From assembly GCF_964019385.1 (NCBI RefSeq), contig NC_088650.1, forward strand, positions 23,872,310 through 23,936,309: DNA of 64,000 nt, written 5' to 3'. Below the pieces are notes generated by a model that saw only the letters and a list, made by a program, of their open reading frames with translations, did not search any database and had not been told where the DNA came from. This stretch comes from Sycon ciliatum. Taxonomy: Eukaryota > Porifera > Calcarea > Leucosolenida > Sycettidae. This document shows, in pieces, positions 1 to 64,000 of this stretch (its first letter is position 1; every line of letters begins with the position of its first letter). The position numbers were made by a program, and so were the translations under genes.

Positions 1-405
1 CATGAAATATCAATCGAGCTATCCTCGGCCATCCGCTTTTTCTTGTAATGAGAATTCAAACCTGTGAGACAGCTGAAGGGGACGTTATAACGAATTTGGT
101 CTACAAACGAATAATCTCTTATCCGGACTTGCATGTACGACTGCTAATGATTCATGGGATTTTGGATCGTTGTCTACTAATGAGGTTTGTCTTGCAACCG
201 ATGTCATACTAACGAGGGTAGGACTGTAAATTAAATGCTTGAAAGTTGAAACTTCGTTTTTCAGATGAATCAGACTGCAAATCAATAGCATAGCAAAGAC
301 CATAGCTATCCCAGGAACACTTGAGTAATGCCCTCTTTTACCTTTTTCTATGTTGTCCTCTTCAGTTTGAGCAGGTATGGATGTTTCCTAGTGCCTTCTA
401 GAATT
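1..405. other. No gene seen
   Basis: I see no supported coding region, RNA gene or clear repeat boundary here. Homology with the opposite Penelope-like copy begins at about 406. Confidence 0.4.
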
Positions 406-656
406 TCTAGGTATATCATTGGTCTTGTTCAGATCGTCCATTACGTTTGCAGCTGTTCAAACTTGTATTGTTGTTTATTATTTTATTGATTTATTTATTC
501 TACTTGCCTTTCCTATCTTCTTGTGTTTTAGCATTAGGCGATTTGATCGCAGGACGAGAGAGGAGCTGATGGACGATCTCTCCAATGTTCCTCTTGGTTC
601 GGAGCGGCGCCGAGTGCTGACGTTGGGACTTGGGTAAGGATGAGTGTTCCCTCATG

Positions 657-833
657 TTTACAAGTTATCCATTTTGTCCAACACTAACGGTTATATGCAG
701 AATACTGCTGAGTCAAAAATGTGCAACAATCAGCACAAAAACTGACTGATGAGATCATGACATTCAACGACCTGATGTTTAGCTGCATCACGTTTATACC
801 CGTTAGTGTTGGAAAAAACGGATAACTCGTAAA
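657..833. repeat. Small inverted-repeat (MITE-like) module inside the Penelope-like copy
   Basis: Arms of about 40 bp, imperfectly inverted, surround a core beginning GTGCAACAATCAGC. Each arm contains TTATCC and CCAACACTAACGG. The same module is present in the copy on the other side of the window, near 39000-39170. The core resembles the arms of the foldback element at 24396-24882, so they may belong to one family. Confidence 0.55.
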
Positions 834-1694
834 CTTATGGTCCTCTTTTTTAATTTTAATCCTTGGCTCTCCATCCGAGTTCCCTCATGTGTTGCTATTA
901 TTTTTATTTACTTATTTTTTTGCCCAGGGTCTACATTCTACATTTATTTTACTTAGACTAGGGTTAGCTGTCCGTTTACCAGTACTCATCCACACATATG
1001 TGCACATAGGGTCTACACAGAACTCTATCAGTAGGTATTTTTGTATAGGAGGTTGTCTATCCTCCGGGATAGCACTATATACTCCCATTCTGTGTGTTCT
1101 CTGGTAGCTATGTTCCTTGGAGACCATATGACTGTGCCAGTGTGGTGACCGAGGTGAGGTGTGTCTGCACTGGCATCGTCAACTTGCCTACTGCTACGTG
1201 CTCCCCAGTGCTCCATCTGTGCCCTGTACTTTATTTGGGGGGGGGGGCAATACCGGTACTTCAGGTGCAGGGGGCAAGGGGGATGGGGTGGGGGACATCA
1301 TGCCCCCAATGAACCTCTCCAGGCGTTGTTCTGGAGTAGACTAACCATAGGCGGAGTGTACACATGCAGCACATAGTTTGGGAATTAGAACGCGATCAGA
1401 CTCGGGCATATTCAAAGGCAGTCTATTGTGATAGTAGTCCTGGACGGATCTCACTATGATGATATAGGTCGTGCCCAGCATCACAATGCCCAACATTATA
1501 AATGACTGGGTTTTTTTCCTGAGGGGCTAGATGAACATGTGGCTAGACTGCCGATGGCAACCAACAGGCTCAAGGCTGTGTTGAGACTTCGTGTTTGCGA
1601 CCCGAGTCAATTGTTTACTCACCATGACTAGGCATCGCATTGGGCATCGTATGACCATTTTTTATGTCACTGTTCTTAGTCGCACCGGGGGCGC

Positions 1695-2613
1695 ATGCCC
1701 GTTTTCAGGAGACTTATCAAAACACACAAGCCCTGTGCCCTGAAGGTTAGGCCTATTGTTAGTCTGAATAGTCCTGGCTACTATCCCGCTAAGTTCATTG
1801 ACTTTCTACTTAACCTGTATGTACGTGAGGAAAGTACTGTTCTGGCCTGAACTACGGATTTCATCAACTTGGTAGAAGGTTTGCCTGTGCGGGACGATCA
1901 TTTATTTTTGAGTATAGATGTGACCAGCCTTTACACCAACATCCCCAACGAGCTCGGTCACGTGGCATTGTCGTGGTATATCACACACAGGTATACAAGG
2001 TGGATGCCCCCGGCCCTTCGTATACGGTTAACAACAGCAGTGACTTCCTTGATGTCAGTCATTCGGAAGACTAACGGGTTCGTGTACGATAACGATTTGT
2101 TTCCGCAGATCCAAGGGACTGCCATGGGTTCACCTGCAGCAGTGGTCTATGCCGACATTGTTATGCTGTATTTGGAGAATCGGTACATTTTGCCGATCTT
2201 AGAGGGGGAGGGTTTAGAGGTTCAGGTTTATAGACGCTTTATCAGTGACATTTTTGTTTCATTGCATGGTTACGAAGGTCAAGTTCAGCGCGCTTTAGAC
2301 AGGATTAATAAGTGTTCGGCCCTCGAGTTTGCGCATGAACTGGCACATGATTGCATTGATTTCCTGGACACCACAGTTTTCCGTAGTAAGGGATACATGG
2401 CTGTGAAGCCTCATTTCAAGGTCACCAATCGTTTCCTGTATCTGCTTGCCGGTAGTAACCACCCCCGTAGTATGGGTAAAGGTGTGATCACTGGGGAGTT
2501 GATCCGTATCCGTCGGTCTTCGACCCTTGACCACCACTACGAAGCTGCTGCCGAGCAGGCGAAGCAGACTTTCCGGGCCCGTGTATACAAGAGCTCCATC
2601 TTTCATCTTTCAG
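1695..2613 (+). pseudogene. Penelope-like reverse transcriptase, inactivated
   Basis: The reading frame starts MPVFRRLIKTHKP and runs through fingers and palm motifs of a Penelope-like RT. An in-frame TGA lies at 1848-1850. The box that is usually YIDD reads FISDIF (about 2240-2255), so the first catalytic aspartate is lost. The motif GTAMGSP is intact. Past about 2613 the frame stays open to 2735, but similarity to the sister copy stops. This copy cannot encode an active RT by itself. Confidence 0.7.
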
Positions 2614-2790
2614 ACGGTACACCAGGCATGCAAGGCCGGCACAGCTGGGGTGGCTGGGGCGGCCTCAGCCGCCCCACTTTTTTGGCCGTTTTTTTTGTTC
2701 TTGTTTTTTTAGCACACTGCAACAAAGCGCGATGATCGCAGCTCAGCTCAAACGTGGCAAATAATGAAGAATCCTTGTGTATCAAGGTCA

Positions 2791-2824
<34 letters not shown>

Positions 2825-2936
2825 CTGTGTGTGCCTGTGTGTTTGTGTGTGTGTGTGTGTGTGTGCCTGTGTGTGTACGTGCCTGTGTGTGTACGTGCCT
2901 GTGTGTGTACGTGCCTGTGTGTGTACGTGCCTGTGA
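2791..2936. repeat. TG microsatellite grading into a 16-bp minisatellite
   Basis: A (TG)n tract passes into tandem CCTGTGTGTGTACGTG units. It ends about 10 bp before the 3' splice site of the next host exon. Open frames across it are repeat artefacts. Confidence 0.9.
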
Positions 2937-2945
2937 CGTGTACAG

Positions 2946-3107
2946 CACCACTAGCTAAACCGACCAACGGCTACTCCCAGGGCACAAACTATTCTGCTGG
3001 AGGCAGCGTCGTCTTCGGCTGAAATTCCGGATACAACCTGCAGGGAAGCATTGTGCGCATCTGCCAGATTGACGGTTCCTGGAGTGGGGCAGCTGCCTCG
3101 TGTAATC
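2946..3107 (+). pseudogene. Host gene exon: sushi/CCP domain carrying an in-frame TGA
   Basis: The exon lies between a 3' splice site (TGTACAG at 2939-2945) and a 5' splice site (GTAAGT at 3108). It is 162 bp and phase 1-1. The conceptual product has the sushi pattern: proline-rich start, NGYSQG, SGYNLQGS, then C, GSWSG and C. A TGA at 3020-3022 sits exactly where the second conserved cysteine of the first half is expected. It is one base from a Cys codon. Because the exon is symmetric it can be skipped without a frameshift. It may be a broken exon, an allele or a sequencing error. It appears to belong to the same plus-strand gene as 4181-4330 and 23632-23808. Confidence 0.7.
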
Positions 3108-4180
3108 GTAAGTTGAATTTCAAGAGAGCCAATATATCCCTCTTGTGTAGAGAAGCTTCAGGCTTGTAGGAAGGCAGATTCTGGTGGCGTTGATCTTTCC
3201 TATTTACAGAGCATGTAATAGTCTGGGTGTCACCTGCCACTTTTCATCATCACAAATGATGATCGTGCTTATCACAGGACCCAGGACCAGTCGGGCATCT
3301 CAGGCTGAGTCCTTAGGATATATGTTATACTTGTAGGTGTATGGTTAGGGTGTTTCACCGGGTAGAGGCGACGGTTTCAAATAGGACACAGGTTGCAAAC
3401 CGGAACGGACTCAATATTCACTTTCTCTCTTGGTATTTTGATTAGAAAACATATGTCACAGTGAGACTACGATGTGTTATACTCCGAGCCAAAATTTCAT
3501 GGCTCTGCGATGACCAGACGCACCATACCAAGCAGGTGAGTTTTTGACGTGTTGCTTCGCACTGCGACTTGAGTTTTACAACTTTCGAAAAATCAACTTC
3601 TTGTCGCAGGTAAACAGCGGCTTGCCTCTCGCCAATAAAGCACCGCATACCAATCAAAACTAATGGAAGCACACACAAGGCTTATTGTTACTCTGTACTG
3701 GCCGTCGTGGAGCGATAGCAATTACCTAATTTCAGACCCAGAGTGAATTTGACGTGCACTCTAAAACGTGTCCGGTTTGGAGCCACCTCTGATTTGAACT
3801 TTTTTTAAGCGAAAAATTGGGCAACTTGGAGGCAATGGGTCAACACAAAGGAGTGGCTCAGTTCGATTGACTCTGGCCCCAGAGCAAACTTCAACATGCC
3901 AGTTTCCTTCCACAAACATATTTCGAGTGAAAAATCAACGCTGATGATCGGTTTGGGTCTATACAAATTTGGCTGTCAAGGCGTTCCGGTATCGAACCGT
4001 CTACTCTACCAGAACACTGAGTTGTTGGCATAAGCCGGTAACTTTTGTCCAGCCTGTTTTAGGCTACCACCTCCTCCAAATATGCTAATATCTCTTGACT
4101 GTACAAAAGATGTGCCGAGCAGACACTTTCTTCATCTCTTGACTGCTTTGTGTGTTGTGTGTGTGGGTACGTGTATCCAG
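3108..4180 (+). other. Host intron
   Basis: This is the interval between the sushi and LDLa exons. No coding signal is seen. Weak tRNA box-like stretches occur near 3353-3386 (plus) and 3983-4018 (minus), but they are too diverged to call a SINE. Confidence 0.5.
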
Positions 4181-4330
4181 CCATTCAACTGCAGTGCCAG
4201 TCTGGCTACCTGCCCTGCCTGCGTTCCAGTGGCTGTATCCTGCCATCACAGCGCTGCGACGGTGTTTGGTACGACTGTGCTGATGGCTCTGATGCACAGT
4301 ACTTCCCAGGCAAGGTCACACCAGCTCCAG
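4181..4330 (+). CDS. Host gene exon: LDL-receptor class A domain
   Basis: A 150-bp phase 1-1 exon lies between a 3' splice site (TATCCAG ending at 4180) and a 5' splice site (GTAAGC at 4331). Its product shows the LDLa cysteine pattern ending CDGVWYDCADGSDA, which matches the calcium-binding C-D-G-x-x-D-C-x-D-G-S-D core. Such modules bind ligands on the cell surface or in secreted proteins. The next convincing exon is the sushi exon at 23632, so the Polinton interrupts this gene's intron. The 5' and 3' ends of the gene are not identified. Confidence 0.8.
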
Positions 4331-4362
4331 GTAAGCACCAGCAGCAGCACTGATAGTAGTAC

Positions 4363-4368
4363 CATGAC
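4363..4368. repeat. Target-site duplication, left copy (CATGAC)
   Basis: These six bases immediately precede the left TIR and are identical to 21720-21725. A 6-bp duplication is the Polinton hallmark. Confidence 0.95.
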
Positions 4369-4616
4369 AGTAGGAAGTAACGAGCGGGTTCTGGGCCAGG
4401 GGGCGCCCGGGTCCCAAAAAATGGGGTATTATTGAAAAATGGGGTACTAATAGTACCCCATTTTTGCGGTGAAAATTATTTTTGGCCCGGTTTTTTTGCG
4501 GATAAAAATATGTGCCAGGGGGTGCCCCTACCTCAAAAAAAAGGGGGTATTATTGAAAATATGTATTGGGGTGTTATGCTCTACCCTAAACAATAAGGTA
4601 ATATGGTGTCATGATT
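4369..4616 (+). repeat. Polinton left terminal inverted repeat
   Basis: This 248-bp repeat pairs with 21473-21719. The outer end begins AGTAGGAAGTAACGAGCGGG. It contains a perfect hairpin: arms 4435-4448 and 4452-4465 with a 3-base centre. An eight-A run here is seven in the right copy. Terminal repeats of protein-primed replicons hold the replication origin; that role is inferred here. Confidence 0.97.
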
Positions 4617-4623
4617 ATGTAAG

Positions 4624-4630
4624 TATAAAA
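4624..4630 (+). promoter_or_regulatory. TATA box for the zinc-ribbon gene
   Basis: TATAAAA lies 8 bp inside the left TIR. A start site 25-30 bp downstream (about 4650-4655) would exclude the ATG at 4644 and favour the ATG at 4686. Confidence 0.65.
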
Positions 4631-4685
4631 GGTGTGTTCTTGAATGATGATCCAGTCAGTTTCAAGTTGTTGTGGTGCAGTGAAA

Positions 4686-5456
4686 ATGGATTCTGAATTT
4701 GAGATCCTGTATGCTTATGTTCGTTCAAAGAAGCAATGTGCGCTGGAGGAAAAGAAGAAGAAGAAGAAGAAGGAGATAGAGGAAAGTGAAGAAGTGTGTT
4801 ATCATCGTGAAGAACAAGTTGAGCATGCTGGTCATAGAGTTTGTTCTCAGTGTGGATTGGTAATGGCGGACATTTACATGCCCGAGGTAAAGTGGAGAGA
4901 GCGTTGTACTAGCATAAAGACCTACACGGATTCCGATCGCATTCAAGGTGTGAATCGTCATCTTGTACATTTTCTCAACAAGATCGACTTCACTTTACCG
5001 CATGCACAGTTTCACCCTGTTCAAGAGGCACTGCAAGCAATGAAGAAGTCCAGCAGCTATAAAAGCATGAACTATGCAATAGCATTATCGTGTATACTTC
5101 ATGAGGATCATGATGCAGTGCGCACACTGCGTTCTTCTTTACCGCGCAGTAATGTATCATGGTTGAGAAGCAGCCGCATTACACAACCTCTTCCATCATG
5201 TTTTCCACTGATGTTTCTTCTACATCTCATGGAACACATCAAGGGTCCTCTGTCCGCTAGACAGCTGAACACTCTGAAAGTTAATTTGTCCTTGATGTCA
5301 CCTGCAGACCTGTCCATGATGCATCTTCTAATAGATGCCTATTGTTGGCATGACTACAGTCTGGATTATTTAGTAGATCACGTGACCTCTCTACCACCTG
5401 ATCTTGCCAACATACTCTATCAATTTACCAAGACTGCAGTACGTCATCAACGTTAG
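4686..5456 (+). CDS. TFIIB-like zinc-ribbon protein of the Polinton
   Basis: A 256-aa protein. After an acidic start (MDSEFEILYAYV) and a lysine run, residues around 37-61 carry a zinc-ribbon pattern: CYH, then H, then CSQCG. This arrangement resembles the N-terminal ribbon of TFIIB-type factors, which recruit RNA polymerase. The C-terminal 170 residues are helical-looking without a motif I recognise; cyclin-like TFIIB repeats are possible but unproven. The ATG at 4686 is preferred because the upstream ATG at 4644 lies less than 20 bp from the TATA box. If the TFIIB reading is right, the product would help transcribe the element's own genes. A DNA-binding protein of another class is the main alternative. 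Confidence 0.6.
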   Translation: MDSEFEILYAYVRSKKQCALEEKKKKKKKEIEESEEVCYHREEQVEHAGHRVCSQCGLVMADIYMPEVKWRERCTSIKTYTDSDRIQGVNRHLVHFLNKIDFTLPHAQFHPVQEALQAMKKSSSYKSMNYAIALSCILHEDHDAVRTLRSSLPRSNVSWLRSSRITQPLPSCFPLMFLLHLMEHIKGPLSARQLNTLKVNLSLMSPADLSMMHLLIDAYCWHDYSLDYLVDHVTSLPPDLANILYQFTKTAVRHQR

Positions 5457-5483
5457 CAATGCGTTGGAGATTTACACTCTCGG

Positions 5484-5537
5484 GAACCTGTTCTGAGACA
5501 TGGTCGAGACACGTTCAGTCATGACCGAGACATGTTC
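5484..5537 (+). promoter_or_regulatory. Cluster of four p53-family-like half-sites
   Basis: Four decamers fit RRRCWWGYYY closely: GAACCTGTTC (5484), AGACATGGTC (5496), AGACACGTTC (5507) and AGACATGTTC (5528). The last is a perfect match; the others have one mismatch. They lie just after the first gene and upstream of the next promoter. Binding is unproven. Confidence 0.35.
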
Positions 5538-5575
5538 CGACAGGTCAAGTGCAAGTCGTGCTGTGATTGGTTAAA

Positions 5576-5700
5576 TCTTATCATCTGCTCACCGTGTCCT
5601 CTGATTGGTTGATTCTTGAACAATTTCACCGTGTTCTCCAAGGTCGTCACCTCCCATAGGATGTTATTTCAAACTCGGCGGCGGTCAAAAGGGTATATAT
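5576..5700 (+). promoter_or_regulatory. Promoter of the 284-aa gene: inverted CCAAT boxes, 26-bp module, TATA
   Basis: ATTGG occurs at 5576-5580 and 5604-5608. A 26-bp module (5627-5652, starting CACCGTGTTCTCC) is identical to 21024-21049. TATATAT lies at 5694-5700. In both places the module ends 42 bp before the TATA box, which argues that it is a real promoter part. Confidence 0.65.
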
Positions 5701-5756
5701 GTGCAAGCACAGTCCTCCATTCACTCACAACTGCCTTTGTTGTTTCGTTGCTCAAG

Positions 5757-5795
<39 letters not shown>

Positions 5796-5827
5796 TGGAT
5801 CTCTCTGGATCTCTCGTGAGTGATATC

Positions 5828-6682
5828 ATGATGGCCACTGATGCTGTTGTTGCTGGTGAAGATGTTGTGGACTGTTTGGGTATTGACCCGTTCGCTATCA
5901 AGACGATAAAGAAACCCGGTCTCTACAAGCGACGTGCTAGCCGTAATCCGAATCTGGAGCCTCTGCCTAAGATCAAGATGCCATCTCCTCGTCCTACCAT
6001 ACTACCAGGTGTCGCCACCATTATTACGGATGGGGCAGCAGAGTGTGTTCAAGCAATGTACAGCAAGACCGCCCACGACTATCATGTTGCTCCTGGCACC
6101 GATTTCTACTATACGCGCGGTGATTTACCGGGCATGCTTGTCAATGGCACGGTATGTGAAGGACGCTTTGGTCAACTTAAGCTGTACGTCCAGGCTTCAC
6201 AAGACGATCTCATTCAATTCTTCCTGAAGACCTCAACACCTTTGAGACGTGCCGTGAGATCTCCACATATCAACAGGATACGGAGTAACATCTTCCCTGC
6301 AATGTACCAAGGGAAGAGTGTGACTGCTTTGTATCTCAAGCCAACCAAGGGTGTGCCCAACTTCCCGATGAACGAAGAGTGTCAGCTCTATCTGCATCTT
6401 TCCACTATATCTTTCAACAGGGAGAAGTGCGAATTCAAGGCATGGCTTTCGGCAATCCCCCTGATGTTTGTAGACTCACGGCTTTGTGAAAGGGATCACG
6501 ACACCGTGCAAGACCTTCCCGAGGCTGAATTGACTCGACTGGTGATTGCATTCCTCAAGAAGTGGAGCACTGCTGACAACGTGACTGCTGACATTGCGTT
6601 TGACACAACGGTGGCGGCGGCAGCGTCTCTCCCTGACACCCTACCGGACAATTCACTGGACTTGAATCTGCTAAATGCTTAG
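5828..6682 (+). CDS. Polinton protein of unknown function (284 aa)
   Basis: I do not recognise this family. The frame is open from 5699, but that ATG overlaps the TATA box, so the tandem ATGs at 5828 and 5831 are the realistic starts. The leader contains a (CT)n tract at about 5760-5792. The product has a short basic segment near residues 27-40 (KKPGLYKRRASRN), no signal peptide and no membrane segment. The middle is rich in aromatic and beta-forming residues. The C-terminus is acidic and alanine-rich. It lies between the zinc-ribbon gene and the fibre gene and has its own TATA promoter. A structural or DNA-binding role is possible, but I would not choose. Confidence 0.75.
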   Translation: MMATDAVVAGEDVVDCLGIDPFAIKTIKKPGLYKRRASRNPNLEPLPKIKMPSPRPTILPGVATIITDGAAECVQAMYSKTAHDYHVAPGTDFYYTRGDLPGMLVNGTVCEGRFGQLKLYVQASQDDLIQFFLKTSTPLRRAVRSPHINRIRSNIFPAMYQGKSVTALYLKPTKGVPNFPMNEECQLYLHLSTISFNREKCEFKAWLSAIPLMFVDSRLCERDHDTVQDLPEAELTRLVIAFLKKWSTADNVTADIAFDTTVAAAASLPDTLPDNSLDLNLLNA

Positions 6683-6893
6683 TCTATCTTACCACATTGA
6701 TTGATCAGAAAGACTTTATATCCTAACCCTTTTTTTTTTCATGCTCTCTTGCTCTCTCTCTCTCTCTTGCTAACATATCATCGCTTCATTAGATTACCAC
6801 TAGCACACATGAGTATCATAATGATTTATTTGAGAAAGAAAATATTTCCTATCATAATTAGAACAGTGTGTGTGTGTGTGTGTGTGTGTGAAG

Positions 6894-8663
6894 ATGGCGT
6901 ACTGGGCTACGCATTTCCATAGGAGTGATGGGGAGGAGACTTCCCTCAAGCACATGCAAAGCATGCAGAATGATATTACCGAAATACAATCAGTTGTGGG
7001 GAACGATGACACCGAAAACACCTTGGTTCATGATGTGGAGAAACTGAAGGAGGAGAAAGCCGATGAGAGCAAAGTGGAAGATGTGGAAAACAGATCTACG
7101 CGCTACACAGATCAAGCCATAGCAGCTGATGAGCTGCACGTGAAAACAGATGGATCCGTGTCCATGGATGCTAACCTCAACATGAACGAGCATTCCATCT
7201 GTAATTTGGCGTACGATGATAGTTCTTTGACATGTGCTGTCCCTGCCGGTTGGGTCAAGAATGAAATCCAACAAGCATCATCGAGATTGCAAACTGGTAT
7301 GGACACTGTGCGCAAGATGAAAGGACCTCGTGGTGATCGGGGATTGGGATGGCTTAGCGGAGGTGGCATGCCACTGAACTCTGTAGGGAGAAATGGTGAC
7401 TTCTATCTCGATGCAACCACGCTCATCGTGTACAAGAAATTCAGCTCGAAATGGAAGGCGTTTGGTCGGCTTCATGGATCAAGAGGTGAAGCTGGTCCAC
7501 GTGGAGAACGTGGATTGATCGGTCCTGAAGGTGAGACTGGACCTAGAGGAGCTGATGGGCAAGGTGGTGAACGCGGTCAAAAAGGTGATCAAGGAATACC
7601 TGGTCCAGAAGGTCCCAGAGGTGAAGTTGGACCACGTGGAGAACGTGGATTGGTCGGGCCTGAAGGTGAGATTGGACCTAGAGGAGAAGATGGGCAAGAC
7701 GGCCCACAAGGTGAACGTGGTGTGCAAGGTGATCAAGGAACCACAGGTCCCATGGGTCCCCAAGGAACCATCGGTCCAACCGGTCCTCCAGGAAACAGAG
7801 GTCCCGTGGGTCTCCAAGGAATCATCGGCCCCATAGGTCCTCAAGGAACCAGAGGCCCCATGGGTCCGCAATCAAATCAGAACCTATCCGATCCGTTTCA
7901 TCTACTACCTCTCATTCGGAGAAACGCCTACCTCTACATATACTCTAATCCTAGCAGATTTGAATCCGTCACCAGGGTGAGCAGAAACAGATACAGAGGG
8001 ATAAATCTCGTTGACATGAAGGACAAGAGAATCAACGTGAACAGCATCGACATGTTCCGAGACGATCACTTCTACCTCAACATTACACAACCCAGCGAAG
8101 TTTCCATTAGAGAACGATTCGTCAATCTGTTTCACGACAACATGTCTTTTGCAATGTTCCAAGTAATTCAAGTGGACGCACCTGACCCTAGAAACATGGC
8201 ATTGAAGGCATTCGATATCGATACTGTCGGAAATTTCAGCTTGGATAGTTTGTACGTGTTGTTCACTGCCACCCACATAAGCGGCAACTACTTCACGCGT
8301 CCCGGCCATTCATCATTCAACATACCCGTTTCGTCTGTAGTCAGCCAATTATCGGCGGCTTTGGATAAACCTGTGTCGAGTATGACGGATCTCTTGGGTA
8401 CAAAGTGTGTCATAAGTTACGCTCGGAATTCAGAAGGCCTATTCACTCTATACGTAAACTCCATTTTGATACATTCCAACTTAGACACTGTCCCATTTTC
8501 CAGGACCAATGGAATCGAAGATTGCAATTATAGCATTGGTGGTACTCAATTCTTCAACGGCACTTCATCAAAGTTGTTCTGTCATTTGCACTTTGCAGAG
8601 AGTTTATCTTCTCATACAATCCAGCGCATCCACACAGAACTCATGGCACACTACGATATATGA
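6894..8663 (+). CDS. Collagen-like fibre/spike protein with lectin-like tip
   Basis: A 589-aa protein starting at AAGATGG, just after a (TG)n tract. Residues 1-80 look coiled. Residues about 85-110 (DGSVSMDANLNMNEHSICN) resemble the repeat seen near the base of phage and virus tail fibres. A Gly-X-Y run of 44 uninterrupted triplets occupies residues 195-326 (7476-7871). The last 260 residues form a globular domain whose end (LFTLYVNSILI, then YSIGGTQFF) resembles laminin-G/concanavalin-type lectin folds. The order base, collagen shaft, lectin head suggests a trimeric host-binding fibre on the particle. Family knowledge: collagen-like proteins occur in large DNA viruses. The receptor role is inferred. 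Confidence 0.8.
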   Translation: MAYWATHFHRSDGEETSLKHMQSMQNDITEIQSVVGNDDTENTLVHDVEKLKEEKADESKVEDVENRSTRYTDQAIAADELHVKTDGSVSMDANLNMNEHSICNLAYDDSSLTCAVPAGWVKNEIQQASSRLQTGMDTVRKMKGPRGDRGLGWLSGGGMPLNSVGRNGDFYLDATTLIVYKKFSSKWKAFGRLHGSRGEAGPRGERGLIGPEGETGPRGADGQGGERGQKGDQGIPGPEGPRGEVGPRGERGLVGPEGEIGPRGEDGQDGPQGERGVQGDQGTTGPMGPQGTIGPTGPPGNRGPVGLQGIIGPIGPQGTRGPMGPQSNQNLSDPFHLLPLIRRNAYLYIYSNPSRFESVTRVSRNRYRGINLVDMKDKRINVNSIDMFRDDHFYLNITQPSEVSIRERFVNLFHDNMSFAMFQVIQVDAPDPRNMALKAFDIDTVGNFSLDSLYVLFTATHISGNYFTRPGHSSFNIPVSSVVSQLSAALDKPVSSMTDLLGTKCVISYARNSEGLFTLYVNSILIHSNLDTVPFSRTNGIEDCNYSIGGTQFFNGTSSKLFCHLHFAESLSSHTIQRIHTELMAHYDI

Positions 8664-8732
8664 AAGTGCTACTTTGATTGTACATAATATATAGCACACA
8701 GGCTACACTACATTCTTGAGATGAAAATGAAA

Positions 8733-8738
8733 AATAAA
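8733..8738 (+). terminator. Poly(A) signal of the fibre gene
   Basis: AATAAA lies 70 bp after the fibre stop codon and before the penton start. A TATATAG at 8689-8695 could serve the next gene. Confidence 0.6.
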
Positions 8739-8772
8739 ACCTATCTATAGTGAGTGTCATCACAACACCAGA

Positions 8773-9522
8773 ATGTCTGTGATATTGACAGTGGCGAACA
8801 ACACGTCGGGCGTGAGCAGGGGATTGCACAAACCGAACTTTACTCTAAATGTGAAGGAGCTCGATACGCGTGATAAAGTCCTGCATGTTGAATCGGCTCA
8901 GTTTGAAGTACACTTTGAGAACATAGACGAGGCAACGAACAAACTCTATGTGGTACATGGTGTAGAAGAAGAAGAAGAAGAAGAGGATAGACTTTCCATC
9001 AAGACGGGAACATACAGCGATGTAGACGATTTGGCGTCTATTATCAATGCCACTCTGAAACGAGCAGGACACGGAGACATTGTGTTTTCCTACTCTCGTC
9101 ACACCAGCCGTATAAGTGTCTCGGTACCCAGGAATAAACGGTGCTTGTTGAAGAAGGACTCACCCGCATTGGTGCTGGGTGTGGGCACTATTCTCAAGCC
9201 ATACACGATCGAGGGATCTCACACGTTCCCGTTCGCTGTGGATCTGACGAAAGGCAGAAGACTTGTCCTGCTCTACACCGACCTCATTGGACCTGCTGTG
9301 GAGTACGAAGACAATACTGATTCGAGGGTGCTGAAGACTTTTCTTATTCAAACCCTCAACGGTTTGAATAACTACGTGTTCGGGAAAGAAGACAAACGAC
9401 TGCTGCTTCCACACGAAAACGTGACTAGCATTTCGTTCTGGTTGAAATTCAACACCGGTGAACACATTACTTCCGGATATCCCGTCTACCTTGATCTTCG
9501 GATCACCAACACAACTACTTAG
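8773..9522 (+). CDS. Candidate minor capsid (penton) protein
   Basis: A 249-aa protein of a size fitting a single jelly-roll penton. Residues about 78-91 (GTYSDVDDLASIIN) match the 'G-x-Y-S-x-x-D-L-x-x-x-I-N' segment common in Polinton penton proteins. Many alternating beta-type segments follow. A Glu run at residues 65-71 comes from a GAA microsatellite. The stop codon TAG is immediately followed by the ATG of the membrane protein. Pentons form the fivefold vertices and usually hold the fibre, which here is the gene just upstream. Homology was judged by eye; a structure search would decide. Confidence 0.65.
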   Translation: MSVILTVANNTSGVSRGLHKPNFTLNVKELDTRDKVLHVESAQFEVHFENIDEATNKLYVVHGVEEEEEEEDRLSIKTGTYSDVDDLASIINATLKRAGHGDIVFSYSRHTSRISVSVPRNKRCLLKKDSPALVLGVGTILKPYTIEGSHTFPFAVDLTKGRRLVLLYTDLIGPAVEYEDNTDSRVLKTFLIQTLNGLNNYVFGKEDKRLLLPHENVTSISFWLKFNTGEHITSGYPVYLDLRITNTTT

Positions 9523-10128
9523 ATGGATCTTCCAGATGTTCGTGTCCGTCACGTGCGTGACATGGTGGAGGATATAGCAAAACGAAAGAAATTGGAGAGC
9601 GAAAAGGTGCGTTGCCGGGAGAAGTACGTAATTTACAACACTGCAATCTTGTCCTTTCTCATACTCATTCAAACCATTCTCAACATTCTTCAAGGGAGTG
9701 GTGTTGTATCTGGAGAACATCGCATTCGAATCATCGCCATCAGTAGCACGATCATCGGTGTGATCATGGCATGCATTGGTAAACACGTTCTCGACACCAA
9801 ACGTCAGCTTGTCAAGTGTATTGAACAACTGCAGCAGATGGAGAGAGCTGAAGACTCGTTCATGTTGGAATTGGGCATTACTCTGGAAGATGGGAAGCTC
9901 ACTAACGAGGAGCATCAACGATTGATATCGATGATGAACGACTTTCGCAAGACACTGGATATTGGATCTTTAAAAAAAATTCACCCCTATTATAATGTGA
10001 CTCGCAAGAATGGCACAGGAGATATACTCACCACAAGCTCCGGAGTCCTTCACGGGACTCCTGACCAACACGAAGATCGTTCAGAAGAACATCCTCGACA
10101 GGACGGAGAAGAAACTCTCGTTGCTTGA
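9523..10128 (+). CDS. Two-helix membrane protein
   Basis: A 201-aa protein. A charged N-terminus is followed by two hydrophobic helices at residues 36-56 and 68-90, separated by a short polar turn. A helical, coiled-coil-like segment follows at 91-150 and then a polar tail. The last 119 bp overlap the start of the major capsid gene in a different frame. The hairpin topology suggests a virion-membrane, entry or exit protein, but I recognise no family. The overlapping tail (rich in G, E, D, H) may be weakly constrained. Confidence 0.65.
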   Translation: MDLPDVRVRHVRDMVEDIAKRKKLESEKVRCREKYVIYNTAILSFLILIQTILNILQGSGVVSGEHRIRIIAISSTIIGVIMACIGKHVLDTKRQLVKCIEQLQQMERAEDSFMLELGITLEDGKLTNEEHQRLISMMNDFRKTLDIGSLKKIHPYYNVTRKNGTGDILTTSSGVLHGTPDQHEDRSEEHPRQDGEETLVA

Positions 10129-11611
10129 GGGTAGACGCGGAGTACGACTCTTTTCCACAGCAGATCGATCACCACCATCCCTGAACAATGAACTAGACAT
10201 CTCGTCGCCGAATTTCATTGCTCTGGGGGAGAGCTATTTCATCGTGAAAATGCGCTATAGTGTCAAAAACAATCTCAATAACCAGCCTGGAGACTACACG
10301 CGATGGGTGTGCACCACGTCACCAGCCTTTTCGTGGTTCAAGAACATTCGAGTGGAGATCAACGGAACAGAGGTCACGCAATCGAGTAAAGTTGCCGACA
10401 TGCAAATGGTTCAGCATATCCTCAGTCTAATGGAAAGCAGCAGCGAACGCCTTCAGTACGTGGACTCGGATCTCTACGGTCTACAGAAACTGGATCCGCA
10501 AAGAGCATTGAGAGGTGTGGATTTATCGCCCTATCAACTTGGTGTGAAGCGTAAGCATGGCTATGCCTTCGAAACAAACGCTGCAAACGCTAATGCAGCA
10601 CAAGCACCGGATTTCGTCGATGATTTCACACTCAGGCGTGCACCCACCGTCGAGCTTGTCACCAACGAAGGCTTCTCCAACACGGTTCAGGAAAATGCAC
10701 TTCGTGCAGCTGTTGGACGGTTTCAGTACAAGCTGAGACCCTTCCTACCGTTTTTCAATCAGGACGATGCTTGGTTACCCCCGGGTACACAGGTGAAGCT
10801 TCGCTTTGATCTGCCACAATCCGAGCTTTCCAGATACATCATGCTTAGCGATCAAGGCGGTGGTGCCAACAGTGCTCTGAGCGTCGGTGATATTGAGATC
10901 GATCTACTCCAATTGGACTTTGTGTACACTACCTATCGCATGGAACCCAATCTCACCGATCGTGTACGCCTTCCCAAACAACTCTATTTCCACACGTGGT
11001 GCCCTCGTCTCATACAAAAGAGCATTTCAGATGATGCTGGTACACTGGAACTGCTTCACAATGCGGACATTCCACGCAGGATGATCCTGTTCTTCACAGA
11101 TTTGACTCATGGTACACAGCCAGCATTGGCTGGAGGTCAAGCATCGCATTCTTCGAACAGACTGGCCATGATTCATGCAAATCTCAGTCAACTTCGTGTC
11201 ACTGTCAACGACCAGATGCTCTTTGACAACCCGCTCAAGTTCCAGTGGGATGTGAGTCGTAATACTGAAGGGCAATACTTCTACGATTACAACAAATCCT
11301 CCTACCTGCGTGGCTACAATCTGGTTCAAGACTTTTTCGGCAAGACGTATGGAACGCAAATCCCCATCACCGCTGCAGATTACTGCAATCACTACTTTAT
11401 GGTGCCTATCAACTTGAATCTGGATCGGACCACAGACAATCCAAGATCGAGAGGAAATCTGTCCATCGACTATCAATTTAGCGACGTGACAAACGCCCCC
11501 GTGAGGAGACCTAGCGAAAATGGTGCCTCGATCAAAGTCAACCTTCTCTGCATGGACAAGTACTTGTACACCATGAGCAAAGATGAAGGTATCAAAGCCG
11601 AAGTTGTATGA
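10010..11611 (+). CDS. Major capsid protein (double jelly-roll)
   Basis: A 533-aa protein with the length and position of the Polinton major capsid protein. The C-terminal third contains DNPRSRGNLSIDYQFSD, which parallels the 'P-x-G-x-x-N-x-S' segment of double jelly-roll capsid proteins of adenovirus-like and large DNA viruses. Upstream, NNQPGDYTRWVCTT and WFKNIRVEINGTEV suit the first jelly roll. It assembles as trimeric hexon-like capsomers. The start at 10010 lies inside the membrane-protein gene. A weak TATTATAAT at about 9989 is too close to be a convincing TATA box. The order penton, membrane protein, capsid protein, precursor, ATPase forms a morphogenesis block. Confidence 0.8.
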   Translation: MAQEIYSPQAPESFTGLLTNTKIVQKNILDRTEKKLSLLEGRRGVRLFSTADRSPPSLNNELDISSPNFIALGESYFIVKMRYSVKNNLNNQPGDYTRWVCTTSPAFSWFKNIRVEINGTEVTQSSKVADMQMVQHILSLMESSSERLQYVDSDLYGLQKLDPQRALRGVDLSPYQLGVKRKHGYAFETNAANANAAQAPDFVDDFTLRRAPTVELVTNEGFSNTVQENALRAAVGRFQYKLRPFLPFFNQDDAWLPPGTQVKLRFDLPQSELSRYIMLSDQGGGANSALSVGDIEIDLLQLDFVYTTYRMEPNLTDRVRLPKQLYFHTWCPRLIQKSISDDAGTLELLHNADIPRRMILFFTDLTHGTQPALAGGQASHSSNRLAMIHANLSQLRVTVNDQMLFDNPLKFQWDVSRNTEGQYFYDYNKSSYLRGYNLVQDFFGKTYGTQIPITAADYCNHYFMVPINLNLDRTTDNPRSRGNLSIDYQFSDVTNAPVRRPSENGASIKVNLLCMDKYLYTMSKDEGIKAEVV

Positions 11612-11642
11612 ATTAATTCCGACCTAGTAGTAAAAGGGCATC

Positions 11643-12428
11643 ATGGAAGGTGGTGACCTGGAGACCAGACATCGTGTCTACGGTGGTGATTTGAAAACAT
11701 CGAGTCGACAACACGGTGGATTCTTCTGGAAAAAGAGCTTCTGGAAAAACCTAATCGGTGCTGGACCGGATGAGATGGAAAAGCAGATGGCGGAACCCAC
11801 GACAAAACAAGATGCAATGCAACGCGGTGGACTTGGACCCCTGGCTGCCATGGCAGGAATGACACTTCTTCCCATGCTTTTGGGGAGAGGAGAGTCCGGA
11901 GACATTGTGGAAACGCAAATGAAAACAGCTTACAACCCTGCCATGCACCGAGGAGGTCTAGCCATTCCACCAGGATTAGCCGCCAAGGCCATACCACTCC
12001 TGACGAACCTGGCTGCTCCCTTGGCCATGGGTACCATGGCATCACTGGGTGACAACGTAATGGATAAAATATTCGGCAGAGGAGTAAGGAAGGGAAGCTC
12101 AGCAGGTGCCATGAAGCGCACTAAAAGTCGTCGTCGTCGGCATGCACCGAAGAAGATTCGGCAACGAGCATCTCGAAAAACCAAGAAACCAGCTCGTCAA
12201 GTTCGCTCCAAAGGCCGCAGGGCACGAGGAATAAAGAAACAAGGAAGGGCCTTGTTCAAAAAACTAGGACATCGTGCCCTCGACGAAGCTTCATCGTTCC
12301 TGTCTGCACCTCGTAGATCCCTAACCCGTCCTGAAACTCCATTTGCTCAAAAAATTCGACAGAACATTAACAGTGCAGGACCGTCTTCTATGAGTTCCGC
12401 TCACATCGGTCCATCCTACAACATCTGA
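11643..12428 (+). CDS. Basic virion precursor with several protease cleavage sites
   Basis: A 261-aa protein. The N-terminal half is glycine-rich and partly hydrophobic (APLAMGTMASLG). Residues 148-215 are strongly basic (KSRRRRHAPKK, RKTKKPARQ), as in DNA-condensing core proteins. Four places fit adenain-type cleavage rules ((M/I/L)XGX-G or (M/I/L)XGG-X): MEGG/D at 1-5, LIGA/G at 37-41, LLGR/G at 79-83 and IFGR/G at 143-147. Adenovirus pVI, pVII and pX are processed this way. By analogy this could release a membrane-active peptide and a protamine-like core protein. It starts 31 bp after the capsid gene and ends 2 bp before the ATPase start codon. Confidence 0.7.
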   Translation: MEGGDLETRHRVYGGDLKTSSRQHGGFFWKKSFWKNLIGAGPDEMEKQMAEPTTKQDAMQRGGLGPLAAMAGMTLLPMLLGRGESGDIVETQMKTAYNPAMHRGGLAIPPGLAAKAIPLLTNLAAPLAMGTMASLGDNVMDKIFGRGVRKGSSAGAMKRTKSRRRRHAPKKIRQRASRKTKKPARQVRSKGRRARGIKKQGRALFKKLGHRALDEASSFLSAPRRSLTRPETPFAQKIRQNINSAGPSSMSSAHIGPSYNI

Positions 12429-12430
12429 TC

Positions 12431-13183
12431 ATGGACTTTATCTCGCTCCTTGGACAGGAAATCGGGAGGAAGAAAAAGACTAGTCCCGTAAGGAACGACG
12501 ATGTTCCGACCACGGCCACTGCTCGACACGGGCTGCACATTCCTGGTCTTCAGTTCGAGTCTAAGGATTGGTTCACGGAAATCATTCCTGCTCTGAAATC
12601 CTGGGGTCAAAACGTATTGTTTCTGGGACAGAGCAACATGGGTAAATCCTACTTTCTCATCAAGCTCCTGAAACGTGTGCAACCTGAGCGTATAGTTGTC
12701 ATCTCCAACACGCCGGCCGATCAGTATCGTCTCCCAAGCCTCAAATCCTTCAAGCATTACAGCACCATGCCCGAGTGTATCGAAGACATGGATCTCCAGC
12801 CTAACACCTATGTGATCATTGATGACATCAGAGTGATGGGTTTGAAGCACGGCAGCCAAAGAGAGTGTCTCTACAAGTTCTTCACCATGTACAGTCATCA
12901 TCATAAGTTGAACGTGTTCTTTCTCTCTCAGAGCTTTGATAACATTAAGGACATGAAGATCAATGCAAACTTTATGTATCTATTTCGCTTCACTGATAAA
13001 AGCAATATCAAGCGTTATCTCAATACTCTGTTTGGTGGTGTGTGCACGAAGTCATCCATTATCTTTAGATTGTATGAGAAGTTATTGGCGGTGTGTCGCA
13101 GACCTATCCTAACCATTGATTGCTCTTCTAATCAGTACTACACGTATTGCGAAGACACTGCATTAAAGGTGACTTTTGAATAA
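12431..13183 (+). CDS. DNA-packaging ATPase (FtsK/HerA type)
   Basis: A 250-aa protein. The Walker A motif is GQSNMGKS (residues 66-73), Walker B is TYVIIDD (126-132), and a following strand NVFFLSQS (161-168) supplies the sensor. This fits the packaging ATPases of Polintons, virophages and related DNA viruses, which pump the genome into the capsid. The size is typical for Polintons. The stop codon TAA overlaps an AATAAA poly(A) signal (13179-13184). Confidence 0.9.
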   Translation: MDFISLLGQEIGRKKKTSPVRNDDVPTTATARHGLHIPGLQFESKDWFTEIIPALKSWGQNVLFLGQSNMGKSYFLIKLLKRVQPERIVVISNTPADQYRLPSLKSFKHYSTMPECIEDMDLQPNTYVIIDDIRVMGLKHGSQRECLYKFFTMYSHHHKLNVFFLSQSFDNIKDMKINANFMYLFRFTDKSNIKRYLNTLFGGVCTKSSIIFRLYEKLLAVCRRPILTIDCSSNQYYTYCEDTALKVTFE

Positions 13184-13184
13184 A
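13179..13184 (+). terminator. Poly(A) signal overlapping the ATPase stop codon
   Basis: AATAAA shares its TAA with the stop codon. It would end the capsid-block transcripts before the 12-bp repeat array. Confidence 0.6.
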
Positions 13185-13204
13185 AACCTCGTTGATGTGC
13201 GTGT

Positions 13205-13288
13205 TTAGCCGAAAAGTTAGCCGAAAAGTTAGCCGAAAAGTTAGCCGAAAAGTTAGCCGAAAAGTTAGCCGAAAAGTTAGCCGAAACA
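13205..13288 (+). repeat. 12-bp tandem array, seven copies
   Basis: TTAGCCGAAAAG repeats at 13205, 13217, 13229, 13241, 13253, 13265 and 13277 almost without change. The array fills the gap between the ATPase poly(A) signal and the next gene. It may be a regulatory array or a recent slippage product. Confidence 0.95.
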
Positions 13289-13317
13289 TTGAAAAAAAAT
13301 TCCAATCATGAATAAGA

Positions 13318-14379
13318 ATGGAGCATCTTACGGTGAAATTCTCAAATGGGCTACCGAGCAGTATACAGAGGGTGGGGTCCAGAAAGGGATCCTTCTCGAT
13401 ACCCAAGCGTAAAAGGTTGCAAACCTTGCAGTTTATGTCGAAACATCCTCAACACATCCTCAAGAAGAGAGTAAATTCGTGGGAAGTTCTCGGTATACCA
13501 CCACTCATGCGGCAAAAAGGAGGTAATAACTACAATACCTACTTGAAAAGCGTCAAGAAAGTTCTTTCCCAAGTGCCAGATCACAGTTTGAGCACCTCCA
13601 CCCTGTTGGAACTGCAAGCTGATCCGCGAGTAAAGCGTCTATATGACACCCACTTCAAAAACAATCCCGATCACATCAGTTACCCGTCTGTGAGAAATGT
13701 GATTGCATCCAACATACTCAACTATGATTCCACTACCGATCAAGTTCGCGATTCCGTTGCAGATGTCAGGAAGAAGAGAAAGGCACCTTTAACATCAGTG
13801 CCTTTCAATCTATTACAAGACCACGAATTTGACCGATGGATCCTACAAATCCTGGACAGTTTCCTCCGACATACAAATATACCGGCAACCTTTTTGAAGA
13901 GCAACTACTTCACAAGCCGATCACAACTGCTGCAACTCTACGATGAAGATCGACTGAGGTTCAGGAGTCGGGTGGAAGCGGCTGCGGATGCCCTGAAGAC
14001 GCAGACGATGAACGACTACACTACTCTGGTCAACGAGACGAATCGCATCTACATGTCCAGGTACCCATTTGCAACCATAGCGGGTGCGGTGGGAATCCAC
14101 AAACATGTCGATGGATTCCTTCGATCAGAACGAAAGATTCATGAACTAGCCACCCTAGTGCTAGCTGTACCAGGATCGCAGCTCAAGTTTCAAGATCTCA
14201 ACGATATGACTTCTACGTATGGTAGAACAACTGAAGCAAAATTGATCCATCCCGAGCATTTCATGATCAGAGCACAAAAGGTGATGGTGGACGATGCATC
14301 ATTCATTCAAGAGGTTCTGAAGGATAAAAGCAGGATCACTCGTATCATCAAGGATATCCTGAGTGGACGTTCAATGTGA
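13318..14379 (+). CDS. Polinton protein of unknown function (353 aa)
   Basis: I do not recognise this family. It is mostly alpha-helical by composition, with a basic N-terminal third (residues 1-60, including KRKRL and KKRVNSW) and a second basic patch near 149 (VRKKRKAPL). No membrane segment or catalytic motif is seen. An ATG ten bases upstream (13308) opens a different frame of 34 codons ending at 13410, so translation must skip it or the true N-terminus differs. The gene lies between ATPase and protease-integrase, where Polintons often carry virion proteins. It ends 35 bp before the next start codon. Confidence 0.7.
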   Translation: MEHLTVKFSNGLPSSIQRVGSRKGSFSIPKRKRLQTLQFMSKHPQHILKKRVNSWEVLGIPPLMRQKGGNNYNTYLKSVKKVLSQVPDHSLSTSTLLELQADPRVKRLYDTHFKNNPDHISYPSVRNVIASNILNYDSTTDQVRDSVADVRKKRKAPLTSVPFNLLQDHEFDRWILQILDSFLRHTNIPATFLKSNYFTSRSQLLQLYDEDRLRFRSRVEAAADALKTQTMNDYTTLVNETNRIYMSRYPFATIAGAVGIHKHVDGFLRSERKIHELATLVLAVPGSQLKFQDLNDMTSTYGRTTEAKLIHPEHFMIRAQKVMVDDASFIQEVLKDKSRITRIIKDILSGRSM

Positions 14380-14414
14380 TCACGTGCGCGAAAATTTTCA
14401 GGCTATGATCAAGA

Positions 14415-15908
14415 ATGGACTACCCTCTCAGCAGTGCCGACATCAAAGGAAGATTGAATGGTGTTGGAGGGTTCGTGGGGTGTACAAGTTACGACCTCTT
14501 ACCACCCTTGAACAATGGAGACTTTTGTATCGTCAACACCGACAACGTTCTACCGGTGTACGATGCACCGGAAGGTGGACATCATTGGTTGACCGTGTGT
14601 CGCGAGCAAAACGTGATCCTGGTTTTTGACAGTTTCGGACGCAGTCTATACACTATGGAGCAAGATTACACTGAACCTGCACTGTGCGATTTCTTTAAAG
14701 AAGCCTATGCAGACTGTAAGATCATCACCAACACCCAAGCCGTTCAAGACAGAAGCACAGCAGTATGTGGATGGTATGCCATATTGATGGGAAAGCTATT
14801 TTCCAAATATGGTCTGGATGAAGCACTTCGAACTTTCCGAAGAGTCTTCGATGAGGATGAAAAGCTGGAAAACGATCAACTGGTTCTCAGTTTAGGTGTC
14901 TTGCGAGGTGGTGGAGCCTTGTGGGATACGAAAGTGCAAAAAGCACTTCATGATGGAAGACAGAAGAAGAAGTCGCAGTCCACACCATTCCACACGCAAC
15001 TGGCTAACGAATTGCACAAACCCAGACGAGTGCATTTCAAAAGACGCAAGGTGAAGAGCAGGTCTGTGGATCACATCTGGAGTGCCGATCTAGTGGATAT
15101 GCAACGGTTTGCCCGAAGCAACAAGAACTACAAATTCCTGCTGACCGTCATCGATCTGTACAGTCGCTATGCCTGGGCAGTACCCCTGAAAACCAAAACT
15201 GGCTCTGCTGTCAGGGATGCATTCGACATGATCCTGAAAACATCGAACAGGGTACCACAAAAACTATGGGTAGACGAAGGCAAGGAGTTCTACAATGCAA
15301 CAATGAAGCAATGGGTCAAGGATCACAACATCATCATGTACAGCACCCACAACGAAGGAAAAGCCGTGGTGGTGGAACGCTTCAATAGAACACTGAAAGG
15401 CAGAATGTGGCGCCATTTCACGGAGAAAGCTACGACACAGTATCTTGACGTCCTTCCTCAGCTTATGGTCAAGTACAACAGCTCGAAACATCGCAGTATC
15501 GGCATGAGTCCCACGAAAGCTTCTCTTGATGGAAAACCAAAAGATGCAGACGTACACTCGAAGCAATCACCAGCAAAATTCAAAGTGGGTGATGATGTGC
15601 GTTTGGCTGTAGCTAAACGTCATTTCGAGAAAGGGTACACGCCCAACTGGACAGAGGAAGTGTTCGTGGTAAACGATGTCCTACCCACTGTACCCCACAC
15701 CTATCGTGTTCAAGACCTGATGGGAGAAGTCATTCAAGGACAGTTCTATGGAGCTGAGCTACAACATGCCAGACACACAGGATTGAGATTCGATAAGGTG
15801 TTGAAATACAACAAGAACAGTCGGCTCGTCAAATGGAGGGGTTATCAAGACGAAAAATTCCATACCTGGTTAACAAAGAAGGATGTGAATGATCTCAAAA
15901 AGTATTAG
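14415..15908 (+). CDS. Fused adenain-like cysteine protease, DDE integrase and chromodomain
   Basis: A single 497-aa frame. Residues 1-165 are an adenovirus-type protease: His57 in GGHHW, Asp72 in FDSFG, Gln111 and Cys118 in CGWY. The Gln-Cys spacing of seven equals that of adenain. Residues 215-370 are a retroviral-type integrase core with Asp225 (SADLVD), Asp287 (WVDEGKEF) and Glu321 (ERFNRTLKGR). Residues 459-492 are a chromodomain (LVKWRGY), which may steer insertion to marked chromatin. At the junction, LRGG/G (163-167) fits the protease's own cleavage rule, so the two enzymes could separate after translation. In Polintons these are normally two genes. No stop codon or splice site was seen between them. 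Confidence 0.9.
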   Translation: MDYPLSSADIKGRLNGVGGFVGCTSYDLLPPLNNGDFCIVNTDNVLPVYDAPEGGHHWLTVCREQNVILVFDSFGRSLYTMEQDYTEPALCDFFKEAYADCKIITNTQAVQDRSTAVCGWYAILMGKLFSKYGLDEALRTFRRVFDEDEKLENDQLVLSLGVLRGGGALWDTKVQKALHDGRQKKKSQSTPFHTQLANELHKPRRVHFKRRKVKSRSVDHIWSADLVDMQRFARSNKNYKFLLTVIDLYSRYAWAVPLKTKTGSAVRDAFDMILKTSNRVPQKLWVDEGKEFYNATMKQWVKDHNIIMYSTHNEGKAVVVERFNRTLKGRMWRHFTEKATTQYLDVLPQLMVKYNSSKHRSIGMSPTKASLDGKPKDADVHSKQSPAKFKVGDDVRLAVAKRHFEKGYTPNWTEEVFVVNDVLPTVPHTYRVQDLMGEVIQGQFYGAELQHARHTGLRFDKVLKYNKNSRLVKWRGYQDEKFHTWLTKKDVNDLKKY

Positions 15909-16028
15909 CATTTCATATGTACAATGTAGCTCATGCTTTGGATTAACGTGAATATTATGAATCGCATAGTATTTACAATGTATTTCATGAGAAGATATGA
16001 CATATGCTCTAGTATGTGTGGAAATCCC

Positions 16029-19000
16029 TCAGTGCTTTGGAATATCCTTGTGTCCGAATGCCAGGGTGTTGATACCATCCTCCAGAATGTAACGCTTACT
16101 GTCGAATCCACTGAGGGCAATCTTGCGTAGCTCCTCTCCGTGAATGCAATGTCGTCGACTTCGAAGAACATTCATTGTTCTCTTCAGCTGAGACTCCTCG
16201 ACGAGACATGTTCGATAATCATCGACGGTTATGGTGTTTTTCAACACGCTTCTCTGCACACCTTTGGCACGCTTGCCATTGTCGTCGTTGTCTTCACAGC
16301 GGTATGCGTACATCTTGCTCCGCAAACCAATGAACTCCTTGATGGGTTTGCCACCTAGTTCGTCCTTGAACTTCCCTACCACCTTCTTGTTGACCGTGCT
16401 GTACAGGTGGTGGGATGGTGAATAGTTGGATGTGTCATAGGCTGTTATGTTGTTTGACATATCGGTGTACAGATCATCCGTTTGAATATGTACGATCAGA
16501 CTATCAGTATCAGTGTAGAGCAAACGTACATTTTGTCCATAGCGGGGTAGGAGAACTTCATAGTAAAAGGAATACATCAAGTGCTTCGACAGATCGAGGA
16601 TGGCTGTACCCACATAAATGGGTTTATTGAGAGTCACCTTTGTCCTGGCAAACTCGATTGCTATCAGATCGTTCTCAAAGGCTACACTGCGGATGTACGA
16701 AGGTTTGTTGATGCTTTTCTGGAGACGTGGTTTTTCATCCTGTTCACGAATGAGCTTGATGTTTACTCTGTTTCGAACGTTTTCCATGGTCTTGCCATAT
16801 ACAGCATTGTTCATCAACTACGATAAACAGGCATACAAAGAAAAGACAAGAAAAACAACAATAAGAAAACTGTTATCTTCAGGTCATTCACACTTCCAGT
16901 ACATACTAGATCCCACACTATCGCTAAATACACACACACACACACACATGATGTGGAGTACCCACCTTATAGAAGTCTTTCTCGAAATCAGAAGTTGATA
17001 GCTTTCTCAGGTCAGTATTAGTGTCGATGTATGGCTTCATCCATGGGTGTTGTGTGAAGGAGAGCACACGATGCACATCTGTAATCTCCACACCCAAGGA
17101 CACATACTGCTGCAAGTTTCTGTAGTGCAGAACATAGTGCTCTTTCGGTAGTAGATTTGGCACCAGTTTCTTCGCTTCCAAACCGCTCACCTACAAGAGT
17201 ACAGTATAGATATACACAAACCTTAGAAGATTAATACAAGCATATCCACCAGATAGACCATGACTTACCATTAGTTTCTCTGCCATGTGGGTCTGATATG
17301 GAGAAAGCATATCTCGTGTCACCTTCATCTGCTCAGGAGCCAACGGATAATCATTCATCATGTCATGCACACCATCTGGAATCCTTAAATCGCACTCCAC
17401 CATGTATCCCGTCGAAGAGTCCATTGGATGATCGAGTACCGTCTCCAGAAGATCATCCGTCACTGCTTCAAAGCAGAAGTCCGACACGGGCAAGGGTTGA
17501 GACATGGCCCATCCATATAGATTGTTCGCATCTAAATATTGGATGAAGCTTGACGGCTCGTCTGGATTGTATTCCGATAGATATCTGTTGTTGGCGGTGG
17601 CGTGTCTAGCGGACACCATGCTTATGCCACCTCTTTTGCCATGCTCAATGAAGTTGAACATGTCAATGTCGGAAATGAGATGAAGGGACACCTTCGTCAT
17701 TTTCAGCAGCGAATCCCAGGCAAATCCCGGTAAGGTGAGGTAATTAGCGGGATCCAATCCATAGGTTGCGTGAGCAGTTCTTCTGAAGTTTTCGAAAACG
17801 TCAGCCAACAGCAGCACATCAGTCTCCAGGTAGAGGTCGTGATAGTCTCCTAGATCTTCACAGTCAAACGCAGTCCATACTGTTTGTGCATAGGCATAGT
17901 CTTCATCACTGATACCCTAGGGAATAGAAAATGTACACCAAAAAGAAAAACAAATCAACGAACTTATTTTAGTAGTTCGCCCACACAATCAATTATTTAG
18001 TATGAAGCTGCAGGAAGCGTTCAAACACATTTTGGCTTATTTTAGTACTTCGAAGTAAGATGGTGAAAAAAGAAAGAGAGAAAGATCTACTATATCTGTC
18101 ACACTACTCACCGTGTTCGTTAGCGTTGAGTGGAATGCATCCTTGGGTGGTAGACGCGTTTCTTCGAATTGGTCGTACGACCCCATATATTCACACGGGT
18201 AGACACCCTTTCGTGTCAACAGTTTGCGTTCATCCTCGTCTGGAAATCGTGCGGATAGAAGGGCGAATGCATCTGGTGGTGTAGCCGAAACCAACCGGTC
18301 TAGGGAGGTGTTCAAGAATGCCAGGCTGTCGATGAACTGGAACTGTCTCCATCCGAATGTGACATATTTTTCACTGTTGATGGGAATCACGTTGATAGCA
18401 CCGAGACGCTGTCTGAGAAGAAGAAAGAAAAAGAGGAGACACAGTTTTAAGGTGCAGCTGTAAAGATGAATATCAATCATATAAACGTGAATATGAGTAC
18501 CAACATAGTAATGATCTTCCTTCTTAGAAAAACATCATGATCCACGCACACACACACACACACACACACCACGCGTATGTAACGTACCCGTTCTTGTCCT
18601 TTCTTGTTCACATACGTAATCTCATCAATGGACGTTCTCCCAATGGCAGATATGATGTGATGAGAATCGTATCCCTTCAAGTTATGAAAGATCACAGGAA
18701 TCTTAATCTTTAATGGCTCAATCCGCATGTTCAGGTTACAATGGTTGTGTGCTGCACCACGATAAGCACCGGTGATGTGACAGTGGTCACGTACACGATC
18801 GCTACCCAACGCTTCACCACAGATCCAACAGGAGACTACCGTTTCAAATTCACGTTGCTGACTTTCTGAAATGATCATTTGACCAGCATTACATGCTAGA
18901 AGCTCATCACGGATAGTCTCCTCCTCTTGCTCAAGTGACAGCAGAAAACAGAACATAGAATCTTCTCCACGGTAGAAGAAACGGTTCGTGACGACGCCAT

Positions 19001-19128
19001 CAGATCGTACTACAATGTACGAACAGGAACAGGCTACATGCTTGTTCTTTTGGAATGTCGAATGACCGATTTTATTGTCAGCGGACAGAGGTTCTATGAA
19101 AGCCTCACAATCGGCATAGATCACCTGC

Positions 19129-19159
<31 letters not shown>

Positions 19160-20471
19160 CAAGAGAGAGAAGTAGGAATAGCAGCAGGGACAACACCGAG
19201 TAAAACAGCAGAAAAGACAGATAGAGAATTAGGAATAGCTGCAGAGACAACACCGAGTAAAACAGCAGAAAGGTGAACACTCAGAGTCAAGAAACATGTG
19301 CAGTAAAGAAAGAAAAAAAAAAAACAGACCACAGTGTGTTCACCTTGATTAAGTGTTCTACTTACAAATGGGGCTTGAAGCTGCTTGTTCACATTCCTGA
19401 ACATCACTCTATCGCCAGCCTTTGGCATCTCCACCGTAGCTTCAGGATGTTCACTGCAGTACATCATATGATTATTCAATGCCTTCTCCGTGACGTGTGT
19501 TGAGAGACATCTGAAGCAGACAAAATGTGCTCGACGTGCTCCAGTAGCAACAAGACGACTGAATGACTTTATCCACACCCAGTGCTGCACCTCCACGTCA
19601 TTGCGTTCGTCTTGGATGAGCAATACATTGATGGCGGTCTGCGGTTGCTGAGAAATTCTTAACGGATATATGACTTTCTCTTCATATCCGAAGACGTTGA
19701 TGTAAAGACCGTCGTTCAGTCTTTCGATGACTGGTATGTCTTCCAGTTTTGCTGGAAACTCGATGCCGCTCACATCCACAGTATCCGCATGTTCTACGTA
19801 CGACGATTGACGACATGGATGAGACTTGTCTGCCGAAAATTTAGCAGCCAGTATTGACCATCTAAAGTACGGATGACATAAGACATGGACAGGCGGCATA
19901 CAGTTCAATCCATACACCGTATCACCACACTGAAACCCCACTGCTATACTTACAGTAAACACTTGTTGTCAGTGTTCTGCACGTTAACAATGGCCTTCTT
20001 CGACTTCAACTCCGGTGGCAAGGGGATGTACGAACTTCCTCCAAGTACACAGTAGCGTGACATTTCGATGTGTAAACAGGAAATCCGTTCAACTACCCAA
20101 CCTGATCCATGACGAACGAAATCATCAAGACGAGCGTTGATCTGAGCTATCATCCTACTGAGAAGGTCCCTCAGCTCCATGGTGTTGAGCACCAGCGTTG
20201 TACTCGATCGGAAGAAGAATGTGTTGGAAACCATTTGTCCTGTAGCAGGATTCAGCTTCTGCATCACCACCTGAACTACCAAAGAACACTTGTACTGGCC
20301 CCATTGCTCAATATTCTCTTCAAGAAGCAGCTCCAGCGACGGTAGAACATGAGAGAAAAACTTTAGTACATCTGCAAACTCTTGATCAGGACAATAACTA
20401 AAGAATTGCAACAGATCAGATGATCTCACTACATCAAAAGACTGACGAGGTTTCTTCCGAAGGGGTTCCAT
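16029..20471 (-). CDS. Protein-primed family B DNA polymerase, seven exons
   Basis: Exons on the minus strand: 20471-19954, 19861-19366, 19124-18588, 18408-18112, 17916-17269, 17190-16966 and 16817-16029. All six introns (78-241 bp) are GT-AG. The summed length is 3,510 nt, exactly 1,170 codons with stop, and every junction restores a conserved polymerase motif. The exonuclease box (YADCEA) spans the start of exon 3. A zinc-binding motif of endonuclease VII type (CWIC, then DHCHITG) and FHNLKGYDSH follow. Exon 5 has DANNLYGWAM (motif A), exon 7 NNAVYGKTMEN (motif B) and YTDTDS (motif C). It replicates the element by protein priming. The start at 20471 fits the TATA box at 20529-20538; an ATG at 20504 would lie at the cap site. 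Confidence 0.93.
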
Positions 20472-20528
20472 CCTGAGCAGGGGTGGTGGCGGACAACCAC
20501 ACAATGGCTTGACAAGGTACCGAGGATC

Positions 20529-20762
20529 TATTTTTATAGGGTTTTCGTAATAGTTGAATTCGGAATAACTGGTTGTTTTTCAATTAACCAATCCACTCAT
20601 CTCCCGCTGGAAACAATTAACCACTTACCGCACTTCCCGCTGAAAACATGTGACCAATTAGCGCACTTCCCGCTGAAATCACGTTCATCCTTTTATCGCG
20701 CATTGACCCATGTTCCACACTTCACAGTGAAATCAGTGCTGCAATGATGTACTGTGACGTCA
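20529..20762. promoter_or_regulatory. Divergent control region of the polymerase: TATA, E2F-like repeats, CRE
   Basis: On the minus strand TATAAAAATA (20538-20529) lies 67 bp before the polymerase ATG. Upstream, a unit of about 33 bp is repeated three times plus one decayed copy, each carrying TCTCCCGC or CTTCCCGC followed by TGAAA. Cores are at 20600-20607, 20633-20640 and 20666-20673. CTTCCCGC resembles E2F sites, and CCAAT occurs in two copies. A perfect palindromic CRE, TGACGTCA, lies at 20755-20762. The mix resembles the adenovirus E2 early promoter. Factor binding is inferred. Confidence 0.6.
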
Positions 20763-21095
20763 ATGCATGGATGCATGATCTGTGCATCTGAGGTCAAGAT
20801 GAATCCGGTATTCCAGCAGCTAAAAGTTCGAGAAAGAATTGTTGTATGTCGAAAAGAATTATACGAGAGGAAAGCTAGAAAAATTCTACACCTCATGGAC
20901 CTTTCGATTACGGACATAGATGGAAAACTAATTGACTTATGTCAATGGAAAGATTCCAAACCCGAACCAAAAAAGACACGGCATGGCGCGAGCAACGTTT
21001 TGGTTTTTGGCGCGCACCGTGTTCACCGTGTTCTCCAAGGTCGTCACCTTCCCGGAGGCGGGACCCGGCGGGACGGGACTTGGCGGGACCTATAA
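20763..21095 (+). CDS. Small Polinton protein of unknown function (about 110 aa)
   Basis: The frame runs from ATG 20763, with a second good start at 20799 (MNPVFQQLKV). The first 75 residues look like a real protein, charged and helical (VRERIVVCRKELYERKAR). The last 30 residues are low-complexity Gly/Arg/His, encoded by GC-rich DNA that also holds an E2F-like site, the 26-bp promoter module and a TATA box. The tail may therefore not be true coding sequence. It is divergent from the polymerase and shares its control region. No family is recognised. Confidence 0.5.
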   Translation: MHGCMICASEVKMNPVFQQLKVRERIVVCRKELYERKARKILHLMDLSITDIDGKLIDLCQWKDSKPEPKKTRHGASNVLVFGAHRVHRVLQGRHLPGGGTRRDGTWRDL

Positions 21096-21097
21096 AA
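21004..21097 (+). promoter_or_regulatory. Right-end promoter: E2F-like site, 26-bp module, TATA
   Basis: TTTTTGGCGCGC at 21004-21015 contains the consensus E2F site TTTGGCGC. The 26-bp module at 21024-21049 is identical to 5627-5652. TATAAAA follows at 21091-21097, at the same 42-bp distance as in the left promoter. It points rightward toward the TIR. Confidence 0.65.
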
Positions 21098-21119
21098 CCT
21101 GATATAATTTCATTTTTGG

Positions 21120-21275
21120 TTCACAATTCATTTTTGAGTCCATTGGATGATCGAGTACCGTCTCCAGAATTTCTCTCTCTATCAGATCAAAGATGTCGGC
21201 CTGGTCAACCTCCGAACCATATGTAGAGAAGTTCTATTTATTTTCTTGTAGTAATAAAGATGAATTAACCGGAAA
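21120..21275 (+). ncRNA. Candidate short transcript with a 34-nt antisense segment to polymerase
   Basis: Between the TATA box at 21091 and an AATAAA at 21253-21258 there is room for an RNA of about 150 nt. It contains 34 nt (21136-21169) identical to plus-strand 17417-17450. That stretch is exon 5 of the minus-strand polymerase gene, so the RNA would be perfectly complementary to polymerase mRNA. A 28-codon open frame starts at 21193 (MSAWSTSEPYVEKF). A splice-acceptor-like TTATTTTCTTGTAG also ends at 21251. It may be a regulatory antisense RNA, a small peptide gene, or the stump of a lost gene. Transcript ends are estimated. Confidence 0.4.
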
Positions 21276-21472
21276 ATGATCCGAAAAATTGAAATTACAA
21301 GTCAAAATACTGCAAAACTATGAGTTCTGATTAATATAAAATTGGAAAAAGTGAGATAACATTGACATTTGAAATAGTAATATTTTAGACATCGGAATGC
21401 AATATTATGATGTAGGGCAGGACATATTACCCACCCCTAAAAATCAAAATTAATGATACATGCAGAATTCCA

Positions 21473-21719
21473 AATCATGACACCATATTACCTTATTGTT
21501 TAGGGTAGAGCATAACACCCCAATACATATTTTCAATAATACCCCCTTTTTTTGAGGTAGGGGCACCCCCTGGCACATATTTTTATCCGCAAAAAAACCG
21601 GGCCAAAAATAATTTTCACCGCAAAAATGGGGTACTATTAGTACCCCATTTTTCAATAATACCCCATTTTTTGGGACCCGGGCGCCCCCTGGCCCAGAAC
21701 CCGCTCGTTACTTCCTACT
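21473..21719 (-). repeat. Polinton right terminal inverted repeat
   Basis: A 247-bp inverted partner of 4369-4616. It is nearly identical, with one A-tract base fewer, and ends in ACT at 21719. Confidence 0.97.
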
Positions 21720-21725
21720 CATGAC
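21720..21725. repeat. Target-site duplication, right copy (CATGAC)
   Basis: Identical to 4363-4368 and directly abuts the right TIR. Confidence 0.95.
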
Positions 21726-22664
21726 TTCTATTATTATTACAGGGTGCGACAGAGCTCTCGGCCATTGAAGAAAATGTTGAGTCACCTCCACCACCACACT
21801 GCGCTCTTTAGCCGACTAAACCCTCCTGCACACAACCATCACCATTGCGAGGACACTTCCGTAGACGATATTGATAAACTCCTTCAGACAGCTGTTTCGC
21901 TAATACATAGCTCATCAGTGAAGGAAGATATTGAATGATTAAAAATATAGACCAAACTGCTATTATATAGGGGGTTTCCACATACAAAACTGGCATAGCT
22001 GAGGTGATAACGCGGGAAAAGGAAAGTGTGAAGTACTGTTGACGCGCATTGGACATGCATGCAGCGTCGGATATTCGGCGCGGAAAATCAATCACTATTC
22101 AATGCAGAAATAACGTGCCAGAATCAGAGTACTATGTAGCTAGTAGTGAGAGTCTGTGTACTAGTATTGCAGTTGTCCGAGCGCCATGAAGGCCTGCGAA
22201 CGCACCTCACGACCCGCCGACGTCGACAGCCACAGCAGCCCCTGGGGCATGACACTGTACTGCTCGCCCGTCGCGCCAAGACGCTTGGCAGTCACTAGGC
22301 TTCATGCCACCGATGTTGTCCGCAAGCTACCTTGTTATCTACCCATCACCCACTGCCGCTGACACGCTGGGAGGCCCCGCGGCATTCGCCCAGTATATCG
22401 TCGTCAGAGCTGTGTCGACGGTACAATAACGCTGGTAGAAACAAACAGTTGGTCGTATGGTATTGCGTCCTCCGGATTGTCCCTTGACTCGTCTTGTCCC
22501 TCTTCTTGCTCTGACGCTAATGACTTCTATTACAAGCAAAATGTAGAGCTACTGTTGACCGCTATTCACTGCTGTATTTATTTTATTACTTTGCATGGCC
22601 ATGTTGAGGCAGTCTTCGCATCAATTTCCTTTACACAATGCGTGTACTACAATGTATTCAAAAC
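21726..22664 (+). other. Host intron after the Polinton; no firm gene
   Basis: A splice-acceptor-like sequence (TTATTATTACAG, ending at 21742) precedes frames open for up to 65 codons. The frame set by the preceding LDLa exon stops after eight codons, so I do not call an exon. A GC-rich 58-codon frame at 22186-22362 has no recognisable content. Confidence 0.4.
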
Positions 22665-23135
22665 TAGGGCTGAAACAATTATACCGATTACTCGCATATC
22701 GATCGTTAAGAGTGTAATCGATAATCGTTAGTGTTCAAAATGAGTGCTAACGATTTTTCATGCATGCATATCAGTGATAGCATTCTAGCCCTTGCAATTC
22801 ATCCGATAGTGAATACGAGTGCAATCATGTACTTTCAAGAGCAATACAATTGATGTATGGCTTTGAAAGAGATTGGAAGAGAAGACTTTGTCTTATTGGT
22901 GCATTTCCTGGAGAGGTTGGAGATAAGAGCAGTTGCCAGATGGTGATGGCAAGATTCAGATATCAACAGTGCGGTGCCACAAATTTCGAACATAGCAAAG
23001 GTATCATGGAAGTTCTTCCTAAACTGGTGTTCGAGGTACATGGGTAGAGCCAACAAGAATCGATAAAACCAATAAATCGATCGTTAATGATATTGGTTGA
23101 TCGTTAGGAGTTATTGAATTATCGTTTCAGCCCTA
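22665..23135 (+). mobile_element. Non-autonomous hAT-type element, copy 1
   Basis: The ends are TAGGGCTGAAAC and its complement. An exact 8-bp duplication, TTCAAAAC, lies at 22657-22664 and 23136-23143. Eight-base duplications are typical of hAT transposons. The element is 471 bp with no intact transposase. It is related in inverted orientation to 29814-30346. Confidence 0.9.
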
Positions 23136-23143
23136 TTCAAAAC

Positions 23144-23631
23144 CAACGTCTGTGCCACGCACACATACGCAAACGTTTTAGGGATGAAACGAGTATATCG
23201 AATACTCGAGCGCTTGCTCGAAAATTCGAAAGGAGTGAGGACTCGCTTCGCGAAATACTCAAAGTATCTTATGCACAGTGTACTGTATGCTTGTACATCA
23301 AGCACGTCTGTTACTCTGACCAGTACTGATAACCCATGCAAGTGTGAAAGTATTACTTGTCCCTACTTACCAACAAAAGACAGTAGTTCAGACTATTTCC
23401 TGCACTAGGCTGCATGCAAGACTACATGTGTATCAGGTGTAATACGTTCAGTGTTACGAGAGTGTGTGCAGTACATTGTTTTATGTTGTCAGTAAAATAC
23501 TCGTACTCGCTCGAATACTCGCTCGTTTTTTCAAAGAGTACTCAAGTCCTCAATTTTGGCACTCGTTTCACCCCTAGGCCAAACATGCATACACTGAATG
23601 CCTGTGCTCTGTGCACTCTGTGCTTGTGCAG
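23144..23631 (+). other. Host intron
   Basis: No coding signal is seen. It contains imperfect repeats of a motif like TACTCG/CTCGAA around 23190-23250 and 23500-23540. A 3' splice site (TGCTTGTGCAG) ends it at 23631. Confidence 0.5.
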
Positions 23632-23808
23632 GTCAAACCGACTGCCAGGTCCTGTCACCACCGGCACTGGGCTCAATGACCGTGAACGGCTTGATGTTCA
23701 GCAACACGACCACGTTTGTGTGCACATCTCCCTATGCCCTTATGGGCTCGGCCGTGCGTACTTGTGAAATCAACGGCCAGTGGAGCGGTGTGCAGCCAGC
23801 TTGCGTCC
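23632..23808 (+). CDS. Host gene exon: sushi/CCP domain
   Basis: A 177-bp phase 1-1 exon between TGTGCAG and GTAAGT. The product (DCQVLSPP at the start, then FVCTSPYALMGSAV and CEINGQWSGVQPAC) has four cysteines and the G-x-W of a complement-control module of normal length. It is intact, unlike the sushi exon at 2946. With the LDLa exon it defines a secreted or membrane mosaic protein with adhesion or immune-like architecture. The phases agree with direct splicing from the LDLa exon. Confidence 0.85.
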
Positions 23809-24053
23809 GTAAGTACATGTACCTATGCTCGACTGGCTTGTATTATGCATTCCCGTTCATCACACCGCTCATACTGTCAAATGCTGCCTCTTCTCATTCA
23901 CAATGGCATGGGTCACAGTAGATAGGCCTGGTGCAGGTATTGCCAGTTCCTTGCTTGCTGCAGTACAGTATGACATATTAACTTAGCTGGTAAGCAGTGC
24001 ATGTGTGCATGGCAAGTGTTAATTTTGTCCATTGCTTCCCAACCCATGTGTAG

Positions 24054-24128
24054 TGACGACTGCTGCTCTGAGTGCGGCCAGTGACGAGCTAGTCAAGGAC
24101 TCCGTCTCAGAACGCATGACACAAACGT
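24054..24128 (+). CDS. Possible small host exon
   Basis: A 75-bp open, phase 1-1 segment lies between CCCATGTGTAG and GTAAGC. The product would be about 25 residues (TTAALSAASDELVKDSVS). The phase matches the sushi exon upstream. It is a plausible linker exon, but no domain is present. Confidence 0.4.
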
Positions 24129-24395
24129 GTAAGCCTAATATTGCTGCATAATTGAGAGCAATTTCTCCTACTGCTGACTGCTGAAAATGTTGTGTCCTTC
24201 ACAACTAGTCTCTTTGTTCTAAGAAGTCTGCCTCTTTCATCGATTCGTGTTTACCTAGCTGCGTTACGCTATTAGTAGCCTATTACCTGTTGTGCAATGG
24301 GGCTGGCCTAAAAGCTGCTCGCTCAACAGTTGTGTTGAATGGCATAGAGGGAGAGACGGCAAGCCGCCTTGGCATATTTGCGGATAGAGCTTTTA

Positions 24396-24882
24396 TTAGA
24401 AAGGAAAAGGACATATGGATACGAGTTGAGAGTAACTGTCCACCACTGTAACTAGCTACTACAGTAAAAAAAATGCAACAACTAGGCACAAAACTGACAG
24501 AGTGCTGAGACATTCGACGACCTGACTCCTAGCTTCAACACATCTCCGTAGCGCTAACCAACAGCCTTCCAACTTGGAAGGTTCAAGGTTAAAAGGAGAG
24601 ACCAAAGAGGGGAAGGTAAGCGCAACGAAAATGAGCACAAGCTAGTAGTTGAAGCTACAGTCCCACAAGAACAAGAAATGTTGATTGTTACTGGACGATG
24701 ATGAAACCAGTATTACCTTTCCCTCTTTGGTCTCTCGTTAACACTACGGAGATGTGTTGAAGCCAGGAGTCGGGTCGTCAAATGTTTTAGTGCCTGGTTG
24801 TTGCACTTTCTGACTGTATTTAGTATATAGTGACAGTTACTCTACACTCATATCCATACGTCCTTTTCCTTTCTACATTAAT
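24396..24882. mobile_element. Foldback (long inverted repeat) element
   Basis: Two diverged inverted arms of roughly 180-200 bp begin with AGAAAGGAAAAGGAC and its complement. They contain GCAACAACTAGGCAC and CTTCAACACATCTCCGTAG. The arm core resembles the small module in the Penelope-like copies. It has no coding capacity. Confidence 0.7.
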
Positions 24883-24997
24883 TTTATTATTGCCATATTG
24901 GCTCAACATCCGAGTTTCAAAGAGCTTTTAGTGGACGACTTAATCCATTTTCGGCAATACTTACAACGATCCAATCAGTCATATTGTAGATCAGGCT

Positions 24998-25510
24998 ATG
25001 CTGTGGGTAAGTATACTACTGGCCTTGTATGGCTTATTGTTTGCCAGCGAGTATTTAGCATCATCTACTAGTATTCACTCGTTTGACAGCCAAAGAGTAT
25101 TTGTGTGGGAGGCTGGGAGTCTCGCACCTGACTTGGTCACGTTGCGCCTGAAGGTCACTAAGACGCGGCCATATACGGTGGAGCCGTCGCAGTTCCATCT
25201 ACTGTCGACGAAACATGCCCGGTATTGGCTATTCCGGTACATGACAGCCCATGCCTGTAGCACCAAGCCTGTGTTCACGTTTGCCAAAGGGATCCACCTT
25301 ACTCGGCCTTATTTAAATAAGATACTCTGTCACGCTCTCAACTGTTATCAGGTTAGCTCCCGCTCCATGCCCATTGTTGGAGCGACAGTCCTGGAATAAG
25401 TGAGGTGGTGATACGGCAAGCAGACGGTGGCAAAGTACGGCTTAAAAGCTCTACATCTGGCAAGTGGCCGGCATACCACCCCAATGGACATCGGAACAGT
25501 ACACGTAGAG
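24998..25510 (+). pseudogene. Decayed tyrosine recombinase (DIRS/Crypton-like)
   Basis: The frame from 24998 reads LYGLLFASEYLA, then LRLKVTKTRPY and FAKGIHLTRPYLNK. These match the first catalytic-domain motifs of eukaryotic tyrosine recombinases. The expected arginine box is altered (SSRSMPIVGATV). The reading frame then shifts, and GISEVVIRQA, the usual 'G-I-x-x-x-x-I' segment before the catalytic tyrosine, continues in another frame. The N-terminal domain is missing. It is a dead fragment of a YR transposon. Confidence 0.6.
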
Positions 25511-27297
25511 TAGCATCTCTACGTGACAGGGTATGAGCGCAAGTGAGTTCTTATGCTCTACTAATGTGCATTGATTCTGTGACTATAGTTCGTGTACAGA
25601 TCTCATCACATGTGCCTTAGGTGGGATTTGCTATTGTCACTGTAAAATTCAGCCCTAACAAACAGTGTGATGGATGAATTTGACTCCAGGTATCTGCTTT
25701 TGGGAATGCCATGTATGCATGTCTGGCGTGCTGCTGCTTTAATGTTGTGGCAGCAGCATTCTGGTGCGATGGACTGTTCTTGTAACGGTGTACCTACCCA
25801 TTTGCTGTTGCCGGATGCCGTGTTTTGTCAGTTGTGCCTGTTTGAAGGTGCCAGGCCAGCTTGTGTTGGTGCGTTCCCGTTAAGTTGCCAGGGCACCATA
25901 TTTGTAACGGCGTTCCCGTTTTGCTGTTGTGGGGCTGTGTTTGTATCGGTGTGTTCCCGTTGAAGTTGACGGGGCACCACGTTAGTGGATTGTGCCTGTT
26001 TGAAGTTACCAGGCCAATCCTGTAACGCACACCCGTTTGCTGATAATTGGGGACATGTTTGTCCATTTTGCTCGAGATTCACATGGCTGCGCCAGTTGCC
26101 TTGTGCGGATTAGACTGTTATCTGGCACTAGTCTTGATCTGTTTTATTCAGATTCAGATCAGCTATTGTTCCTATACGAGAAAATCTGTGGGTGCACATC
26201 CAATTCATTTGCAGATTTGCGTGCTTCTCCTGCAACGGGCGTTTACATGGTACATGGTGTGTGGGCGTATGTGTGGTGTGTTCATGCTGTACAGGCCAGT
26301 ATTGCCAAGCACTGGGGACCTTTGGCAATCTGAAGAATGTTTTGTCCGAGAATCGATCCTTGGGTCTGTGGCGTTGCAGTTGTGGTGCTCCCGACCCTCT
26401 TACGCGATGGCCGCGGAGACTTGGCGAAACGGTTCGAGACATACGGCATCTCAATATCTTCCACCACAATCAGTACCTCAGCACCACCATCGAGTGTAGC
26501 GACATCAGCAATAGAAGACGCACATGATATCATTCACCCTTACGGCCTTAGCGAAGACCCGGGAATACCTGAGAAGATGTTAGCCGCAACTTTACTGGAA
26601 AAGTCGTCGGTGACAACGGCACTCCATATTTTAGCTGCATGCAGTTAGGTCTCTCAACAAGTGTACCCAAAGTTTTCAAGCTAATACACAAGCAAATTCA
26701 CTAGGGGCCGAGTATATTTTCCTACACCTCTCCCTGTTTGTTGTTGTTATTTCTGCATTCAAATTGTTTGTGTACCTGTACATTTATTACAGTAGAGCCA
26801 CGTATCCACGGCTGTTGTTTCCAAGGTCAGGCTGGTCAGTTATACAAACCTTTCAGCAATCTGGCCTTAGGCTTAGTTCCTTGACTTCTTGTACCACCTT
26901 CTTAGATGCACATCCCACTGGATAGTGAGCAATACGTGTGTAGCAGAATCTGTATTCCAGAAAAGCAGAGACTTGAGTCTATTGACACTGCGTTTCGTTT
27001 TAAAACGTTATTGGCTGTGGTGTTCCTAGAGGTATACTATACACGTACATTCCTGGGTCCCACGTTCTGTGACGCCCGACTGTATTCGTGGTGCCTCAAC
27101 AACCTTTAATTTTGTGCACTCGGGAAAACCTGCCTGAGGCTGTGAGGCTGCAGAGTGTTGGCTGTGTTTTGCTTTAAAAAACCATCAGGTCTCCCCAGAT
27201 TTTCTAGTCTGTCCCTGAATTTTGCCACTCTTCGGTTTCAAAACCTAGTGTGGTGGTGGAAAGCCTAGCAGTGTTGTGTGTGCATGTGTGTATTTTG
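25511..27297 (+). other. No firm gene; degenerate tandem repeat at about 25840-26040
   Basis: Imperfect units containing GTTCCCGTT and GGGGCACCA recur between 25840 and 26040. An open stretch at 26337-26648 (ending ALHILAACS) could be a terminal host exon, but the frame has a stop just upstream and no clear acceptor. I see nothing else. Confidence 0.4.
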
Positions 27298-27445
27298 TAC
27301 AGTGCTGGCCAGAGAAATCCAACCTCGTTAATAAAGTAGCGCCGCGTTCGAGAGCACAGACCGGTCCAGTATGTTTACTACTAGGGCTGCGTAGCGCCCG
27401 GTGCAATTTTATTCATAAGGTTGGATTTCTTTGGCCAGCACTGTA
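27298..27445. mobile_element. Mariner-type MITE
   Basis: A 148-bp element with inverted ends TACAGTGCTGGCCA(G/A)AGAAAT. The terminal TA suits a Tc1/mariner-type duplication. Confidence 0.75.
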
Positions 27446-28125
27446 GTTAGAAGTAGGTCCTCTAAGGTCCTCTGTTTGTGCGCAATTGTGGTCACAGTGG
27501 CAGTAGTGGGTGAGGGGTAGACTCAGTTACTACGAAGATGGTGTATACAGTCATGTAGTTGAATGTTACTTCGGGCTTAGACCCAGAGGTTCTTGCAATG
27601 ATGACCCTGGGTTTATGTACACGTATCATTCAGCTACCGTTGTCATAATGGCACTAGTTGATAGAACACCTGTATAAGTACAGGCTGTATATCTAGCATT
27701 TTCCAAAATAGCACTCCGTACTTCGAGGCTGCAGCCGTTTTGCATGCAACGTTGTATGTGTTGATCGGTTGACAGCATGTGACAAAGCCGAGGACCCACT
27801 AGTGTATCAGGAGCACTGTTTTTTAACACAGTGCGTCCCCCGCCTTGTCATGTTAATTTATCAAACAAGGCTTACCTATACCAACATTATGATTCATGTA
27901 GGGCTGTGCATGCTTTCAAAATTCTTCCTTGTTGAAGTAGAATACCGTGCTTGTGGGGGCTTTAGTAGTTCCTTTGCCAGATGTTCTATGCGTATCTCAA
28001 TGACTTATCAGTTTCAGCACTCGGGCAAGGCACATTCGGGCCTGCACATGTAGCCTTGAATTCTGGCTTGGAGGCATTATTTATCTATTTTCATGGCTGC
28101 TAGGTTCATCCTTAGTTAAGAGTTA
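27446..28125. other. No gene seen
   Basis: No supported coding, RNA or repeat structure was found. Confidence 0.4.
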
Positions 28126-28200
28126 TTTCTCCGTGATTCGCTGATGAGTCCACAAAGGACGAAACAGCTAGACAGTACTAGTGCTGTCCCCAGATCGTGT
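28126..28200 (+). ncRNA. Hammerhead ribozyme core
   Basis: At 28141 CTGATGA is followed by stem II (GTCC, loop ACAAA, GGAC) and GAAA. Stem III then forms CAGC-TAG, loop, CTA-GT-GCTG, and the cleavage triplet GTC follows. All invariant core bases are present in order. Stem I (around CCGTGATTCG and CCCAGATCGTG) pairs only with an internal loop and wobble pairs, so activity is uncertain. Hammerheads are known in Penelope-like elements and retrozymes; no such element is recognisable right here. Confidence 0.6.
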
Positions 28201-29813
28201 ATTCTAAATCCATAATACTGACGCTCAATCTCCAGACAGCTGTTTCAGCCTTTTAGGTCCCATCAGTGGAGCTCAGAGCGGGAGGTTAAACAAATGGCAA
28301 TACGGTCTATATGAAATGAACAAAAAAAGCAATTTGAAAATGGCTCAAAGCATCAAAGTCAGCGAGCTATCTGCAAGACACGTACAAAGAGAGCTTTGCA
28401 CGAAGGCAGATACATATTACATATACCTTTGATACTAACCAGAAAGAGTGCTCAATCAAGTCAACGCAAGGCAGCGTAATGCGGTGATCGAGTCTATAAA
28501 AAGCTATAGTGACATGTAGCCAGGCCCCCAGCACAATAAGCTGACTTGCATCATGCTAAAATCGTTCACACAAATCTCTTATAATAATTATTATATAGAT
28601 TGCAGGATAGGGTGGTTGCACCAGGAAGTGCTGTCTCTGCGATAGTGGGACCAGCCAAGATTGCAGTACAGTCGTCCACCATCAATCCAGCACTTCATTG
28701 GCCCACGCCCTCGATACACCAGCATGATTTCCGGAGTTATTACCATTCATTGACACATGCCCCCCCCCCCAGTTCTTCGGCACCTGACCCGAGTTCTATT
28801 TGGGCCGCACTACTTTGTAGCAGTCATACTATAGTACTAGAACTGGATGCACGTGATATCCACTGGAGCTGGCGCTGGCCATGAGCTGACCCACCGCCGT
28901 GCCTCCCAGTGTCAATTTTGCTTATGTGATCCTACCACAATCTGGAACATTATCAGTACTCGCCTCTGTTGACTTGCCAGCACTAGTTCTGGTGGATCTG
29001 GGCATGTTTCTGCCTTCTCTTAAGCATGTATTCTCCTGCAGGTGCATCTTTCACCTCCTTCTAATGCGTGAGCACATTTTCTGTGGAGATTCAACGACAC
29101 ATACACCAGAAAATACAGAACGGAACAGTGGCTGCCAATGCGACACAAGTACCACATAGACCTAAAAACTCATAAGTACCCTGGGAGTTAGATGCATTTA
29201 CGGGCAGTATGCCAGGATTTGCGCAGCTAATTTAAAATCAGATTAGCAATGCTGTGTGCTACCTAGGCGGCATCTTGGACTCAAAAACCAACCGATTGTG
29301 GTCCAACCCAACCGACAGCGTTGTCGGTGGGTTCCGATTGGCAGGTGTTGGATGGAAGTATGATCCATGCGTCCCCACAAGCAATGAGAAGTTAACAATG
29401 CCACTAAGGATATAATATCGCGGACAGCAGTACAATGAAACTGGGCCATTCATTATCAGCAATATCAGGGGTATATCCCATCCGATAAGACGTACAGCTC
29501 GTGACTTTACAGCAGGTCCCGACATAGCTTGCCCCGTGCCCTTTACCACTCCTGGGCCAAAACTGTTGTACAATATTCGAGAGGGTCTAGCCTAGTGAGT
29601 GTGAACAGAACCTGGCAAACCATATCTCCAAGTGATTCACATGTTGGTATATTCTCCGTTATCATACATCAATTCCGAGCAATTTGACACCCTAATATTC
29701 TCGCACCACTACTGCTGAAGTATTGACCACAAACCATGTTCCATTTGACTTACAAACGGAACTTGCAAAAGGCACGAGAGCACTGGAATCTGTAAAGACT
29801 CTCGCATTATTAG
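28201..29813. other. No gene seen
   Basis: Nothing was recognised apart from a TATAAAAAG at about 28495 without a gene behind it. Confidence 0.35.
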
Positions 29814-30346
29814 TAGGGCTGAAACGATCATTCAATAACTCTTAACGATCAACCAATATCATTAACGATCGATATATTGGTTTTATCGATTCTTGTCGGC
29901 TCTACCCGTGTACCTCGAACACCAATTTATGAAAAAATTCCACGATACTTTTGCTACGTTAGAAATTTGTGGCACCGCACTGTCGACATCTGTAGACATC
30001 TGGCTGGTTTATCAACATGACCTAGAGGATTTCATGTTGTTTCTAGAGGGAAGAATCTTCTGATCACCCTCTGGCAACTGCTCTTATCTCTGACCTTTCC
30101 GCAAATGAACTGAAAAGACAAAGAGTGCTCTCTTCCGATCTCTTTCAAAGCCACAAATCAATTTTACTGCGCTTGAAAGTACATGATTGTACTCGTATTC
30201 ACTATCGGATGGAGTGCAAGGGCTGGAATACTGTCACTCATATACATGCATAAAAAATTGTTAGCACTCGTTTTGAACACTAACGATTATCGATTGCACT
30301 CTTAACGATCGATATGCGAGTTATCGGTATAATTGTTTCAGCCCTA
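29814..30346 (-). mobile_element. Non-autonomous hAT-type element, copy 2
   Basis: This 533-bp relative of 22665-23135 lies in opposite orientation. Its own 8-bp duplication, ATTATTAG, is at 29806-29813 and 30347-30354. Ends are TAGGGCTGAAAC and its complement. It contains extra sequence near 29990-30060 that copy 1 lacks. Confidence 0.9.
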
Positions 30347-30354
30347 ATTATTAG

Positions 30355-30947
30355 CCACCATACATACCTTTCGGGAAGTCGTGTTGGAAGCAGAATGCTC
30401 GGAGAGCAGAGCTGAGTGAGATCTGCATACAGTAACACAGCGACAATGAATCACATGAACAGAAGGTATCCGTACACATCTGAATATGCGCTTATGGGAG
30501 GAAAATCCGTGCGACAAAAGAGGATCGTGCTATGCAGGTGTATGTCTTACCCGGGTACGTACTAAGTGAGTTCCACCGTACGTATATAATTGTATTGCAA
30601 TTGAATCACTATACTGACTGGAGCCAAAAATATCAATTGGCACTTACTCTGGTTACCCGAATGTTTCGGTACCATTATCATTAGGTTTGTTGCAATCGAA
30701 CCAAGTCATAGTTCAGTCATTTTCAATGCGTTAGGTGTTACCTGACGTGCCCACTGCATCAGCCGCTATGTCATATTCCACCAGGCATGCACCAAACCAG
30801 GCGCAATGCGCACACTGATGATGGTGGTTGTCACACAACGAGCAGTAGTAAAAGTGAAAGCACATTTTGCATGTGATTTTGTTGTAATTTGTGCCAGTCG
30901 AATTGTCTCAGTGTAACTAGTTTATCGTTAGCTTACTAGTTTGTTTA
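30355..30947. other. No gene; contains a 65-bp repeat
   Basis: Bases about 30831-30893 closely match 32224-32287 (CAACGAGCAGTAGT, then GCATGTGATTTTGTTGTAAT). The second copy lies just past the end of the Ty3-like pol. It may be a fragment of that element. Confidence 0.5.
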
Positions 30948-31520
30948 GGCCATCATTTTTTATATCTATGTTTCGCGTCAGTTCAACTTCCAGAATTATA
31001 TGCGAGAGGTGGAAAAAAATAAAAAGTTCCAAATAATAAAAAAGGCTCATCAGAGGTGTATGCACTGTACATAGCACAATAGCTCGTGCATGGTGTACAT
31101 TCGAAAGAAAAATCGTACATCGAAGCACAACATCTGGGTTATCAGCAAGAGTAAATATTCACTTTGGACAGAGGAGGCATCCGTTGGTGCCTATGCTTCG
31201 CTGGATTATTGTACTCAGACTTCGGCAGCGGTGCAGCAAAGACCTCCGGAACGACGCATCCTCTCAACTTCAGGCGATCAATGCTGTCTGGTGTTAGCTC
31301 ATAGAATATTGCTCCCAGATGCCGAACAAACGATTTGCCAACGCTGGCCTAGACTAGAGGCCATTTCTGAATCTCAGCTTCGCCGTATGCAACCAGTCCA
31401 CACTGATGACTCGTACAATCGTACACTCACCGTGCATGTAAGATTTTTTATTTTTTTCTGAAAAAAATCAAAACGTATGCGTGCGGACGACGCGAAACAT
31501 AGCTATAAAAAATGATGGCC
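30948..31520. mobile_element. PIF/Harbinger-like non-autonomous element
   Basis: The ends are GGCCATCATTTTTTATA and its complement, flanked by TTA at 30945-30947 and 31521-31523. A TTA duplication fits PIF/Harbinger. An internal 123-codon frame (31090-31461) is unrecognised. Confidence 0.7.
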
Positions 31521-31523
31521 TTA

Positions 31524-32309
31524 TACAAAAGAGAAAGACCAAGGAACTACAAGTTACGCTTTACTGTCCACTAACACCACCAGTTACTAAACAATCAGCT
31601 CATGCGATAGCATTGCACGACACTGAGCAGCTCTAGCACATCTTGGATGCGCACTCCAACAGCCTTGTGGACGACGACCGTCACTGGAGAATCGGTCCGT
31701 CGCTCCACCAGCCCGGCGGCACAGTGGACAGTGCCTTGGGGGTGTCAGGCATGGATCAGGCTGATAAGGACGTGGTGGAGACGGAAATGATGTTTGCAAG
31801 GATGAGTGATGATATGCGTATATGCTCTCCGCCAGTTGTTGAAGCAACAGTCCGGCAGTGGAAAGTCGGCAAGGTTAAAATAAGTGACCAACTGGGTGAA
31901 AGTACACCAAATGTGGCCCATCTCTTGAATGGTGCGGACCACGGCAAGGACCTGAAGTTGAAGGTCGTCAATGGCAACACCGCATGGTCGACGTCAATGG
32001 GAACATCAAGCCATCAAGTTGGTGGAACTATGGAATGTCCGTCGCAGGCTGCAGCGACAGGGTAACGTGCTCAGGGAAGAGTACAGTGACAATGATCAGC
32101 TGTGTCTTGCACGCAGTCGTGTTGATCGTGGCGTGCAGAACAAAAGAGACAGTTGCGGTAACGTTATTCGTACATTTGTCTGTTTAGGATTGTGATCCCC
32201 AGGAAGTCCTTTGGTGAGGAGTGATGTCACGCAACGAGCAGTAGTCAAAGTGAAAGGACTTCTTGCATGTGATTTTGTTGTAATTTTGTAAGGTGTGGTG
32301 GCAGAACTT
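31524..32309. other. No firm gene
   Basis: A 140-codon plus-strand frame (31643-32065) is open but unrecognised. The 3' untranslated part of the Ty3-like element should end here on the minus strand; no LTR copy was found. Confidence 0.35.
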
Positions 32310-34470
32310 TCAGCTGGTAGTGGGTGATGGGCTGGCGGTGTGACAACAATTACGGGCTTGACGAACGACATAATTATGGCGAGTCGATCTTTGGCCAGTT
32401 GCTGAGTTGGAGATCGTCACCGTAGACCCAGAGATCTGGTCCACGGTCCAGGGGTTGGGATCCCACTGTGGTGAGAGCTTGTGTGCCTGCTCATTGCGGC
32501 GTAAGACGCGCTGACCAGGAGTGAGGATGGGGGCGTTTGACCGGCGGGTGGCATTGGCAGCGTCGCACTGGGATTGGCGGAATTGCTGGTCACGGTGGGC
32601 AGCTGAAGGCAAGTCTGGTGCGGCTGCCGTAATGCAGGGTATGCTGTCGCGGATGGGGCGACCAAACATGAGTGTTGCTGGTGCCTCGTGAGTGGCAGGG
32701 TGTGGCGTGGTGCGGTACGCTAGGAGCCATTGGTCTAATGCAACATTGATGTCTTCGCCAGCTAGTTTGGCAGTTCGCAGAACTTTGCCAATGGTACGGT
32801 TGAGGCACTCCGTTTGCTTGTGGCCACAAAGGAGGGGTGTGGCGGTGCTGGATAGCGTGTTGCGCGAGGAAATCAGCAAAAGCCGAAGAACGGAACTGAG
32901 GACTGTTGTCCGAGACTAGCTCTTCGGGCAAGCCGAACATGGATAATGTAGAGCGCAGAGCTTTAACAACACCGGCCGTAGTGGGTGTCGTGCTGAACAC
33001 GTTGATGACCGAGTAGCGAGTCAACTGGTCGATAGGGGCAAGCAGGTGCTGACCGTTGGGCATGGGTCCATACAAATCGACGAAGACTCGTTGCCACGGC
33101 TTGGTGGACGGTGGTGTGGGCACTGACTCCCGGACGTAGCGGTGTCGTTGAGAGAGTTGCTTGGCACGGAATACATTGCCGGCAGAGTGCTTCGGCTTCA
33201 GTAGCCATGTTGGGCCACCAAACCTTGCTGTTGAGCCGTTGCTTGGTGCGGACAATATCTTGGTGGCCCGCATGTGTAAGCTGCAGGGTAAGCCGTTGGA
33301 ATGACGAGACGGTCGTTGGGGAGTAGTAGACCGTCACTCTCAGACAGTTCATGGCGGAGGGCAAAGTACGGGCGGACCGTGGTGTGGTTGGAATCCCAGC
33401 GGCCAGATTGCAGAGAGGAAAGGATGGCTTGCAGTGTGGTGTCTGCGGTGGTGGCGTCCGCAATCTCCTTCAGAGCCAGCGCATTCGGCTTAGCTGCTGT
33501 AGCTAGGGCATGTATGTACGCAGTGTCTTCCTGTGCGCCGATGTTTGGCAAGTCGGGATGAGGCTGCGGATTGCGACTGACGACGTCGGCCGGGTTTTCT
33601 GGGCCAGGCTTGTACTGGAGCTGGAAGCTGAGATCCTGCAGGCGGAGGACCATGCGCTCAATTCGTGGCGGAGGTCTCGATCCGACGGCCATGAGTTGCA
33701 GGAGCGGCTTGTGGTCGGTGACAACGGTGAACTGTGGATCACCTTGTCAAGCAGTGGTGAAAGCGAAGGCAGCCAAACTTGACACCCAATGTTTCCCGTT
33801 CAGTTTGATAATATTGCTGCTCGACGCCGGAGAGTGCACGGCTGGCGAATGCTACAGGTGCATCGTGGCCGTTGTCTTGGCGTTGACACAGGATTGCGCC
33901 GAGGCCGGTGGGCGATGCGTCGACATACAGTGATGTGTATCGCTTGCGGTCAAAGTATTGCAGCATGCAGTCTTCGGCGATGGCCTTCTTCAGTGCATCA
34001 AATGATTGCTGCTCAACATCAGTTCAACGCCAAACAGTACCTTTCTTAGTGAGAGCAGGGAGTGGCGTGGTGAGATCGGCCATGTTACGAATGTAACGGC
34101 GGAGGAAGTTGGTGAGACCCAGGAAACTCTGTATGTCGCTGACGCAAGATGGCGTAGAGAATGTAGCCACAGACTGCTGGTGGCTGGGAGAGGCGCGGAT
34201 GCCCTTGTCGGAGTAGACGCTAGCCATGAACTTGAGCCGAGGCTTGAGGATGTGAGATTTGTGACATTTGGCTACGTTGAGTGTAACGTTGTGATCTTGG
34301 AGCCGCTGGAGGCAGGCGGCGAGTCGTCGGTTGTGCTCTTCGACGCTCTTACCAAAGTTGAAGATGTTGTCGTGGACGTTCTTCACACCGTCGAGGCCAG
34401 CGAGCCATGGCGTCCAGTGTGCGCTGTAGGATCTCGGATGCGGACGATACGCCCATGGGCAGACGTTTAC
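32310..34470 (-). pseudogene. Ty3-like pol: partial RT, RNase H, integrase
   Basis: Reading down the minus strand: C-terminal RT (LPMGVSSASEIL, then SFLGLTNFLRRYI), RNase H (LYVDASPTGLGAIL, TERETLGV), then integrase with VFVDLYGPMPNG, LVSDNSPQFRS and a distorted third catalytic region (TECLNRTIGK). At least five frame changes separate these blocks. The aspartic protease and the N-terminal RT are absent. It cannot encode a working polyprotein. Confidence 0.8.
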
Positions 34471-35266
34471 AGTGCAAAACTGCGTAGCGATGTGACTCAG
34501 GGTGGCCTGGCTCTCCACAGCGGTAGCAGAGCGATGTGCTGGATTCCTGCTGGCCTGGAGCGCGAGTGGCGACTGGGGCAGGTGGCTGGTGGTACGAGTT
34601 TGCAGCTGGATGTGGCGAAGACTGCATCGGTCGACGCGACGGAGTTGAAACAGTAGCGGGAGGCGGCTGTGTCCTTTTGTAGAACGGTGGCTGATGACGG
34701 AGGGCATTGATCGAGTCTTGTGTGCGCCGGAACGCCGTCGTCTGTTCCACTGACGCTTCAAATGCTCTGGCGGCCTTGAGCGCCTTGGCGAGATCAAGGG
34801 ACGCAGTCTCCAGCAGTTTTCTGCGTAGTGGATCGGACGTGCATCCTGCCACAATTTGATCACAGAGAGCCACGTTCTTCTGGGCATCGTCGGCGAAGCT
34901 GCAGGTCGTTGCCGATGCCAGCAAACGAGTATAAAACGTGTCTAACGTTTCGCCAGGCTGCTGGGTGACCTGCCGGAAGTGGAAGCGGGCCATGCTGGGG
35001 CTCTGCTTCGACTGAAAGTAGTCGGCGGCGGCGGTTATGAGGCCGTCGAGATCGTTGCCAGTGTTGGCTAACGTAGGGACGAGCTGCTGGATGTCCTTGC
35101 CGGCCACATACTGGAAAGTGTCTCTCTGGCGAGTGTCATCCGAGATGCCGGCTGCTGCGACATAGAGTTGGAAACACCGTTCCCAGGCAAGAAAATGGGC
35201 AGCAGCGTCGTAGAGACTGCTGTAGATCGGGAATGGCTCCGGAGGCGGTAGTGACAGTAGGGACAT
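34349..35266 (-). pseudogene. Ty3-like gag joined directly to RT
   Basis: The frame starts MSLLSLPPPEPFPI and contains a capsid-like helical region (GETLDTFYTRLLA) and a CCHC knuckle (CYRCGEPGHPESH). Immediately after it the frame reads YAVLHCKRLPMGVSS, which is RT motif sequence. Protease and RT motifs 1-3 were therefore deleted without losing the frame at this point. The upstream end abuts a nested MITE at 35366. Confidence 0.75.
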
Positions 35267-35365
35267 GGCGAGGATCAGGCGTTTGCTCGCAGCGCCAATG
35301 TAATGTTGTTCTCTTGCTGTATTCCAAACAACAACTAGCTCGGAGCTCCGGAAAGCTCCGCAATA

Positions 35366-35951
35366 GTGAGGTTTTGCATTCCGAATTTCGGCTCGGCGTT
35401 CTTTGGTCATTTGTCGAACATCAAAATGTCGAATTTTCGCACCGACGTTTGTTTTGCAAGTCGAAAATGATGTGTTTTGATTTCGTGAGCCCCAGCATCA
35501 GCAATGTCCTGTCCCGTGCTCCTTTTCTTGCTGATTCCGACAAACTTTGATCGCGCCCAAAGAGTCGAGGGCCAAACCTGCCTCCTCAGTCGCCTCAGAA
35601 AAACCAACTCCATGGCCAAGTCAAATTTTATGGGTATCGCCATAGTCTTTTCAGCCACACAGATGACGGTGAGGACACCCCAGGCGAAAGAGAGTAGACA
35701 GGCAGTGAAGAGGCGCAATCAGAGGTAGCTGACGATGCTGATGTCGTCAAAGACGCCTGCGAAGGCATGCCAAGATAAGAAACCTCTTTGAATAAATCAC
35801 GCGCTAGCGCTCTTCCACAAGAAAATTCATCCGAAAAATATGTTCGGCAAAGTGAGCTTTTCCAAACAAACATGCCGCATCTTCGTGTGCATTTTCGACC
35901 TCGCTCCCGCGTGCCGAATCTTTTGCCGAATTTCGGAATGCAAAACCTCAC
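35366..35951. mobile_element. TA-flanked MITE nested in the Ty3-like leader
   Basis: The ends are GTGAGGTTTTGCATTCCGAA and its complement, flanked by TA on both sides. It is 586 bp with no transposase. It lies between the primer-binding site and gag, so it is younger than the retrotransposon. Confidence 0.85.
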
Positions 35952-36085
35952 TAATATGATGCCAACAGAATGTAATGGTGTGCGTGCATGCGTACAGAGT
36001 CGGTGCGTACCGACTGTCAGCACAGGTGTGGAAAGCAGCATATGTAAATGGATAGGAGCACAAACGGTGCCGCGTGCATATATGT

Positions 36086-36147
36086 GTCGGTAGAGCATGA
36101 GACTCTTAATCTCAGGGTCGTGGGTTTGAGCCCCATGTTGGGCGCCA
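36086..36147 (+). other. tRNA-Lys-derived sequence at the primer-binding site
   Basis: These 62 bases match tRNA-Lys(CUU) from the D-loop (GTCGGTAGAGC) through the anticodon arm (GACTCTTAATC) to the acceptor end plus CCA. The 5' acceptor stem is missing and the T arm has substitutions (GGGTTTGAGCCCC), so it is not a functional tRNA gene. On the minus strand its end (TGGCGCCCAACATGGGGC) is a Lys-type primer-binding site for the Ty3-like element. A normal site covers about 18 nt; this one covers most of the tRNA. Confidence 0.8.
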
Positions 36148-37161
36148 AATGTCGTCTCGGTTGGAGAACGAGCTGCCTCTACTATACCCTCGCCACGCCA
36201 CACATCAAACGGACTAGTCAAGTGGTTTTTCTCTAGAGCTAGAGAGAGAGCTATTCATTACTACACTTCAGGAGACGACGGGAGAACTGACAACTGACAT
36301 GGCGAAAGGAAACATGATATCGGAAAGTGGTGCCCTCATCAGCACAAAAAGTGGCGTACTCGATATCATATCAGCACAAAAAGGTGCACGTGTCAGCAAT
36401 ACAACAAAGCAGCGCAGCAGCATGTACGGGTCAGCAGCACAGAGACACAAATACAGCAGCAGGTACGACAAAGAGACAACACGTGCAGCCACATGTACAA
36501 CATATGGGTGTGACAGTCCATATATGCACGTGTGAACACTACACACGATGATAACATGCAAAGTATGGAGACCCAGACTGTGTGGTCAGCAGGACACAGC
36601 CCGTACAGGATGGAACAGACAACTAAACGTAATATAGCACCACGTACCGGCGGACTAGTCGACGCTGATGGGAGAAGTGGCACCCCCTGAGGCAGCTACG
36701 GATGCTAGAACTCTACAGCCAGAGTGAGTCGGAGTGAGACCAACACCAATATAAAACAAAAAGGTACACCACACCAGGAAGCAAGTCAAATAAAGATGTG
36801 TGAACAACAGCCACACACCACAGAAAAGCATACAGAACAAAAACTCAATTACCGACACCATAGACACTGCAAAATCCAAACAGGAGGAAAATACTAACTC
36901 CCTGAGGACACTGAGCATGAGGCAAACGAGGAAAGCAACCTCTTGCCGATATTCCACCGTGTAACAACAACCGCGCTGGCCACCGGACTGTATGGTAGGG
37001 GTATTACACCTGGACCTCAAGGCCAACGGGCGAAGGACAGCAGGCCGGGCCCAGGTAAATACAATGAGGAGCACTGTATACAACTACAGAAATAACCCAA
37101 ACCCATGCCAATTTGACCAACATACCTTCCCTGCGCATCCATTCCTAGTGTACGGGTCTGA
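36148..37161 (-). other. Probable 5' LTR remnant and unassigned sequence
   Basis: The part next to the primer-binding site should be LTR, but without a second copy its limits cannot be set. A 142-codon minus-strand frame (36655-37083) is cysteine- and leucine-rich and unrecognised. Confidence 0.35.
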
Positions 37162-38052
37162 AAGATGAAAGATGGAGCGCTTGTATACACGGGCCCGGAA
37201 AGCCTGCTTCGGCCGCTCGGCAGCAGCTTCGTAGTGGTGGTCAAGGGTCGAAGACCGACGGATACGGATCAACTCCCCAGTGAACACACCTTTGCCCATA
37301 CTACAGGGGTGGTTACTACCGACAAGCAGATACAGGAAACGATTGGTGACCTTGAAATGAGGCTTCACCGCCATGTATCCCTTACTACGGAAAACTGTGG
37401 TGTCCAGGAAATCAATGCCATCATGTGCCAGTTCATGAGAAAACTTGAGGGCCGAACACTTATTATTCCTATCTAAAGTGCGCTGAACTTGACCTTCGCA
37501 ACCATGCAATGATAAAGCGTCTATAAACCTGAACCTCTAAACCCTCCCCCTCTAAGATCGGCAAAACGTACCGCTTCTCCAAATACAGCATAACAATGTC
37601 GGCATAGACCACTGCTGCAGGCGAACCCATGGCAGTCCCTTGGATCTGCCGAAACACATCGTTACCATACACGAACTCATTTTTCTTCCGAATGACTGAC
37701 ATCAAGGAAGTCACTGCTGTTAATAACCATGTACGAAGGGCGAGGGGCATCCACCTTGTACACCTGTGTGTGATATACCACGACAACCGAGCTCGTTGGG
37801 GATGTTGGTGTAGTAAAGGCTGGTCACATCTATACTCAATTATAAATGATCGTCCCGCACAGGCAAACCTTCTACCAAGTTGATGAAATCCGCAGTTGAG
37901 GTCAGAACAGTACTTTCCTCACATACATACGGGTTCAGTAGAAAGTCAGTGAACTCAGCGGGATAGTAGCCAGGACTATTTAGATTAACAATAGGCCTAA
38001 CCTTCAGGACCCAGGGCTTATGTGTTTTGAGAAGTCTCCTGAAAACGGGCAT
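37162..38052 (-). pseudogene. Penelope-like reverse transcriptase, inactivated copy 2
   Basis: It begins MPVFRRLLKTHKP. A stop codon lies near 37843 (after DDHL), where copy 1 is open. A deletion of about 18 bp near 37510 removes the catalytic box and shifts the frame. The TGA of copy 1 is not present here. The two copies decayed independently. Confidence 0.7.
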
Positions 38053-39417
38053 GCGCCCCCGGTGCGACTAAGAACAGTGACATATATTAGTGGGCTTACG
38101 ATGCTCAATGCGATGCCTAGTCATGGCGAGTAAACCATTGACTCGGGTCGCTCACACGAAGTCTCAACACAGCCTTGAGCCTGTTGGTTGCCATCGGCAG
38201 TCTAGCGACATGCTCATCTAGCCCCTCAGACAAAAAAACAGTCATTTATAATGTTTGGCATTGTGATGCTGGGCACGACCTATATCATCATAGTGAGATC
38301 CGTCCAGGACTACTATCACAATAGACTGCCTTTGAATATGCCTGAGTCCGATCGCGTTCTAGCTCCCAAACTATGTGCTGCATGTGTACACTCCGCCTAT
38401 GGTTAGTCTACTCCAGAACAACGCCTGGAGAGGTTCATTGGGGGCATGATGTCCCCCCACCCCATTCCCCCCTGCACCTGAAGTACCGGTATTGCCCCCC
38501 CCCCCCTCCCCAAACAAATTACAGGACACAGATGGAGCACTGGGGAGCACGTAGCAGTAGGCAAAGTTGACGATGCCAGTGCAGACACGGCCTGACCTCG
38601 GTCACCACACTGGCACCGTATAGTCTCAAAGGGACATAGCTACCAGAGAACACACAGAATGGGAATATATAGTGCTATCTCGGTGGATAGACAACCCCCC
38701 ATACACAAAATATCTACTGATAGAGTTCTGTGCAGACCCTATGTGCACATATGTGTGGATGAGTACTGGTAAACGGACAGCTAACCCTCGTCTAAGTAAA
38801 ATAAAGGTAGAATGTAGACCCTGGGCAAAAAAATAAGTAAATAAAAATATTGACTAGTTTGAGGGAAAGACACAAACGGGAAAAGTCTGAAGAAAAAATT
38901 GACTGTCACCAAAAAAATAATAATAGCTACACACACGAGGGAACTCGGATGGAGAGCCAAGGATTAAAATTGAAAAAGAGGACCATCAGTTTACGATTTA
39001 TCCGTTTTGTCCAACACTTACGGATATAAACGTGATGCAGCTAAGCATCAGGTCGTTGAATGTCATGATCTCATCAGTCAGTTTTTGTGCTGATTGTTGC
39101 ACATTTTTGACTCAGCAGTATTCTGCATATAACCGTTAGTGTTGGACAAATTGGATAACTTGTAAACATGAGGGAACACTCATCCTTACCCAAGTCCCAA
39201 CGTCAGCACTCGGCGCCGCTCCGAACCAAGAGGGACACTGGAGAGATCGTCCATCAGCTCCTCTCTTGTCCTGCGATCAAATCGCCTCATGCTAAAACAC
39301 AAGAAGATAGGAAAGGCAAGTAGAATAAATAAATCAATAAAATAATAAACAACAAAACAAGTTTGAACAGCTGCAAACGTAATGGACGATCCGAACAAGA
39401 CCAATGATATACCTAGC
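37162..39417 (-). mobile_element. Penelope-like retroelement, degenerate copy 2
   Basis: Inverted partner of 406-2613 with the same 5' region, internal inverted-repeat module (about 39000-39170) and RT. It has about 100 bp extra near 38840-38940. Confidence 0.65.
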
Positions 39418-39464
39418 AATAAGTGTGCAGAGTGTGCAGCCCAAGGATAATCATCCCACGGCAA
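39186..39464 (-). pseudogene. Shared 5' open frame of the Penelope-like copies
   Basis: A 92-codon frame (YYFIDLFILLAFPIFL, then RRFDRRTREELMDDL) has a counterpart of 72 codons at 419-637. It contains one strongly hydrophobic segment followed by a charged stretch. Both copies conserve it, with a few substitutions. Its function is unknown, and similarity ends near its upstream third. Confidence 0.4.
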
Positions 39465-40833
39465 AGTTTATTGTTTAAAGCATAGACTCGCAGTAACAGG
39501 CTCACCTTTGCTGCATCTCACACCGCTTCACACGGTCATCTACTCTATCACCATGGTAATTTCTGTTGCACAATGCTGCTTGTTTAACAAAAGGCAGAAA
39601 ACACACCGAATTTCCAGGAATTACCATGGTGATACGGTACTTTAGCTTGAACCTATTGTATGACGGGTTTTCCATGATTCATAATGACCCAGAGAGAAAC
39701 TAAACCGGTATCGAATTCCTGTCAGCGACGCAATTCTTCTGAGGTGTAAAGTGACTTCAGGAATACATGTATGTTGCAGAAAACTGCGATGCATGCTGAT
39801 TATTTACTGTGCCCTATTGTGCACCATATACCTGGTGGGTTACTCAGGGATAAAGTAGATGCACACAAGTGCCGTGCATCACGGCACAGGTTAGGTTCGC
39901 AACTAGCTGCTACAGTGTAGTTGTGGTCCGAACTTGCACTCTACTCAGCTCTGCATACGCAAAGAGTGCTGGTGCCGAAATGAACCAGAAGGGTGCTGAG
40001 TGGGACGCAACAACACTGACTCTGTATACCCATGTACACAGATATGATAGGGTATGCAGTACCTGCTCTAAGATTTAACACAAACCGGGTACACGTCTAC
40101 CTGGCACAACTCCTGCAACACTGGGCCAGGGCCAGATGCGTTCAAGTGCGGCTACTGTGTGTCAGGGAGTCGTAAACTTACTTTCGACTTCCTGATGTAC
40201 ATGATTGTACATGTACATGTATGAACGTACTCGCACTGGGCACTCTGGCCGCACGCATCTGCACGCGTGTGCAGCCTGTCAGTGGCGGTATACCCTCGAA
40301 GTATAAAAAAAAGTATAGTACTCGACAGGACTTCCGACCGGGTCGCAGGTAACCCAGTGTTCTTTTTCCAAAAGGTCCAAGTACTCACAAACAGGGCCAC
40401 TGACCTCGCTCTGGAGCAGACACTGGTAATCTAGGTCCAAGTTTGCTCGATTATGTTCTGACGCTTCATGTGCTTTCATAGCCAAGGTTTCTCACTTTCT
40501 TCGCAAGCTCTTTTAGTCTTGAGAGTTGACAACTGCTTATGGTTGTGTTGGCAGAAAACATGTCAGCTAATCTGACAACCGTCCAACCCCATTTTACTGG
40601 TAAGTAGTCAGCGAGTGGCTTTGATGGGGCCATACTAGAGGGGAAGTTACGCGGCATATTTGTGCTTCCTTTTTGAAAACACGTTCTCGCTCGAAGGGTT
40701 TCTAAACTTTATCCCTGCGCTCATTGATGGAGTTCATCGATGGAGTTGCCAGCGGCACTCTACAGAAGAACAATGTTGTCAAGTTTTTTATGAAAAATTG
40801 TCAAACATTTTCAAATTGCTATAAGTTTGGTTA
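39465..40833. other. No gene seen
   Basis: No coding or RNA feature is recognised in this interval. Confidence 0.35.
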
Positions 40834-41215
40834 GGGCCGGGTTCCACTGCGGCTCCGCAGCTCCACTGCTCCACGGTACTTGGCTGCATGCAGCAGAGCG
40901 GCGCGGTTCCAGTGACACTCACCATTCACGGTACTGCGATCGTGCTCGACGTTTTTTGATGACATTTAGCCTGCCTGCGCGCGCGTGAAATCCAAAAAAA
41001 TCCTCGTGTTCTGGCCTGTGCAGCGAATTAAAATTCCCCCGAATAAAACAATTAAGCGCGGGAAACAATGCAAGCCGTGACCGCGGCTTGCATTCTTTTG
41101 TATCAAGCAGCGAAGCGAAAGCTGGTGATGAGCCGCGGCCTCGCTGGACCAGCTCGTAATGATGACGTTTCATGCCGTGGATGATGTGCGGCGGAGCGGC
41201 AGTGGAACCCAGCCC
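40834..41215. mobile_element. PIF/Harbinger-type MITE
   Basis: The 382-bp element has ends GGGC(C/T)GGGTTCCACTGC and a 3-bp TTA duplication at 40831-40833 and 41216-41218. Confidence 0.85.
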
Positions 41216-41218
41216 TTA

Positions 41219-42442
41219 GGCAAAGGAAATTTGTCATTAATTTGTTTATGCTGCATAGATGGAGAGCTGCACACTCTGGCTTATGGACTCTCGCCTACAG
41301 CGTAGTCGTACTGCTAGTGTACTGGCATTACAGAAGACACGAAAAACGAGAACATAATTATGGCGAGAAAGTAATTACTGGCTAAGAATTGCCCTAGGAC
41401 TTACCGCTTCTCAGTGCTCCATACCAGGAAGTAGTACAATACCTACTCCCTGCTCCATACGAGTGTTTTCTCCTCATTCTCTGCATCCTTTACCCCTGGA
41501 GTCTCGTCCATTTAGCGGCTCAAATGCTTGAGCTCCGGATAGCGGAAAATAGCTCGTCGTCCATTAGCGGCTCTAATAGTACCTGGTCTGAAGTGTCGCA
41601 GTCTAGCAACTATGATTTTTTCCAGGAGGGTAAGGGTTGCAAACCCAAAGAGACCCTAAGCTTCGTCTATCAAACAAAACAATTGCCCTAAAAAATGGAA
41701 GAGGAAAAGAGTGAGCTAGCTGGTCTGAGCGCGCTACTTTTCAAAAAATAGAAGCTGAAAGCCATCAAAGTCAAAAGCATTCTGGCTAGCCAGTCGATGC
41801 GCCAGAGCGAAAAAAAGCCCTTTTTTATTATCCCGGTCAGCTCATTTTGTACAGAGGTGAAGATGACTATTCCGTGAAGAAGTAATGGCTGACGTTGTCG
41901 AACATTCAGACCCACTGGAGGCGTTCCACAGCCTGGAGCCCGCCGATAAGGAATTCGATGTGACTTGAGTAACTAAGTACTAAAGTAATCCGTAATATTT
42001 TTGGGGTCAGCTGTTGAGCCATTGGGAAGTTTCGTGTTGTCGTTTTCTTACAGTACAGTCGTAGAAATTTCCTCCCTCCTTTGGTGTTCAGCCAGTAATG
42101 GACTCCATCACATATTACACAATATCCGAGATAGCAGAAAGATAGTCCCAACCAACCTGTGTAAAGATCTGGTCATGTCTATGTCCAGACCTACTGCTAA
42201 CTCAAATGGCACGAAATGAAAGAATTTTTTTGTGATACTTGTAAAATCCACGAAAGTGACATTTCATCACACCTAAGTTTCAAAATATCCCAGGTTACAA
42301 TAGTTTCTCGCCCATATAGCAACAGATGGATTGTGTTTCCGGTATATCACCATTTTCAGTGGAAGTATTGTGTTCCACGTCTATCCATGCTCATTGAAAC
42401 TCAGGCAAATGTGTACATTTGTGTATTTCAGGTCAGAATTCA
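41219..42442. other. No gene; dispersed 29-bp repeat
   Basis: Bases 42191-42219 (CTACTGCTAACTCAAATGGC onward) recur exactly at 46074-46102. No gene is recognised. Confidence 0.4.
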
Positions 42443-42686
42443 TACAGTAGAGTCGCGCGCTGAAGAACGCGGAGCCCAAGAACGTCCAGCCTGAAATTCT
42501 AAGAACACCACAGCCTAAAGCTAAGAACGGCGGTGTTGGTTTTCTGGCAGCTTGTGGAATACATATGATCCAGTACGGATTGTTTCTAAGAACGTGCTAT
42601 AAGAACGCAGCCAGATTGCAGAAAAATAAGAACGTCCCAGGCTAACCCCTTGGAAACAACGTTCTTGGGCGCGCGACTCTACTGTA
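42443..42686. mobile_element. Mariner-type MITE
   Basis: Inverted ends TACAGTAGAGTCGCGCGC and its complement, with TA termini. The interior repeats AAGAACG-type words. Confidence 0.75.
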
Positions 42687-44043
42687 GCGCATTCCATGTT
42701 TCTAGCATATACGCCATAATTCCAGTAAACAATAACACGCACGCATCACCTGTGTGCACATTGACTCAATCTTGGTCCAATTCGTTGCTGGTTTCTTGCT
42801 TTTCAGTCTCCTCAAATGAAACAACCTTTTGCTTACTGGAACTGTCGCATTCTTCCCTCGCGGAGGTGTTGTTGAAAGTGTGGCATTTTAGCCCTGACCT
42901 GCATAACAGATTTGCCTTTTGCACTCGCATTGTATGATCCTGCAGCCGGACTTGCACCCACAGCCTTTTGTCAGGCCTGTGACAGGCTGTCTGACTGCTG
43001 CAAGATGTTTGTCAGAGCCCCACACCATGACTAGGGGTCATTGGTTCTTCACAATCCCTACCTTGAAGAGGTGGGTAGTTGATAGTAGATTTTGTTGCTT
43101 AAATTAAACGATAATCAGAGACAACAATTCCAGTGTAGCTGAATTCCACTTATAGGTTTTACGGCACCGCCATCCATGGACTCTTGGTACTACTTCATAC
43201 TGAAGTTTCACTGTGTGTGGAACCCGCCTGTCTGTGTTAGTGTTTTGCTTTGACGTCGCTTCGTCTCAGTTTCTTCTTCAGTGCTTGTTGTGATTGGCAT
43301 GTGGCAGGCAAATGGCCATGGAACTTCAACTGTGGTACTTGCATCAATTGGGCTAGTGTGACCAGTGGATGGTAGTTGATTTACATGTTGGACTGGTGTG
43401 CCACGCACTACATTTGTTGCCAGGGTACCTCTGTCGATTTTGTCCACAGACACCACGCTCACACTCGGCATGTATACATGGAGCTGCAGGTCTTGAATGC
43501 CCTTCTCTTTTGCTATGTTCACCATTGTAGGTATCATTGTAGGTATTAGCCGTTACTTTCCATTACTCTCCGTTGAGAAAAGATCCCTGCAAGCGTACTT
43601 GACTGGCTGTATGCGTCTAATACGTCTGCAAGCAGCAACTGAAGTGGGTGAGTGCGAACTGGATGACTTACTGTAATGTCGTGTATGCAAGCCAGGCGTA
43701 GTTCTGTAGAAGCCAGTGTGGTGGCTAGGCCTCTATTTACATTATGTTGCATTATGTTTGTAGTCAAACCAAACTTTTTAGGTTGCCGATGCAAAATCCA
43801 CATTATTGTGCTAACTGCATATCTTGAAACTCAGGCTTGTGTTCAGAACAGGCTTCTGCATAAGACAGGCTTTTATAGAAAGCAGTGGAGTAAGTGAAGG
43901 ACTGTTTATACTACTTGTAGACACCACAGGTACTACAGGTATGTGTGTGAAGCTTCATTCCAGGGGAGAAAACGAGAGCGAGGTGGAATTGTCACCATCC
44001 AGTATTGTCCACCCTCATGACCATAGCTTGGGGTGGATAGTCC
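42687..44043. other. No gene seen
   Basis: Short frames exist on both strands but none is recognisable or has supporting signals. Confidence 0.35.
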
Positions 44044-44422
44044 TGTCCCCAGGGAAAATCGCGGAAAAATCCCAGAATTTGCGGTGTAATTTTCGGGTAA
44101 ATATGGCATAATTTGCGGTGAATTTGCGGTGAATATTATTGATATGCGGCAAGTTTGCAGTTAATATGAGGCAGTTTTACCGGGGAGCAGGTCATGTGCC
44201 ATGTGTATGCTAGGGAGCACGCGCCCTACACGTAGACTCTCTACTTCACGTCAACGGCTCACAAGGGTCAACCGAACAGTGCACTGTGTGTACGTGTAGC
44301 GCAACAAAAAAGTTCAAAAAACGCAGGAAAATCGCGGAAAACGTGGTCTTTTAAAAATCGCAAAAAAACGCGGGGGGGGGGGGGGAAACGCGGCCGCGGA
44401 ATCGCGATTTGCCCCGGGGACA
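44044..44422. mobile_element. hAT-like MITE (TGTCCCC ends)
   Basis: Ends are TGTCCCCAGG and CCGGGGACA. A near-perfect 8-bp duplication, GATAGTC(C/T), flanks it. The interior is rich in GCGGAAAA words and a G run. Confidence 0.75.
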
Positions 44423-44829
44423 GATAGTCTGACAAACAGACGATAAGTCCTTTATTCTTAGTTTCTCGGTACTCTCCTCCACTGTACATTGGCCTGCTGT
44501 AGGTCAATTTGGTGGATAACTTTGACAGCTGTGTCCATGGACTTGCCCTTTACTACATCGTGTTTTGGGGTTGCATTCGTCCTCCAGGGTTGTGTGTAGG
44601 CACCTGGACAGAGCCCGGTGCAGAGCTTGGGTGGTACCCAACTGGCTCACATGAGCATGATGCCACCTTTCTTAGCTTTGGGGTATGCGGTAGGAATGTG
44701 TGCCACTAGTCCCTCCTGCATCAGGGACAGTAGAGTTGGTAATGCTTGTAGCGGGAATGTTATGTGGAGGGTATTCGTCAAAGTAATAATATATTTATGC
44801 CATTTTAGCAAATAATGTTGCTCCATTGT

Positions 44830-45228
44830 CTGTCCCTGCGGGAATTTGCGGAAAAAACTCTCGAAAACTTGCGCAAGAAATTGCGGCCGAAAACAACAAA
44901 AAATGCGACGAAAAGTGCGGAATGATGCAGAACTTGCCAGGAATTCGCGGAAGTATTTGCAGAAAATTGTGGGTTTGGGCCAAAATCACGAAATTTGTTG
45001 CATCTTAATAATAATCGTATATCTACTAGGGATTAGTACGAGTCGTGCTGTGCAAATAACCTACAGGATCATGGAAAGCACTGCGTGAAAAGTGCATAGA
45101 AATGTGAGATATAGTGCAGAAAACAACATAAAACGCGGGAAATCGCGGATTTTGCTGAAAATCGCGGGTTTGGGCCAAAATCGCGAAATTTGTTGCATCC
45201 GTGGAATCGCGATTTCCTGGAGGGACAG
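44830..45228. mobile_element. Related TGTCCC MITE
   Basis: Ends are CTGTCCCTGCGGG and GGAGGGACAG, flanked by CATTGT on both sides. The segment GGTTTGGGCCAAAATC(A/G)CG occurs twice inside, about 200 bp apart. It resembles the preceding element in ends and composition. Confidence 0.6.
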
Positions 45229-47552
45229 CATTGTGTAACAGTTTGTCTGCTACTTATCATACTCCGCAAGCATTTCATCTTCTGCATGGTATTGTACTGC
45301 TTTGTCTGGTTTATTGCTGCCAGGTGCTGCACAATGTCAATGATCGATGCACGTAATCATTACCCACAGCAGTGGTGTCGGTCAGTGATGTAACTACCTT
45401 CCTCAACAATCACCAGCTGCTGGCTTGTGACAGTTTTTACGAAAATTAGTCGGTCTCTCTCATTCCGTTAGCCCGTTGTCGACTCTGAGGAGATGCTCGA
45501 CAACCATATAATTTGGTACTTCCCGTTTAGCCTAGTATTTGCAGTATTTGCTTCCTACACCAGCCACAGTGCTTTTCTTCCCACGTTCTTTTTGTTTGGG
45601 ATTATCTTTGGTGTACATTCTTTCGTTTTCTGTTACATCCTTTTCCTGTTCTTGTGTGTTAACGTTTCAGTGGAATGGTGCAATGCATTTCCAACCAATA
45701 CAGTCATTCTGGTCTAAATTGGATTCAACTGTACAGGTTTCCAATGCTTATGGCGTACTTCTGATGTATTCTCAGTCGTATTGAGGACACATGGGTGGGT
45801 AAACCGCTTATACTAGTAGGGCGGTTCTCATCGGCAGCAGCAGGTACACTGGGACCCACGTGGAGATTGTGGGTGGTGTCCAACTAAAGCTTTCGTGCTT
45901 TGGCCTATGCCAAGGGCATGATACGTACCCTGTGCATGGAAAGACGACGAAAATCAGCAGCTTTGCAAATGCACCTCTACAGCCTGTTTCCGCAGTGACA
46001 CACATTGTGGCTGTTTTTCATCCGTTAGTACACTATGTTTGCTGCCGCAGACATGTGTCAGTATTGTCCGGTGCTACTGCTAACTCAAATGGCACGAAAT
46101 GACAGGTTTCTCGTCGCTCGTCAATGGCTGAAGCCTTTCTTCTTACAAACCCGCCCGCCATGCGAACGGTTTAGCAAAACCACCACCCTCGCTCATGCAA
46201 ACACTAGGGCACACGTATAGTATCAACGGAAAATGCACAACAATGCCTCTGAATACTCTTCTTCTTGAGAAAATTGGCATTGACTGCCCGACTGTCGATA
46301 AAAAATACGTCTCCAAAATGCAGCTGTTTGCATTTGAATTTTCCCGCGCTTTGGCATTTGGGATAATAAAACTACCTCTAAACGTCGACTTTTCGCAAAA
46401 CGGCGCATCGCCTGTAGCGCGTTTGTGTATGTCACGAGCGCTAGCGCGCTAGTCGCAGCAAACGCTCGCAGGCCAGAGTTAGCGCTATTTGGGCTGTTTG
46501 CCGCACGCGGCAGCTGGATGGATCACGTGATCCAAGCTGACAAATAAGGTCCGATGGTTCAGCTACATTGAGCCACAAGCCTTTTGCTAGTTTAGATTTG
46601 GGCCACAGGAATAGCATTTTTTTATTTTTATTTTTTTTATTGAAAAACCACAAACCTTCAGACATGTGAATGTGCACATGATATACAGTGTACATACGTA
46701 TGTATCGAGAAGGCAGCACGGAAACGGCAGTGGTGGTGAGGCCTGGGCAGCTCGTCCGACCGTGGGTTTCGGAGTCAACACTGGGCAGACGCACCGGGGG
46801 GGGGGGGGGGGGGGGCTGGTAGCTTAGGAGATAAGGGATGGAGCCAGCATGATCATAGTATGTAATGCATTATGCAGAAGTAATAATTACTGTAAATATA
46901 CAAATTTTCGGCAGCTATTTAAGGTACTAGTACTCTTTTCGCGGCTGTATCTGGGCCGACCGCACAAGAAGAGGCATTACTTTGGTCCCACACAAGCAAA
47001 TCACTCCAAATTTTCTCCACACACAGATGAAAGGGTAGTGATTGCAACCGCAGAAAATATATTGTCATGCTTTGCGAGATCCTTGGAAAATGTAAATCAG
47101 AATGTACACTTTCTGTCGATATGACGGGCTACACATTTTCTTAAAAAAATGTCCAGGAAAAGACTATTTGATGAGTCCAAATTTGTTGGATCCAAACCAT
47201 CTAGGTCTGGGGAAGGGCACCTGGGTCAGCAGAAGTCCATCCAAAGGAACAAAGGACGCACAATACACCTTATAAAACAACATATATAATACGCGACCGT
47301 GTTGCAACATTTGAGAGAGGGCAAAGATTGTTCCAGTTAAAGTGTTGCTCTTGAAAACACCCAGGTGCCCTAGGCCTGGGCATCACCTTTCCAAAAATGT
47401 ATACTTTGGGGGGTGTCCAGACACTTTATCCAAGAGAAAACTTCAGAAAACACACTCGCAGTAGGCTAAAAACAGTGAAAAAAAGGGGTCCAAAACAGAC
47501 AAAAATGCAGGCATAAGCTGTAATGTCAGCAACAAAACCTCACCAAACCAAG
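45229..47552. other. No gene; G-run at 46796-46815
   Basis: No coding region is recognised. A run of 20 G and the second copy of the 29-bp dispersed repeat (46074-46102) are the only features. Confidence 0.35.
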
Positions 47553-48826
47553 CTAAAATCCACCAGCCTCATATGTGACACCTTCTTGCTCTGTTCTTTG
47601 CTCTTCCCAGCCCTTTTTCTTTCTTCTCCTCTTCTTTCTTGTGCTTTTTTGCAATGCTGAACTGGCCACTTCGGCATGTGCAATGCGGTCCGTATCCTCC
47701 TTCTTCAGTGCCTTGATGGTGTTATAGCCAACAGAACACGACATTTCTCTCAAGAACTTGACAAAGGCTCATGGCACCATCATTGAAAGTGGATGTAGCA
47801 AGATTTGCAGCGAGCTCCACCACACAGCGACCTGCATTGACTTCCTTCGGGCACATGCGCCACACGACACCATTGAATGCTTCTTTGGCATTTTGTGTGG
47901 CACCAAGCAAGCACCGTTTCAGAAGTGCCTGGTCTGCCAGTCTTCGGTAAATAGGCACCAGCAACTTGTAGATGGCCTCTGGCTTCGGGATTTTCTGCTA
48001 ACAGCTGCTGGGCAGCGTAGTTGCGGCTTTTCTCGCCAACCGTGTGCGCAGCCTCAATTGCAGCTTGTTGGTGTTTCTGGAAGTTCGTCTTGTTGACAGG
48101 CTTGGGGAGGTCCATAATGGCACAGAATTTCTGGAGACCACAGTGTCCTCGGCCAATGGGCCTGGCAGCTAAAACGGAGCATCGGTTGACGTCAAAAAAT
48201 CTTGTTCTTATGGACGATGAAAACTTGACATTAGCACCAGGACATGATTCTGATGAACAGGATATGACCATGTGTGATCCTAAGCCTTGCTGTCTCTCCT
48301 TTTCCAAAATGATACCGCCAACTTTACAAACTGCACACACATTTCAGCAGAATCTCCTGCAGCTGCTCCAAGTCGAAAATACGTTTCCCGCACCAGTATG
48401 GGGCTCATCAGCCTCGAAACAATCACTGTCATCACTGCTGTCACTCGTGTCTGGGTTCGAGGTCAGTGAGGTATCAGACTCCGTTCCAACATCGCCATCG
48501 CTGTCTGATGTCTCCTGCTCCCACCAGGGTTTGCAGCCGACGAGCTTTGCAAATGAAGAGCTACGTCCAATATCTTCTGGCTCCGCTTCCACAGGAACAG
48601 GGTTAGGATCGGGAGCTGTTTCAGGCTTCTTTCCATAATATTACTTCTTTTTGGCAACGTAGTATCTACCTTTCCATTTTTTGTTTCCCATCTTCAAGCT
48701 CAGCACAGCGAGTGCAGAATAGTTGCTGTTTGTGATGCAAAAAGCGCAAGGGAACCCAGTTTTTACGCTGGGTCGCCATTTTGTGCAGTCATGGTAACGA
48801 ATATTTGAATTTTTGCCACGTGGCAT
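47553..48826 (-). pseudogene. Mutator-like transposase relic with core deletion
   Basis: From 48826 downward: a basic N-terminus with cysteines, an acidic serine-rich stretch (SDSDGDVGTESDTS), then FDVNRCSVLAARPIGRGHCGL and KFCAIMDLPKPV. These match the conserved start of a Mutator-type transposase family common in invertebrates. In another frame the family's C-terminal signature follows (LLKRCLLGATQNAKEAFNGV, FNDGAMSL). The catalytic middle is missing and the frame shifts between the parts. It is a deletion derivative. Confidence 0.6.
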
Positions 48827-49549
48827 GAGTACTCATTTTTGCTCTTCTGACAGCTAGCATGGTCACGCTGCAGTGCGTACATCGTACATACCCACGCACT
48901 TCACTGGCCTGTAACTCTGCAAAGACTGTGCCGATTCGCCTCAAATTTTGGATTCCACAGGTTCAGGGCCTTGTGCGTCCACTGAAAGAGTCAAAAAAGC
49001 CGATTTCTAAACTTCGATTTTTGACCCTACAAAGGAGTACTAGTACCTTAATTTCGGCTATATTCGGCACCGATCCAAAACGCCTAAATTAAAACGCCGA
49101 TGAAATTTTCACAACATCTGTCGCACTATACCATACCCTCTACCCCACGCCGAAAATAAATCGCCGCCGAAATGTCAAAAATCGTGAAGTGCCGAAATTT
49201 TGCAGCGCCGAAATTTTGTATATTTACAGTATGTGAATCTTAAAAACAATAGTGCGGTCGACCTGCGCAGAGGAAAGGCATCATGGACATGATCTACGTG
49301 TATAACATAATAATAGTAAGTGAGCTAGGCCGGGCACATCATACACACACATATGCGCATGTTCAAATAGGAGATCAATCTGATAGGCGTTCGCCGGCGC
49401 TGGGTAATCTTGAAATAAAGATATTAGGCCAAACTAAAGAAGGTGTGTGGTTCGACTAACATGGACATTTTTTTTACGGGCGGGCGGGCGGATTTTTTTT
49501 TAAATATATATTTTTAGTACATGTAAATACGTAAGCGAAGACCGACATC
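48827..49549. other. No gene seen
   Basis: Low-complexity GC-rich repeats (CGGGCGGGCGG) at about 49480 precede the LINE tail. No gene is recognised. Confidence 0.4.
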
Positions 49550-50531
49550 CGTGGCTTCGCCGCCGACGCATCGCCCACTTTGCAGCACACAATTCAGTTG
49601 GCAAGTGAGCCTGGCGCCTCCAGCCGGCTTACTTGTCGTCCGCTATCCCGTCATGGATTTGTGCTATCCAAAAGCGAGTTCCGCGATGGTTTGGCACTGC
49701 GCTATGGCTGGCGGCCTTCTCGCTTACCGTCAACCTGTGTCTGTGGAGCCAGCTTCACAGTAGCCCATGCCCTGACATGCAGCACCGGAGGTTTCCCGTC
49801 ACTTCGACACAATGAGGTGCGGGACATCACTGCCTCGCTATTGAAACGTGTCGCCAATAGTGTCGCTATCGAGCCACACTTACAACCGCTCTCTGGTGAG
49901 CAGCTCCGCTACAAGACTGCCTCCACAGAAGACCAGGCTCGACTTGATGTTGCGGCGAGTGGTGTTTGGGGAGGTCGGTTTGAGAGAGTCTTTCTCGATA
50001 TTCGGGTTTTCAACCCCTTTGCTCCCTCAAATCGATCCTCTTCCATCACCGCTTGCTACCAGCGTCATGAACGTGAAAAACGGAGGCGATACGAACAGCG
50101 CGTCAAGGAGGTCGAGCGTGGAACCTTCATCCCTGTGGTTTTCGCTGCAACTGGTGGTACTGGTCGAGCTGCTGCCGCTCTCCTCAAGAGAATAGCTGCA
50201 ATGGTCTCCGACAAATCTGGTGAGCCATACTCTGCAGTGATGGCATGGATCCGCTGCAGGTTCAGCTTCGCCCTTCTCCGTGCAGGCGTGGCTTGCCTGC
50301 GTGGTGCACGACGGCTGTATTCGCACCCGGAGGTGGCTGAGTCATCCGCTCGACTCGCTGTCTCGGAAGCTGCCATACAGCACTAGACACTTGTTTATGC
50401 CTCGTCATCATTGCTTTTTCTCGTATGGTCCATGTATGTAACTACTGGTACTTGTTTTTATTGTATCACTGTGTTACTAAATTCTGCCCGTACAAGAGGC
50501 CGGTTTACCAAGTTTAAAAAAAAAAAAAAAA
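49550..50531 (+). mobile_element. 5'-truncated LINE tail with poly(A)
   Basis: An open C-terminal LINE segment is followed by about 125 bp and an A-tract at 50516-50531. Loss of the 5' part is typical of target-primed insertion. Confidence 0.6.
49580..50386 (+). CDS. C-terminal part of a LINE polyprotein: zinc knuckle and nuclease-like domain
   Basis: A 268-codon open frame. CVCGASFTVAHALTC is a C-x-C-x8-H-x4-C knuckle like that of RLE-type LINEs. The following region (ARLDVAASGVWGG, then FLDIRVFNPFAPSN) has the spaced acidic and basic residues of a PD-(D/E)XK-like nuclease. Helices follow (EREKRRRYEQRVKEVE). The reverse transcriptase that should precede it is absent. The frame is unbroken, so this insertion is recent or the domain is under constraint. 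The nuclease reading is by analogy. Confidence 0.55.
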   Translation: MQHTIQLASEPGASSRLTCRPLSRHGFVLSKSEFRDGLALRYGWRPSRLPSTCVCGASFTVAHALTCSTGGFPSLRHNEVRDITASLLKRVANSVAIEPHLQPLSGEQLRYKTASTEDQARLDVAASGVWGGRFERVFLDIRVFNPFAPSNRSSSITACYQRHEREKRRRYEQRVKEVERGTFIPVVFAATGGTGRAAAALLKRIAAMVSDKSGEPYSAVMAWIRCRFSFALLRAGVACLRGARRLYSHPEVAESSARLAVSEAAIQH

Positions 50532-51360
50532 TACACTGTACTGCCTTTAGACACCCAGTACATCGGCATTATTACGCAGTGTTATGCCATACATGTTGTA
50601 TAAAGGGATCACTGGCTAATACTTTGAAACATTGTGTAGCTCTGGAACGAGAAGAGAATAACTTCAAGCGGTGACTCTGACTGTCCAAATCATCAAGCAA
50701 ATGAAGAGCGATGCGAGTTGAAAGTAAGTTCGGGAACTACTTCGAAGTACAAATTGTACAATGTACCGGTACATGTATTGCTAGTTTGGTGTCGGCGTGC
50801 ACGAATACATGGGCTTTTTCCATCGACGCTTCCTGTGCTTGCACACATGGAGCAGCAACTTACCGGTACAGGTAAAATATCGTTCCCAATACACGAGGAA
50901 AGTGCAATCTCGTCTGTCCTTCATCCCAAAACAGAAGGCCGTCCTTAATCTGGAACGAGGCAATCACTCTCAACCGGACGGTCACTTCAAAAATAAGTCT
51001 CGCCAGTCTGCCGGTGGTCGTATCGAGTAGACTCTACTAGTAGTACTACCAGCACAAGGCAGCAGTCGTACCACTCACTGCACTGCACTGCAGTACGAGA
51101 ACTACAAGTCAAGTCCAAAAGGAGCCGCCTAGCCTGCGTCCGCAGACTCACGCTGCACAGCACGTAGACGTGGACGTGTTCAGTCCACGTACGTCAGTCA
51201 CACGATCGATACGACAGCCCGCCGAAAAAAAGTTACGGTCGGGCTGAAAAATGTACGGTCGGTCGGGTGAGTCGAACCACAGACCTTCTTCAGTGTGGCC
51301 TTAATATTATTGAAGAGATTATTATCATACGCTCACATAAACACCACATACCAACCATGT
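50532..51360. other. No gene seen
   Basis: Apart from scattered CTGCA and ACGTA words nothing stands out. Confidence 0.4.
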
Positions 51361-51400
<40 letters not shown>

Positions 51401-51560
51401 GAGCGCGCGCGCACACACACACACACACATGCTCGCATGCACGCACACACGCACACACACACACACACACACGCACACACACACACACACACCACACACA
51501 CACCACATACATACACACAGACACACAGACACACGCACACACAGACACACACGTGCACAC
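51361..51560. repeat. CA microsatellite
   Basis: An interrupted (CA)n tract. Long frames in it on both strands are artefacts. Confidence 0.95.
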
Positions 51561-51645
51561 TCACGCAGACGCGTAATAATACATAATATTTGTGCACAGA
51601 CTCACTCTCTCACAGTAACGTCCAGAAAACCACCACGCAGAGTCC

Positions 51646-53300
51646 CTACAGCCGGTCGGTCGCCCAGTCCCAGTGGCTCGAGCGCAGGAATCTGTGGACG
51701 CTGCACTTGAAGGACTGCAACCTCTTCTGGTCGGGCTGATCCAGGAGGTGTTGGCGAGGCAACTGGTTCCAGGTGTCCAGCACTCCTTCAGGGAACGACC
51801 GGCTGACGTTGTTGCGAGAATTGGCTGGGATATCAGACTGCAGCTGGTAGCGGTGGCCGGCCGCCACCCGCGCCTGCTGCCTGGTGTTGGCAGGATGTTG
51901 GTCGTGGTCTGGTACTGCTTGGGAGGGGGGCAGCATTCGGGTTAGCATCTGTGGGCCTGTCAGGTAGTGGATTTTGTAGAGATAGCAGAGAGCAGCCACT
52001 TTGCGCCGGAGTTCGAGGCTTGGCAGATATGCGCCTTCGCCGATCAGATGCAGGGCTCTCCGCTGTACAGCATCGAGTTGGGCCAGCACCGTCTGAGAAG
52101 CACCCATCCAGACTAGCATGCCATGCTCTAAGACTGGGCGAACAAAGCCGTTGTAGACCGTGAGTCGGCAGCCAGGGTCAAGCACTGCTGAGGCTTTCTT
52201 CAGGAAGCCCAGTCGCTGTGTGGCGCGCAGGGCTAACTGTCGAATCTGCTGGCAGAATGTCAGTTGACTGTCGAAGGCTATCCCAAGTAGCTTCAGGCAC
52301 TGGGTTTCAGGAACCATTTAACCCTGGAATGTGACCGGAGGGCAGTCCCAGGGCCGACGGTGGTGGCTGACGTGGAGTAGGTACGACTTGGCGGGCTCGA
52401 ATGTCACTCGCCAGGTCGCACCCCAGGCAGCAAGGGCATTGACGGCGGTCTGGAGATCATCACAGTCAGCTGCGAGGTTGCCGAGATACCGAATACACTT
52501 GTAGAGCGTTGTGTCGTCTGCGTACGTGGCAAGGCTGGTCGATTGGGGAAGGTGGTCCTCAGCGTCATTGATGTAGATCAAGAAGGGAGTGGGCCCCAGG
52601 ATGCTTCCTTGAGGCACACCTGCTCGGATGGCGTGTGTGGCTGATGTTTGTCCACCAACTACGGCCCGGATCTGGCGGCTCTCTAGGTAGTTTTTCAACC
52701 ATGAGAGCAGGTGGCCAGTTAACCCAAGACATCTGGCCTTGTGAACTACACCGCGGTGCGACACTTTGTCAAATGCGCCGGCCACGTCGACAGCAAGGAC
52801 TCGGGTCACACCCCCAGCATTGGACGTCCGACTCCACTCATGCTGAAGTGAGAGGAGAAGATCAGTCGTGCCCAGGCCGCGTCGGAACCCGAATTGCCGT
52901 CCGGAGAGAACCTGATTGCTTTCCAGGAAGTTAGTGATGCTGCGATTGATGGTGGCCTCCATCACCTTAGAGAGTATAGAGAGGAGGGAAATCGGACGGT
53001 AGTTCTTCGGGGTAGACTTGGAGCCTTTCTTGAAGATAGGGACAACGTTCGCGATCTTCCAGGATGCAGGTTGCACCCCGTCCCGGAAGCACTGGGTGAA
53101 TAGCTTTGCCAGAGGGCTGGCGAGTGACTGCGCTGACTTCCTGAGCACTTGCGCCGGAATGCCGTCAGGGCCAGTAGCTTTAGAAGCGTCCAGGTTCTTG
53201 AGAGCTCGCTGGACTGTGGCAGGGCGGAAGTGTACGGTCTTCAGCCTATTGCCTGTGCGTTGGCGAATAGGGGGCAGAGGTGTGTCTGGCAGGTCATTGG
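51646..53300 (-). pseudogene. APE-type LINE A: reverse transcriptase fragment
   Basis: The frame reads NYRPISLLSILSKVME, then QFGFRRGLGTTDLL, VPQGSILGP and YADDTTLYK. All are RT motifs of CR1/Jockey-type LINEs. An in-frame TAA at 52318 separates the RT palm from the thumb and C-terminal part (51646-52317). The endonuclease is missing, since the copy stops at the poly(A) of LINE B at 53310. It is closely related in sequence to LINE B but distinct. Confidence 0.8.
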
Positions 53301-53309
53301 CACCAAGGC

Positions 53310-53333
53310 TTTTTTTTTTTTTTTTTTTTTTTT
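53310..53333 (-). repeat. Poly(A) tail of LINE B
   Basis: 24 T on the plus strand, directly abutting the truncated 5' edge of LINE A. Confidence 0.9.
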
Positions 53334-53543
53334 ACTACAAAGCACTGGCCAGCAACATAAAAGGGGAGGTAGACAAAAGTGGACAAGCGAACTTTGACAA
53401 CACAGAGGAGCGTGGCATGCGTGCCGATGAGGTAGGTCAACCTCCCCCGACCTAGTGGTCTCGGGTTCAACAGTTGGTCTACGCATCAGGAAGGGGAAAT
53501 GGACAGAGAAAGGGAGAATGAGCATGAGGAGCTTCCCAGAGGA

Positions 53544-53546
<3 letters not shown>

Positions 53547-53638
<92 letters not shown>
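53547..53638. repeat. GA microsatellite
   Basis: An almost pure (GA)n tract of about 90 bp in the LINE B 3' untranslated region. Confidence 0.95.
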
Positions 53639-53642
<4 letters not shown>

Positions 53643-53673
53643 AAATGATAATAATAGAGACAACCGGTTATTC

Positions 53674-56600
53674 TCAGTGCTGGTGGACTTCAGTGGCCCA
53701 TAGCCAATTGGTCTGGCGGAGGTGATGGTAGGCCTTGGTCTTGAATGTCGGCAATTTCTTGAGAGTTGGGCGTTCGGCGAGGATTGGGGCAGGCAGTGTG
53801 TTCCAGCTCTCCAGGACAAAGTATGGGAAGGAGCGGCGGATGAACTCTGGACTGGAGGCTGGCAGAGGAGTTGCGAGTTGGAAAGAGTGGCCACCGAGGG
53901 ACTGGCGTTGCCGGCGCGTCCGGGGTGCAGCGTTAACTCTTGCTGGGGGAGGTACCATGTTGGTAAGCAGAGCTGGACCTGGTATGCATTGCAGCTTATA
54001 CAGGTAGCACAGCCCGTAAACATGCCTTCGGATTGCCAGGCTGGGGAGCAATGAGGGGCCAATAACCTTCATGGCTCGACGCTGGACCAGGTCCAGCTGA
54101 TGGAGGTGACAATGTGCAGCACTTGCCCAGACGAGAGGGGCGTACTCCATTATAGGCCGTACAAATCCTTTGTACACAGTTAGGCGCCCTGCACTGTCCA
54201 GGATCCGAGATGCCTTTCGGAGCAGGCCGAGTCGCTGGTTGGCTCTAACGGCAAGGGAACGGATGTGGGCCCGGAAGGAGAGAGTACTGTCAAATAACAC
54301 TCCTAGCAGCTTGAGCTGAGGGCTCTCAGGCACCTGCATGCCATCAAATGTGAGCTGTGGGACATCCAGGGATGGTCTGTGGCGGTCAAGGAGTATTGCC
54401 TGAGATTTTGATGGCTCGAACTTTATCTTCCATTGGGCACCCCAAGTCTGCAGGCGGTCAATAGATGCTTGGAGGCTATTGCAAGCAGCAGCGATGGTAT
54501 CTGGGTTTCTGATTAGGGCATAGAGTGTTGTATCGTCCGCATAGACAGCTAGACTGGAGCCTGGGGCTAAACACTGTTCTGCATCGTTTACATATAACAG
54601 GAAAAGAGTGGGACCTAGGAGGCTACCCTGGGGCACTCCAGCCTTGATGGGGAACAGTGGGGAGGACTGACCGCCAACAACTACAGTCAGTTTTCGGTCA
54701 TGGAGATACGACCTTAGCCAAGCCAGGAGTTGGCCGTGGATGCCACATTGCTGTGCCTTCGCAAGGACACCTGGGTGGGAAACCTTGTCGAATGCCCCGG
54801 CAATATCAACTGCCAGGGCATGCACAAGACCGCCGCCAGCCAGGGTAGTGGCCCAGGAATGCTGGAGAGCCGTCAGTAGGTCACTTGTGCCCAGTCCACG
54901 TCGGAAGCCAAACTGGGACGAGGAGAAGAGTTGATGGGTTTCCAGGTGGTTCACAAGCTGCCGATTGATGATACCTTCCATGATCTTAGAGATGATCGTC
55001 AGGAGAGATATAGGCCGGTAGTTCTTCATCATGGATTTGGGTCCTTTCTTGTGCACTGGAACGACACGGGCAATTTTCCATGATTGGGGCTGGACTCCAT
55101 TTGCAAAACACAGGCGAAACAATCTAGCCAGCGGATGTGCTAGTTCAGCTGCACACTCCTTGAGTACTCGTCCTGGGATCTCATCTGGACCAGTGGATTT
55201 GGATGTGTTGAGACGCTTCAGGCACTGTTGGACTTCAGAGACGCGGAAGCGGATGCGCTGCAGGCCCGGAGTGGTAGTGCGGGGTGTTGCTGGTAACTCA
55301 GCATTGTCGATGTCATTATTCCCAAGGCTACATTTTTCAGCAAAGAATCTAGCAAGGCACTCGCTCTTGGCTTTCGATGTACTGTGCTCGTGCCCGTCAG
55401 CATCAGTGAGTGTTGGCACGTCTGTAGTCCTACCCAGACCGGCGGCGCGCTTGACATTCCTCCACCAGTCCTTGTCTCTCATGGAACCACGTGTGAGACG
55501 CTCTCGGACTGTCTGCTCTTCAGCTTGTTGTGCACGATGTTGGGTTGTAATAGATTGAGTGACAGTTGTCATGAACGACTGCTTCAGGCATTCGCTGGGC
55601 CCCTGGTGACGCCAGGCCTTCCACGCTTTCTCTTTGGCACGTTGAGCCTCAGTGCATTCTGGTGTCCACCAGCTCGGATCGGACGGCCTTGTTTCCAGCA
55701 TCTTGTGGGGAATAAACTGCAGCATCCCAGACACGATGTGCCTAGTAACAAGGCTGCATGCTTCCTCGCTACATTTCTCCGCGAAGTAGTGACCGAGGCA
55801 GTTTGCTTTCTCAATGTTCGTGGCATGTTCTTTGCCAGCAGGGTCGACAAGAATCGGGATGGAGCTATTTCGGGAGGTTCCGATGGACTGCTTGATGGTT
55901 GACCACCACTGTTTGTCTCGAAGGCTGCCGGTCTGGAGTCGTGCACGGACTATTGCTAGATGGTGATTCTGGGCATCACGTAGGCAATCAGAAGACCGAT
56001 GGACAGCGAGAGTATAGTTAGCTTGACATTGGGGCGAGTCTGGTCGTCTCTTGAGGGACTTCCAGGCACTCTGTTTCGCCTTCACGGCCTTGCTGCAAGC
56101 TGGCGTCCACCAAGCGGGATCAGAGGGCCGAGTACAGAGAAATTGGGATGGGATAAACTGGTTCATTCCATCTAGGATGGCAGAGGTAATATTGGTGAAG
56201 CTGCTGTTTGCATCCTCAGACATGAGGGCATCCCAGTCCACACTCCTAAGGTGGTAGTTTAGTCTGTCCCAGTCAGCGCGGCCAGACTGTTCTGGCCGTC
56301 TTGGGCTCTCGACATAGTTCTGTCTTGAATTCTGCCAAGATGGTGGCGTGGTCAGATCTACCGATTGGGGGGCCGAGCCGGGCCGTCGGGTTGCCCAGGT
56401 CACTCATAATGAGGTCGAGGAGGGCATTTCCACGAGTAGGCTCCGTCACATGCTGCTGGAGGTGATGTAGTGCGCAGAGGTCCTCCAGTTTCTCCCCAGC
56501 TGGAGTTGTTCTACTGCTGCCCAGCCAGGCAGTGTTGTGCGCATTGAAATCGCCAGCGATGATGAGGTGCTGTGCATCCACCCGGGCAACGCCAATGGTC

Positions 56601-56995
56601 TGGTCTAAGTAATCTACCATACTGATATCGTTGTCAGGAAGAGACCCTGGGCGGTAGGCAGCACACAAGACAACTTTGCGGCCAGGTCTTATGCGGATAG
56701 AAAGCCATACAACTTCTTGATCAAGGGTTGGAACAGCTTCCAGCTCTTGGAAAGCTAGGTGGGATTTCACCCACACAGCCACGCCTCCACCCTGTGGTGT
56801 TCGGTCTCGTCTTACTGGAGGGGAGTACCCAGGAAGAGTCACTTCGGCTTGCGTCATCTTATCCAGGGTCAGCTTCGTTTCTGTGACTACAGCAATATCT
56901 GCATCAGATGCCAGAAGGGTGTGCTGAAATTCGCCAAACTTTGAACGGATACCAAAGGCATTCGTAACCAGCAATTTCAACGTCTTACTGGTCAT
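53674..56995 (-). pseudogene. LINE B ORF2: endonuclease and reverse transcriptase, one frameshift
   Basis: The N-terminal APE endonuclease (56995-56273) shows VTETKL, GGGVAVWVKS, AAYRPG, IIAGDFNAHN and GRSDHATI, a complete catalytic set. The frame then shifts near 56280. The second frame (56403-53674) holds a connector and an RT with NYRPISLLTIISKIM, VPQGSLLGP and YADDTTLYA, then the thumb and C-terminal part. The connector is duplicated: residues 75-213 and 222-358 of this frame both contain RPSDP-x-WWTP, a WW helix and FAEKCS. Apart from the frameshift the gene is intact. Confidence 0.85.
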
Positions 56996-57752
56996 TGCTC
57001 AGGAGAGGGTCGGCAGGTGGGAGACTATCATTGTTCTGAGGAGGAGGGTCAGACTTGGTGATGTCATCAGTTTTGGCAGGTGGGCTAGAATTATCATGGC
57101 GTGCTCCACTGCTTTCTTTGAAACGCCATTGCCTGGCATAAAGTGGCCGGGGCCAGAAGTTTGCAGCGGTAATTGTAGAAACTGTTGCAGCGTCAACTGT
57201 CAGTCTCGCTGAGATTTTGCCCGTTGCTGATTCGTGCATACTGCAATCGTGCACATCCGCAGATGTCTTAACCGTAGCTACTCTGTGTTGCACAAACTCC
57301 CTGAGGCGTTCCTCGGTGCATTGGTCGCCTAGGTTGCCAACATACAGCACAGCTTTCTTCGCCCTGGGAGGCTCTGACGACACCATCTTCCAGCTGTCAT
57401 CTGCGATCACCTGGAGCACGCACTGCTTCTTGCTCCGCTTTGAGTTCTGGACTGGTTGGAATCTGTCTTCGTCTACACAGGTTGCATCTTGGTCGCCATC
57501 CCCTTCACACTCGTCACTGCTACGGGAGATGTTGCAGGGGACGCTGCCATCCTCTTCACACTCGTCACCGCTACGGGAAATGTTGCTGGGGACGCTACGG
57601 GACATCGTGGTGTCATGCTTTCGAGTACCTGTACCCGCACTGCCTGCTTTGGTACGCCTACGCGAAGGTTGACCCGCACCCGTACCCTGCTGTGTTTGAA
57701 CTGGCCTTGGGGTAGCTTTTCGCAAGGCAATGGCGGATTCTCGGAGAGACAA
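56985..57752 (-). CDS. LINE B ORF1: RRM-like nucleic-acid-binding protein
   Basis: A 255-aa protein. The N-terminal 100 residues are polar, with a duplicated acidic segment (SNISRSGDECEEDGS, CNISRSSDECEGDGD). Residues about 140-225 look RRM-like (AVLYVGNLGDQCTEERLREF). Its stop overlaps the ORF2 start by 11 bp, TGACCAGTAAG-style, suggesting coupled translation. ORF1 proteins package LINE RNA. LINE C carries a similar domain. Confidence 0.7.
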   Translation of the reverse strand: MSLRESAIALRKATPRPVQTQQGTGAGQPSRRRTKAGSAGTGTRKHDTTMSRSVPSNISRSGDECEEDGSVPCNISRSSDECEGDGDQDATCVDEDRFQPVQNSKRSKKQCVLQVIADDSWKMVSSEPPRAKKAVLYVGNLGDQCTEERLREFVQHRVATVKTSADVHDCSMHESATGKISARLTVDAATVSTITAANFWPRPLYARQWRFKESSGARHDNSSPPAKTDDITKSDPPPQNNDSLPPADPLLSNDQ

Positions 57753-57754
57753 TA

Positions 57755-58163
57755 GAGAGGTTCCGGGGTACGATTTTCCGTGCCAAAATCCGTATGGGCG
57801 CTACGGATTTTTTCCAGGCGTGCTCCATACGATTTTTCGGCACGAGAATCCGTGTGGACTGGCTTTCATACGAACCATGCTTCGTATGGAGATTTTGCGT
57901 CATCGGGTGCAGAAAGATTTTTCGCGTACAAATTTGGTACGAGAAACATCGATTTTTCGCGGGAAGTTTTGATTTCGGTACAAATTTTCAAAATAAAAAG
58001 GCATAGCGCGGGAAGGTGACGTGTTTGCGATCGTAACCTAGGCAATGACGGCAAACACATAAGTTCCGTACCCCGGAACTTTTCACTGCTCGAAAACGAC
58101 GTATAAAAAATCCGTAGAGCCTCCACGGATTTTGGCACGAAAAATCGTACTCCGGAACCTCCC
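57755..58163. mobile_element. TA-flanked MITE (GAGAGGTTCCGG ends)
   Basis: Inverted ends GAGAGGTTCCGGGGTACGAT and GGGAGGTTCCGGAGTACGAT, with TA on both sides. The interior repeats AAATCCGT and its complement. Confidence 0.75.
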
Positions 58164-58168
58164 TAATA

Positions 58169-58527
58169 GAGAGGTTAAGTTACACGTTTTTTGCCCTTTT
58201 TCAAAACGCGGTGCAAATCTCACGTTACGTGTAATTTTTAGAGGTTAAGTTACACGTGCGACGTGACGTGAAATTTTGCCTGGCAGGATTCGGGTTAAGT
58301 TCGCACAAATATCAAATCTTCCAACAAACTTGATAAATCTCGACAAAAATTCCGGAAACTCACACAAATTCGGTCGGGATAACCAAGCGAAACTTCCAAA
58401 ACTCACGTCATGAACTTACGTGCGGGACAGGCAACTCACGTAAAACACGTCAAATTTTACGTGAGTTTTTTCACTTTTGACGTAAAAGTTCACGGACGTA
58501 AGACTTTTACGTGAAACTTAACCTCTC
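58169..58527. mobile_element. TA-flanked MITE (GAGAGGTTAAGT ends)
   Basis: Inverted ends GAGAGGTTAAGTTACACGT and GAGAGGTTAAGTTTCACGT, with TA on both sides. It is separated from the previous MITE by only a few bases, and the two share the GAGAGGTT start. Confidence 0.75.
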
Positions 58528-58922
58528 TACTAACTCTTCGTTCACGTCTTTGAGCTGCCTTGACAGCTCGTCAACCCGTTTGTTTAAGCCTAGTTCACTT
58601 TCGACGGGTCGCGACGGGACGCGACGTAAGGATCGACGGGAAGCGACGGGACGGACTGACGGCGTCCAATGTTGTTGAAATTTTATTTTGTATCGCAGAC
58701 CAAACGGGCAATGGTACCCTATATTATGATGGCGATAAAGTAACGGCCGAGAGCCAAGGATACAACAAGCAAGCCTCCACGAAAGAGAGAAAAACACAGA
58801 AAACACAGGCTGCAAATACTCAAAAAGAAAAAAGAGAAAGGGAAAAAAAGAAAAAGAAAGAAGAAGAAAGCACAGTTGAGTCACAGTTGAGTCACGACTC
58901 CAAGTCCAAGCCTAGATGCTGG

Positions 58923-61900
58923 CTAACCATAAAAATAAACCTTTAAAAGTCTCTTGAATGATCTATGGCAGGCGAGGGACTTGAACTCTTGGGGCAGGGC
59001 GTTCCATAATTTAACAGCAGAAACGAGCGGCCGACAGTCACCAGAGACTCGCCTGGTGGCAGGGACAACATACGCATTTGGATCGTTGATCCGAGTGACG
59101 CCTTCAGTCTGGCGACGTAGGCGCTTGGACAGGAGATTACTAATTCTGCCGGTGTGGATACGAAGCATGAGGAGGCGGAGTTTACAGTGGGCGTTTTGGA
59201 TGATGGGGATGAGGCCTAGACGGGTGTAGATGGGATCTGTGTGGGAGGGGAATGGCTGGTTGGCAACGCAGCGGATACATCGCTTGTCGAGGACCGAAAG
59301 CTGATGCCGTTGGTGCGCAGAGAGAACCGAGAAGAAGGCATTAGATCCATACAACATGTCCGGTAGTATTAACGATCTGTAAAATAGCAGGGCTTGTTGC
59401 TCAGTTAAGCAGGAGCGAATGGCTCGCAGCGCCGTCAGTTTCTGGGAGGTCTTCCGTGTAATAGTTGCAACTTGAGTCTCCCACCGAAGCTGGGTGTCGA
59501 GATGTAGACCTAGATATCGAGCATTTGTGGTCTGAGCTAGGGGATTTCCATTGCATTCTATGTTAAGTAACAAGGGCTGCCTGCGAGACGCATGAAGGGC
59601 TAGAACGTGGGTTTTGGAGGGATTTAGTATTAAGCCTCTTTCTTCCAGAAAGTTGGCCAGGTTGGAGACTTAACGGGAGAGGGTTAAATTCAAGAATTCG
59701 ACGGATTGACTGATGGCGTCTAGCAGGATATCATCAGCAAACAGCTGTGAGTGGGCTGGAGCTGTGATCTGTTCTATTTCCATTGTGTAGATGGAGAACA
59801 AAAGAGGACCCAGCACACTTCCCTGAGGAACACCACACTCACAGGGAGAGAGGGCGGACGACTGGCCATTGCTCAGGACGACTCGCTGACGGCGGTCAGT
59901 TAGGTAGCTCATGAACCAACTGAGAGCCGTTGAGGTAATACCAAGCTGAAATAGATCTGTAACCAAAATTTGGTGTTTGACCTTATCGAAGGCCTTGCTC
60001 ATATCGACAAGTACAAGACCTGTATGGCGCTGCTGATCCGCTGCCTCCAAGTATCTGTCTACAGCCAATGTCAGGGCATCTTCTGTGGAGAGAAGTGGGC
60101 GATATGCGAACTGGTTTGCGGGGAACAAGGGATTTCCGGAGAGGAACTTACAGAGTCTCGTGTGGACTACCCGTTCTAGGACTTTGGAAACTATTGGTAA
60201 TAACGATATTGGTCTATAGTTCTTAGCGACAGCTTTGTCGCCTGACTTGAAGAGGGGACGAACATCCGCAATCTTCAGAGATGCAGGAACAACACCAGAA
60301 GCCAGAGATGCATTGATTAGTATGGTGAGGGACGGTGCAAGGACAGGAGAACAGTGTTTGAGGATTGCAGCTGGAACCTGGTCGCTGCCTGCAGCTTTGC
60401 GCACGTCGATGTTGGAGAGCAGCTTAGCGATCTCTTGCACACTTGCTGGAGCAAATTCTTCGAGGCATTCCTTCTTCGTGGGACCCAATGGGGCTGAGAG
60501 ACGTAGTGGTCTAGTTGGGTCTGACACAACACCGCTGAATTGGTCACTGAGCTGTGAGACACTGACGGCTGGTGGAACTGAGGACTTGTTACGACCGCTG
60601 AGGTAGTTGATGGTCTGCCAGGTTTTTCGTGCGTTGGCCTGACTAGCAGCAAGAAGGTCCCTAAAGTAGATGGCTCGGAGATGTCGTGACATACGCTTGG
60701 CTTCGTCTCGGGCAGAAGTGAAGACATTGCGTAGTGCCGGGTCTGCAGGTGATGCTTTCCACCGTCGATGGGCCACGTCACGTCGCTGGACTAGGTCATG
60801 TAGAGCTGGCGTCTTCCAGGGGAAGGATTTCCGGGTAGGAGCTCTTGGGCGGTGTAGACGGATAGGAGCATGAGTGTTCAAGGCCGCGACAAGTTTCTCC
60901 AGCCACATATCCCACATTTCATCTTCTGTCCGCGCAAAGCAGAAGTTCTCTAGATCGCTATTTAGAAGGTGGTGTGCAAATTGACCCATATCAATTCTTG
61001 CAATGTTACGGCCACGTCGCACGGTCGGTGTGCAGGACGTTGTGAGTCGCAAATCAAGTGCCAGAGCGAAGTGGTCACTGATTGTACAAGGTACTACGAC
61101 ACAAGAGTTCACATGATCGTCTCCGACCAGAGCGAGCGAGATCCAGGGTTGTTTGGCTGCCTTGGGGTCCAATAGGGCTTGAAAGTGCTACGTCACAGCA
61201 TAGCAACAATTTCAAAAATTCGAAAACTGGATCCACTTGGATCCAGTTTTTGTATGGATCCAAGCACATTTCAAGCGGTCTTACCCACAGCATGGTGATG
61301 TAGCCAGTGAAACTGACTGATTTGGCTACTGGGGGCGGAGTTACAACTGGTGGCGAAATAAAAGTCACACCTGCATGCGACATGAGTGGGTTGCTATGCA
61401 CCCACATACTTAGGCAATAGCAAAGTCACACCTCAGTGGATCCAAAAATAGAAATCTGATGTCAACTTACTACTCCCTGGCCGTTTTGACGTCATCACTT
61501 TCAAGCCTATTCTGGTAGGACTGTCCACTTGGTTCTTGATGTCGAAAGAATTACACAGGTGCAGCAAGCTGTTTAGCTGGGGGCTGTCGCGGGAGCTTAC
61601 ATCGACATTGAAGTCTCCAACAAGGACCAGAGGTGATGTGGGAAGTGTGGAGATGACAGTGTCTAGTGCATTCGTCAAGTCTTGCCAGAATTGCACAGGA
61701 GTGCCTGGAGGACGGTACACACCACCAAGGAGAACCTTGGAACGCTGCCCACTGACCTCTAACATGAGCATTTCCACCTGGGTGTCAGCCTTCACAATTC
61801 GGGCTCGGAGATGATCTCTTACATATGCTGCTAAGCCTCCACCATGAGTTGGCCTGTCGCGTCTGACCAGGGTGTAATTCTGTATGCGTAGGATGTCATC

Positions 61901-62149
61901 GGAAACGGAGGTTGTTAAGAAAGTCTCTGCCAGCATCATTATATCAACCTTATGGGAAAGAATATAATCTTCAATGTCATGCTTTTTATTGAGAAGATGG
62001 CAAACATTTAGGAATCCTATTTTGAGGTTACTTTTAATTAATTCATGCTGTAGGGGATTTACAGTGGGGCAACTATTTCGTGGCTGAAAGATAGGTGCAT
62101 GAGGGTTCAAGGGTTGAAAGGGGGCTGCGTGAGGATTTAAACAGAACAT
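58923..62149 (-). pseudogene. LINE C ORF2: endonuclease and reverse transcriptase, interrupted
   Basis: The APE endonuclease (62149-61433) has LAETFLTT, GGGLAAYV, GGVYRPPGTP and LVGDFNVD. About 260 bp of foreign sequence (61173-61432) then breaks the frame. The RT (61172-59670) has NYRPISLLPIVSKVLE, QFAYRPLLSTEDAL, VPQGSVLGP and FADD. A TAA at 59670-59672 precedes the thumb and C-terminal part, which continues to 58923. It belongs to a clade different from LINEs A and B (FADD box, LSTEDAL). Confidence 0.85.
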
Positions 62150-63096
62150 TTAGTGCTCCTCTGCAGCTCGACCAGTTGCTACACTGTCAGCCTTGAAGCG
62201 CCATTCTCGAACTCTGACGTTTGAAGGCCAGAATTCCGGTTCCAGAACAGTAGCTTTGTGTTGTATTGGCAGAATTACGTGAGCAAAGGCCAACCCGAAG
62301 TACTTTGTCTCAGACACGGAGCACTTGATGACAGGTATATTTCGGCGTTCACACCATTTGGCGATCGATTCTGATGTGCACCCACTATTGACATTGCCTA
62401 CATACAAAGCGCAACATTTTGTGCGGGATCCTCCCTGTAGTTGATCAGAGCGCTTGGGCCGGTTTTCATAGTACGACGTGACCTGAGTGCCTGGGTGACT
62501 TGTTTGGGGTCGTGTAGTACTGGCCTGCTGGCTGGGGCCTCCCCATGTGTTATCCCGTGCTCGCACCTGTGACGACTGTGCACGTGCCGCCGCGCTGTAC
62601 AACCTGACGCTGTCAGCAGGCGGTTGTACACCGGTACACGTACGGGTTGAGGTTCAGGTGTGCTAGTTTGTACAGGGTCAAGATCAGAGTTCCTTTCTTT
62701 GAGAGCCGCCAATTCTCCTCGAAGGGACGACACCTCCAACTGCAAGGCAGAAATTAGGGCTACCTTGGCGGCCAATTCTTTAACATTTTTTGCAATATCG
62801 GCCAATGCCTGCTGAACAACATCGCGCACCTTGTCAGACTGACCTGCTGAGTTTGTCGACGAACCAATACCGTTGTCGCGAAGAAGCTTGACTATCTGGG
62901 TACGGGAAAGTCCCGAGTGTTCCAGTCTGTGACTCTTGGCGAGATGCCGGATCTCCTGATTGTCCATCACAGCAAGGTCTACATCTGCTGGTGCGGTGGG
63001 TGACTCCTCAGACGACATTGTCACATCAAGGGGCCTGTTATGCCTACCTCCAGACCGGCCTAGTGCCGGTTGGGCTTGAAAATTTGCAGAGCTCAA
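62150..63096 (-). pseudogene. LINE C ORF1: SAP-like, coiled-coil and RRM-like protein, frameshifted
   Basis: The first frame (63096-62398) has a SAP-like helix pair (IRHLAKSHRLEHSGLSRTQ), then a coiled coil (about 62830-62690). The second frame (62602-62150) has the RRM-like segment CALYVGNVNSGCTSESIAKW. The switch lies near 62600-62500. The stop codon abuts the ORF2 start. Confidence 0.65.
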
Positions 63097-64000
63097 AAAG
63101 TCACAACTGCCCCGTACTCTGCATTCAAAACAAATGTGAACACCAGGAACGGGAACGCAACCGTACTACCGTACAGATCGGGAAGCGACGGGAAGAGTTG
63201 GATCGATCCAACTTTTCATACCGTAGACGGGCGTAGAGTCGTAGACGGGGACGCAAGCGTACAAAACGGCTGCAAGAGTGTGAACAGGAGACGGCGTCGT
63301 GCGCCGACTACTCCCGATTCGTACTTGGAAATTTTTATCATTTCGAACACTGCACTTCCCATGATAACTCACAGAATGGCTAGCACGACTTGAGTTGAAT
63401 TTTAGCAACATAAGATCTCATCTCACTTATTGTATTTAGGGATAGTTCAGGAGCGTGACAGACGAACTATTCTATCATTTCCTGGGGCTATTATTTGAAT
63501 GCCACAACTTTCAGAGCTAATTTTTTGGTCTTCATGAAAAACTGGTATTGTGAACTTGATTCCGTTTCATTCAAGGAGAAAAGAAGTCCCGAAAAACGAG
63601 AAATTAGGTCCAAAAGTCGCCCCGTCACGGACCGTGCCTTATGACTCGCGCCGTTCGACGTTGAACGTCGCAACGACTGCTGCATGTCGTGTCGTACGAA
63701 TCGTACAGGATTTTACAGCTCACCCCAGCCCTCCCGACAAGCCAGTAACGTCCCGTACCGTCGACGTTGCGTCGAATGTGAACTAGGCTTTAGGCGCGTC
63801 TCCCGATCAGCCGATTCCGAGACAAGTGCGGCCAACGTTTTCAGGATTTCTACAACAGATAACTCAATGCCCGGCAACGACGCCATCAGCCTCAGCTCTT
63901 CATCACTCAGGGCAGTCGCGCGAGTGTTTGTTCTCGTGGTGGCCCCAGGCATGGCGGAGGTCACCAATTTCTACGAGCACTACTAGAAAAACATTGCTCA
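63097..64000. other. Right arm of the split MITE and unassigned sequence
   Basis: Up to 63789 this is the right part of the TTA-flanked element. Beyond it no gene is recognised. Confidence 0.4.

Follow-up and report, generated by a model that had tools for sequence, protein, structure and literature searches.

What might explain a stretch of 34 nt near the right end of a Polinton that exactly repeats part of the element's own polymerase gene, in antisense orientation? The original prediction placed this stretch in a mini transcription unit and proposed that its RNA serves as a self-encoded brake on polymerase expression or as a seed for host small RNAs, with a recombination scar as the main alternative. 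Judging from the sequence of the window (the whole 64-kb stretch of DNA that was analysed), the 34 nt are probably a short templated duplication, of the kind known as filler, and this candidate explanation is preferred below. The probabilities worded for this and for all other readings are our own judgement.

The Polinton and its polymerase gene

The element that carries the match is an intact Polinton (Table 1), with the 6-bp target duplication and the long terminal inverted repeats (TIRs) typical of its class. The left and right TIRs, each about 247 bp, are separated by no substitutions and by one 1-nt indel, and because they are nearly identical the insertion must be recent. For the same reason, perfect identity over 34 nt elsewhere in the element needs no selection to explain it.

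Table 1. Features of the Polinton and of its right end, with positions in the 64-kb window
Feature	Position	Strand	Remarks
Polinton, intact	4369..21719		17,351 bp; flanked by the target duplication CATGAC (4363-4368, 21720-21725)
Left TIR	4369..4616	+	pairs with right TIR, 21473..21719
28-nt exact patch, gene 2 side	5625..5652	+	upstream of gene 2; TATA at 5694
Gene 2	5828..6682	+	284 aa; nothing in Pfam up to E 10
Source of the 34 nt	17417..17450	-	inside polymerase exon
Open frame at right end	20763..21095	+	110 aa; runs into TATA box; five database relatives listed
28-nt exact patch, right end	21022..21049	+	identical to 5625-5652; ends 86 nt upstream of 34-nt patch
25-nt core of patch	21024-21048	+	ends 42 nt before TATA
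TATAAA of putative mini-unit	21091..21096	+	motif in sequence
34-nt copy	21136..21169	+	exact; rightward reading is antisense to polymerase mRNA
AATAAA	21253..21258	+	near chance by itself
Right TIR	21473..21719	-	single 1-nt indel against left TIR

Several other genes of the element can be recognized to varying degrees. Pfam finds an integrase of the retroviral type (PF00665, E 2.8e-12) in the open reading frame at 14415-15908 (+), and the same frame holds a weak match to an adenovirus-type protease (PF00770, E 0.00066; 19.9 bits, with the cut-off at 21.3), such that it would encode a fused protease-integrase. When a capsid protein and a packaging ATPase were sought, the frames at 10010-11611 and 12431-13183 gave no Pfam match at E 0.001. 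A protein with collagen-like repeats is encoded at 6870-8663 (+; PF01391, E 1.6e-18), and tandem 12-bp units, TTAGCCGAAAAG, occupy positions 13205-13288 between two of the genes. The frame at 4644-5456 (+) encodes a TFIIB-like protein, whose zinc ribbon match (PF08271, E 0.0021) lies below its cut-off and for which the structure prediction was of too low quality (mean pLDDT 45) to establish the fold. Its relatives are P0126 (99% identity; 15 member sequences), P0127 (50%; 31 member sequences) and P0128 (43%; one member sequence).

Outside the Polinton, the window includes retroelement-like sequence as two long inverted copies (407-2638 and 37156-39416), and the frame at 1869-2735 reads SLYTNIP, which we take to be a motif of Penelope-like reverse transcriptases. 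To the right of the Polinton, the two arms of an inverted repeat (22665-23142 and 29807-30346), separated by about 6.7 kb, may mark the termini of a further mobile element.

For the polymerase gene, which is read from the minus strand, a 208-aa piece of the product matches 4,994 proteins, and PF03175, the domain of family B polymerases, is present in many of the 120 that are listed; the four pieces scanned return no polymerase match in Pfam. Among those 120 of 4,994 matches, no sister exceeds 63% identity, in contrast to the listed TFIIB-like sister protein that is 99% identical. The polymerase TATA (20533, minus strand) is preceded upstream by three 33-bp repeats at 20581-20679, which include TTCCCGC in two of the three, a motif that resembles an E2F site and that would tie the polymerase to S phase.

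Splice signals read by eye (an acceptor near 17917 and a donor, GTAAGT, near 17268) suggest that the exon holding the 34 nt is the fifth of the polymerase gene, as had been proposed. Because related polymerases encode an alignable, coding stretch at 17417-17450, the polymerase gene is the source and positions 21136-21169 are the copy. The 34 nt correspond to residues 123-134 of the 208-aa piece, between W116 and G137. An alignment of 22 sequences (the piece from the window and 21 of the 120 listed matches) has no invariant or nearly invariant column at these residues and, to judge from that alignment, this part of the polymerase is variable.

The 34-nt match and its flanks

The exact antisense identity between 21136-21169 and 17417-17450 can be confirmed directly, and so can the view that chance is unlikely to have produced it. 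Allowing up to 3 mismatches, the 34-mer occurs at only 2 places in the window and at none in 100 shuffles, and the longest self-match in each of 30 simulated elements was 13-18 nt in 29 cases, the exception being 26 nt. The TIRs aside, no other exact self-match of the element that is not of low complexity is as long, and the next is 28 nt. The copy had been described as far from its source; the two sites are 3,719 bp apart from start to start, and both lie within the same 17.4-kb element. The patch is found in the stretch of approximately 960 bp that separates the right TIR from the polymerase start. On the minus strand of the mini-unit, a 47-aa open frame (21090-21233) translates the 34 nt in the polymerase frame, with the residues LETVLDHPMDS, but this frame is probably due to chance.

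Searches beyond the window yielded no exact copy of the 34-mer in viral_contigs or genome_contigs. Two viral relatives, L001 and L002, have no self-match within the matched polymerase stretch among the 40 longest of each after removal of low-complexity matches, although these are remote, partial loci with 43 and 47% identity and are hardly a test for polymerase-matching patches.

The match ends abruptly on both sides. Local alignment of the 80 nt on each side of each copy gave scores of 6 and 6, against a null median of 6 and a 95% point of 8, and a longer, diverged polymerase fragment was sought around the patch and is absent. An exact copy whose flanks share no homology is the pattern used to recognize fillers. 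How unusual such isolation is can be gauged from the rest of the window, where exact pairs of at least 28 nt that are not of low complexity and have both flanks at chance level number three: the 34-nt match, a 28-nt promoter patch described below, and a direct 29-nt pair outside the Polinton (42191-42219 and 46074-46102). The last serves as a control, with a spacing of 3,883 bp compared with the 3,719 bp noted above. At 90% identity this pair is 41 nt long, so that it may be what remains of a short repeat and no scar. The promoter patch, for its part, is equally isolated and exact yet probably functional. Thus, isolation alone is suggestive of a scar and is no proof of one.

A probable promoter element shared with gene 2

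The 28-nt patch at the right end is also found upstream of gene 2, and at both sites the core of the patch is followed by a TATA box at a spacing of 42 nt, with different DNA in between. The TATA and AATAAA motifs on which the mini transcription unit was founded are indeed present, but each is near chance when taken alone: when 20500-21472 was shuffled 2000 times, 56% of the shuffles had a TATAAA on the plus strand, and of 2000 shuffled stretches of 200 nt, 17% had an AATAAA. The TATA box at 21091 gains support because the 28-nt patch precedes it with equal spacing and because of the database relative P0122. Exact copies of the promoter element were absent from viral_contigs and genome_contigs.

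Relatives of the right-end frame extend these observations. These are P0121 (98% identity over 89% of the frame; five member sequences), P0122 (81% over 72%), P0123 (72% over 56%), P0124 (74% over 54%) and P0125 (88% over 24%, E 0.0014), and viral_contigs yielded no relative of either this frame or the TFIIB-like protein. The alignment with P0121 reaches 21092, the edge of the TATA box, and that with P0122 reaches 21099, where the residues GTYKT fit a TATA box whose letters a protein leaves unproven. The promoter core is read as FTVFSKVVT in P0122, P0123 and P0124, and the tails of P0123 and P0124 differ from the gene 2 promoter by 10 mismatches in 24, versus 12 for the right end, a margin too small to choose between the two. 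As read through these protein alignments, the promoter region up to the TATA box is common to the relatives, and the patch is probably a functional promoter element that is kin to the promoter of gene 2.

One relative is rearranged. In P0125, the right-end segment is fused to the TFIIB-like gene (the protein aligns to 5230-5415 and 20808-20916), which raised the idea that the right end is a moved segment of the left end. This was rejected since P0126, P0127 and P0128 keep the C-terminus of the TFIIB-like protein, which makes an internal deletion the simpler account, and we infer that P0125 would be a copy lacking approximately 15 kb of internal sequence.

Alternative explanations and known systems

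A first alternative is the proposed brake. In its fuller form, the gene-2-type promoter at 21022-21096 would drive a putative RNA of about 160 nt that lowers polymerase expression when gene 2 is on, and variants of the idea include a switch, temporal or copy-number control, or a feed into host small-RNA pathways. The promoter element and TATA spacing that the mini-unit has in common with gene 2, the retention of the promoter region in relatives, and the correct antisense orientation of the 34 nt in the 5' part of the putative RNA all speak in its favor. Pairing of this RNA with the polymerase exon is predicted at -111.8 kcal/mol, stronger than the -68.5 to -80.6 kcal/mol for four other genes, but this strength is uninformative because any perfect 34-nt match pairs well. 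The RNA itself looks unremarkable: its fold is no better than those of shuffled sequences (z 0.04, with 94 of 200 shuffles at least as stable) and it matches no Rfam family, by which a hairpin precursor of small RNAs or a member of a known RNA family was rejected. Furthermore, the 34-nt patch is predicted to be about as open as the remainder of the RNA (0.42 vs 0.43), the AATAAA is near chance, the target lies in a variable stretch of the polymerase, and identity is expected without selection in so young an element. Among the papers listed on Polintons and antisense, titles and opening parts of abstracts describe no antisense self-brake in a Polinton. Thus, the promoter half of the proposed mini transcription unit gains support from the patch, its spacing and the relatives, while the functional half, whether brake or small-RNA seed, gains none from fold, Rfam, target or the identity in so young an element, and we consider a brake very improbable.

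Somewhat more credit, although it is still improbable, can be given to a remnant of a larger recombination, in which the 34 nt would be left over from a longer polymerase segment or from an exchange between Polinton copies. Rearranged related proteins such as P0125 speak for events of this type, but no further polymerase similarity surrounds the patch, and decay is unlikely to have spared 34 perfect bases with sharp ends. A DNA site acting in cis, for protein binding or replication, might lie near the right end and also within the polymerase gene. The position just past a TATA box is one where such sites could be found, and the promoter patch demonstrates that exact sharing of non-coding sequence occurs in this Polinton; however, the window offers no third copy within 3 mismatches and the polymerase stretch varies among relatives, which leaves a site of this sort even less probable than a brake. 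The least probable reading is an assembly or sequencing artefact, given that a mis-join would change the context on one side instead of placing 34 nt between two stretches, and that the TIRs and target duplication are intact.

A scar, the alternative named in the original prediction, fits better than its favored reading, considering the abrupt ends, the chance-level flanks and the similar isolated pair elsewhere. For a templated duplication, the presumed occasion and timing of the template switch would be either the repair of a break near the right end or the copying of Polinton DNA. The growing strand would have switched for a moment to the polymerase gene, 3.7 kb away, copied 34 nt from it and then returned. 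The patch would have landed downstream of a promoter like that of gene 2, such that any RNA made there would carry the 34 nt by accident and presumably without function.

The two main readings carry different lessons. A brake, if true, would mean that a eukaryotic DNA transposon controls its own polymerase by antisense RNA. A scar would be a small, clean sign of template switching in a young virus-like transposon, and it would warn that mobile DNA can acquire antisense matches of about 30 nt accidentally. Separately, the promoter element that gene 2 shares with the right end, and that relatives retain, offers a handle on the regulation of Polinton genes.

Known systems provide useful points of comparison. 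A brake would resemble the yeast retrotransposon Ty1 in that an element restrains itself through an internal transcript, but copy-number control of Ty1 relies on a Gag-derived protein (PMC7055915, PMC4599808), and the Polinton would have at most a short putative antisense RNA. For a templated duplication, parallels are offered by DNA transposons that capture nearby fillers during gap repair, as described for Pack-TIRs (PMC8277862). These take outside DNA, unlike the Polinton piece, which comes from the element's own gene and is only 34 nt long, but in both cases a DNA transposon would use template switching to gain a copy of sequence nearby. Similarly, short templated insertions are given as about 2-35 bp (PMC11724301). 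The donors of such fillers adjoin the break, whereas the donor of the putative Polinton insertion is 3.7 kb off, a distance that suits the comparison less well. Even so, the 34-nt patch resembles the fillers left by end joining or template switching (PMC11724301) in being a short exact copy with abrupt ends and a size within their range.
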